Origin: Burkholderiales bacterium | GTDB taxonomy: Bacteria; Pseudomonadota; Gammaproteobacteria; Burkholderiales; SG8-39 | Direction of reading: 5' to 3' | NCBI GenBank assembly: GCA_014860355.1 | Contig: JACZJV010000015.1 | Span: 1 to 38,635 of the forward strand | DNA length: 38,635 nucleotides | Shown here: positions 1-38,635 of the stretch, one piece after another | Numbering within the stretch: position 1 is the stretch's first letter | Layout: the number at the start of each line of letters is the position of its first letter | Position numbers and translations under genes: made by a program | The notes under the pieces: generated by a model | Told to the model about the DNA's origin: nothing | The model's input: only the letters and a program-made list of their open reading frames with translations | Databases searched by the model: none

Positions 1-724
1 CTGCCGGCATGCGCCGGATCGTGCCGGGCGGACCGGCGAAATCGATGTGCACGCGGTAGTCGCGCAGCCAGTGGTCTGCCTGCATCGGTCGCCGCGTCCG
101 GCGCTCCCCGGGCAGCGCGCCCTCGCCGAGCGCGGCTGCACCCAGCGCGAGGCTGAACGCGGGCCATACGCCGTCGGCAAATCCTTCCCGCAGATAGAGG
201 CTGCGAACCGCGCCGTCCGTGTCGGGTTCGACGTGCACATGCGCGAGGCGCACGCCCGCGTCCTGGAAAGGCTGCGCGGGTAGGAGCAACTGCGGCACCG
301 GGCCGGAGCGTGTCTGCGCCGCCACCGGCAACACCACGCCCGGGTTCGCCTTCAGCACGGCGGCTAGCGCCGCGTCCCCGCCGGGGTCGCGATCGTCGAG
401 TTCGGACAGGATCACATCGAGGCCGAGCGCACGCGGATGCGCTGCGGCGATACGATCGAGCAGCGTCGCCAGCACCGCCCTGCGCCAGGGCCAGCGGCCG
501 ACGGCGGCGACGCTCTCGTCGTCGATCGCCACGATCACGATATCTTCGGGCGCCGGACGCTTGCGCAGGGATTGCAGCGTGTCGTAGAGGACCAGGTCCA
601 CGCGCCCCAGCCCGACCAGTGCGCCCAGCACGATCGCCAGTGTCGACAGCAGCACGGACAGCAGCGCCCATTCGAGAAACGCCCTGCGCGGCAAGCAGCC
701 GCGCCGCGCCTGCAATGCGGTCAC
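1..724 (-). CDS. CHASE2-domain sensor protein (partial, C-terminus beyond window)
   Basis: The reverse strand is open from a GTG at 724 to the window edge (about 241 codons), so only the N-terminus is visible. It has a short basic N-terminus, a hydrophobic segment at residues ~18-42, then the pattern of a CHASE2 extracytoplasmic sensor domain: a DLVLYDTLQ stretch, IVIVAIDDESV, GRWPWRR, and ALGLDVILSE. CHASE2 domains normally sit N-terminal to a histidine kinase, adenylate/diguanylate cyclase or kinase output; that output module is not in the window. The GTG overlaps the TGA of the upstream O-antigen-ligase gene (GTGA), so the two are translationally coupled. FecR plus CHASE2 partners are common in proteobacterial EPS or stress loci. 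The domain call is firm; the output activity is unknown. Confidence 0.8.
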   Translation of the reverse strand, partial: MTALQARRGCLPRRAFLEWALLSVLLSTLAIVLGALVGLGRVDLVLYDTLQSLRKRPAPEDIVIVAIDDESVAAVGRWPWRRAVLATLLDRIAAAHPRALGLDVILSELDDRDPGGDAALAAVLKANPGVVLPVAAQTRSGPVPQLLLPAQPFQDAGVRLAHVHVEPDTDGAVRSLYLREGFADGVWPAFSLALGAAALGEGALPGERRTRRPMQADHWLRDYRVHIDFAGPPGTIRRMPA

Positions 725-2088
725 GCTTCGGCCCTGGCGTGGTATAGCGATATCCACGCAAACGCCAGCAGCAGCATGAAGGTCAGCGCGTTTGCCGGTA
801 TCTGCAGATTGAAATCCACGCCGCTGTGGATCATCAGCGCGAGTATTCCCATCATGGCGGCGAAGGACAGGCCGCGCATCAGCGGGTCGCGGCGCAGGTA
901 CTGCGCGCGCAGCGCAGCCGCGAAGGACGTCGCCACCATCAGACCGAGCAGCGACAGCCCCAGCACGCCGGTTTCGGCGCCGAACTCCAGGTAGTCATTG
1001 TGCGCGTGGGTATAGGACTCCTGCGTTCCTGCCCCGCTGTAGCGCGGGAACACCACCGGGAAGGAGCCCGGGCCCGATCCGAACACGGGATAGTCCTTCC
1101 ACATATCGATTGCATAGCCGGCTACTTCGTCGCGATCCTCGCTTTCCACGGTGGTCTGGGTAATGCGTTCGACCACGCGCCGCGTGCCGAAATAGGTGCC
1201 GACGATGAACACGTCGATCGCAACAAGGCTGATGAGCAGGATGATCATGGACTTGGTCGCGCGCTTCGCCAGCAGCAGTCCGATCACCCCGGTGACCAGC
1301 AGGCTGATGAAAAAAGAGCTGTTCCCCATGCGCGAGCGCGTCAGTACCAGGGCGACGACCATGACTACCAGCCCCAGGCGCAAGGCCATTTTCGGGGTGA
1401 TGATCCATTGCATCAGCTTGCGAAAGAAAACGCCCCAGGTCTGGCTCCGCTCGCCCGAAAGGCTCGCAATGAGCACGCCGACACCGACAGACAGGCACAT
1501 GGTGAGATAGCCGGCATAGTGGTTGCGGTTGACGAAGGTGCCGGATGCCACATCGCCCGGGCTTTGCAGGCTGAGCAGGGCGCCGTACAGGGCCTGCAGC
1601 ACTCCCGACGCGATCAGCGTATAGGCGGCATAGCGTATCCGGTCGCGGTCGCGCAGCAGAATCAGGCTCAGTGCGAAGAACGCAAGGTACGCAGTGCTCC
1701 TGCACGCGGCGCCCAGCGTGGCGTACGCATCGAGCGTCAGCGGTGCCGCGTCAATTGCGGCGGGGGCGGCAGCCGCGATGTGCCATCGCGCGGCTTGCGG
1801 CGAAAGCAATTGCAGAACCTCGATGGGCAGCGGGACGAGGTGCAGCCAGACGTAGGCCAGCCACAGCAGGCCGCACAGCAGCATGGGCCAGGATTCCCGC
1901 AGCACGGCGGGGTAGGCATGTCTGCCGCGGAAAAATCCGGCCAGCCACCACAGTGCGAGCACCAATGTCCATAGCGCGAGCAAGGCCCAGGACCAGGAAC
2001 GGTTGCTGCCCAGGGGGATCGGCACCCAGACGAGCAAGACCAGATAGAAAACAAAAATCCAGCGGCTGCCGTCGGGACTGCGGCGCAT
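721..2088 (-). CDS. O-antigen ligase / polymerase family membrane protein
   Basis: 455 residues with about ten to twelve hydrophobic segments. The signature near residue ~360 is a periplasmic loop containing YTHAHNDYLEFGAETG followed by a Leu-rich helix, typical of the WaaL/RfaL-Wzy superfamily, in which the loop His is needed for joining glycan to lipid A-core or for polymerisation. A start 30 nt upstream (2118) would lie inside the hairpin at 2107-2136, so the ATG at 2088, preceded by CAGGG, is preferred. It is the third gene of a minus-strand operon after the FecR protein and overlaps the CHASE2 gene. Ligase and polymerase cannot be told apart from sequence. With an EpsG/Wzy-like polymerase in the distant locus, ligation is one possible role, but this is inference. 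Confidence 0.85.
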   Translation of the reverse strand: MRRSPDGSRWIFVFYLVLLVWVPIPLGSNRSWSWALLALWTLVLALWWLAGFFRGRHAYPAVLRESWPMLLCGLLWLAYVWLHLVPLPIEVLQLLSPQAARWHIAAAAPAAIDAAPLTLDAYATLGAACRSTAYLAFFALSLILLRDRDRIRYAAYTLIASGVLQALYGALLSLQSPGDVASGTFVNRNHYAGYLTMCLSVGVGVLIASLSGERSQTWGVFFRKLMQWIITPKMALRLGLVVMVVALVLTRSRMGNSSFFISLLVTGVIGLLLAKRATKSMIILLISLVAIDVFIVGTYFGTRRVVERITQTTVESEDRDEVAGYAIDMWKDYPVFGSGPGSFPVVFPRYSGAGTQESYTHAHNDYLEFGAETGVLGLSLLGLMVATSFAAALRAQYLRRDPLMRGLSFAAMMGILALMIHSGVDFNLQIPANALTFMLLLAFAWISLYHARAEA

Positions 2089-2106
2089 GGCTAGCCCTGA
2101 AATGAA

Positions 2107-2136
2107 CAGGCCCGGCAAATTGCGCTGCCGGGCCTG
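2107..2136 (-). terminator. Hairpin between FecR and O-antigen ligase genes
   Basis: Perfect 11-bp inverted repeat (CAGGCCCGGCA / TGCCGGGCCTG) with an 8-nt loop, starting about 20 nt after the FecR-protein stop on the minus strand. It is followed by TTCATTTC rather than a real U tract. It could act as a weak terminator, attenuator or mRNA 3'-end stabiliser that reduces expression of the downstream ligase and CHASE2 genes relative to the FecR protein. Confidence 0.5.
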
Positions 2137-2155
2137 AGGTGCTTAGGTCTTGCAA

Positions 2156-3910
2156 TCAACACGGACTGCCGGTACAGGCAGGCGCGCCGCCACCTCCCGC
2201 GCCGGGCGTAACCACCGGGACTGCCGGTATCGATGATGCCAGGGGCGCGGCTGCTGGAGCCTGCCCCAAGGCCGGACCCGCGGCCGTCGGCGGCAGGGCT
2301 TCGAGCTCGGCCGCGATAATTTTCGCGGCCACGGCTTCGTCAGCGGCCGCAGCATCCCGAGCCGCCTGGTCCGCCAGCTCCATGGCTGCCTTTGCTTCTG
2401 CCGCCAGGCGCGCGTTGTTCTGATCGGCGCTCGCTACAGCCTGGGCTTGATTGGCCTGCGCTACGGCTGCCGTCGCGGCTGCAGCGCTCGCAACCGCCAC
2501 CGGCGACGTGTCCGGCAGCTCCGCGAGCTGCAATGCCACCGCCGCCTGAACCAGCGCAAGCGCGCTCGCCACCGGCATGGGAGGCGCTTTCCCCGGCCCC
2601 CACAGATCCGATTGGTCCGCCCCGATTCTGTCGATCGGACCGTAGGGCGTGTGCACGGATATCTCGCCCAGCGCGACGCGCGCAACTCCGACCTCCTGGC
2701 TCCGGGTGTCGACTACCACGGTGAAATCGGCGGGTCCGGCGTTCACAATGTCGATGATGGATGCGCCCGCGGAGATGCCTATGCCGTCGCGGTTTTCTGT
2801 TTGAATGGAGCCGGTGATGAAACGCATGGCGCCGTTCACCAGTTCCACCGTCAATTTGCTCGCCTTGACCTTGGCCGGATTGAATTGATATTGAGCGAGC
2901 TTGAGCACCGAGTCCGGGCCCAATACCAGCACCTGCCCGTCGGCGAGCTTGAGCACCGTGCGTCCGTCGCTGCCGGTGTTGAAGCTGGTGCCCGCTTCGA
3001 ACGTGGACCCCGCGTTTGCCGTGGCGGTGCTGCCTGTTCTGGTCTGCATGATCACTGTGTTCGTTACTGCCTTAACATATCCGGCCAGGCGCGTATTGTC
3101 GCTCGCTGCCAAGTCAACCTGGCTGGCTGCGGCCAGCATGCCGGCGGTCAGCGCGGCGCTAGCGACGGTCACGGGCGAGTTGCCCGGCAAAACGCAGGCC
3201 AATAATTCCGCCAGGCTCGCCTGAACTACGGCGGGCGATGCCGCGAACGGTATCGGCCGTGGCGTGGCGCGCCCCGGTTGCCACGGGACATACTGGCCAG
3301 CCGCGATCCTGAGGATAGTGCCGTAGGGCGTGCGCACGGATAGTTCGCCGGATTGGACCACGGCGTAGCCGGACTCCTGCGGATCGGGATTCACTGCCAC
3401 GATGAAGTCGGCGCCGCCGGTCTTCTGGATACCCACCATCGAATCGCCCGCCGCAATATGCAGATTCCGCGGGTTGGACACGCCTATGAGCCCGGCAACG
3501 ACCCGCATCTGGCCCTTGATCAGCTCCATGCTCGTGCCGCTCTGCCCGAGTTTGTTCGCGAGGTAGCAATAGCGAACAATGCGCAAAGCCGAATCCGCAC
3601 CCAGTGCCACGGTCTGGCCGTCGGCAAACTTCAGGATCGCTTCTTCATCCGGGCCGGTGCGCAAGGTCGTGTCCTTTTCGAACACATCTCCAGCTTTGGC
3701 GGGAATCGCCTTGGTACCAGCGCGCTGAATCGAGACCAGGCCGGTAATTTCGTGCACGTATCCGCCCTGGCAGACCGAATCCGGTGTGCTGGCATCGCCC
3801 AAGCCGGCCTTGGGCAGCGCCGATGCGCTGGATGAAAAGCTAAGGGCGAGCAGCATGCAGCAAGTGCCCAATGCACCCGCCATCCTATTCGTACCCTTGA
3901 ATGCAATCAT
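2156..3910 (-). CDS. Secreted protein with two FecR domains
   Basis: 584 residues. A signal peptide (basic start, hydrophobic core ending near SSSASALP) is followed by two copies of a FecR-type beta module at roughly residues 45-210 and 265-430. Both copies show the pattern G..F..G..L.TG.DG.A.LKFADGQ..ALG.DS and end in VRTPYG or VHTPYG. The C-terminal ~120 residues are Ala/Gln/Glu-rich and probably helical or coiled coil, and the tail ends in a Gly-rich stretch with two Cys. The start at 3910 lies 5 nt after the preceding stop, with GGGAA upstream; an earlier ATG at 3970 would overlap the upstream gene and precede the signal peptide. Free-standing secreted FecR proteins near CHASE2 genes probably have a sensory or scaffold role at the envelope. 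They are not the inner-membrane iron anti-sigma factor. No sigma factor is adjacent. Confidence 0.82.
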   Translation of the reverse strand: MIAFKGTNRMAGALGTCCMLLALSFSSSASALPKAGLGDASTPDSVCQGGYVHEITGLVSIQRAGTKAIPAKAGDVFEKDTTLRTGPDEEAILKFADGQTVALGADSALRIVRYCYLANKLGQSGTSMELIKGQMRVVAGLIGVSNPRNLHIAAGDSMVGIQKTGGADFIVAVNPDPQESGYAVVQSGELSVRTPYGTILRIAAGQYVPWQPGRATPRPIPFAASPAVVQASLAELLACVLPGNSPVTVASAALTAGMLAAASQVDLAASDNTRLAGYVKAVTNTVIMQTRTGSTATANAGSTFEAGTSFNTGSDGRTVLKLADGQVLVLGPDSVLKLAQYQFNPAKVKASKLTVELVNGAMRFITGSIQTENRDGIGISAGASIIDIVNAGPADFTVVVDTRSQEVGVARVALGEISVHTPYGPIDRIGADQSDLWGPGKAPPMPVASALALVQAAVALQLAELPDTSPVAVASAAAATAAVAQANQAQAVASADQNNARLAAEAKAAMELADQAARDAAAADEAVAAKIIAAELEALPPTAAGPALGQAPAAAPLASSIPAVPVVTPGAGGGGAPACTGSPC

Positions 3911-3915
3911 GGAAT

Positions 3916-4686
3916 TTATTCCCGTCTCATCGCTTCGCCTGCACCGTGGTCCAGCGCAGCTGTTGCGCAATTCCGGCCAGCAATGCGCTTATATTGTTCT
4001 ATAGCACATATGAGGTCAAAACGCGTGTAACTACTGATGATATCGAACATTTTACGCGTGTTGCGCGTCGCGCCGCGTTCGATGGCACGCGCCAGATTCT
4101 GCCGCAGATCGGGGTCCAGATCCTGCCATGCCGCAAGCCCGACGAACAGCACCGTCTGCTGCACCGTCGGCTCCCACGGGCCCAGTTCGTCGGCATGGCG
4201 CAGCGCCGTTTGAAGCTCGTCGTCGATTTCGTCGAGGTAGAGCTTGGCCAGGGCAAGGTTCGCCCACAGGAAGGGCGACGTCGGCCGCTGCAGCAGGGCC
4301 TGGCGAAAGCGCGCGCGCGCGCTGCGGGTGACAGCCAGGGCTTCGCGCGGGATGGTGGAGACACGCATTCTTGCCAGATCGATCGCGCCCAGGCCTTCGA
4401 GCGCCCAGGGATTGCCCTGAATGTATCCAAGGCTGTCCGTGTAATACTTCGTGGCGCGGCGAATTTGCGCCACATCGGGCTTGGGCGAGGCGGGGGTCCA
4501 TGCGCCGACTTCGTCCTGCGCCGACTGAACCAAAAAACCTGCGATGCCCAACCTGGCGCATTGCACTGCAATCAATGCCAGCACGATGAACAGCGCCATG
4601 AACGCAAACCTGGCCCATCGCGCTTGCTGACTGAAGGTACGCGCTGCGGTTTTTTGCGTCGGCTGATCAGGTCGCTTGGATAACAT
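3916..4686 (-). CDS. Single-pass membrane protein with TPR-like helical repeats
   Basis: 256 residues. A basic N-terminus precedes a membrane segment at ~residues 24-44, followed by a helical region. That region contains a segment WALEGLGAIDLARMR and another FLWANLALAKLYLDEIDDELQTALR spaced like tetratricopeptide repeats. It is probably anchored in the inner membrane with the helical domain in the periplasm. The ATG at 4686 is chosen; the GTG at 4707 lies inside the tRNA relic. It is the first gene of the operon TPR-FecR-ligase-CHASE2, and its stop is 5 nt before the FecR start. No specific function is recognised; EPS operons of betaproteobacteria often carry such small TPR proteins. Confidence 0.7.
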   Translation of the reverse strand: MLSKRPDQPTQKTAARTFSQQARWARFAFMALFIVLALIAVQCARLGIAGFLVQSAQDEVGAWTPASPKPDVAQIRRATKYYTDSLGYIQGNPWALEGLGAIDLARMRVSTIPREALAVTRSARARFRQALLQRPTSPFLWANLALAKLYLDEIDDELQTALRHADELGPWEPTVQQTVLFVGLAAWQDLDPDLRQNLARAIERGATRNTRKMFDIISSYTRFDLICAIEQYKRIAGRNCATAALDHGAGEAMRRE

Positions 4687-4730
4687 CGCGCAATTTGCCG
4701 GCCCCACCCGGGCTCGAACCAGGAACCAAA

Positions 4731-4768
4731 AGACTATGTGCCGGAGATTATAGGCCGGCTTATAGTCT
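4731..4768. repeat. Interrupted hairpin inside the tRNA relic
   Basis: Inverted repeat with outer arms AGACTAT / ATAGTCT and inner arms GCCGG / CCGGC, separated by a 2x2 mismatch and a 10-nt loop. It overlaps the point where homology to the intact tRNA is lost, so it probably marks the insertion or rearrangement that broke the copy. Confidence 0.5.
4747..4752 (-). promoter_or_regulatory. Possible -10 element for the TPR-FecR operon
   Basis: A perfect TATAAT reads toward the TPR gene whose ATG is at 4686. No convincing -35 hexamer is visible at 16-18 nt. The hexamer lies in the sequence that interrupts the tRNA relic, so it may be fortuitous. Confidence 0.3.
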
Positions 4769-4778
4769 ATGAGTCCGT

Positions 4779-5076
4779 CCGCAGCCGCACAGGGCAGTTA
4801 AATTTCGTTAAATCCCAGGGTCTTGCGCAGGGCAAGAAAACGTTATCGTTATGCGGACAATTCGCATCGATACGCGTGATCTCGCTGCTTTCGGCGAGGC
4901 GGCCCTTAAAATGCTGGAGAGCCAAACCTAGGGCGGGTCGATGGATTTCTGTGTTCGCGCGGCCGCGGTCATTCTATATGCGTGGGCGCGGCCATGGGGG
5001 CTGCCGGAATATTCGAACGCGTGTAAGCTGCGAACGCGAACTTCAATCGCGAGTGGTAAATCGAGCCTCCAGGATA
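4779..5076. other. Non-coding stretch, nothing recognisable
   Basis: About 300 nt between the tRNA relic and the palindromic element. Only short open frames are present. One starts at 4851 and encodes 26 residues beginning MRTIRIDTRDL; it could be the decayed start of an antitoxin or similar small gene, but it is too short to assign. No promoter or RNA gene is evident. Confidence 0.4.
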
Positions 5077-5155
5077 GTCATTCCAAGGGCGTAGCCCGAG
5101 GAATCTGCTTCTTGCTCCGTATCAAAGGCAGATGCCTCGCTTAGCCCGGAGTGAC
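5077..5155. repeat. REP-like imperfect palindrome
   Basis: Two imperfect inverted arms: a left arm from GTCATTCC through GAGGAATCTGC (5077-5108), and a right arm from GGCAGATGCCTCGC through GGAGTGAC (5128-5155). The motif pair GTCATTCC...GAGGAATCTGC resembles a family of short interspersed palindromes seen in many proteobacterial genomes. It lies ~60 nt upstream of the glutathione transferase start and could affect its 5' region. Confidence 0.6.
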
Positions 5156-5217
5156 GTAATCGGCAATCGGCATTGTTAGAGAAGCCATCACATCCAACAG
5201 CAAGGAAGGAACCGCGC

Positions 5218-5826
5218 ATGAAACTCTATTATTCATCGGGCGCTTGCTCCATGGCGCCGCACATCGTCCTGCGCGAAGCAGGGTATAAATTCGACCTGGA
5301 GAAAGTCGACATACCGAACAAGAAGACCGCGGGCGGCGAGGATTTCTGGACCGTCAATCCCAAGGGCTATGTACCGGCGCTCAAGCTCGACGACGGCCAG
5401 GTGCTGACCGAAGTCGGTGTCATCTGCCAATACCTCGCCGATCAGAAGCCCGAATCGGGTCTCGCGCCGAAGTTCGGTACGATGGAGCGCTACCACCTGA
5501 TGGAGATGCTCAATTTCTGCGCCAGTGAAATTCACAAGCAGATCGGCGCGCTGTTCAACCCGAAGATGACCGCAGAGATGAAGGAAGTCCAGTTAGGCGT
5601 GATCGAGCGCCGCTTCAATGCCCTGGAGAAATTCCTCGAAGGAAAGCAATATTCTATGGGCGACAAGTTCAGCGTCGCGGACGCCTACCTGTACACCGTC
5701 CTCAACTGGACCGGCATGCACAAGATCGATCTGGGCAAGTGGCCGAACATCAAGGCTTTCGTGGCCAGGGTAGGCGCGCGACCGGCGGTGCAGGACACGC
5801 TGAAAGCCGAAGGGTTGCACAAGTAG
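5218..5826 (+). CDS. gstA: Glutathione S-transferase, beta class
   Basis: 202 residues, full length for the family. The N-terminal thioredoxin-like domain (~1-80) starts MKLYYSSGACSMAPHI with Cys10 in the position of the beta-class catalytic/mixed-disulfide cysteine. NPKGYVPAL carries the cis-proline that binds glutathione, and the E-V segment before CQYLADQ matches the glutathione-binding helix. The C-terminal all-helical domain (~90-200) includes the conserved FSVADAYLYTVLNW motif. It would conjugate or reduce electrophiles with glutathione in the cytosol. The ATG at 5218 is preceded by AAGGAAGG; a start at 5173 would add 15 non-family residues. It stands alone inside the tRNA-bounded island, so it may be island cargo. 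Confidence 0.9.
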   Translation: MKLYYSSGACSMAPHIVLREAGYKFDLEKVDIPNKKTAGGEDFWTVNPKGYVPALKLDDGQVLTEVGVICQYLADQKPESGLAPKFGTMERYHLMEMLNFCASEIHKQIGALFNPKMTAEMKEVQLGVIERRFNALEKFLEGKQYSMGDKFSVADAYLYTVLNWTGMHKIDLGKWPNIKAFVARVGARPAVQDTLKAEGLHK

Positions 5827-6037
5827 AACTCACGGTTTCATTCCCGGGCCATCAGCGCGCGGGCAGATGCCTGCGCGCTGATGGCCGCAGTCCTACTGAC
5901 CCGAATTTTGCTGTGCAAACCGAACACGGATAAAACATCGGCAAGCGTATCGCAGTTGTCGGTGCCGGAGCACTCGGCGCCTGTGCAGGCGGTTATCCGG
6001 CTCGTTGAGGAGCGGGAGTTAGCGTCGCGGATTCCTC

Positions 6038-6066
6038 TTGACCTAATATACCTGTCTTGGTATATA
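6038..6066 (+). promoter_or_regulatory. Promoter with overlapping operator for the first HigBA pair
   Basis: TTGACC (6038-6043), a 17-nt spacer and TATATA (6061-6066) form a good sigma-70 promoter. A perfect inverted repeat ATATACC-N6-GGTATAT (6046-6065) covers the spacer and -10, the expected place for autorepression by the HTH antitoxin. The -10 ends 5 nt before the toxin ATG at 6072, leaving almost no leader. Confidence 0.7.
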
Positions 6067-6071
6067 TTGGC

Positions 6072-6452
6072 ATGTCTCCGATTCCTCCAAGTCTGTCCAG
6101 TGAAAAACCGTTGCACTGGGTAGCTTCGTCGAAGAAGGGCTACTTGAGTTTTCCGGCCGCGGTGCAGGACGAAATGGGCCATGCGCTCGGACTGGCTCAA
6201 CTTGGCGCCAAGCGCCCGAACGCCAAACCCTGGAAAGGGGAAGGGCCGGGAATTCTGGAGATCGTCGAGGATTTTCGCGGCGACACTTACCGCGCGGTCT
6301 ACGCGGTGCGCTTTGCCGAGGTGGTGTACGCGCTGCACGCTTTCCAGAAGAAATCGAAGCAAGGCATCAAGACACCGCAAACAGACGTGAAGTTGATTGC
6401 AGAACGGCCAAAACGAGCGCAGGCCGATTACGAAAGCAGAGGCAAACCATGA
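6072..6452 (+). CDS. HigB-like toxin, RelE/ParE superfamily (Gp49 type)
   Basis: 126 residues. It matches the phage Gp49/HigB-like toxin pattern: KPLHWVASSKKGYLSFP at the start, LGLAQLGAKRPNAKPWKG, then the core strand ILEIVEDFRGDTYRAVYAVRF and the terminal HAFQKKSKQG(I)KTP, with the Lys/Arg residues typical of ribosome-dependent mRNA interferases of this fold. The ATG at 6072 is chosen over a TTG at 6057 that lies in the operator. It overlaps the antitoxin by 4 nt (ATGA), in the toxin-first order typical of higBA. It likely cleaves mRNA on the ribosome when the antitoxin is degraded; this is inferred from the family. Confidence 0.85.
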   Translation: MSPIPPSLSSEKPLHWVASSKKGYLSFPAAVQDEMGHALGLAQLGAKRPNAKPWKGEGPGILEIVEDFRGDTYRAVYAVRFAEVVYALHAFQKKSKQGIKTPQTDVKLIAERPKRAQADYESRGKP

Positions 6453-6772
6453 CCAAGATCACCCGCGGAACCACCAACGTCTTCGCCGATTTGGGCTACG
6501 CGGACGCCGCTGAACGGCAGACCAAGACGCGCCTCGCACTGGCCGTCAATGAGCTGCTCAAGGCGCGCAAGCTCAAACAACGCGAAATCGCCACCCTGCT
6601 CGGCGTGCCGCAACCAAAAGTCTCGGCTCTGAAGAACTACCGTCTGGACCAGTTTTCCATCGAGCGCCTGATGGAGTTCCTCACCGCCCTTAATCAGGAC
6701 GTGGAGATCATGATCCGGCCGCGCGCCAATAGCAGCGAAACCGGGCATATCTCGGTTTTGGCAACGCGGTAA
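6449..6772 (+). CDS. HigA-like XRE-family antitoxin
   Basis: 107 residues. A helix-turn-helix occupies ~residues 43-80 (LKQREIATLLGVPQPKVSAL, then the FSIERLMEFLTALNQDVEI segment of the HTH_37-type antitoxins). The N-terminal region (TNVFADLGYADAAERQTK) matches the segment that contacts the toxin in this subfamily. It should neutralise the upstream toxin and bind the palindrome at 6046-6065. The start codon overlaps the toxin stop. Confidence 0.88.
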   Translation: MTKITRGTTNVFADLGYADAAERQTKTRLALAVNELLKARKLKQREIATLLGVPQPKVSALKNYRLDQFSIERLMEFLTALNQDVEIMIRPRANSSETGHISVLATR

Positions 6773-6863
6773 CGGACAGCGAGACCGAACGGTACGCGGA
6801 GCTTGGTTATGCGGGCTGTTACAGCACATTGCGTAATTACGGACGACGGCGCAATGCGCCGCA

Positions 6864-7117
6864 ATGATGGAACTCATCTACCGGAAGTGGTACTTCCGCA
6901 GGCCTGAGTTGGCGGCGCGGATCATGTCTCTGCCCATGGAGGGCCCCGGGGCGATCCGGTGGCTCTCGCCGGTGAAAGGCGGTTCGGAAAAACATCTCAC
7001 CTTCTGTTTGAACTGATTCCTGCTGCCGAAAAGCGCGGCTTTCTATTCGTGAGCAACTGCAAACGCAAGAAAGGGCGCAAAGCGCTTTTCAGTCCTTCGC
7101 CGTTCTTGAACAAATAA
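6864..7117 (+). pseudogene. Frameshifted relic of an AAA-type ATP-binding protein
   Basis: From the ATG at 6864 one frame reads a segment ending RPELAARIMSLPMEGPG. The coding sense then shifts frame near 6950 into GDPVALAGERRFGKTSHLL, where GERRFGKTS is a clean Walker A, followed by LIPAAEKRGFLFVSN. A short unrelated tail ends at TAA 7115-7117. The order RPEL - Walker A - LIPA.E.RG fits the N-terminus of a bacterial ATPase family that continues for several hundred residues; everything after the first strand, including Walker B, is absent. The joining of two frames is my reconstruction. The flanks (6773-6863 and 7118-7141) hold nothing else recognisable. Confidence 0.6.
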
Positions 7118-7141
7118 GACTGGCGCGGCATGTACGTTTTA

Positions 7142-7156
7142 TAGTACTATGTACTA
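7142..7156 (+). promoter_or_regulatory. Operator-like palindrome of the second HigBA pair
   Basis: TAGTAC-TAT-GTACTA, a perfect 6-bp inverted repeat 13 nt upstream of the second toxin ATG. TATAGT (7140-7145), which overlaps it, could serve as the -10; no strong -35 is visible. The sequence differs from the operator of the first pair, so the two antitoxins should not cross-regulate. Confidence 0.55.
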
Positions 7157-7169
7157 GGTAAGGTGCAGG

Positions 7170-7526
7170 ATGGCAGAGTACCCGAAAGCCCAGAAAATTC
7201 CGCTCGTTTTTTTCCGCACGTCGGCCGGACATGAACCTGTGCGGGACTGGCTGAAGGAGTTGCCGGAAGCGGAGCGCCACGCCATAGGCAAAGACCTGTT
7301 ACGGGCGCAATGGCGCTGGCCGGTGAGTATGCCGCTGTGCCGTCCGATGGGAAGCGGTTTGTGGGAAATCCGCACGGATCTCCCGACGAACCGGACGGCC
7401 CGCCTGCTGATCTGCCTCTACCGTGAGCACCTGGTGGCGCTTCACGGGTTTATCAAGAAGACCCGTACAACGCCGGTTGAGGATTTGGATCTGGCGCGCA
7501 AACGCAAGAAGGAGTTAGAGCGATGA
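7170..7526 (+). CDS. HigB-like toxin, RelE/ParE superfamily, second pair
   Basis: 118 residues, Gp49/HigB-like. It has IPLVFFRTSAGHEPVRDWL, a helical ELPEAERHAIGKDLLRAQW, MPLCRPMGSGLWEIRTDLP, the strand ARLLICLYREHLVALHGFIKKTRTTP, and a Lys/Arg-rich C-terminus (DLARKRKKELER). The order of elements is standard for phage-derived toxins that act as ribosome-associated endoribonucleases. AGGTGCAGG upstream serves as the ribosome site. It overlaps the antitoxin by 4 nt. It is clearly diverged from the toxin at 6072, so the two pairs are not a recent tandem duplication. Confidence 0.87.
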   Translation: MAEYPKAQKIPLVFFRTSAGHEPVRDWLKELPEAERHAIGKDLLRAQWRWPVSMPLCRPMGSGLWEIRTDLPTNRTARLLICLYREHLVALHGFIKKTRTTPVEDLDLARKRKKELER

Positions 7527-7801
7527 GCAAGAAACACATGGGTTCAGGTATCGACGATTTTCTCAAAGGCGAAGGCGTCTTCGAGGAGGCGCAGGCGCAG
7601 GCGGTCAAGGAAGTCGTCGCCTGGCAGCTTGCACAGGCCATGAAGAAACAGAAAATATCGAAAAACAAAATGGCCACAATGCTCAAGACGAGCCGCTCGC
7701 AGGTGGACCGACTGCTCGATGCGAAAAACGACATTACACTCTCCAGCCTGCAGCGGGCCGCCGCAATCGTCGGACGCCGCGTTTCAATCGAGTTGGTGTA
7801 A
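7523..7801 (+). CDS. HigA-like XRE-family antitoxin, second pair
   Basis: 92 residues with an HTH at ~40-75 (QKISKNKMATMLKTSRSQVDRLL, then ITLSSLQRAAAIVGRRVSIEL), the usual HTH_37-type antitoxin layout. The N-terminal 35 residues (DDFLKGEGVFEEAQAQAVKEVVAWQL) probably form the toxin-binding helix. The start overlaps the toxin stop (ATGA). It probably represses its own promoter through the palindrome at 7142-7156. Confidence 0.88.
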   Translation: MSKKHMGSGIDDFLKGEGVFEEAQAQAVKEVVAWQLAQAMKKQKISKNKMATMLKTSRSQVDRLLDAKNDITLSSLQRAAAIVGRRVSIELV

Positions 7802-7929
7802 GACAATCAAGGCCGGACAGCCTTGTCAAAAGGAACGAGCGGTGTCACGCTGGCCACATCAATGACTATCACGCAGGCGCTACATATTCCGCCCGGCAAG
7901 CTCGGGCACTGCAAAGAGCGGTACGACTT

Positions 7930-8096
7930 CAGTGCCGAGAGCTGCCATAGTTCCGGCGGGCGTTGACCTGCCCATCGTCAAACGAATATCAGGGCACAAA
8001 ACGCTTGCGATGGTCGAGCGCTACAGCCATCAGAACGGGCAGCACATTGAAGTGGCAATGGACAAGCCACAGGCGCGATATCAGAAGACTGCGTAG
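7930..8096 (+). pseudogene. Tyrosine recombinase (integrase) C-terminal remnant
   Basis: The frame ending at TAG 8094-8096 encodes about 53 residues that end a tyrosine recombinase: DLPIVKRISGHKTLAMVERYSHQ holds the conserved GH motif and the catalytic Tyr in its usual spacing. A short tail follows. The Arg-bearing boxes and the N-terminal DNA-binding domain are missing; 7802-7930 shows no further homology. It sits 65 nt from the tRNA 3' end, where an integrase using that tRNA would be expected. Confidence 0.8.
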
Positions 8097-8160
8097 ATAA
8101 CAGCCGTGGCCCAGGTGCATGCACGATTACACATAGATTACACATGTGCCTGGGTGAAAT

Positions 8161-8237
8161 TGGTGGGCCCACCTGGACTCGAACCAGGGACCAAAGGATT
8201 ATGAGTCCTCTGCTCTAACCAACTGAGCTATAGGCCC
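8161..8237 (-). tRNA. tRNA-Ile (CAU anticodon)
   Basis: 77 nt including an encoded CCA. The acceptor stem is GGGCCTA / TGGGCCC with discriminator A. The D arm is GCTC...GAGC, the anticodon loop CTCATAA gives CAT, and the T arm is CCTGG-TTCGAGT-CCAGG. The anticodon-arm context (ACTCATAATC...TTGGTC) resembles the minor tRNA-Ile whose C34 is changed to lysidine by TilS to read AUA, rather than elongator or initiator tRNA-Met. A caller that ignores the modification would label it Met. Confidence 0.85.
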
Positions 8238-8321
8238 TACGGGGAAATCTACCTTTGAGATTGTAGCTACGGTCGCGCTGCGCGTCTAACCTGTGCCTCG
8301 CCCAAGTCAGCCTACACCGCC

Positions 8322-8343
8322 ACGAGGCACGACGGCACCGCCG

Positions 8344-8354
<11 letters not shown>
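8322..8354 (-). terminator. Long hairpin overlapping the rpoD stop codon
   Basis: 15-bp stem (ACGAGGCACGACGGC against GCCGTCATGCCTCGT, one G-T type mismatch) with a 3-nt loop. It includes the last three sense codons and the stop of rpoD. No U tract follows, so it could be a transcript end protector or a non-canonical terminator that separates rpoD from the convergent island. Confidence 0.5.
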
Positions 8355-10614
<2,260 letters not shown>

Positions 10615-10658
10615 GAGCTAATCCTAAGTCGGTGAAGTATTGGAAAAAAAGTCGTCGA

Positions 10659-12440
10659 TTATACCACGGGGCGGTTGGCTCCCGGGGGCTGATCCAGCGT
10701 CGCCAGGCGCTTGGTCAACGCGTACATCAGCGCGATATCGGCCGCGTCCAACGCCCCCGTCTTGTTCTTGCGCTGCAATTCATTTAACTGCTCGTGCACG
10801 CGCTGGCGCTCCAGTCGCGGCAGCGCGTCGCGAAATTCTCCTTCGGCCTGCTCTGGAGACAGCGCCAGAACCATCAGCTCCGATCGAACCTGCTTGAGCA
10901 GGGTTTCGTGGGGGCTGCCGCGAAAGTGGTCGATCAACATCACTTCGGAGCCCGCGTCCGGGTTGCCGTGCGCGTAATCGGCCAGGGCAAGCAAGGCCAG
11001 TGCCTCGGGATTTTCGCCACGGATGATATCAGCGGACAGCTCGGACGCAAGCGCCGGCTTGACTAGGACACATTCGAGCAGGCGCAGTTCAAAACTCTTT
11101 ACCGCCGCGCGCGTCACCTTGGGCGGCGCCGGGCGCTGCCACGCGCCCTGCGAAGGCGCGTCGCGGCGCAGCTCGCACAGGCGCTCGACCTCCGGCTGGG
11201 TCATGCCGCTGATGTCCGCCACCTGCTTCAAGAGTTGCAGCTGCAGCCCCGGCGCGGCCACGCTCTTGAGCAGGGGTTTGGCCTCGTGCACCAAGCGCGA
11301 GCGGCCCTCGGCGGTATTGGTGTCCACGCGCGCGCGCAACTGCCCGAGCAGATAGGACGAAAGCGGCTCGGCGCGCCCGGCAAGTTCCTCGAAGGCTGCC
11401 TTGCCCCTGGTGCGCACATAGCTGTCCGGATCCTCGCCTTCGGGCAGGAACAGAAACCGTATCGTCTTGTTGTCCAGCGTCGCCGGCAGGCTCACTTCGA
11501 GCGCGTGCCAGGCGGCTTTCCTGCCCGCCGCATCGCCGTCGAAGCTGAACACGATTTCGTCGGCCTGGCGCAGCAGCTTTTGCACGTGCACCGGCGTGGT
11601 CGCCGTACCCAGCGTCGCCACTGCATACCCCACGCCGTGCTGCGCCAGCGCCACCACGTCCATATAGCCCTCGACCACCAGCACGCGGCCGGCGTCGCGT
11701 ATCGCCAGTCTTGCCTGCGGCAGCCCGTAGAGCTCGCGCCCCTTCTCGAACAGCGGCGTCTCCGGCGAATTAAGGTATTTCGGCTCGCCCGCGCCGAGCA
11801 CGCGCCCGCCGAAGCCGATGACGAAACCGCGCTGGTTGATGATAGGGAACATGATGCGGTCGCGGAAACGGTCGTAGCGCTTGCCCGCGTCGTTTTCGAT
11901 CACCAGCCCCACTTCCTTGAGACTCTTGTCGGCGTAATCGGAAAACACCGCCTGCAGGTTTTGCCAACCCTCGGGGGCATAGCCGATGCCGAAATGCGCC
12001 GCGATCTGCCCGGACAGGCCGCGGCGCTTGAGGTACTCGATCGCCTGCGGGGAGGCCTTGAGCTGTTCGCGGTAATACTGCATCGCGCGCTGCATCAACT
12101 CGTACAGGTCGGGGCCGGTTTCTTCCTTTTTCCCGCCGAAGCGCGGCTCGAATTCGGGCAGGGTCATGCCTGCGCCGGCGGCCAGTTCCTTGAGCGCCTC
12201 GATGTAGCCCAGGCCGGAATACTCCATCAGGAAACCGATGGCGTCGCCGTGCGCGCCGCAGCCGAAGCAGTGATAGAACTGCTTGGACGGACTGACGGTG
12301 AACGAGGGCGATTTTTCGTTGTGGAAAGGACAGCAGGCGCTGAAATTGGCCCCCGCCTTTTTCAGCTGCATATGGCGCTGAATGATTTCGACGATATCGA
12401 TGCGATTGAGCAAATCGCGTTTAAATGAGTCAGGAATCAC
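10659..12440 (-). CDS. dnaG: DNA primase
   Basis: 593 residues. The CHC2 zinc finger is near residues 36-62 (CCPFHNEKSPSF ... FHCFGCG-like YHCFGCGAHGD). The primase core has YPEGWQNL-like GYAPEGWQNL and GFGGRVL. The Toprim domain shows LVVEGYMDVVALAQHG and the acidic FSFDGDAAGRKAA, and the C-terminal helical region binds DnaB. It synthesises RNA primers for replication. The start is taken as GTG at 12440, giving the canonical (M)IPDSF; a TTG two codons earlier is less likely. It lies upstream of rpoD in the same direction. Confidence 0.97.
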   Translation of the reverse strand: MIPDSFKRDLLNRIDIVEIIQRHMQLKKAGANFSACCPFHNEKSPSFTVSPSKQFYHCFGCGAHGDAIGFLMEYSGLGYIEALKELAAGAGMTLPEFEPRFGGKKEETGPDLYELMQRAMQYYREQLKASPQAIEYLKRRGLSGQIAAHFGIGYAPEGWQNLQAVFSDYADKSLKEVGLVIENDAGKRYDRFRDRIMFPIINQRGFVIGFGGRVLGAGEPKYLNSPETPLFEKGRELYGLPQARLAIRDAGRVLVVEGYMDVVALAQHGVGYAVATLGTATTPVHVQKLLRQADEIVFSFDGDAAGRKAAWHALEVSLPATLDNKTIRFLFLPEGEDPDSYVRTRGKAAFEELAGRAEPLSSYLLGQLRARVDTNTAEGRSRLVHEAKPLLKSVAAPGLQLQLLKQVADISGMTQPEVERLCELRRDAPSQGAWQRPAPPKVTRAAVKSFELRLLECVLVKPALASELSADIIRGENPEALALLALADYAHGNPDAGSEVMLIDHFRGSPHETLLKQVRSELMVLALSPEQAEGEFRDALPRLERQRVHEQLNELQRKNKTGALDAADIALMYALTKRLATLDQPPGANRPVV

Positions 12441-12522
12441 GCGCAATCGGGGCTATTTGGGTCGGGATCCAGAGGCTGGAAAAAAATATCCCCGGCGCCG
12501 GAGCCCTGGGGAACATTAATTC

Positions 12523-12550
12523 TTTATAGGCCAATTTGGCCGGAACGCAA
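12523..12550 (-). promoter_or_regulatory. Candidate dnaG-rpoD promoter
   Basis: TTGCGT (12545-12550) and TATAAA (12523-12528) on the minus strand, spaced by 16 nt, ~80 nt upstream of the dnaG start. It would allow dnaG-rpoD transcription separate from rpsU-yqeY. Confidence 0.4.
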
Positions 12551-12595
12551 GCCAAAAAACCGTGGCAGCGTGGCAGGGGTCGGGTTCGCTGGAGC

Positions 12596-12618
12596 GGACT
12601 TGCCCCCGAAGCAAGTCC
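12596..12618. repeat. Perfect hairpin between yqeY and dnaG
   Basis: GGACTTGC / GCAAGTCC with a 7-nt loop. No U tract on either strand. In other bacteria the rpsU-dnaG interval carries an internal terminator or processing site, so this may be the analogous element, but sequence alone does not show it. Confidence 0.4.
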
Positions 12619-12646
12619 TCATTGAGAGAGCTCGCAAATGCCCGAA

Positions 12647-12670
12647 CTCGCGAGCAAGCTCGCTCCTACG
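12647..12670. repeat. REP-like element copy 1
   Basis: 24 nt containing the palindrome GCGAGC-AA-GCTCGC followed by TCCTAC. Its inner 22 nt are identical to the reverse complement of 14631-14654. It lies 10 nt beyond the yqeY stop, a typical intergenic position for such elements. Confidence 0.7.
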
Positions 12671-12680
12671 GGTAGTCCCG

Positions 12681-13127
12681 CTAACTTCCCAGCTTCGCCT
12701 TCACCAGCGCCGACACCCTGGCCATGTCGGCGCGGCCGGCGAGCCTGGGTTTGAGCAGCGCCATCACCTTGCCCATGTCCTGCATCGCCTTGGCGCCGGC
12801 TGTGGCAATTGCGGCGGTGACCTCGCCTGCGATTTCCGCCTCCGTGAGCTGCTGCGGCATATAGCCCGAGAGGATGCCGATTTCGAATTTTTCCACGTCG
12901 GCGAGATCCTGGCGTCCGCCCGCCTCGAATTGGGTCACCGAGTCGCGCCGCTGCTTGAGCATTTTTTCGATGATGGCGAGGATGTCCGCATCCGACAGTT
13001 CGATGCGCTCGTCCACCTCGCGCTGCTTCATCGCCGCCAGCAGCAGGCGGATCGCCGACAGGCGCGGCGCATCCTTGGCGCGCATTGCGGCCTTCATGTC
13101 TTCGGTGATTTGTGCCTTGAGCGGCAT
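12681..13127 (-). CDS. yqeY: GatB/YqeY domain-containing protein
   Basis: 148 residues, the usual length. It starts MPLKAQITEDMKAAMRAKD, continues LSAIRLLLAAMKQREVDER, and has the conserved SGYMPQQLTEAEI with a helical GKVMALLKPRLAGRADMARV C-terminus. This is the YqeY domain, also fused to the GatB amidotransferase subunit, where it binds tRNA; the function of the free-standing form is not settled. It sits between rpsU and dnaG as in many proteobacteria, 70 nt after rpsU. Confidence 0.93.
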   Translation of the reverse strand: MPLKAQITEDMKAAMRAKDAPRLSAIRLLLAAMKQREVDERIELSDADILAIIEKMLKQRRDSVTQFEAGGRQDLADVEKFEIGILSGYMPQQLTEAEIAGEVTAAIATAGAKAMQDMGKVMALLKPRLAGRADMARVSALVKAKLGS

Positions 13128-13197
13128 ACGCGAGGCGGCGATGCGTGAGCGGACTTGCGGGAACGGGCTGGCCCGTCCTCCGCCATTCGCTACGGCT

Positions 13198-13410
13198 TTA
13201 GAACAGTTTGGGCGGGAGTTGCTGGCTGCGGATGCGCTTGTAGTGGCGCTTGACCGCGGCGGCGAGCTTGCGCTTGCGCTCGGCGGTGGGCTTTTCGTAG
13301 AACTCGCGTGCGCGCAGTTCGGTCAGCAGCCCGGTTTTCTCGATCGTGCGTTTGAACCGGCGCAGCGCCACTTCAAACGGCTCGTTTTCCTTGACTCGTA
13401 CGGTAGGCAT
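13198..13410 (-). CDS. rpsU: 30S ribosomal protein bS21
   Basis: 70 residues: [21 protein letters not shown], then [18 protein letters not shown], and a basic tail of Lys/Arg ending QQLPPKLF. This is the complete bS21 length. It helps initiate translation on the small subunit. The ATG at 13410 with GGAG 7 nt upstream is chosen; a TTG one codon earlier is not needed. It is the first gene of the rpsU-yqeY-dnaG-rpoD block and diverges from tsaD. Confidence 0.97.
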
Positions 13411-13457
13411 CAATACTCCGGCGTTAACAATAACTGGGTAGGGGCGGAAAACCGTGA

Positions 13458-13487
13458 ATTATATCAGGACACTCCGACGCCGGACAA
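13458..13487 (-). promoter_or_regulatory. rpsU promoter
   Basis: TTGTCC (13482-13487), 18-nt spacer and a perfect TATAAT (13458-13463) on the minus strand, about 48 nt before the rpsU ATG. Confidence 0.6.
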
Positions 13488-13650
13488 GGACTGTTTCACC
13501 CGGTTTCTCCTGGACCGCAGGCCGCCTGGGCCAAGCCCGAGGGGGCTGTGCCGCGCCCGCAGCACGGAGTCGCGTATCATGGCGGGCGGCACCCAAAGCT
13601 AAGCCTGAAACTATCCCTGGAACGAACCTGAGCGCCTGGAACCCCGTCCC

Positions 13651-14721
13651 ATGCTGATCCTGGGCATCGAAACCTCCTGCGACGAGACCGGTATTGCGCT
13701 CTATGACAGCGAGCGCGGCTTGCGCGCGCACGCCCTGCATAGCCAGATCGAGATGCACCAGGAATACGGCGGCGTGGTGCCCGAACTCGCCTCGCGCGAC
13801 CACGTCCGGCGCGTGCTGCCGCTGATCCGCCAGGTGATGCGCACGGCCGGCGCCCGGCTGGAGGAGATCGATGCCGTCGCCTACACCCAGGGGCCGGGGC
13901 TGGCCGGGGCGCTGCTGGTGGGAACGAGCGTCGCCAACGCGCTTGGCTTCGCCCTCGGCATCCCGGCGCTCGGAATCCACCACCTCGAAGGCCATCTGCT
14001 CTCGCCCCTGCTCGCCAGCAATCCGCCGCAGTTTCCGTTTGTGGCGCTGCTGGTCTCGGGCGGGCACACGCAGCTGATGCGCGTCGCCGCCGTGGGCCAA
14101 TACGAACTGCTGGGCGAAACCGTGGACGACGCCGCCGGCGAAGCCTTCGACAAGACTGCGAACCTGCTCGGCCTCGGTTATCCGGGCGGGCCGGCGCTGG
14201 CGCAGCTCGCCGGACAGGGCAGGGCGGGGCGGTACAAGCTACCGCGGCCCATGCTCGAACAAATGCACAGGACGGGCAACCTGGATTTTTCCTTCAGCGG
14301 CCTGAAGACCGCAGTGCTGCTGCTGGTGCGCAAGGAAGCGCCCGACGCCGCGGGCAAGTCCGATGTCGCCGCTTCGTTCCAGGAAGCGATCGTGGACGTG
14401 CTGACGGCGAAATCGATGTACGCGCTGGAGCAGACCGGCCTGACCCAGCTCGTGGTCGCCGGCGGCGTAGGCGCCAACCGGCGGCTGCGCGAGCGCCTCG
14501 ACCGCGCGGCGGCGGAGCGGGGCTGCAGGGTGTTCTATCCCGAATACGAGTTTTGCACCGACAACGGCGCGATGATAGCCCTGGCCGGTGCCCTGCGTCT
14601 GGGTGCAGGGCTCGTGGGGGCGAAGCTTGCTGTAGGAGCGAGCTTGCTCGCGAACGCGTCGGCAACCCCCGACTACGCCTTCTCCGTCAAACCGCGCTGG
14701 GACCTGTCGACCATGGCCTAG
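13651..14721 (+). CDS. tsaD: tRNA N6-adenosine threonylcarbamoyltransferase
   Basis: 356 residues. It starts [19 protein letters not shown] (ASKHA-fold phosphate loop). Iron-binding His111 and His115 lie in GIHHLEGH, followed by [30 protein letters not shown] and the C-terminal CTDNGAMIA with the third metal ligand Asp304. It transfers the threonylcarbamoyl group to A37 of ANN-reading tRNAs with TsaB/TsaE. It diverges from rpsU as in many proteobacteria. Oddity: between [10 protein letters not shown] and SVKPRWDLS, where the family has only a few residues, there are ~20 extra residues (~321-341) encoded by a REP-like repeat; the reading frame is intact. Confidence 0.97.
14631..14654. repeat. 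REP-like element copy 2, inside tsaD
   Basis: TGTAGGAGCGAGCTTGCTCG followed by CGAA; the inner 22 nt are an exact inverted match to 12648-12669. Here it is translated as part of [11 protein letters not shown] near the tsaD C-terminus. Confidence 0.8.
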
Positions 14722-14755
14722 CAGCAGGGCCGCCCTCGCCCCGACCTGTTGCATT

Positions 14756-14763
14756 GATATAAT
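14756..14763 (+). promoter_or_regulatory. Extended -10 promoter directly at the galE start
   Basis: A TG-N motif precedes a perfect TATAAT (14758-14763) that ends 6 nt before the galE GTG at 14770, with no good -35. Transcription would begin at or next to the start codon, giving a leaderless message; no Shine-Dalgarno sequence is present. Confidence 0.45.
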
Positions 14764-14769
14764 CAAAAA

Positions 14770-15777
14770 GTGAAAACAAGCAGCAGCAGCGCAAGCAAGC
14801 GCATCCTCGTCACCGGCGGTGCGGGCTATATCGGCAGCCACGTGGTCAAACAACTGGGCGAGGCCGGGCATGCGCTCACGGTCCTCGACAATCTTTCCAC
14901 CGGCCGGCGCGAGGCCGTGTTGAGCGGCGAGTTGGTGGTGGGCAACGTCGGTGACGCCGCGATGCTCGATACCGTCCTCGGCCAGGGAAAGTTCGACGCG
15001 GTGATGCATTTCGCCGGCTCCATCGTCGTGCCCGAGTCCGTCATCGATCCGATCAAGTATTACGCCAACAACACCGGAAATACGCTGCAGCTGCTCGGCG
15101 CCTGCGTCAGGCACGGGGTCGAGCGTTTCATTTTTTCGTCCACCGCCGCGGTCTACGGCATGGCCGATCAGGCAATGGTGTCGGAAGACGACCCGCTGGC
15201 GCCGATCAATCCCTACGGCGCATCGAAACTGATGAGCGAGCGCATGATCGCCGACGTCGCGGCGGCGCATCCCTTGAAGTACGTGATCCTGCGCTATTTC
15301 AACGTCGCCGGTGCCGAAGCCGAAGGGCGCCTGGGGCAATCCGGCGCCGGCGCGACCCATCTCATCCGCGTCGCCTGCCAGACCGCGCTCGGGATGCGGC
15401 CGGAGATGACGATATTCGGCGACGACTACGCCACGCCCGACGGTACCTGCATCCGCGACTACATCCACGTCGAAGACCTCGCCCGCGCGCACCTCGAAGC
15501 GCTGAGCTACCTCCAGCGCGGCGGCGACTCCGCGGTGCTCAACTTCGGCTACGGCCGCGGCTACAGCGTGCGCGAAGTCATCGCAGCGGTGAAACAGGCC
15601 TCGGGCGTGGATTTCGCAGTGCGCACCGGCAAACGCCGCGCCGGCGACCCTGCCCAACTCATCGCCGCCAACGCAAGAATCAAAGCTGCCTTCGGCTGGC
15701 AGCTTCGCGGCACCAGCCTGGACGAAATTACGCATTCGGCGCTGGCCTGGGAAAAGCGACTGCTCGAAACGGCGTGA
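14770..15777 (+). CDS. galE: UDP-glucose 4-epimerase
   Basis: 335 residues. Rossmann NAD site RILVTGGAGYIGSHV (11-25), DNLSTG (40-45), FAGSIVVPES, catalytic Ser in FSSTAAVYG, and Tyr149-x3-Lys153 in NPYGASKLMSE. The C-terminal substrate-binding part includes GDDYATPDGTCIRDYIHVEDLA and NFGYGRGYSVREV. It interconverts UDP-Glc and UDP-Gal, and possibly the N-acetyl forms. The first ~10 residues are Ser/Lys-rich and non-family, but no alternative start exists before the Rossmann strand. It lies next to the polysaccharide locus and can supply Gal-type donors. Confidence 0.95.
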   Translation: MKTSSSSASKRILVTGGAGYIGSHVVKQLGEAGHALTVLDNLSTGRREAVLSGELVVGNVGDAAMLDTVLGQGKFDAVMHFAGSIVVPESVIDPIKYYANNTGNTLQLLGACVRHGVERFIFSSTAAVYGMADQAMVSEDDPLAPINPYGASKLMSERMIADVAAAHPLKYVILRYFNVAGAEAEGRLGQSGAGATHLIRVACQTALGMRPEMTIFGDDYATPDGTCIRDYIHVEDLARAHLEALSYLQRGGDSAVLNFGYGRGYSVREVIAAVKQASGVDFAVRTGKRRAGDPAQLIAANARIKAAFGWQLRGTSLDEITHSALAWEKRLLETA

Positions 15778-15788
15778 TTTGGAGATTG

Positions 15789-15808
15789 TTCGCGAGCGCG
15801 TTCGCGAA
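15789..15808. repeat. Palindrome downstream of galE
   Basis: TTCGCGA-N6-TCGCGAA, with a further CTCGCGAA at 15824-15831. It resembles the TCGCGAA ends of the REP-like copies and may be a relative or a galE transcript end structure; no U tract follows. Confidence 0.45.
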
Positions 15809-15940
15809 TGCAATTTGGGGGACTCGCGAATCTGACGCCCAAAAAGCCCGAAAAACCGTGGGTGAGGCTCGGGGTGTCGTGGCGAACGTGGCGGTGCGCG
15901 CTCCGATATCGGCAAAAAGCTATCGTGGCACAATGCCAAC

Positions 15941-17185
15941 GTGACCCCGGCCGCTCGCAACCTGCTCGATCTACTTCGTCCCGAGGGAGCGTCCGGATCG
16001 GCGGCCCGCGCGCGGGCGCTGCCCCCGCATGCTTGGGAAGAGATCGTTTCCCTGGCCCTAGACCACGGCGTCGCACCCTTGTTGCATCGTTCGCTGCAAG
16101 CGAGCGGCGTACTCGCCGCACTGCCGGAGCATTTGCGCGCGCGTCTCGATGAAGATCGGCGGGCGACGGCCTTCGCCAATCTGCGCAATTGCGCGGCGTT
16201 CAGGGATATCGCGCGGAAGCTGAGGAGGCGAAACATTCCGCTCATGGCGCTCAAAGGCCTGCACCTGGCGGAACGGGTCTACCGCGACATCAGCCTGCGT
16301 CCCATGGGAGATGTGGACATCCTGGTCCCGCAGGCTGAGCTGGGGAACGCCGTAGCGACGCTACAGCGTATGGAATATGGACCGGAAGAGGATATGTCGA
16401 GCGCGGCGGATGCCATGCTGGAGTTAGGTCACGCCGTAGCGCTCGGGCATCGGAGCCTAGGCACCTTGATCGAGCTGCACTGGACCCTGGGCGAACCCGG
16501 TTACGGCTACGAGGCGCCAGTAGAGGAGATCTGGCGCACCGCGGCCAAGGGAACGCTCGCGGACGCCGAAGTGCAGCTCATGTCGCCGGCGTTCATGCTG
16601 CTGCATGTGTGCGCGCACCTCGCCTGCAACCACACCTTCCTGCTCGGCCTGCGCGGCCTGTGCGATATCGCCGAAATCGTCCGCACCTGCCCTGCGCTCG
16701 ATTGGACGGTGGTCGTCGACCAGGGCCGCCGCCATGGCTGGGAGCGAGGCGTCGGCGCTGCGCTGCGTCTCGCGCGCGATCACCTGGGCGCAGCAGTCCC
16801 CGGCGACGTGTTTGCAGCTCTTGGAGCCGATACGCTCGACTCGGCAATGTTGTCCGAGGCGATCGAGCACCTGCTCTCCAGCCACGAAATTCCGGGCGAC
16901 TTCGCCACCGCGCCCAACTTCCTTGCCTTCGTCGAACGGCGTGGCATAGCCGACAAGCTCGCGCTCTTTTGGCGCCGGGTCTTAATGCCGCGCGCCGAAC
17001 TCGCACTCAAATACGGTGTGCCCGAACGCTCACCGCGAATCCTCTTTTGCTACGCCGCGCGCCTGCGCGACCTCGTTCGCCAGTACGCCGCGCGCGCGTG
17101 GACGATCCATTTCTCGGATCCGCAGTTCCGTGAGGCCGTCGCGCGCCACGCGCGCCTTGCGCTCTGGCTAGCCGGGTCGAGATAG
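15941..17185 (+). CDS. Nucleotidyltransferase-family protein (NTP_transf_5 type)
   Basis: 414 residues from a GTG start. The diagnostic segment at ~85-120 reads IPLMALKGLHLAERVYRDISLRPMGDVDILV. The GDVDIL acidic pair corresponds to the metal-binding residues of the polymerase-beta fold in this uncharacterised family, which is frequent in polysaccharide and exosortase-type loci. Later parts include ELHWTLGEPGYGY and a His-rich helix LLHVCAHLACNHTFLLGLRGLCDIAEIV, both family hallmarks. Substrate unknown; transfer of a nucleotide or phosphate group to a glycan precursor is a reasonable guess. It is the only plus-strand gene in the locus and converges on the GT4 gene at 17203. Confidence 0.8.
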   Translation: MTPAARNLLDLLRPEGASGSAARARALPPHAWEEIVSLALDHGVAPLLHRSLQASGVLAALPEHLRARLDEDRRATAFANLRNCAAFRDIARKLRRRNIPLMALKGLHLAERVYRDISLRPMGDVDILVPQAELGNAVATLQRMEYGPEEDMSSAADAMLELGHAVALGHRSLGTLIELHWTLGEPGYGYEAPVEEIWRTAAKGTLADAEVQLMSPAFMLLHVCAHLACNHTFLLGLRGLCDIAEIVRTCPALDWTVVVDQGRRHGWERGVGAALRLARDHLGAAVPGDVFAALGADTLDSAMLSEAIEHLLSSHEIPGDFATAPNFLAFVERRGIADKLALFWRRVLMPRAELALKYGVPERSPRILFCYAARLRDLVRQYAARAWTIHFSDPQFREAVARHARLALWLAGSR

Positions 17186-17202
17186 GCCAGGCACGCCTGC
17201 GC

Positions 17203-18342
17203 TCAGCCGCGCGGCTGGCCCAAAATGGATTTCACCACGTCCAAATATTGCTCGATCACAATTTTCTCGTCGAACTCTTTCTCCACTCTTTCCCGCGCAA
17301 GCCGACCCATATTCGTCCGCTGCTCCGGTGTCAACAGCAGCATGCGGCGCATGGCTGCGGCAAGCGAGGTCGCGTCCTGCACATTGCACAGGAAGCCGGT
17401 TTCCCCGTCTATCACCGCGTGCCGGCAGCCCGGCACATCGGTGGTGATTGCTGGTAGCCCCATACTGGCAGCTTCTAGCAGCGTTTTTGGCATGCCTTCG
17501 CGATAGGACGGCAGCACCACGCAATCGGCTGCACCGTAGACCGGCACCATGTCGTCCGAATGTCCCAGATATTCGATTACGCGCTCGCGCTGCCACGCTT
17601 GCACCTCGTTTCTCGGGACGGCGGAAGGGCTGGGGACATCCAGAAATCCCAGTAGGCGAAAGGACACCGCAGGGAACTCGGCCTTCAACTGCCGCGCCGC
17701 CGCTACGTATTCGCCCACGCCTTTGTCCCACAGCAAGCGCGCCGCCATCAAGAAGGCAAAGGTCCTGTCCTCCCGCGTCTTTGGCTGTGGAGAAAACCGG
17801 GACACGTTCACCCCAGAGCCAGGGATCAGGGCAGTACGTTCCTCATTGACCAAGCCGGCATCAAGAAAAACCGCCCTGTCCTCGGCGTTCTGAAAAAATA
17901 TGCGCGCGGGCCAGGAAAATGCGATTCGATACATCAGCCGCGCGACGCGGGTAAGCCAGCCGCCGGCGATGAATGTCCGACCCAAGCCGGAGACGTTGGC
18001 GACCACCGGAATTCGCCACGCACGCGCCGCGAGCGAGAGGTAGATGTTGACCTTGGGCGTGTAGCTCAGGATCAGCGCCGGTCGTTCGCGCCCCAGCAAT
18101 GTCACCATGCGCAGGAGGGTAAGCAATTCGAGAACCGGATTGGTCCGTGCATTGTCGAGGTCCATGGGGACATACCGCACCCCCAACGACTTTATCCTCG
18201 CGACGTACTCGTCCGGCGGCGCGAACGCGGTCACCTGGAAGCCGGCATGCGCCAGCGCCGTCATCAAACCGGTGCGAAAGTTGAAAATATTCCAGGCGGT
18301 GTTGATGCAAATCCAGACGTCCTTTCGGTGCGATTGGTTCAT
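17203..18342 (-). CDS. GT4-family glycosyltransferase
   Basis: 379 residues with the GT-B layout. The N-terminal acceptor domain (WICINTAWNIFNFRTGLMTAL; PVVANVSGLGRTF) resembles PglA/WbpX-like enzymes that act on undecaprenyl-linked sugars. The C-terminal donor domain has FLMAARLLWDKGVGEYV, YLGHSDDM, and the E-x7-E motif in SYREGMPKTLLEAASMGLPAI followed by TDVPGCRHAVIDGETGFLC. It transfers a sugar from an NDP-sugar to the growing repeat unit at the cytoplasmic membrane face. It is the last minus-strand gene of the locus and follows the EpsG-like gene. Donor and acceptor are not predictable. Confidence 0.88.
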   Translation of the reverse strand: MNQSHRKDVWICINTAWNIFNFRTGLMTALAHAGFQVTAFAPPDEYVARIKSLGVRYVPMDLDNARTNPVLELLTLLRMVTLLGRERPALILSYTPKVNIYLSLAARAWRIPVVANVSGLGRTFIAGGWLTRVARLMYRIAFSWPARIFFQNAEDRAVFLDAGLVNEERTALIPGSGVNVSRFSPQPKTREDRTFAFLMAARLLWDKGVGEYVAAARQLKAEFPAVSFRLLGFLDVPSPSAVPRNEVQAWQRERVIEYLGHSDDMVPVYGAADCVVLPSYREGMPKTLLEAASMGLPAITTDVPGCRHAVIDGETGFLCNVQDATSLAAAMRRMLLLTPEQRTNMGRLARERVEKEFDEKIVIEQYLDVVKSILGQPRG

Positions 18343-18391
18343 GATTGCGTCGCTCGACCTTCGCCGCTAAGGTCAGCGCGCAAAAGGGAAC

Positions 18392-19465
18392 TCACGAGAA
18401 CCAGAACTCGAGTGGATAGAACCGGTAAGGGATCCAGGATCGCGCGTTTGCCGCAAAATTCAACCACACAAATTGAACCAGGCCGCATAGCGCCACTACG
18501 CCGAAGATTGGAAGGCCCCGCGACTCGCGCGGAAACAGATCCGGCAACCTCGATAGCACGTAAAGTTGAATCGGGATCAGGTAAAGCGCTACGCGGTCCA
18601 CCGCAGTTGAAGATGGCGAGAACAGCAGTAAAGGAACAAACGCGACGGCGAGTAGTGCGATCCAAGTCCAAAGTCTGCACTCAAAGGAATTTTCAGTGAG
18701 ATGGTGCCGAAAGAATAGATAGAAGACTCCTGGCACCGCATTCATAGATACCCGAACGGTTGCCCCCTCGGACTCGTATTCGGCCAGGATATAGTTCTGG
18801 ATCAGAGTGTCGGCATACTCCGCCAGCAGGAGGAAGTAAAGAAAAATGCCCGTCGCTCCAACCCAAAACGCGGTCCACCACGGATTGTGGATTCTCGCAA
18901 GAATGGCGATGGGCAGCATGATTAGCGCGGATTTGTGAAACGCGGCTCCCAGTGCGATCCAGAACACGAACTTTGCCGTTTCATCACGACCAAGCTGCAC
19001 CATCCCAAACATTAGCAACCCGATTGCCGCCGCTTGGCGGGTATAACCCATCCCTACAACAATGACTAAATAGGGAATCGCGGCAACCAGGGCCAGCCAA
19101 GGTCTTGGCTGGGCCCTGCAAAATGCAACCAGGCCAGCACAGAAGATGCCGCCGCATATCAAATTGATACCGTAAATTCCCCAACCGGCTTCGGTCGAAA
19201 TTTTGCTAACGACTGAATAAGCTGGATCGCCGTGTTCCGAAACTAATTCGGCTAGGGTGAATTGCTCCGACTGAAAATAGTTCCATAGGTAATTTCCCCA
19301 ATCTCCGCCCACTTCGAATCGATATCCGACGAGCAGTGTCAACAGGGCCCATCCGATGAACCACGGGCGCAGCGAATCGCGCTGACTCGCAAACGCATAT
19401 CCTTGTTCAGTCCTGGCGAGCGCCACGCCTGCCGCCACGACAAACATCAGCCAGTATGTCAGCAT
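18392..19465 (-). CDS. EpsG/Wzy-like polysaccharide polymerase
   Basis: 357 residues with about ten hydrophobic segments. The N-terminal motif VGYRFEVGGDWGNYLWNY matches the EpsG family signature (FRYxxGxDWxxY), followed by the GDPAYSVVSKI region and RQAAAIGLLMFG, which is also conserved. These proteins polymerise repeat units at the periplasmic face in Wzx/Wzy-type pathways. The start is 4 nt after the asnB stop, so they are co-transcribed. It is the only polymerase candidate within the main locus; the O-antigen-ligase protein at 721-2088 is an alternative. Confidence 0.8.
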   Translation of the reverse strand: MLTYWLMFVVAAGVALARTEQGYAFASQRDSLRPWFIGWALLTLLVGYRFEVGGDWGNYLWNYFQSEQFTLAELVSEHGDPAYSVVSKISTEAGWGIYGINLICGGIFCAGLVAFCRAQPRPWLALVAAIPYLVIVVGMGYTRQAAAIGLLMFGMVQLGRDETAKFVFWIALGAAFHKSALIMLPIAILARIHNPWWTAFWVGATGIFLYFLLLAEYADTLIQNYILAEYESEGATVRVSMNAVPGVFYLFFRHHLTENSFECRLWTWIALLAVAFVPLLLFSPSSTAVDRVALYLIPIQLYVLSRLPDLFPRESRGLPIFGVVALCGLVQFVWLNFAANARSWIPYRFYPLEFWFS

Positions 19466-19469
19466 CTAC

Positions 19470-21449
19470 TCAATGCTCCTGCGCGAGCCAAGCCTGGAAC
19501 ATCAATACGGTCCAGAGCCGGGACGTCCAGTCGTGCCGGCCGCTGAGGTGGTCCAGCCAGGTGCGGCGTATGGGCTCGGGATGGAAGTATCCTTCGGACC
19601 GAAGGCGGCGTTCGTCCAGCAGGCTCTCGGCCCAATCGCGCAGCGGACCGCGCAGCCATTCGCCAACCGGGATGGCAAAGCCGGCCTTGGGCCGCTCGAT
19701 CAATTCGCGCGGCACGTACTTGTAGAGCACCTGGCGCAGCGCCCACTTGCCCTGGCCGTTGCGTAACTTCATGTGCAGCGGTAGGCGCCATGCCAGTTCC
19801 ACCACGCGATGGTCCAGAAATGGAACGCGGGTTTCCAGACTCACTCTCATGGCGGCGCGGTCCACCTTGGTCAGAATGTCGTCGGGCAAATAGGTGAGCG
19901 TGTCCCACAGCATCATGCGCTGTTCGGATTCGGGCACGCCGGCCACCAAGTCTGCATCGTCCAGCCGAGTCGGCAGGCGGCCCGCCCCGCGCACTAGGTC
20001 TGTTCCTTGTGGCCACTCAGTCACCAGACTGCGGTACAGATCGTCCATGCTCTGCACGGTTTTTAGCCGGTGTGCCAGCTTGTGCGCCTTGTCGCCCAGA
20101 CGCGCAACGCCCCCGGCTTTAGGCAGCGCTCGGCCCATGGCGTCCCAGGCCGCCACCGGGAGTTGTTGAATACCCGCGCCCAGCGCTTGTCGCAATGCGA
20201 GAGGCATCCAGCCTACGCGCATCCAGATCCGCTGACCCCAATAGTAGCGGTTGTAACCGCCGAACAGCTCGTCCCCGCCATCCCCCGACAGCGCCACGGT
20301 TACAAGTGAGCGCGCCGCTTTGCACACCAAGTGGGTCGGGATTTGGGAGCTGTCTGCAAACGGTTCGTCGTACATAGTGGGTAGCTGCGGAATTACTGCC
20401 CGCGCATCGTCCGCGGTCACACGCAGGGCATGATGCTCGGTCCCCAAGTGCTGCGCCACCGCCAGGGCGTGGGGCGATTCGTCAAATCCCAACTCGTCAA
20501 AGCCGACGGTAAAGGTTCGCACCGGCGACGTGGATTGCGCCTGCATCAGCGCTATGATGACGGACGAATCTACCCCACCCGAAAGGAAAGCACCGAGCGG
20601 CACATCGGCCACTGACTGCAGGGCCACGGCTTTGCGTAGCGTGGTATCCAACGTCGCCACTGCGACAGTTTCGCTTTCGATTGGAGTGGCGAGCCCCTGG
20701 TGTACCGCATCGGTGACGCGCCAATACGGCTCGGGCCGCGCAGTTCTGCTAGCCAAATTCGAAGAGTCTAGCGATAGCATGTACCCTGGCTCCAGTTTGA
20801 ATATGTCCTGGTAAATCGAATAAGGCGCCGGCACCACGCAGTGCTGCAAGTACAAGGCCAGCGCATCGCGACTCACAGGGTTGTCAAAGCCCGGGTAGGC
20901 GCGCAAGGCCTTCAATTCCGATCCATACACAAACGCGCCGCGCACCCAGCCATAGTACAAAGGCTTTTCACCCATGCGGTCGCGGGCTAGGGTAAGTCGA
21001 CGCCCGGCTCGGTCCCATAGAGCGAAAGCAAACATGCCAATCGTGCGCCGCAGGGTAGCGTTCACGCCCCAGGCCGCAAAGCCTGCCAGCAGCGTCTCGG
21101 TGTCCGAGTGGCCGCGCCAATCTAGCATTGCTCCCTCTCCCTTTGGTACAGGGTTGGGGTGAGGGCCCCGATTTAACTCAGCTCGCATCTCTAGGTGATT
21201 GTAAATCTCCCCGTTGAAGACCAGCACATAACGTCCGTTCGCAGATTGCATGGGCTGGTGGCCAGACGGCGAGAGGTCCAAGATGGACAGACGGCGGTGC
21301 GACAGAGCTATTCCTGATTCTGAATCGCTCCACACGCCGGCGTCATCTGGCCCCCGATGTTGGATGGTCAGTGCCATTCGGGTCGCGATGTCTTCCATGC
21401 GGCCCATCGTGCGGGCGTCAGCGGTCAGGAATCCTGCGAATCCGCACAT
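19470..21449 (-). CDS. asnB: Asparagine synthase-type amidotransferase (glutamine-hydrolysing)
   Basis: 659 residues. Cys2 (MCGFAGF) is the N-terminal nucleophile of the class II glutaminase domain (RGPDDAG, SHRRLSILD, VFNGEIYNH). The synthetase domain has the ATP-binding loop FLSGGVDSSVI and GDGGDELFGGYNRYYW. Members in polysaccharide loci often amidate a uronic acid rather than aspartate. With the WbpO-type dehydrogenase of the same locus this is the favoured, unproven role. Oddity: between ELN and WRGHSDTETLL lies RGPHPNPVPKGEGAMLD (residues ~94-110), the translation of a widespread GC-rich repeat, in an exposed loop of the glutaminase domain. Confidence 0.92.
   Translation of the reverse strand: MCGFAGFLTADARTMGRMEDIATRMALTIQHRGPDDAGVWSDSESGIALSHRRLSILDLSPSGHQPMQSANGRYVLVFNGEIYNHLEMRAELNRGPHPNPVPKGEGAMLDWRGHSDTETLLAGFAAWGVNATLRRTIGMFAFALWDRAGRRLTLARDRMGEKPLYYGWVRGAFVYGSELKALRAYPGFDNPVSRDALALYLQHCVVPAPYSIYQDIFKLEPGYMLSLDSSNLASRTARPEPYWRVTDAVHQGLATPIESETVAVATLDTTLRKAVALQSVADVPLGAFLSGGVDSSVIIALMQAQSTSPVRTFTVGFDELGFDESPHALAVAQHLGTEHHALRVTADDARAVIPQLPTMYDEPFADSSQIPTHLVCKAARSLVTVALSGDGGDELFGGYNRYYWGQRIWMRVGWMPLALRQALGAGIQQLPVAAWDAMGRALPKAGGVARLGDKAHKLAHRLKTVQSMDDLYRSLVTEWPQGTDLVRGAGRLPTRLDDADLVAGVPESEQRMMLWDTLTYLPDDILTKVDRAAMRVSLETRVPFLDHRVVELAWRLPLHMKLRNGQGKWALRQVLYKYVPRELIERPKAGFAIPVGEWLRGPLRDWAESLLDERRLRSEGYFHPEPIRRTWLDHLSGRHDWTSRLWTVLMFQAWLAQEH
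21131..21167. repeat. Interspersed repeat inside asnB
   Basis: CTCCCTCTCCCTTTGGTACA and then GGGTTGGGGTGAGGGCC on the plus strand. This resembles the common proteobacterial repeat whose translation reads PHPNPLPEGEGA. It lies in frame in asnB and does not disrupt it. Confidence 0.8.
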
Positions 21450-21602
21450 TGTTCGTTCTTGCTGAATGGATAAACTTCGTGCGCCTCATGGTCAGACATA
21501 CCTGACTGGTCGAACTGCGACCATTCGTCGCCGAAGCTCGCTAACGTTCGCGGATCGATGTTGTCCATGGCGCATGTGTTGTGAAACTGTTCTTACCACG
21601 CG

Positions 21603-22331
21603 TCAGGTATAACGAATCACATCCTCGAGGCTGTTTAGGGAAACTAGGTCGAGTTTCGTAGCCGCGGGTAGTGCTTCCACAAGCAAGCCACGCGCTGTCA
21701 AATGGGCAATGACATACAAGAACCCATGCTCATGGGTAGTCTTGCCCCATTTACCTGGCAGTTCTTCGCGCAAAGTATTGAGCACCACGTCCTTGCGGAA
21801 AATGAACAGTCCGATGTCCCGCTCGCCTGACGTAGGCTGGGCAATACCCTGTTCCCGGGTCTCCACCACGCCGGTAACCCGCCCCGCCGTATTTCGCGTA
21901 ACCACGGTGTAAGCTGAATCAACTACGCGAGTAGCAAATGTGAAATCGTTATGGTGCTGGATATGCGCGTTCACGACAGCTGCCACTGTCTCAGTTTGGA
22001 TAAAAGGAATGTCTCCCCAAATCAGCAGCACGTGTTCTGCCACCGAAAACGACGGCGATCGTTCAAACTTCAGTACGGCGTCACCCATTCCGCGCGGCTC
22101 GGGCTGCACGACCAGATTCGCCTGGACACCCGCGGCATTCAGGCATTGCCGGATGGGAAGCTCGCCCGACGGGCTGACGATGACGGTAGGCTGGACGTCA
22201 TACGGTGCCAACAAATCGGCGATCCGGAGGAGGATCGCCCTTCCTTCAATCGGGAACAGTGTCTTCGGGTATGGCAAGCCGGCGCGGGCGCCCCGCCCGG
22301 CAGCAGCCACCAGTGCGCGGATCTCAGCCAT
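21603..22331 (-). CDS. NTP-transferase (sugar-phosphate or CofC/MobA-like nucleotidyltransferase)
   Basis: 242 residues. The N-terminal motif IRALVAAAGRGARAGLPYPKTLFPI is the nucleotide-binding LxAAGxGxR...PKxL signature. VLLIWGDIPFI supplies the metal-binding Asp of the GT-A-like fold, and the later GLFIFRKDVVLNTL is typical of sugar-nucleotide transferases. It activates a phosphorylated small substrate as an NDP derivative. The ATG at 22331 overlaps the GT2 stop by 8 nt; the longer frame to 22433 would lie inside the GT2 gene. It lacks the acyltransferase tail of GlmU. The substrate is unknown; see the CofD block finding. Confidence 0.82.
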   Translation of the reverse strand: MAEIRALVAAAGRGARAGLPYPKTLFPIEGRAILLRIADLLAPYDVQPTVIVSPSGELPIRQCLNAAGVQANLVVQPEPRGMGDAVLKFERSPSFSVAEHVLLIWGDIPFIQTETVAAVVNAHIQHHNDFTFATRVVDSAYTVVTRNTAGRVTGVVETREQGIAQPTSGERDIGLFIFRKDVVLNTLREELPGKWGKTTHEHGFLYVIAHLTARGLLVEALPAATKLDLVSLNSLEDVIRYT

Positions 22332-23226
22332 TGAAATCCTTACCCACCTTGCCTTGCAGGCCGCGGGCAATCGCCGTATAGAACACGGGCGCATATCTTC
22401 CCACCAACAATGCAATGACAAAGGCGATGCCATTGCGGGCGGCCATACGGTACAAGAAAACCATAAGCAGCATTACATGCCTTGTCCACACCGCGTTGAA
22501 ATAGCGAGCGTTCAGTACCAGAGAATTCTTTACAAAGTAGTACGCTTTGACTGGTGTATATGAGCGCTTGCTTACGTCCGGGTGATAGTGCACCGCATCC
22601 AGCACCGAAATAACGGAGCCGGCTTTGCGTAACCTGAAGAAATAGTCGACCTCGTCGCCATAGATGAAATAATCGCGGTTCACGTTGCCGACCTGGCGAA
22701 CCGCGGCAATGGAGACCAAAGCGCCGTTGAAAAGGTGCGCAAACGCATACGTGCCATCCGGCGCCGCAGCCCGCAAGTCTGCCAAGGTCGGCAGCTTGCG
22801 CGGCCATCCCCAGATCACGGGCAGACCGGCAGCGTCGAGCACAGGGAACGGAAACACAAAGCGTGCCGGCGCATCTTCGTGAATGACCACGGAAGAGGCG
22901 CACGCCACGCCGGGGACCATCGCGGCCGCCAGCGCCGCCAGCGCGCCCCGATCTGGGAAGCCGTCGTCGTCCATCAGCCACACGGCGTCAAATCCTCGGT
23001 CCATCGCATGCTGGATCCCACGGTGCCAGCCGCCCGCCGAACCTACGTTATCCTGCGTGACGAAGGTAATGCCCCGACGCTGCAGCATTTCGACAGTGCT
23101 GTCTGTGCTGGCGTTGTTGACGATCAGGATCGTCTCAGGCGGGCAGGTCTGTTCCAGTAAATGGTCGATGCAGCGCGCTAGGAGGTCGCAGCGGTTGTGG
23201 GTTACGATTACTGCCAGAATCTTCAC
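22324..23226 (-). CDS. GT2-family glycosyltransferase
   Basis: 300 residues. It starts (M)KILAVIVTHNRCDLLARCI, then ILIVNNASTDSTVEML, DNVGSAGGWHRGI and the divalent-metal motif AVWLMDDDGFPD. This is the layout of rhamnosyl- or galactofuranosyl-type GT2 enzymes; the C-terminus has a hydrophobic helix. The GTG at 23226 is chosen because AGGA lies 9 nt upstream; the GTG at 23232 is too close to it, and an ATG at 23343 would run far into the methyltransferase gene. It overlaps the NTP-transferase by 8 nt. Confidence 0.88.
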   Translation of the reverse strand: MKILAVIVTHNRCDLLARCIDHLLEQTCPPETILIVNNASTDSTVEMLQRRGITFVTQDNVGSAGGWHRGIQHAMDRGFDAVWLMDDDGFPDRGALAALAAAMVPGVACASSVVIHEDAPARFVFPFPVLDAAGLPVIWGWPRKLPTLADLRAAAPDGTYAFAHLFNGALVSIAAVRQVGNVNRDYFIYGDEVDYFFRLRKAGSVISVLDAVHYHPDVSKRSYTPVKAYYFVKNSLVLNARYFNAVWTRHVMLLMVFLYRMAARNGIAFVIALLVGRYAPVFYTAIARGLQGKVGKDFNG

Positions 23227-23231
23227 ATCCA

Positions 23232-24095
23232 CTAGTCCTGTAGGGCCTGATCGACCCTGATCTTTTGAAAGCGCGAGCATTTCAGTGAGTATTGACTTAA
23301 TCCAGTAATCAGGCCAAAAATCAAATGAAAATTGCGGATCCAATTTCTTAACCGGCCGTGGCGTGCAAGTACGCGCCTAACGATGTTTTTCACACCGGGA
23401 GCGTTTTTCGCGGCCGTACGCGTGCGCGACGCGTTTTCAGGATTCCATGTCGGGGCATAGAACGGCTGCATCACGGAAATGGACTCAACATCGCGAACTT
23501 TGCGCGTCACACTCAATAAGATGATTGGCTCCAGCGAGACAATTTCAATTCTGACACCGGGCTTGGCTACCGGTACCTTGTACCAAAAAGATGAATCGAG
23601 ACTGGAGGCATAATAAACGGCCGTCTCCAAAAATCCATTTTCTTCACTGTAAATCGAATAGAGTAGATCTGATGAAAATTGCCAAAAGCCATGACCATTA
23701 AGATTATTTACCGGAAGAAAATGGATTATTCTTCCCCCAATCTTGCATAGATTGATAGTGTTTCGAAAAGCGGAGGCCAAATCAAAAACGTGCTCTAACG
23801 AGCCAGCGTCGATTATGGTATTAAACTTAGCATCTATACTTAATTGCTGATTTAGATCGGCAACGTACGTAGCACCTTCATAATCAGAAATATCAAGAGA
23901 ATCCACGCTTTCTGCATTCAAAGTCAACAACATGGGTTCGCAATAGCCGGTTCTTTCAATTGTCTTGCCTAGGTCCATTTCAATGAACCCATATTCAACA
24001 TCCAATGTCTGCCTTCCGACCGTCAATACCTTTCCGAGCGCGTGCTGGGCCGCCTGAAGCTTGATGAAGTTGTATGCGTGTATATCAATACCCAT
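23232..24095 (-). CDS. Methyltransferase-like protein with altered SAM motif
   Basis: 287 residues. ADLNQQL at the second strand, FNTIIDAGSLEHVFDLASAF and the LCKIGGRIIHFLPVNNLNGHGFWQF segment fit the C-terminal half of class I SAM-dependent methyltransferases. Motif I, usually GxGxG, is replaced by VLTVGRQTLDV. It may bind SAM unusually or have another role. The ATG at 24095 is preceded by GGAG and overlaps the HAD gene end by 11 nt; the ATG at 24113 is less well placed. The gene is visibly more A/T-rich than its neighbours, suggesting separate acquisition. Confidence 0.6.
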   Translation of the reverse strand: MGIDIHAYNFIKLQAAQHALGKVLTVGRQTLDVEYGFIEMDLGKTIERTGYCEPMLLTLNAESVDSLDISDYEGATYVADLNQQLSIDAKFNTIIDAGSLEHVFDLASAFRNTINLCKIGGRIIHFLPVNNLNGHGFWQFSSDLLYSIYSEENGFLETAVYYASSLDSSFWYKVPVAKPGVRIEIVSLEPIILLSVTRKVRDVESISVMQPFYAPTWNPENASRTRTAAKNAPGVKNIVRRVLARHGRLRNWIRNFHLIFGLITGLSQYSLKCSRFQKIRVDQALQD

Positions 24096-24726
24096 GACTC
24101 TGCTCCATGTCATTCAGTGCCCGCAACCAATTCAGGCCCCGAACATCAACATGTGGCAAGTTTGCGGCACTTGCGGCAAGGAAACCGGCTTCGGAATCTT
24201 CAAACACCAGCGCCTCTGCCGCCGGCAAACCAGTCAACTGAAGTACTTTGAGAAACCCTTCAGGGTCCGGTTTTCCGCAGGCCACATCGTTTGCGCAAAT
24301 CAGGGGGTCAAACTTGCCCGTTAAGCCCAGCTTCTCAAGCGCAAGGTTTACGGTACCGCGTGACCCAGATGTGACCATGGCAAGCCGATAGCGCTGACTG
24401 GCCCAGCGCAGGAATTCATCTACACCACGCAATGGCTGCAACGATTGAACGATCATCTGGCGCACGCGCTGCTGCTTGGCAGTTACAAGTGCGGTGATTT
24501 CCGCTTCTGCCAGCGTACGCCCGGCTCGCGCCAGGCAGTGGTGCATGGCATCCGGCGTCTTCATCCCCGCGATGCTGGGGTAATCGACTGCGACGCCCAG
24601 TGGTTTAAGCACGGCGCTGAATGCGGTGGCGTGCAGGGGCGTCGTATCTGCCACTGTACCGTCGAAGTCAAGAATCAGCAGACGCTTGCCCCGCAATGCT
24701 TGCGCCACATTGAGCAGCGGTTTCAC
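24085..24726 (-). CDS. HAD-superfamily phosphatase (phosphoglycolate/beta-phosphoglucomutase-like)
   Basis: 213 residues with all four HAD motifs: DFDGTVADTT (I, nucleophile Asp20 and Asp22), TSGSRGT (II), Lys in GKPDPEGF (III) and FEDSEAG (IV). A cap domain sits after motif I (~35-95). It should remove or move a phosphate on a small sugar or organic-acid phosphate. The GTG start overlaps the CofD-like stop (GTGA). Placed between a CofD-like and a nucleotidyltransferase gene, it is the likely phosphatase step of their pathway. Confidence 0.88.
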   Translation of the reverse strand: MKPLLNVAQALRGKRLLILDFDGTVADTTPLHATAFSAVLKPLGVAVDYPSIAGMKTPDAMHHCLARAGRTLAEAEITALVTAKQQRVRQMIVQSLQPLRGVDEFLRWASQRYRLAMVTSGSRGTVNLALEKLGLTGKFDPLICANDVACGKPDPEGFLKVLQLTGLPAAEALVFEDSEAGFLAASAANLPHVDVRGLNWLRALNDMEQSHGY

Positions 24727-25952
24727 GTGCTGCCGACCAGTGCGGACGCCTCTTCGTAAAGGCCGAGAATGGTCCGCACCACCTTGGCGCCGTCGTGTTT
24801 GCCTGGCGACTCCGGAGATTCAAAAGCATCAACCACGCGCGGTACCGCAATGTCGCCAAAGCCATCCTCATCGTATTCTACATACGTTTCGTCGGCTTTC
24901 AGTCGACTCTGGTTGACCAGCACCACATCAAACAACTGCACCATCGCGTAGCTATGCTCGTCCGATAGGTTCAAGTAACGGTACGCGCCACGAATGTAGT
25001 CAGATGCCTTGTAGCTAGGTGTTTCGTAGTCGGCGCCAATGTTGGTGACAAACGCTTTGTAAGCCGTGTGGTTGTCTGCAATGGTCTGCGCCAGTCCTGC
25101 CGACATGTAGGTAGGATACAGCGACGAATGCTGCGTACCCGCCGAGTAAATGATGATGTCGGCTTGCTGCAAGGCAGCGCGTACGCCAGGTGAAACGCCC
25201 ACGTAGCAATGATGCCTCTCTAGGTAATAGCGCTTGTCTGCCGTGCTCAGGGTTTCGAATCGGGACTTGTCAAGAAGCTTGTCCAGAAGATAAACGCGTT
25301 CCACGCGCACGTTGGAGCGAAGCTCCACAATTTCGGCTTCGCTGTAGAGCATCTGCCCGTTTTCGCGCAGAGCCACTAGCTTCTTGTCCTCGATACTGGT
25401 GGGCAGCACGGTGCCGCGAAGTTTGAATAGGCGATCAATGTAAAGCGTGGCCCGCTCAATGTTGCGGTTGAAAATCAGAAACGCGCCTGCATAAATGCAG
25501 TTCATGATTGAGCAATCTGCAAAGCTGAAGCGCTCGCCGCTGACCCGTTCGATGGCGCCAAGACCAGTCACAAATTCGCGAACGAATGACTGCAGGGCCG
25601 AATGCGATTTGGCACTCGTTAAGGTGGCGCCGACCAAGTCGGCTTGGTCACCTTGCGCGAACCGGCGCAGGTGCGCGAGGACCTCGGCCAGTTCGCAGTG
25701 CGGTGGGAACCGGTACCGAAACAGGTGCATGTTGGCATCGTAGTCCGGGTCGTCCTGCGGCAGCATCAACTCCTGCACCTTTCGGATATCCGACGGGCCC
25801 AGCATGCCGAAAATCCGGCGAATCTCTCCCGTGGATTTTCCGTCGTCATACGCGTTGACCACGGAGGTAACGTGCAAACCCTGTCGCGCAAGCAGCGCGG
25901 GAATCAGCGAGGCAGCGCCGCGGCCTCCATTCAAGATAACCACATTTAGCAT
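24723..25952 (-). CDS. CofD/YvcK-family protein
   Basis: 409 residues. The N-terminus VVILNGGRGAASLIPALL is the glycine-rich loop of the CofD/YvcK fold. VVNAYDDGKSTGEIRR, FGMLGPSDIRKV, and later ADIIIYSAGTQHSSLYPTYM (the family's GPGSLYTSI-like segment) complete it. CofD transfers phospholactate from a GDP-linked donor during F420 synthesis; YvcK homologues bind UDP-sugars and influence cell-wall growth. No other F420 gene is present. Near 190-225 it has a beta insertion (LVALRENGQMLYSEAEIVELRS region). It is the first of five coupled genes. Which activity it has, transferase or UDP-sugar binding, is open. Confidence 0.8.
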   Translation of the reverse strand: MLNVVILNGGRGAASLIPALLARQGLHVTSVVNAYDDGKSTGEIRRIFGMLGPSDIRKVQELMLPQDDPDYDANMHLFRYRFPPHCELAEVLAHLRRFAQGDQADLVGATLTSAKSHSALQSFVREFVTGLGAIERVSGERFSFADCSIMNCIYAGAFLIFNRNIERATLYIDRLFKLRGTVLPTSIEDKKLVALRENGQMLYSEAEIVELRSNVRVERVYLLDKLLDKSRFETLSTADKRYYLERHHCYVGVSPGVRAALQQADIIIYSAGTQHSSLYPTYMSAGLAQTIADNHTAYKAFVTNIGADYETPSYKASDYIRGAYRYLNLSDEHSYAMVQLFDVVLVNQSRLKADETYVEYDEDGFGDIAVPRVVDAFESPESPGKHDGAKVVRTILGLYEEASALVGST

Positions 25953-25970
25953 GATCGGAACATCCTTGTT

Positions 25971-27188
25971 TTATTCGTTCAACAATTCTCGATACACGGC
26001 CGCGTAGCGCGCGACTCCTTCTTCTAACGCAAATTCGCGGCTGTTCTCGCGGATACTGACGGTGCTGGTTTCATTGAACCGGATCACCTGTTGTACCGCG
26101 GCACGCAGCGTCTCCTCAGAAAAATCATGGACGATAACAGACCCGTTACGTTGCAGGCTGATGATATTGTCCAAATCGCCGACCCCAGTGTTGGCGATAA
26201 CGGGTACATTGCAGGCAAATAGCTCGGCCAGCTTAGCAGGTGAACATCCGGCTTTGGAGCGAGCTGCGCGAATGAATACTACAGAGAGATCGGCCAAAGC
26301 GATCAGCGCCGGAATTTCCTCCCTATCTGCCGAAAGAAATCGGACCGCGTCTCGCGCTACGCCCTGGGCATCGCACTCTGCTTCGACTAGCTCCTTGCCG
26401 TTATTGGATGCAAACAGGAATCGAGCACGCGATTGCACCGTCAGCACTTGGCGGAAAAGCGCCACCATCTGGGGCAGCAGGTAGTCGGGGCCGAGACTGC
26501 CGAGATATAAGAGGACAAATTCGCCGGGCTGCAATCCAGCCTTTTCACGGGCACGCGCAAGGTCTGCAGCAGTCAACCGTGCCGCGTCGAAGTGGGTAAA
26601 GTCTGCGCAGCAGGGGATCACCCGAAAGCGTCGTTCCGGCTGATGGACGTCGCTCAGATACCAGCCAGACAAGACCTCGCGCGCCCGGTCGGTCAGACAC
26701 ACCACTTTGTCTGCATCCCGAATCATTGGACCTTCGAGCCGCTTAAGACGACGAAAAGCGAGCCGGGCTAGGCCGCGCCTGTTCTCCAAGCCACCATCAA
26801 CGTAGAAGTCCCGAAAATCAAAAATGTATTTCACGCCTAAGGCCCGCTTGAGGCCATGACCAATTACCGCTGGGGGGAAGCTGCGACAGTGAATCAAGCG
26901 TATGCCCTCTTGCCGAACGATGCGGTGCGCTGCCAGCCGCATTGCAACCTGCGTGAACGCTTGGCCCACCAACTGCGGCTTGTTGCGGTAGCGCACGCGT
27001 GTCCATAGGATGCCTACGTCATCGAACAGTTGCTGGTACTTATCGATCAAAGTGTCCTGCCCGGGTTTCTCGGCGCTGAGAACATGAAGCCTGAAGCCCT
27101 GTCGCGCCAGGCTCAGCACGTATGGCGCGACCTGGGAACGGCCGATGTGATCAGTTACGCCGTTTTGGGTCATGTAGAGAACCGTCAT
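25971..27188 (-). CDS. GT4-family glycosyltransferase
   Basis: 405 residues, GT-B fold. N-terminal VLYMTQNGVTDHIGRSQVAPYV, then LIHCRSFPPAVIGHGL, and YIFDFRDFYVDGG, typical of GT4. The donor half has FVLLYLGSLGPDYLLPQMV, and SPAKLAELFACNVPVIAN replaces the common E-x7-E with a K-x2-E form. It overlaps the following GT4 gene by 4 nt. It adds one sugar of the repeat unit; specificity is unknown. Confidence 0.87.
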   Translation of the reverse strand: MTVLYMTQNGVTDHIGRSQVAPYVLSLARQGFRLHVLSAEKPGQDTLIDKYQQLFDDVGILWTRVRYRNKPQLVGQAFTQVAMRLAAHRIVRQEGIRLIHCRSFPPAVIGHGLKRALGVKYIFDFRDFYVDGGLENRRGLARLAFRRLKRLEGPMIRDADKVVCLTDRAREVLSGWYLSDVHQPERRFRVIPCCADFTHFDAARLTAADLARAREKAGLQPGEFVLLYLGSLGPDYLLPQMVALFRQVLTVQSRARFLFASNNGKELVEAECDAQGVARDAVRFLSADREEIPALIALADLSVVFIRAARSKAGCSPAKLAELFACNVPVIANTGVGDLDNIISLQRNGSVIVHDFSEETLRAAVQQVIRFNETSTVSIRENSREFALEEGVARYAAVYRELLNE

Positions 27189-28378
27189 TGGTCAGTGCTT
27201 TGAAAATGTATTGCTTTTAGCCAATTGTCTCTAACGGCCGCGCTGTTGAAATGGGTCGCCCGCGTCAGCGCCCCTTCGCACCAAGCGGTCCACTGCACGT
27301 CGTCCCGACTAGCCTTCGTCAGCGCCTCTCGCCAGACCGCCAAGGTGTCCGGCTTCGCTTCTGCCGGCACCGGGAGCAGGGCACCCGCAGGTGTGTACTC
27401 CGCGCTAGTGCGGTCCGGGTCGCAGATGCCGAGCCCCTGCAGCGCGGTGCGCACGCCTCCGGCCTGGCAGTCTGACGCCAGCACCGGCAAGCCCAGCGAG
27501 AGCGCCTCCAACACCACCATGGGCAGGCCTTCGGCATGGGAGCTCAGCAGCAACGCACGCGCACCTAACATATAGGTTGCGGGGTCTGAGACCTTGCCCG
27601 CAAATACAACCTGGGCGGCAATGTCATCAATGGTGCTGCCAGTGCTCAATCCAAGCGCGCCAGTCAGCCGGATCAAAGAATCCCGTAGCGGGCCGTCACC
27701 CAAGAGCACCAATTGCGCATTAGACTGGTCCACGACAAAGCCAGACCATGCTTGCAGAAGGCCTTCAACATTTTTTTCCGGACTTAGCCGTCCGCACCAA
27801 ACAAAACGTTGCAATGCATCAGATGGCAATTTCGAAATCGCATCAGGCCTGTCCACAAAATTGTCGATATGGCTGATGCGATCAGAAGGAAGGCGGTAAA
27901 GCGCCTTCAATTCCTGCGCTAGCGATTCGTTGACGGTGATTACACGGTCAAAGCGTTGATAGACTGCCGCCACCAATGGCCGAAGCCGAACCATCAAACG
28001 GTTGGACGGATTGCCCAATACATTGATATGGCAAAGCGCAAGCTTATGGTCGCGTCCCCCGGAAAGTACGCTGATTAAGTCGGCGCCCCACAGATTGCTG
28101 ATGGTGACATCGATGCCTAGTCGCTGCTTGAGCCGGCGTAAGCGCCAAGCGGCCAGCACGTAGGCTAGAGATCTAAGAGGCAGAGGCAATCGGGGTATGG
28201 GTCCCAGCGTATGCATCGGCACGCCACTTTCGAAATGACGCCAGGACGCAGGCGCGTCGAACGTGGCTTGGTGCACCTCACGCCCCGGGCCAGCCAACAG
28301 CTTGCACAGCGAATGCACCATTCGCTCCGTACCGCCGATGCCGACCATGGACGGGATGAGTAGGAGAACTCGCTGCAT
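27185..28378 (-). CDS. GT4-family glycosyltransferase
   Basis: 397 residues. LLLIPSMVGIGGTERMVHSL at the start, then ITVNESLAQELK, RFVWCGRLSPEKNVEGLL, LVLLGDGPLRDSL and the E-x7-E motif in EGLPMVVLEALSLGLPVLASD. It follows the previous GT4 gene with a 1-nt gap and overlaps the next by 4 nt (ATGA), so the three GT4 genes form one coupled unit. Confidence 0.9.
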   Translation of the reverse strand: MQRVLLLIPSMVGIGGTERMVHSLCKLLAGPGREVHQATFDAPASWRHFESGVPMHTLGPIPRLPLPLRSLAYVLAAWRLRRLKQRLGIDVTISNLWGADLISVLSGGRDHKLALCHINVLGNPSNRLMVRLRPLVAAVYQRFDRVITVNESLAQELKALYRLPSDRISHIDNFVDRPDAISKLPSDALQRFVWCGRLSPEKNVEGLLQAWSGFVVDQSNAQLVLLGDGPLRDSLIRLTGALGLSTGSTIDDIAAQVVFAGKVSDPATYMLGARALLLSSHAEGLPMVVLEALSLGLPVLASDCQAGGVRTALQGLGICDPDRTSAEYTPAGALLPVPAEAKPDTLAVWREALTKASRDDVQWTAWCEGALTRATHFNSAAVRDNWLKAIHFQSTDQ

Positions 28379-28379
28379 G

Positions 28380-29489
28380 TCAACTGCGGTCCTCGTTGAA
28401 GTATGCGAGGTATTGATCCGATATGGTGCCGATAGCGAAGTCCTTGGCCCGTTCCATCAACCGGTCTCGGTCGACCGGTTGTTTCAGGCTTTCAACAATG
28501 CCCGCTGCAAGCGCCGCGGGATCCTCCACAGGCACCAGCTTTCCGTATCGTCCGTTAGCGAGTATTTCTGCGGGACCGCTTTGGCAGTCAGTGCTGACAA
28601 CCGGCACACCGCATTCCAATGCTTCCACAATGACGTTGCCAAAACCTTCCCAACGGGAAGACAGCACAAATAAATCAGCGCTCCGAAACCAAGGATAAGG
28701 GTCCACTACAAAACCAGGGACGGCGACCCTATCGTGGAGGCCAAGATCGTCAACAAGCTTATTCAAGTCGGCACGCAATGGACCATCACCCAATATGGTC
28801 AGCTTGGCATTCAGCGAAAGCGGCAATAGCGAAAATGCCTTGATTAGGCTGGCATGATCCTTCTGCGCCTTTAGTGTGCCCACGGAAAGGATGTGACAGT
28901 CGAAACCAGCACCCCACAATTCTTCCTTGATTAGCATCGGCTCCCGGTGTGGGGATACTCCAATAGCCGTTGGGTTATAGATCACGCGCACCTTCGATTC
29001 CGAAAACCCACCCAGTTCGCACATATCTTGTCTAACGCCATGTGACACAGCAATCAATCCATTTGCCGAGGGATAGGTCAGCGACATCACCGCGCCAAGA
29101 AATCTTGGAGAAATGCCAAGCTCTCGCGCGCTAGAAATGCTTAGAACATTGTGGTCGCTTAAATATAGGCGCCCTGGTTTGCCTGCCAGCCACCACGACA
29201 AAACAGCAGCCGAGGTCAACGGCCACATGCCGGCGAGAACAATATCAGGACGAGCTTTTCGCAGGTAACGTGCAAGTGGCAGTATAACTTGGCGAATGCG
29301 GGCCGCCCCCAATTCAATAATTCCAATTTCATCTAGCAATAGATTGAGCAACTCGCCGCTTCGCTGCATCAATGCGAAGTCAACCTGGATCCCTCGCGCA
29401 TGCCAATCGTTTGCCAGATAAACATGCAAGCGCTCAGCCCCTCCGCCCCTGAGGTCTGGTAAAAGTATGAGAATGCGCTTTTGCGTCAC
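28380..29489 (-). CDS. GT4-family glycosyltransferase
   Basis: 369 residues. RILILLPDLRGGGAERLHVYLA at the start, LSVGTLKAQKDHASLIKAF, LTILGDGPLRADL, and EGFGNVIVEALECGVPVVSTD with the E-x7-E pair. The GTG at 29489 is chosen; the frame is open to 29690, but those 67 codons are not GT4-like and overlap the methyltransferase gene. The ribosome site is weak. Confidence 0.88.
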   Translation of the reverse strand: MTQKRILILLPDLRGGGAERLHVYLANDWHARGIQVDFALMQRSGELLNLLLDEIGIIELGAARIRQVILPLARYLRKARPDIVLAGMWPLTSAAVLSWWLAGKPGRLYLSDHNVLSISSARELGISPRFLGAVMSLTYPSANGLIAVSHGVRQDMCELGGFSESKVRVIYNPTAIGVSPHREPMLIKEELWGAGFDCHILSVGTLKAQKDHASLIKAFSLLPLSLNAKLTILGDGPLRADLNKLVDDLGLHDRVAVPGFVVDPYPWFRSADLFVLSSRWEGFGNVIVEALECGVPVVSTDCQSGPAEILANGRYGKLVPVEDPAALAAGIVESLKQPVDRDRLMERAKDFAIGTISDQYLAYFNEDRS

Positions 29490-29595
29490 AAATAATATTA
29501 AGCGCGCCTGCCGGCGTGGGAAACGGGCAGTATATGATCTGCAACGTGCGGCATAGCCGCGGTGCGTGCCACCAACTCTATCGTTGCCCGCTTGA

Positions 29596-30477
29596 TTAAG
29601 CCTTGACCAGGATCGCCTTGAACCGATTGCCAAAGATAACACCCGCAAAGTGACGCCCGACCATCCAGACGGCGAGGGAAGCAATGGCACTCTTGATCAC
29701 TCCGCCGCCTCGGTAAGGCCAGCCTGTTTCATATATTTCCCAGTGACGCACGCTCAAACTCCCATCGACTCGTGTGAAAAAAGCCCTTTGCTCATTGGCA
29801 TTGGTGCGAAAGAGATGAGTTGGTGGATGATCGGCCACAAATGTCGGTGTGAGTATTCGTTTTATCGTACCGAAAAGTTTTGCAGCCCAGAGCACTGGAC
29901 TCGGGTTTTCCTCAATCGGCCCTTCGACAAACAACACGCCGCCGGACCTTAACGATCGTAGTAGCTGCGCTAGCGTGGCCGCAGGATCGGGTAGGTGTTC
30001 TAAAACATCGCCCATGTGGATGGCATCGAAGCTGGGGGCTGTAGTCAGTTTGCTAAATACATTTACTGACATGGTTTCGCAATTGGCGTTTCGCGCGGCG
30101 AATATCGCTGCATCGCTATCAAAATCCACGCCAAGCGGGACGAAACCCTGCGATGCGCACGCTTTCAAAAAACTGCCGGCACCACAGCCAAAATCGAGAA
30201 TCGTGGCACCGGGTTCGAGGTACTGGCTCAACAACCGCGTCGAATCGCTGTACTCGACACCCTCACTGCCATCGTAATATCGGTCGTGATATGCAGCTTT
30301 GGCATACATTCGTTCGAAGGTCTGCGTATCCGGAACCGGGTCGACAAACACGCTTTTGCATTCGCCGCATTTCAAGTAGTAGAAGCGCGTGTCGTTGAAA
30401 TAGGTTGCATAGGGGAAACTTACACCTGTCGGCCGACCACCGCAGATTGGGCACTCTCGGGCAATGGACAAATCCAC
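29596..30477 (-). CDS. Class I SAM-dependent methyltransferase with zinc-binding N-terminus
   Basis: 293 residues. N-terminal CPICGG and CGEC pairs (~9-39) form a zinc ribbon of the kind seen in sugar C-methyltransferase relatives. ATILDFGCGAGSFLKAC is motif I, GVDFDSDA motif II, and DAIHMGDVLEHLPDP the post-motif acidic site. The C-terminus has a basic, partly hydrophobic tail. It probably methylates a sugar nucleotide or the glycan. GTG start. The 106-nt gap to the next gene holds nothing recognisable. Confidence 0.85.
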   Translation of the reverse strand: MDLSIARECPICGGRPTGVSFPYATYFNDTRFYYLKCGECKSVFVDPVPDTQTFERMYAKAAYHDRYYDGSEGVEYSDSTRLLSQYLEPGATILDFGCGAGSFLKACASQGFVPLGVDFDSDAAIFAARNANCETMSVNVFSKLTTAPSFDAIHMGDVLEHLPDPAATLAQLLRSLRSGGVLFVEGPIEENPSPVLWAAKLFGTIKRILTPTFVADHPPTHLFRTNANEQRAFFTRVDGSLSVRHWEIYETGWPYRGGGVIKSAIASLAVWMVGRHFAGVIFGNRFKAILVKA

Positions 30478-30558
30478 CTCAACCCATCATGGAAGAACAT
30501 AATCGATACCAAGATGTTAGCGGAAGCGCTACCGCTTTCTTCAATAGGTAAATGCCCA

Positions 30559-31473
30559 TCATGAGAGCCCGAGCTCCCTTGAAGTCTTGTCGCTACAGAG
30601 CAAGTAGTTGTACAGGTCACTTTTTGCAATATTGGTGACCCTTCTTATTGATCCAGTTCTGTCGTCTATATTGAAATAAAGATAGCCTTTCCCCCCAACA
30701 ATTTGTTGCACATTGCGTCCAACTTCGTCGTTTAGTATTTCAATTAGTATAGTCGGCCTAAATTTATCGAGATATTCTCCCATTCCTTGTAGGACTTCGG
30801 CCTCGTGTGTCTCCACATCAATTTTGATTAGGTCAATATTATCTACACGATTAGAGTCCACAAATGCGTCTAGTCTAATCGTCTGAATAGAGACCGGAAT
30901 AGTTGTAGTTCCCGGACTAGATAGATCTTTTCCTACCGTAACAGAGTAAATGTGTTCATCTAGGGTGTCGTAGATAGTTGCAGAACCAGTCTTATTCGAC
31001 GCGGCCACTTCTAGGCAAACAGTATCGAATTTATTCAGTGCATTGTTGGCACAGAGTTTCTTATAAACTCTATTCACGGGTTCAAAGGCGACGACGCTCG
31101 ATCCGGAATTTACCGATTTGGCTATTAGTGAATACACTCCCGTATTTGCGCCAACGTCGAGAATAACCCGGGATTGGCGACAAAGTCTTGTCCAGAGCTG
31201 TATAGACGTTTTCTCATAGCACCCTCGTAAGCCCGTCCAAAATATTTCATTTTCAAGAAAATATCCGTAGTGCCTCATGATAAAACGGTGCTTGTCATCT
31301 GCAGCAACGGAAAAATCGCCAATGAAGTGCAAGTGCCTATATATCCGCTTCGGCGGGGTATAGATATGATTAACAAAGCTAAATAGTTGTTTTTTAAACG
31401 GTAGGAGCCGATAAGCGCGCTTCAGCAATTTGTGCAAGAGTGCGCTCCATCGGTCTAAACGTTCAGGAATCAT
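30559..31473 (-). CDS. FkbM-family methyltransferase
   Basis: 304 residues. RVILDVGANTGVYSLIAKS (motif I), VVAFEPVNRVYKKL, the FkbM hallmark DNIDLIKIDVETHEAEVLQG, and a C-terminal EILNDE. FkbM enzymes O-methylate sugars and polyketides; here a hydroxyl of the repeat unit is likely. This gene, the acetyltransferase and Wzx are visibly more A/T-rich than the housekeeping genes, as is usual for horizontally acquired glycan genes. Confidence 0.9.
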   Translation of the reverse strand: MIPERLDRWSALLHKLLKRAYRLLPFKKQLFSFVNHIYTPPKRIYRHLHFIGDFSVAADDKHRFIMRHYGYFLENEIFWTGLRGCYEKTSIQLWTRLCRQSRVILDVGANTGVYSLIAKSVNSGSSVVAFEPVNRVYKKLCANNALNKFDTVCLEVAASNKTGSATIYDTLDEHIYSVTVGKDLSSPGTTTIPVSIQTIRLDAFVDSNRVDNIDLIKIDVETHEAEVLQGMGEYLDKFRPTILIEILNDEVGRNVQQIVGGKGYLYFNIDDRTGSIRRVTNIAKSDLYNYLLCSDKTSRELGLS

Positions 31474-31541
31474 GGTGATCTAAGTCGTATCGAGCGAATT
31501 CCTACAGCAAAGGCTTTACGCGGTATCGTAAATAAGTGCGA

Positions 31542-32117
31542 TTACCGCCTCTCGCGAATCACTGCTGCCGGAACGCCTGCCGCGAAGCAGTCACAAGGTA
31601 TGTCCTTAGTAACTACTGCGTTCGCACCTATCACTGCACCAGAGCCGATCTCGCATCCCGCGGTTACTACCACATGACTTCCTAGCCATACATCATTCCC
31701 AATCAAAATCGGGGCCGCACATTGGTTCTGTTTAGCCATACCTGTTCCTTTCGCCATGCCATGGTTGGCGTCACGTATTACCGAGTACGCCGCAATCAAA
31801 CATTGTTCACCAATCTTCACGGAGTCGATCGCGACCAATTGACTGCCTACGCCAATGTATGACCCTTTGCCGATAATAAGCGATCCGCGTTGCGCGTATA
31901 AATACACAAAATCGTCAAGGGAAACCCCGTCTTCCAATACTATCAAGCCACCATCTGTCGTTTGCACCTTCACCATACGCCCAATCGAGATATTTTTGCC
32001 GAGCTGTATGTTGATGCCGAGCACCTTCGACTCGAAGTAAAAAAAAGTATTGCGCAGGTATCCTAATGATCTAACTCCAGCGCTCACTGCCTTACGGCGC
32101 AATACGTTTAATTTCAT
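31542..32117 (-). CDS. Hexapeptide-repeat acetyltransferase
   Basis: 191 residues, left-handed beta-helix type. Imperfect hexapeptides run from ~residue 40 (ISIGRMVKVQ) through LIIGKGSYIGVGSQLV, ILIGNDVWLGSHVVVTAG and IGSGAVIGANAVVTKDIP. The His of RDANHG and the terminal VPAAVI match WbbJ/maltose O-acetyltransferase-like proteins. It probably O-acetylates a sugar using acetyl-CoA. It lies between FkbM and Wzx. Confidence 0.9.
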   Translation of the reverse strand: MKLNVLRRKAVSAGVRSLGYLRNTFFYFESKVLGINIQLGKNISIGRMVKVQTTDGGLIVLEDGVSLDDFVYLYAQRGSLIIGKGSYIGVGSQLVAIDSVKIGEQCLIAAYSVIRDANHGMAKGTGMAKQNQCAAPILIGNDVWLGSHVVVTAGCEIGSGAVIGANAVVTKDIPCDCFAAGVPAAVIRERR

Positions 32118-32169
32118 TATGCGTTACGAACAGAAGTACCGTGAATAATGCAAGGGAAAGTCGGCACAA

Positions 32170-33582
32170 CTATATTCCAGATTGCGCTTTTATCCCGGCT
32201 TGACCGGTTCTAATTATGCACACCATTCTTCCACAAAGCCTAATGATTGGCAGAGCCGCGGCAATAGACGCGATGCACAAAATCCACTTTCCGTAAGGTA
32301 GGATTACCATAACTGACGCCAGAAATGTGCTTATACCCAGAGCGGCATATTGAAGCGCCAGAGTAGGCTTTACGTAGCTGCGAATAGCCAACAAACTAAT
32401 ACCAATCGCTAACCAGCTGCCAAGATTGAGAAGGATTAGTAGAAGTTCTGCCGACGCGCCGAAAGTGTACCCAATGAGCAAGGGTATCGCCTTGACGATC
32501 ACTGCCGCTGTCACCAGCGTCTCGAGCTTTTTCGCATAGACGATTGGGACGAGCATAAGATTGGTTGCCTCGGCGGTAGAAAGTATAGCTACTAGCGCAA
32601 CTACAGTAACGCTACCCCGAAATCCACTGCCAAGGAGTAGTGGCAGAATCGGGGTAAGCATCACGAAGATTAGCGTACAGACGGTAATCCAAAAAATTAG
32701 CAAATTGGAAGGCAGCGCCCAGTCTTCTAGGTAGGTACTAATTCTGGTTTGACCATCGGCCTGCAATACGTCGTTAGATAATTTCGGTGCCAAGGTAGGC
32801 GCCAGCCAAGTGAAAGGCTGCAATAGCAATCCCAATACCGCGCCCCCCATACCAATCCACGCTGCGAGTTGTGAGCCACCGATTTGGTGGCCAATAATAA
32901 TTACAAATGTAAGAGATGAAAAATAGTGAATAGCGACTGACACAGAAACTGGCAAAACCGACTTAGCGTAGTCTTTGAGTAAAAAGTTACCGCTCGCCCA
33001 ATCAATGTCCTTGCTTAGACAAATGCTAAGGCCAATCAGGCCTGCCAGCATCACGCCCGCGACATAGGCCCACAATACGAACGTATTGGTTAAGAGATCA
33101 AAAGACACGAGGCCACCAACAATGCCCAGCAATATGACCTTGTCGAGCGCGAGCATCATGCCGTAATAGCCAAAACGACTCTGTATCTGTAAGCCGGTCT
33201 TGGCCATCTGAAACCCGAAGGTCCCAATAGCCGAAAGAATGATCATCGCGATTGGAAATTCTCGGAAGCCACTAAAGTCCTCGTAAAAGTGCTGAGTGAT
33301 CAAGTAGATGATTACAAGCAAAGCGAAAAACGATATCAGGGAAGGTATAAAATACGCGCTTCCGATTTTCTGCCACTTGGCATAGCAGATAGCTTCCGTT
33401 CTAACTATGTATGGCTGAGCCCATGTCGCCGAAAAAGCAAAAAGCGTTGAAGCAATAGCCGTGAGCGTGACGATTTCGCCGTAACTTTTTGCTCCCAGCA
33501 AGTGAGTAATCAGCAGGATGACCGAAAAAGATAGTAATTGTTGTATTACGGCCCCTATCGCAAGGAATTTGGCACTATTCAT
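32170..33582 (-). CDS. wzx: Wzx-type oligosaccharide flippase
   Basis: 470 residues with about twelve to fourteen hydrophobic segments. It starts SAKFLAIGAVIQQLLSF, as in polysaccharide-transporter (PST) family proteins; ATWAQPYIVRTEA is a typical first-loop segment. It flips the undecaprenyl-linked repeat unit to the periplasm. Low GC relative to flanking genes. It is the first intact gene after the wbpP relic. Confidence 0.88.
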   Translation of the reverse strand: MNSAKFLAIGAVIQQLLSFSVILLITHLLGAKSYGEIVTLTAIASTLFAFSATWAQPYIVRTEAICYAKWQKIGSAYFIPSLISFFALLVIIYLITQHFYEDFSGFREFPIAMIILSAIGTFGFQMAKTGLQIQSRFGYYGMMLALDKVILLGIVGGLVSFDLLTNTFVLWAYVAGVMLAGLIGLSICLSKDIDWASGNFLLKDYAKSVLPVSVSVAIHYFSSLTFVIIIGHQIGGSQLAAWIGMGGAVLGLLLQPFTWLAPTLAPKLSNDVLQADGQTRISTYLEDWALPSNLLIFWITVCTLIFVMLTPILPLLLGSGFRGSVTVVALVAILSTAEATNLMLVPIVYAKKLETLVTAAVIVKAIPLLIGYTFGASAELLLILLNLGSWLAIGISLLAIRSYVKPTLALQYAALGISTFLASVMVILPYGKWILCIASIAAALPIIRLCGRMVCIIRTGQAGIKAQSGI

Positions 33583-33699
33583 TGATCAGCATGAGGTGAA
33601 ATTGGCGTCGCTTCTTTTCGGTTAAAGAAGACCAACTGGGAGGGATAGCGACCGCTCCCGCCTGTATTCTCGCTTGGTGTACTACGGCGCGGCCAGTTG

Positions 33700-34340
33700 C
33701 GGACTCTGCACGATGTTCCGTGTGGTTAAATAGCTCGCGCGCTTGGTAATCTTGCTAATGTCGGTCAGTCCGTGTGGCACGGAGCGCCAGCGCCAAATTA
33801 GCGGGCTGCGGGCTCTGCGCCTTGCAGATGCGTGTAGGGTGGCAGTTGGATGCGGCGGAGTAGGGCATAGAGGTCATTTAGGATGGTGCGCTATCCTATC
33901 GTGGTAGACTTGGTTGACGACATTGTCCTTACCTCAACCCTCTGACAAAGTCCCTTTACTTCTGTTTCCCGCAAGCCGGAGAGGATGGTGCAGTGCCTGG
34001 TGTGGAGGCCAGAAGAGTGGTCTACACCACTTGGGTAAAAAAGCGGCAATCACCGTTGGTTTCGCCGTCGCCGCTGATGTATGTCAGTTCGCTTTTGATC
34101 ATCTTGGCGATCCACTTGGGGATGAGGCGCCCTCGGGGTCCTGCCGTGGACCAAACACGTTGAAGTAACGCTGGATCATGCTTTTCAGGGTATAGCTGCG
34201 AGCATACGCGTCGGCTATGAACTCGTTGACATGTTCGGCCAGGGCGTAGGGACTCTGAGAGGCAATGGGGACTTCCAAATTTGGTAGCGCGAGGAGGTCG
34301 TTGTCGATGCTGCTGTAGAGTTGCGTCGGCGCTGGTCATA
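33700..34340 (-). pseudogene. wbpP: Broken wbpP/tviC-like UDP-N-acetylglucosamine 4-epimerase
   Basis: Reverse-strand fragments keep WbpP order across frames. SIDNDLLALPNLEVPIASQ, SPYALAEHVNEFIADAYA and IQRYFNVFGPRQDPEGA lie in one frame (34165-34310). After a frameshift comes LIPKWIAKMIKSELTYISG followed by DGETNGD, ending in a stop at 34022. Around 33850-33930, RTILNDLYALLRRIQLPPY follows, then FGAGAPCHT and DISKITKR segments matching the family C-terminus, with frameshifts and stops between them. The N-terminal Rossmann domain is absent. It lies directly downstream of wbpO, where wbpP/tviC normally sits. The region 33583-33700 holds nothing else recognisable. Confidence 0.8.
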
Positions 34341-34362
34341 AATGGTTTCTGCGCGCCTTCTT

Positions 34363-35706
34363 TTACAACCGCAAATCGCTCTCCCCCGCCGTCAGCGCAT
34401 ACTTCAAGTCATACAGCACATGCTGCTGCTTGCCCAGGGCGCGCAGCGCCGCCGCGCCCATGGCCTTGAACTGGTCGTGCGCCACGGCGATGATGATGAC
34501 GTCATAAGCGCCGGCTTCGGGTTCGCTCACCGGCGAGATGCCGTATTCATGCCGCGCCTCCTCGGGATTCACCCAGGGGTCATAGACGTCCACCCGAATG
34601 TTGTAGGAAACCAGATCTGACACGATGTCCACCACCCGGGTGTTGCGCACGTCTGGGCAGTTTTCCTTGAACGCGAGGCCCATGACGAGGATACGGGAGC
34701 CTGCGACGGCGATGCCTTTTTGCGCCATCAGCTTTACCACCTGCGCCGCCACGTAGAAGCCCATGTTGTCGTTGATGCGCCGGCCGGCGAGGATCACTTC
34801 CGGGTGGTAGCCCAGTTCCTGCGCCTTGTGCGTGAGGTAGTAGGGATCGACGCCGATGCAGTGCCCGCCCACGAGGCCCGGACGAAACGGCAGGAAGTTC
34901 CACTTGGTGCCGGCGGCGGCGAGTACTTCCTGGGTATCGATGCCGAGGCGGTTGCAGATCAGGGCGAGTTCGTTGATGAGCGCGATGTTGACGTCACGCT
35001 GGGTGTTTTCGATCACCTTGGCCGCCTCGGCCACCTTGATGCTGCTCGCGCGGTGGGTGCCGGCGGTGATGATGCTGGCGTAGAGTTGGTCGACAAAGTC
35101 GGCCGCTCCCGGGGTGGAGCCGGAGGTCACTTTTTTGATGCTGGGTAGGCGGTGCTCTTTGTCGCCGGGGTTGATGCGCTCGGGGGAGTAGCCGGCGTAG
35201 AAGTCGCCGTTGAGCTTGAGGCCGGAATGCTTTTCGAGTACGGGGACGCAGTCTTCTTCGGTGGCGCCAGGGTAGACAGTGGATTCGTAGATCACCACGT
35301 TGCCGGGTTTCAGCACCTTGCCCAGGGTTTCGCTCGCGCGCAGCAACGGGCTGAGGTCCGGGCGCTTGTAGCGGTCGATAGGTGTTGGCACGGTGACGAT
35401 ATAGACATTGCAGGGAGCGAGGTCGGCGGGGGCGGAGCTGAACATCAGGCCAGCTTGGCCGCTGTTCGTGGGTTGCTTCCTGTTGGTTGCGGGATTTTTT
35501 AGCGTATAAACCACGCTGCTCATGTCGGCCGGCTCGACTTCGCGCGTACCGTCCTCGCCGCGGCGTAATTCGTCGATGCGCGATTGTTTGACGTCGAACC
35601 CTACCACCGCGTACTTGCGGGCGAATTCCACCGCGAGTGGCAGGCCTACATAGCCCAGGCCGATAACGCCGATGCGTATGGATCTGGGGTCAAATATTAG
35701 TGTCAT
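34363..35706 (-). CDS. wbpO: UDP-N-acetylhexosamine 6-dehydrogenase (WbpO/TviB family)
   Basis: 447 residues. [19 protein letters not shown] (NAD Rossmann), [31 protein letters not shown], the hinge [19 protein letters not shown] and the catalytic Cys in [16 protein letters not shown]-terminal [18 protein letters not shown] and DPWV. It oxidises a UDP-HexNAc C6 hydroxyl to a uronic acid. Members act on UDP-GlcNAc (TviB) or UDP-GalNAc (WbpO); sequence does not decide. There is an extra ~15-residue segment ([16 protein letters not shown]) before the [14 protein letters not shown] strand. It is the first coding sequence after the ops element. Confidence 0.93.
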
Positions 35707-35816
35707 GGCGGGGAAGGTCCTCGGGATTAGGAGAAAATTTCAAAATGTTATGCGTAGACTGAGACGATCGCCGCGATGGTGTCACTTTCCTCTCGCTTTT
35801 CGCAGCTCTGATCGGC

Positions 35817-35828
35817 CACGCTACCGCC
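35817..35828 (-). promoter_or_regulatory. ops element (RfaH recruitment site)
   Basis: GGCGGTAGCGTG on the minus strand, identical to the ops core of enterobacterial JUMPstart leaders. It lies 111 nt upstream of the wbpO ATG, in the leader of the polysaccharide operon. The specialised NusG paralogue RfaH would load there and suppress termination across the long operon. No rfaH gene is in the window. Confidence 0.75.
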
Positions 35829-35927
35829 CTGCAACACACTTGCGTGTTTCGCATGATTGCATTTCGCGAGAGAACTCGCGGCTACAGCCGCGTTACGCTA
35901 GCTTCTATAACGCGGCGTCCCGCGCTT

Positions 35928-36263
35928 TCATTCGTTCCTGCGCTCGCCTAGATTGCCGATTTCGCGCTGCAATTGCTCTATCTCCAGCTTGAGCAGTTCG
36001 TATTCGGCCATCTTGCGCTTGAGAAACTGCATCGTGATGGTTGCTTTGCTTTCGACGCCGCGCGGAGTGAGCAGGTAGGCGTAACTCAGTTTGTTGCGGT
36101 TATTGCGAAAGTTGCGCACCTTGATAAAACCGGTATCGATGAGGGCGTTCAGGCAGAAGTTGACCTTGCCCAGGCTGATGCCCATCTCGCGCGCGAGGTC
36201 GCGCTGGCTCAGATCCGGCCTGGCTTCGAGCAGCCGGAGCAGGCGAAAGCGGGTGTCATCCAT
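35928..36263 (-). CDS. MarR-family EPS-associated transcriptional regulator
   Basis: 111 residues from ATG 36263. A winged helix-turn-helix: MDDTRFRLLRLLEARPDLSQ, REMGISLGKVNFCLNALIDTGFIKV as recognition helix, and NRNKLSYAYLLTPRGVESKA as wing, followed by a helical dimerisation tail (LKRKMAEYELLKLEIEQLQREI). This is the compact EPS-associated MarR-type found beside betaproteobacterial polysaccharide operons. An earlier start at 36326 would add a Pro/Asp-rich stretch and is not preferred. It reads in the same direction as the locus and likely binds the palindrome at 36335-36359. Confidence 0.9.
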   Translation of the reverse strand: MDDTRFRLLRLLEARPDLSQRDLAREMGISLGKVNFCLNALIDTGFIKVRNFRNNRNKLSYAYLLTPRGVESKATITMQFLKRKMAEYELLKLEIEQLQREIGNLGERRNE

Positions 36264-36334
36264 GGGGCGGCCGACATTCCGGCCTGCATCAGCGCGGTCT
36301 GGCGGGTTCTGGGTTGCGGAATCCATAGGCTAGG

Positions 36335-36359
36335 TGTGCGTTCAAGCTATGAACGCACA
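36335..36359 (-). promoter_or_regulatory. Operator-like palindrome upstream of the MarR regulator
   Basis: TGTGCGTTC-N7-GAACGCACA, a perfect 9-bp inverted repeat in a 25-nt site. It begins at the -10 hexamer and covers the expected transcription start, a position suited to repression. Confidence 0.65.
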
Positions 36360-36387
36360 TTAGAGAACGAATGCCCGCCAATGTCAA
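36359..36387 (-). promoter_or_regulatory. Sigma-70 promoter of the MarR regulator
   Basis: TTGACA (36382-36387), 17-nt spacer and TCTAAT (36359-36364), five of six -10 bases matching consensus. It lies between the Sel1 gene and the regulator and abuts the palindrome. Confidence 0.7.
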
Positions 36388-36481
36388 TCGCAGCAGGATT
36401 GCTGTTGTGGCAGGGTTCCCGCTTCGAAATGCGCCAAGATCGACCGCCGGTCTAGTCGAAGGCGATCCGGCACATAGGCGC

Positions 36482-37696
36482 CTAGCGCCCGGATTGCCCG
36501 ACAATTCTTCGTGCTTGCTGATGCCCGCGTTCGGCCGCCCGCTGATAATAGCGGAACGCCTCGTCGAGGTTGCGTTTGACCCCGTGGGCTTCTTCGTACA
36601 TGTAGCCGACGTTGAACAGGGCCGTCGGCTCGCCCTGCTCGGCCGCTTTCATGTACCAAGCGAAAGCTTCCCAGTAGTCGCGCGCGACGCCCAGACCGTC
36701 GTTGTAGAGATGACCGATGTTGTTCTGCGCAGTCGCGTTGCCTTGCCCGGCGGACTTTCGATACCAGGCGAGCGCGGCGCCGTAGTCCTGCGCTACGCCC
36801 AGACCCTGCTCGCAGAGCCAGCCGAGGAACAATTGTCCCAGGGGATCGCCGCCCGCGGCGGCTTTTTCGTAATGCCTGTGCGCCGCGTCTAGGTCGCGCG
36901 GCACGCCCAGTCCCTGCTGATACAGTTGTCCGAGCATGGCTACGGCTTCGAGTTCGCCTTGTTCGGACGCTTTCTCGTACCAGCTCTTTGCCTCGGCATA
37001 GTTGCGTTGGGCGCCTTGTCCGGTCTGGTAATGCCAGCCTACAGCGCGCATTGCGGGGGCATAGCCTCGTACCGCCGCTTTGCGGTAAAGCTCGAGTGCG
37101 CGCTCCGCGTTGCGCGGAGCGCCGATACCGTAAGCGTAGAGATATCCGAGGTTATAGATCCCCGCGGGTAGTTCCTTTTCCGCTGCGTTCTCGAACCACT
37201 CTCTTGCGAGGGCCGGACTCTTCCCGGTGCCGTAGCCCTTCAGGTAGAGCCAGCCCAGGTTATTGGCCGCCGCGGCCAGTCCGGTGTCCGCCGCCTGCCG
37301 GTACCAAAGGCGCGCCTGGCCGTAGTCCTGCACCACGCCCAGTCCTTCCTGGTAGAGATGCCCGATCAGGTTCATCGCCTGGGTCTGGCCCTTGCCCGCG
37401 GACTTGCGAAACCATTCAAGCGCGAGCGCGTAGCTGCGTTGTACGACCGCGCCGTCATAGTAGAGCAGTCCCACGTCCAGTTGCGCCTGCGCATCGCCCG
37501 CGCGTGCGGTCTCCAGCAGTTCGACGATCGCGGCCGCGTCGCCTTTTGCGGCGCGCTTGGCCAGTGTTTCGGTATCTTCGGCCACTGCCGTACCGGTCGC
37601 GGTCATGAACAGCAGTTCGAGCACCAGTGCGAACGCGCGCAATATCGGTGCAAAGCCGCAATTGAACCGGCCTTGGGCCGACCGGAGCATGGTCAT
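36482..37696 (-). CDS. Secreted Sel1-like repeat protein
   Basis: 404 residues. A signal peptide (~1-40, hydrophobic core ending ATGTAVA-ED) is followed by nine near-perfect 36-residue Sel1 repeats (~residues 63-390), each with the G..A...LG.LY..G.GV..D...A..WY.KAAE.G pattern. The C-terminus is a partial repeat. Periplasmic Sel1/TPR arrays act as protein-binding scaffolds, including in EPS regulation and secretion. The ATG overlaps the stop of the upstream lytic transglycosylase (ATGA), so it may act with that enzyme. Its stop lies ~95 nt before the MarR promoter. Confidence 0.9.
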   Translation of the reverse strand: MTMLRSAQGRFNCGFAPILRAFALVLELLFMTATGTAVAEDTETLAKRAAKGDAAAIVELLETARAGDAQAQLDVGLLYYDGAVVQRSYALALEWFRKSAGKGQTQAMNLIGHLYQEGLGVVQDYGQARLWYRQAADTGLAAAANNLGWLYLKGYGTGKSPALAREWFENAAEKELPAGIYNLGYLYAYGIGAPRNAERALELYRKAAVRGYAPAMRAVGWHYQTGQGAQRNYAEAKSWYEKASEQGELEAVAMLGQLYQQGLGVPRDLDAAHRHYEKAAAGGDPLGQLFLGWLCEQGLGVAQDYGAALAWYRKSAGQGNATAQNNIGHLYNDGLGVARDYWEAFAWYMKAAEQGEPTALFNVGYMYEEAHGVKRNLDEAFRYYQRAAERGHQQARRIVGQSGR

Positions 37697-38634
37697 GGTC
37701 CAGGTCGACTCGAGGTCGGGCCTCCAACACCGCCGGTCCCGCCGCCACGCTTTGCCGGTTCTCTGTAGTTTTCCAGGTTGTTGAGGAACGACTCGATATT
37801 CTCCACCGGCAACACGATCCGCGTGCGCGGATTCTTGGAGACCAGGTTGAGCTTGAATGCCGGATTGAGGGCGATGAACTCCTCCAGCGGAATTTCCGCC
37901 AATCTGGCCGCGACATCGACATCGAGATAGCGGTCGCTGGCGACGGTCGCAAAGTAAGGGCGGTTGGGCACGCGCTCGAGTTCGGCGCGCAAGGCGCCCG
38001 GATTGGCGACTATGTTCTTCAGCGCCTGCAGCTTGGGCAGGTAGTTGCGCGTTTCATCCGGGAGAGGTAGCGCGCTGTAGGCGGTGGGCAAGCCCCCCGC
38101 CTTGTTGCGGGCGATCGCGTTTGCGACGGCCCCTTCGCCCGAATTGTACGCAGCGAGCGCGAGTCGCCAGTCGCCGAATCGCTCGTGCAGGGATTGCAGA
38201 TAGTCGAGTGCGGCCGAGGTCGAGGCGAGAATGTCGCGGCGGGCGTCCAACAGCAGGTTTTGCTCCAGGTCGTGTTCCTTCCCGGTCGAAGGAATGAACT
38301 GCCACAGGCCGGCGGCCTGTGCTGAAGAAAGCGCCTCGGGGTTGTAGCCGCTTTCCACCATGGGCAGCAGAGCAAGCTCGGTCGGCATGCCGCGCTTCTC
38401 AAGTTCCTCGAGCACGTGATAGACATAACGCCGGCTGCGTTCGAACATCGCCTGTAGAAGTTGCGGGTGGCCGAGATACCAGGCTTGCCAACGCGCTACC
38501 AGCGGGCCATCGACCGCGGCCAGGGAAAATCCCGCGCGCACGCGGTCCCAGGCGTAGAGCGTGCTTGCAACGGGCGCCGCCGGGGCTGCGACGCGCGGCG
38601 TCTCCGGCGGCGGCTGGTATTCGTCGAGCAGGCG
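37693..38634 (-). CDS. Membrane-bound lytic murein transglycosylase, MltD-like (N-terminus beyond window)
   Basis: The frame is open to the right window edge; 313 residues are visible. The SLT catalytic domain has ALLPMVESGYNPEALSSAQAAGLWQFIPSTG with the catalytic Glu in VESGYN, then ILASTSAALDYLQSLHERFGDWRLALAAYNSGEGAV. After it comes LPLPDETRNYLPKLQALKNIV, as in MltD-type enzymes. The C-terminus carries a LysM-like segment (YLDVDVAARLAEIPLEEFIALNPAF). It cleaves peptidoglycan glycan strands, making 1,6-anhydro ends. The tail is Gly/Pro-rich. Its stop overlaps the Sel1 protein start. Confidence 0.9.
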   Translation of the reverse strand, partial: RLLDEYQPPPETPRVAAPAAPVASTLYAWDRVRAGFSLAAVDGPLVARWQAWYLGHPQLLQAMFERSRRYVYHVLEELEKRGMPTELALLPMVESGYNPEALSSAQAAGLWQFIPSTGKEHDLEQNLLLDARRDILASTSAALDYLQSLHERFGDWRLALAAYNSGEGAVANAIARNKAGGLPTAYSALPLPDETRNYLPKLQALKNIVANPGALRAELERVPNRPYFATVASDRYLDVDVAARLAEIPLEEFIALNPAFKLNLVSKNPRTRIVLPVENIESFLNNLENYREPAKRGGGTGGVGGPTSSRPGP

Positions 38635-38635
38635 T

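Follow-up and report, generated by a model that had tools for sequence, protein, structure and literature searches.

The CofD superfamily is known for one reaction of F420 synthesis, that of CofD, and for UDP-sugar binding and uridylyltransfer by YvcK/GlmR. A kinase, the HAD enzyme GmhB, a nucleotidyltransferase (NTase) and a glycosyltransferase (GT) make up the GDP/ADP-heptose route, and the gene set described here shares its HAD, NTase and GT logic, with a CofD-like protein standing in place of the kinase. According to the accessible parts of the respective papers, YvcK binds UDP-sugars (PMC5482804), GlmR makes UDP-GlcNAc from UTP and GlcNAc-1-P and loses about 100-fold activity upon replacement of D40, D41 and N198 (PMC10128056), and the metal ligands of FbiA are Asp45 and Asp57 (PMC7253369). 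Phage-encoded sugar activation for DNA base modification is found in the hypermodification genes of SP-15 and the pentose modules of RB69 and Thanatos; unlike for the present set, no CofD-like protein is named for them in the accessible text (PMC5977210, PMC6024577, PMC12838424). No description of a CofD-like set with glycan, phage or nucleotidyltransferase partners was found in the covered literature, which lies mostly outside subscription journals.

The set examined here lies in a window (the whole stretch of DNA that was analysed) of 38,635 nucleotides from a Burkholderiales bacterium. All five frames were found on the minus strand (Table 1), and the packing noted in an earlier sequence-only reading was reproduced in full: CofD/HAD overlap by 4 nt, HAD/methyltransferase by 11 nt with the methyltransferase ATG at 24095 (a second in-frame ATG, at 24113, is likewise open) and GT2/NTase by 8 nt, and the methyltransferase and GT2 are 5 nt apart if GT2 starts at GTG 23226, while the in-frame GTG 23232 gives a 1-nt overlap. 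Pfam matches in the surrounding polysaccharide locus include an epimerase, GT4s, an EpsG-type polymerase, an asparagine synthase-like amidotransferase, an acetyltransferase and a UDP-sugar dehydrogenase. The sequence-only reading had proposed that the block may be a CofD-based pathway putting a phosphorylated three-carbon acid or polyol on the glycan; the functional unit is real and CofC/CofD-like activation and transfer is plausible, but the protein is not CofD and the substrate does not appear to be a three-carbon acid.

Table 1. Features of the cassette and its surroundings, in window positions
Feature	Position	Strand	Basis
NTase, GlmU-like, 242 aa	21603..22331	-	Pfam, GlmU matches; stop read directly
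GT2 glycosyltransferase; closest named model galactofuranosyltransferase GlfT1	22324..23226	-	Pfam, NF050113
Methyltransferase-like (weak SAM-methyltransferase likeness), optional insert	23232..24095	-	Sub-cut-off match, 17.5 bits
HAD, beta-phosphoglucomutase family, 213 aa; phosphosugar mutase or phosphatase	24085..24726	-	TIGR02009, PDB 1lvh
CofD-like protein, 409 aa; third clade of CofD/YvcK superfamily	24723..25952	-	Pfam, NCBIfam, AF2, Foldseek, tree
Motif G52-P-S-D55-I-R-K58; second presumed metal aspartate and clade-specific Lys	25779..25799	-	Residue table, 85 rows
Motif N33-x-Y-D36-D37-G-K-S-T-G42; first presumed metal aspartate and CofD-type Asn	25827..25856	-	Residue table, 85 rows
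GT4 glycosyltransferase; in relatives frequently first gene upstream of the cassette	25971..27188	-	Pfam, gene maps
Polysaccharide locus around the cassette	14770..35706		Pfam

The CofD-like protein matched the Pfam family PF01933 (CofD) with 110.8 bits (cut-off 30). Its top NCBIfam score, 99.8 bits, was to TIGR04357 of the GAK system (cut-off 340), and it reached 92.6 bits with the YvcK/GlmR model TIGR01826 (cut-off 196). Membership of either family was rejected, both scores being below cut-off and the GAK partners being different, since an ATP-grasp enzyme, an HprK-related kinase and phosphatases are annotated beside the GAK protein (L049) instead of HAD, NTase and GT. The F420 CofD model, TIGR01819, gave no match at E≤0.1; a control protein (L001) scored 257.3 on it against a cut-off of 257.45. 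Foldseek placed the AF2 model (pLDDT 93.3) closest to YvcK 2hzb (E 1.5e-20), with target TM of 0.84–0.87 for the YvcK/GlmR structures 2hzb and 2o2z, and E values of 2.4e-8 to 3.4e-7 for F420 CofD/FbiA (3c3d, 6uw3). As YvcK is also the closest PDB sequence and TIGR01819 is not matched, the protein is not the F420 enzyme CofD, whose name it had been given; it falls in a third CofD/YvcK clade (66 rows, support 95/96), with YvcK/GlmR nearest in fold.

With YvcK/GlmR it shares the DDGxSTG and (S/G)DIR motifs, and it differs from them in Asn33, Ser54 and Lys58, in its HAD, NTase and GT partners and in being about 100 residues longer. The fold, the aspartates and the Asn of NxxDD are shared with F420 CofD/FbiA, whereas GPSDIRK stands where F420 CofD has SPDxDT, and the partner is GlmU-like, not CofC-like. 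In the residue table, D55 was present in every row with a letter, N33 was common to the F420 CofD rows and absent from the YvcK-like ones, and K58 was found in 65/65 clade rows with a letter, plus L038, and in 0/18 outside rows. D36 and D55 presumably correspond to FbiA Asp45 and Asp57, as mapped by motif spacing. D36 and D37 also match GlmR D40 and D41, which would fit an accessory uridylyltransferase of the GlmR type that duplicates the work of the NTase. Such a role is very unlikely, as the presumed N198 position holds Thr or Ser in the clade (T 21 and S 15 of 36; with Asn in 1/7 YvcK-like control rows, the mapping is doubtful), D37 is replaced by Asn in 13/20 phage rows, and the same operon already carries a complete GlmU-like NTase.

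The HAD matched HAD_2 (92.2 bits, Pfam cut-off 23.8), TIGR02009 (105.6 bits, below the NCBIfam cut-off of 153.35) and, in the PDB, beta-phosphoglucomutase (beta-PGM) 1lvh (E 4.9e-14). Among 30 aligned bacterial HADs (L005 and L037 are omitted), compared with beta-PGM for its nucleophile, acid and distal-phosphate residues, the nucleophile and acid Asp, D20 and D22, and Lys84 were kept in 30/30, Ser122 in 27/30 and Arg123 in 26/30. Thr, not Arg, occupied in 29/30 what we take to be the beta-PGM Arg49 position, the beta-PGM numbering in general being assumed; thus the bacterial HAD may be a phosphatase. The phage HADs are of the phosphomannomutase/alpha-PGM type (profile E 5.4e-17; Foldseek 7.5e-11), hence the two are different classes, each near phosphosugar mutases.

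The NTase matched NTP_transf_3 with 58 bits (Pfam cut-off 27), and its closest solved relative was GlmU (E 1.3e-11; CofC, E 0.0094); a profile search gave GlmU at 9.1e-32 and no CofC in the list at 0.001. K23, Q76, D107 and N233 were invariant in 30 aligned rows (the NTase of the window and those from 29 of the 30 NTase-bearing core loci), and in alignment with GlmU the first three are its catalytic Lys, Gln and Asp, as named in the accessible part of PMC10128056. Unlike GlmU, the cassette NTase has no acetyltransferase domain and carries its own motifs, GERDIG and EHGFL, in the C-terminal half.

The GT2 scored 71.7 bits with Glycos_transf_2 (Pfam cut-off 23.3) and 117.5 bits with NF050113, the GlfT1 model, under its cut-off of 330; all 24 aligned module GT2s matched this model at 1e-10. 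UDP-galactopyranose mutase was not found in the genome, therefore a furanose donor would need another source. The best Pfam match of the methyltransferase stayed below the cut-off of 30, with no NCBIfam match.

The superfamily, the retained aspartates and Asn, and the NTase adjoining the CofD-like gene, as CofC goes with CofD, are what speaks for the earlier proposal that a phosphorylated three-carbon acid or polyol is made and transferred by F420-type chemistry. We consider this very unlikely: TIGR01819 is not matched, the NTase is nearest to GlmU rather than being the proposed CofC/MobA-like maker of an NDP-activated phospho-acid, and both HAD classes are sugar-phosphate families. The GlmU-like NTase and the beta-PGM-family HAD therefore favour a sugar phosphate. 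It had also been stated that no other F420 gene is present; this is true of the 20 window proteins scanned (Pfam, NCBIfam), but an F420-type CofD is encoded on a different contig of the genome. As the CofC and CofE models matched nothing genome-wide and TIGR01819 nothing in the cassette, F420 synthesis by the locus was rejected.

We examined 35 full-length bacterial relatives of the CofD-like protein, 39–80% identical (the core set), and 21 control loci, with flanks of about 8 kb for most relatives and about 6 kb for the controls. HAD was found in 31/35 (including L005, where it is in broken pieces), GT2 in 31/35 and NTase in 30/35; the controls had one HAD (26 bits), no GT2 and no NTase. Since all three partners occurred together in 26/35 relatives and 0/21 controls, the gene set is more than chance co-occurrence, and the neighbourhood survey that the sequence-only reading had suggested was strongly positive. 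The conserved set consists of the CofD-like, HAD, GT2 and NTase genes and excludes the methyltransferase, which was the best match to nothing in loci L003–L039 (phmmer, 1e-4).

HAD was missing from L028, L030, L031 and L033, and three clostridial loci had neither GT2 nor NTase. The clostridial relatives carry the CofD-like gene inside a polyketide-like cluster, where a 297-aa neighbour had no Pfam or NCBIfam match at 0.01 and no hit to a solved structure with E under 0.18; its HxHxQ motif could be read as a HIT/GalT likeness. The domain is fused to GT2 in other bacteria, 3/10 fusion loci having neither HAD nor NTase. An Acaryochloris plasmid protein used as a control (L046) fell inside the clade, yet without partners. 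Relatives occurred in 9 plasmid records, partner genes were absent from all 5 loci examined, and the window NTase matched no plasmid at 1e-10.

Among phage loci, the CofD-like domain was fused to a phosphomannomutase-type HAD in 22/23 (HAD present in 23/23) and an NTase was present in 22/23. The glycosyltransferase was of the T4 beta-glucosyltransferase type in 17/23 and TAGT in 2/23; two of the T4-type enzymes, when tested, scored 64.9 and 76.8 bits with PF09198 (T4 beta-glucosyltransferase, cut-off 27). With the glucosyltransferase as bait, 76 phage loci were obtained, of which 36 had CofD, HAD and NTase, 38 had none and 2 had CofD and one other. Twenty of those 38, including the 8 higher-scoring ones, were searched as whole records, many of them fragments, and none had the cassette elsewhere (positive control L054 matched); in 17 cassette-free loci no recurrent sugar-activation genes were recognised by eye. 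LR756500 was the sole tblastn match among 50,697 phage records, a collection that may not include SP-15, RB69 or Thanatos, for two phage fusion proteins and, at E≤0.01, for the L054 NTase, and a connection between the phage NTase and either RB69 or the UDP-xylose pyrophosphorylase of Thanatos was rejected on the latter result. The window NTase had no phage match at 0.01.

These contexts also bear on the suggestion that the CofD-like protein is a YvcK-like UDP-sugar sensor regulating the locus, as could be supposed from YvcK being closest in fold and binding UDP-sugars. A pure regulator is highly unlikely because of the strict partnership and retained residues; the HAD and GT2 fusions and the phage and polyketide-like settings likewise suggest an enzyme.

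Thus, the CofD-like, HAD, GT2 and NTase genes quite probably form a mobile cassette for making an activated sugar and placing it on a glycan, and related cassettes probably do likewise for phage DNA bases and a polyketide. Support for the explanation comes from the partner counts in bacteria and phages, the HAD and GT2 fusions, the recruitment of two different HAD classes, the GlmU catalytic residues of the NTase, the presumed metal aspartates with N33, and UDP-sugar binding by YvcK. The gene set, its recurrence, fusions, fold and retained residues are computed findings; the HAD, NTase and CofD-like reactions are inferred. The HAD would convert a sugar phosphate to sugar-1-phosphate, from which the NTase would form an NDP-sugar, probably a UDP-sugar. 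The CofD-like protein would be a metal-dependent transferase acting on this NDP-sugar and an acceptor hydroxyl, giving acceptor-O-phosphate-sugar, a phosphodiester, and NMP; the glycosyltransferase would provide or extend the acceptor. This CofD-type transfer of sugar-1-phosphate is, tentatively, the single likeliest version, and the whole explanation, cassette and transfer, has about an even chance.

A precedent is phage SP-15, in which a phosphomannomutase and a uridylyltransferase are encoded along with glycosyltransferases, and glucuronate-1-phosphate is attached to the base through a phosphodiester; this phosphodiester, however, is made without a described CofD, the authors pointing to a CDP-glycerol glycerophosphotransferase (PMC5977210). 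Against transfer to a macromolecule, acceptors would differ by context, yet the motifs do not vary; in the fusions seen, HAD or GT is joined to the CofD-like domain, and in none the NTase; and the four HAD-less loci, the three clostridial loci lacking GT2 and NTase, L046 and the fusion loci without HAD and NTase fit poorly, as does the Thr at the Arg49 position of the bacterial HAD.

Possibly, the CofD-like protein instead precedes HAD and NTase and forms an unusual sugar phosphate, e.g. by anomeric phosphoryl transfer like that of the heptose-route kinase, from which they would make an NDP-sugar that the dedicated glycosyltransferase passes on as an ordinary glycosidic residue, with no phosphodiester. 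This would fit the phage CofD-HAD fusions, the NTase/GT2 overlap, the GlfT1 matches of all 24 aligned GT2s together with the lack of any UDP-galactopyranose mutase match in the genome, and a GT that accompanies the set (GT2 31/35 in the core; DNA glycosyltransferase 19/23 in phages) while its type varies by context (GT2, GT1, T4-BGT, TAGT, fused GT2). On the other hand, a common hexose phosphate could already be turned into an NDP-sugar by a HAD mutase and NTase alone. Moreover, 8/45 higher-scoring phage loci have the glucosyltransferase but not the set, with no copy elsewhere in the 20 records searched whole, which include these 8 and are in many cases fragments, and we know of no superfamily member that makes a sugar phosphate.

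Returning to sugar-1-phosphate transfer, the third CofD/YvcK branch may, perhaps, be a transferase that turns NDP-sugars into sugar phosphodiesters and forms, with a phosphosugar mutase and an NTase, one mobile cassette serving bacterial surface polysaccharides, a clostridial polyketide and the glucosylated DNA bases of phages, giant ones included. A third branch, spread horizontally and keeping its partners, would contribute a new step to sugar activation or to the chemistry of sugar phosphodiesters. The cassette links bacterial surface glycans with phage DNA glycosyltransferases, so that one purified-protein assay would inform both, and it offers a lead, open to testing, on an unknown modification of DNA bases.

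Re-reading of the sequence confirmed the five minus-strand frames with the ends and overlaps described in the sequence-only reading. Pfam gave good support for CofD, HAD, GT2 and NTP transferase (NTase), the four genes here referred to as the cassette, and weak support for the methyltransferase assignment. According to Pfam, the polysaccharide locus around the five genes encodes an epimerase, several GT4s, an EpsG-type polymerase, an asparagine synthase-like amidotransferase, an acetyltransferase and a UDP-sugar dehydrogenase. A PF14907 protein is encoded convergently with the polysaccharide operon.

Features located in the window and in the comparison loci
Record	Positions	Strand	Feature
Window	21603-25952	minus	CofD-like, HAD, methyltransferase-like, GT2 and NTase genes
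Window	15941-17185	plus	PF14907 NTP_transf_5 protein, 194.6 bits
L001/L131 (contig C41, own genome)	1330-2412	minus	F420-type CofD, apparently genuine
L005 (alphaproteobacterial single-cell genome)	2810-3196		HAD, split between two HMM pieces and apparently broken
L038 (Chloroflexi)	2148-7461		Glucokinase (PF02685, 309 bits), aminotransferase-like frame (assigned by inspection), CofD-like, NTase and epimerase-like frame, in a row
L046 (conjugative Acaryochloris plasmid)	7001-8059		CofD-like gene
L107 (CofD-GT2 fusion operon)	8965-12586		Also radical SAM enzyme and 689-aa protein that matches no Pfam family

Scanning 84,980 species genomes yielded 37 loci, an undercount as the scan depends on exact peptide matches. 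Among them, L003-L037 are full-length relatives (39–80% identical); they come from beta-, gamma-, alpha- and deltaproteobacteria, SAR86, Prochlorococcus and relatives, Bacteroidetes and Clostridia, with L035 belonging to Geomonas silvestris and L015 to Sphingomonas sp. Leaf33. In a neighbourhood profile search (hits of 25 bits or more lying no further than 9.5 kb away), HAD was found beside 31 of these 35 relatives, counting the broken one of L005, GT2 beside 31, NTase beside 30 and all three beside 26. The 21 control loci, with other CofD/YvcK/GAK proteins, had one HAD (26 bits), no GT2 and no NTase; their flanks were shorter (about 6 kb), the search profiles derive from cassette partners themselves, partner absence in 5 controls was read from the search hits rather than from the tally, and one control, L046, was later placed by the tree within the clade described below. 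The neighbourhood survey that the sequence-only reading had proposed came out positive: the CofD-like protein co-occurs with these partners in other genomes, with complete sets in 26/35 relatives and in none of the controls.

As for the nine loci lacking the full set, the contig ends before an NTase could be seen in L005 and L024; L028, L030 and L033 are without HAD, L031 is without HAD and GT2, and L032, L034 and L036 (Clostridium, Anaerocolumna) are without GT2 and NTase. The order CofD-HAD-GT2-NTase was found in 25 of the 26 complete loci, some with an inserted gene (methyltransferases or another GT2), the sole exception being L013 with its GT2 upstream, and the gene directly upstream of the cassette is frequently a GT4. 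Among 199 relatives, a set that counts in the window's own genome and 13 congeneric ones, the CofD-like gene occurs in the own genome only, yet a copy 80% identical to it is present in an Accumulibacter MAG, and so this gene appears to move horizontally. At the Chloroflexi locus L038, the profile search detected no HAD match in the neighbourhood.

In L032, CofD and HAD are flanked by a polyketide-synthase-like giant frame with a 297-aa protein, and by a GT1 with an EryCIII-like C-terminal domain; frames of similar size occur in the same order in L034 and L036. On inspection of the translated sequence, we read L032 as a polyketide-type cluster. Enoyl-CoA hydratase-like and HMG-CoA-synthase-like frames were also read there by eye, and the 297-aa protein carries an HxHxQ motif.

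The window CofD-like protein scored above the Pfam CofD cut-off. Its only NCBIfam matches, TIGR04357 (99.8 vs 340 bits) and TIGR01826 (92.6 vs 196), were far under cut-off, and the F420 CofD model gave no match in that scan. Its PDB sequence matches were YvcK proteins (E 3.9e-13 and weaker), with no CofD at E ≤ 1. The AlphaFold2 model (pLDDT 93.3, pTM 0.92) best matched the YvcK structure 2hzb (E 1.5e-20, target TM 0.84), with FbiA/CofD structures ranking after it (E 2.4e-8 to 3.4e-7, target TM 0.54–0.65). In a midpoint-rooted tree of 85 rows, several of them long, 66 formed a third clade (support 95/96) separate from F420 CofD, YvcK-like and GAK-like rows, labels that were assigned by motif and tree, with NCBIfam applied to L001 alone. 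The clade comprises the window protein with 35 bacterial relatives, 20 phage-type proteins, 9 CofD-GT2 fusions and the Acaryochloris plasmid protein; its 36 core rows are held together only at 80/12, and the L038 protein has a long branch of uncertain placement.

D36 and D55 (numbering of the window CofD-like protein) are present in every row carrying a letter there, and we take them, by motif spacing, for Asp45 and Asp57, given as FbiA metal ligands in PMC7253369. N33 is found in 36/36 core, 19/20 phage and 8/8 complete fusion rows, and outside the clade in 5/5 F420 CofDs, 0/7 YvcK-like and 0/4 GAK-like rows. K58 is present in all 65 third-clade rows with a letter and in L038, and in none of the 18 outside rows. 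The L046 gene was placed in the phage part of the tree, and the profile search found no HAD, GT2 or NTase match in its neighbourhood. The F420-type CofD on contig C41 scored 257.3 bits with TIGR01819 (cut-off 257.45); no CofC (PF01983) or CofE (PF01996) match was found in this genome at E ≤ 0.001.

A profile search matched 11 of 398 genomes of the phylum; besides the own genome, these are 10 whose open frames measure 599–723 aa. In eight of these frames the CofD-like domain was seen by eye to run on into a GT2-like part. Pfam confirmed this in L107, the one fusion tested, whose locus also encodes a radical SAM protein and a methyltransferase. HAD lies near 6 and NTase near 7 of the 10 fusions, and neither near L109, L115 and L132.

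IMG/VR scans added further CofD-like relatives. All 23 phage-type loci (21 IMG/VR contigs, record LR756500 and MAG contig L039, judged viral by inspection; 15 to 462 kb; likely near-duplicates L050/L065, L054/L055, L058/L068 and L062/L063) have a HAD, which in 22 forms a single protein with the CofD-like domain, and 22 have an NTase. Their glycosyltransferases include T4-type beta-glucosyltransferases in 17 and TET-associated glycosyltransferases in 2; the two glucosyltransferase copies tested matched PF09198 (64.9 and 76.8 bits, cut-off 27) and phrog_7922 beta-glucosyltransferase. Thymidylate synthase-like genes lie near several of these cassettes (PF00303 in all three tested), and dUTPases were seen by eye near several.

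A glucosyltransferase profile made from cassette-linked copies, used as bait, retrieved 76 loci, which overlap the 23 and include near-copies. The cassette beside the glucosyltransferase was nearly all or none: CofD, HAD and NTase in 36, none of the three in 38, and CofD with one other in 2. It was present in 37/45 loci at bait scores of at least 399 bits and in 1/31 below, a band picked after the table was inspected. End-to-end searches of 20 of the 38 cassette-free records, many of them fragments, found no copy elsewhere. In cassette-free loci L167, L175, L188, L195, L198, L204 and L206, a thymidylate-synthase-like gene (called by eye from one sequence of the cluster) lies just upstream of the related glucosyltransferase.

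The NTase is GlmU-like by its profile match (E 9.1e-32), and its profile list contained no CofC below 0.001. GlmU K25, Q76 and D105, residues named in PMC10128056, align to its K23, Q76 and D107, which do not vary across 30 rows. The bacterial HAD is nearest to beta-phosphoglucomutase. The phage HAD, of another class, comes closest to phosphomannomutase and alpha-phosphoglucomutase, both in its sequence profile (E 5.4e-17) and in the fold of its model (pLDDT 90.9; 9hn3 at E 7.5e-11), although in the fold search sugar and nucleotide phosphatases follow closely. The joining of two HAD classes near phosphosugar mutases to the same partner speaks for a sugar phosphate here, and the three-carbon acid first suggested gives way to a sugar, in view of the GlmU-like NTase, the missing CofC match and these HADs. 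The bacterial HAD may instead be a phosphatase, because it has Thr at the position aligned to what we take to be Arg49 of beta-phosphoglucomutase. All 24 aligned GT2s (of 32, window included) matched the GlfT1 model under its cut-off, and a search of the own genome gave no UDP-galactopyranose mutase, a weak hint of a furanose.

Searches of the accessible literature, which omits much, turned up no cassette with a third-clade CofD/YvcK protein that extends from glycans to a polyketide-like cluster and to the DNA glycosyltransferases of phages. The CofD/YvcK superfamily acts on NDP-linked compounds. For FbiA, attack on the beta-phosphate of a nucleotide-activated substrate with GMP as leaving group is proposed (PMC7253369), and YvcK binds UDP-sugars (PMC5482804). 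As the latter paper also mentions a YvcK structure with NAD, a dinucleotide may be a ligand as well. An HAD mutase and the NTase alone would suffice for an NDP-sugar. In the simplest reading, the CofD-like enzyme would move sugar-1-phosphate from the NDP-sugar onto a hydroxyl; it is nearly as likely that the glycosyltransferase takes the cassette product as an ordinary sugar. For transfer of sugar-1-phosphate, phage SP-15, with genes for phosphomannomutase, uridylyltransferase and glycosyltransferases, differs in that the accessible part of PMC5977210 names a glycerophosphotransferase and no CofD, but its base, with phosphodiester-linked glucuronate beside glucose, offers a precedent for a phosphodiester outcome in phage DNA.
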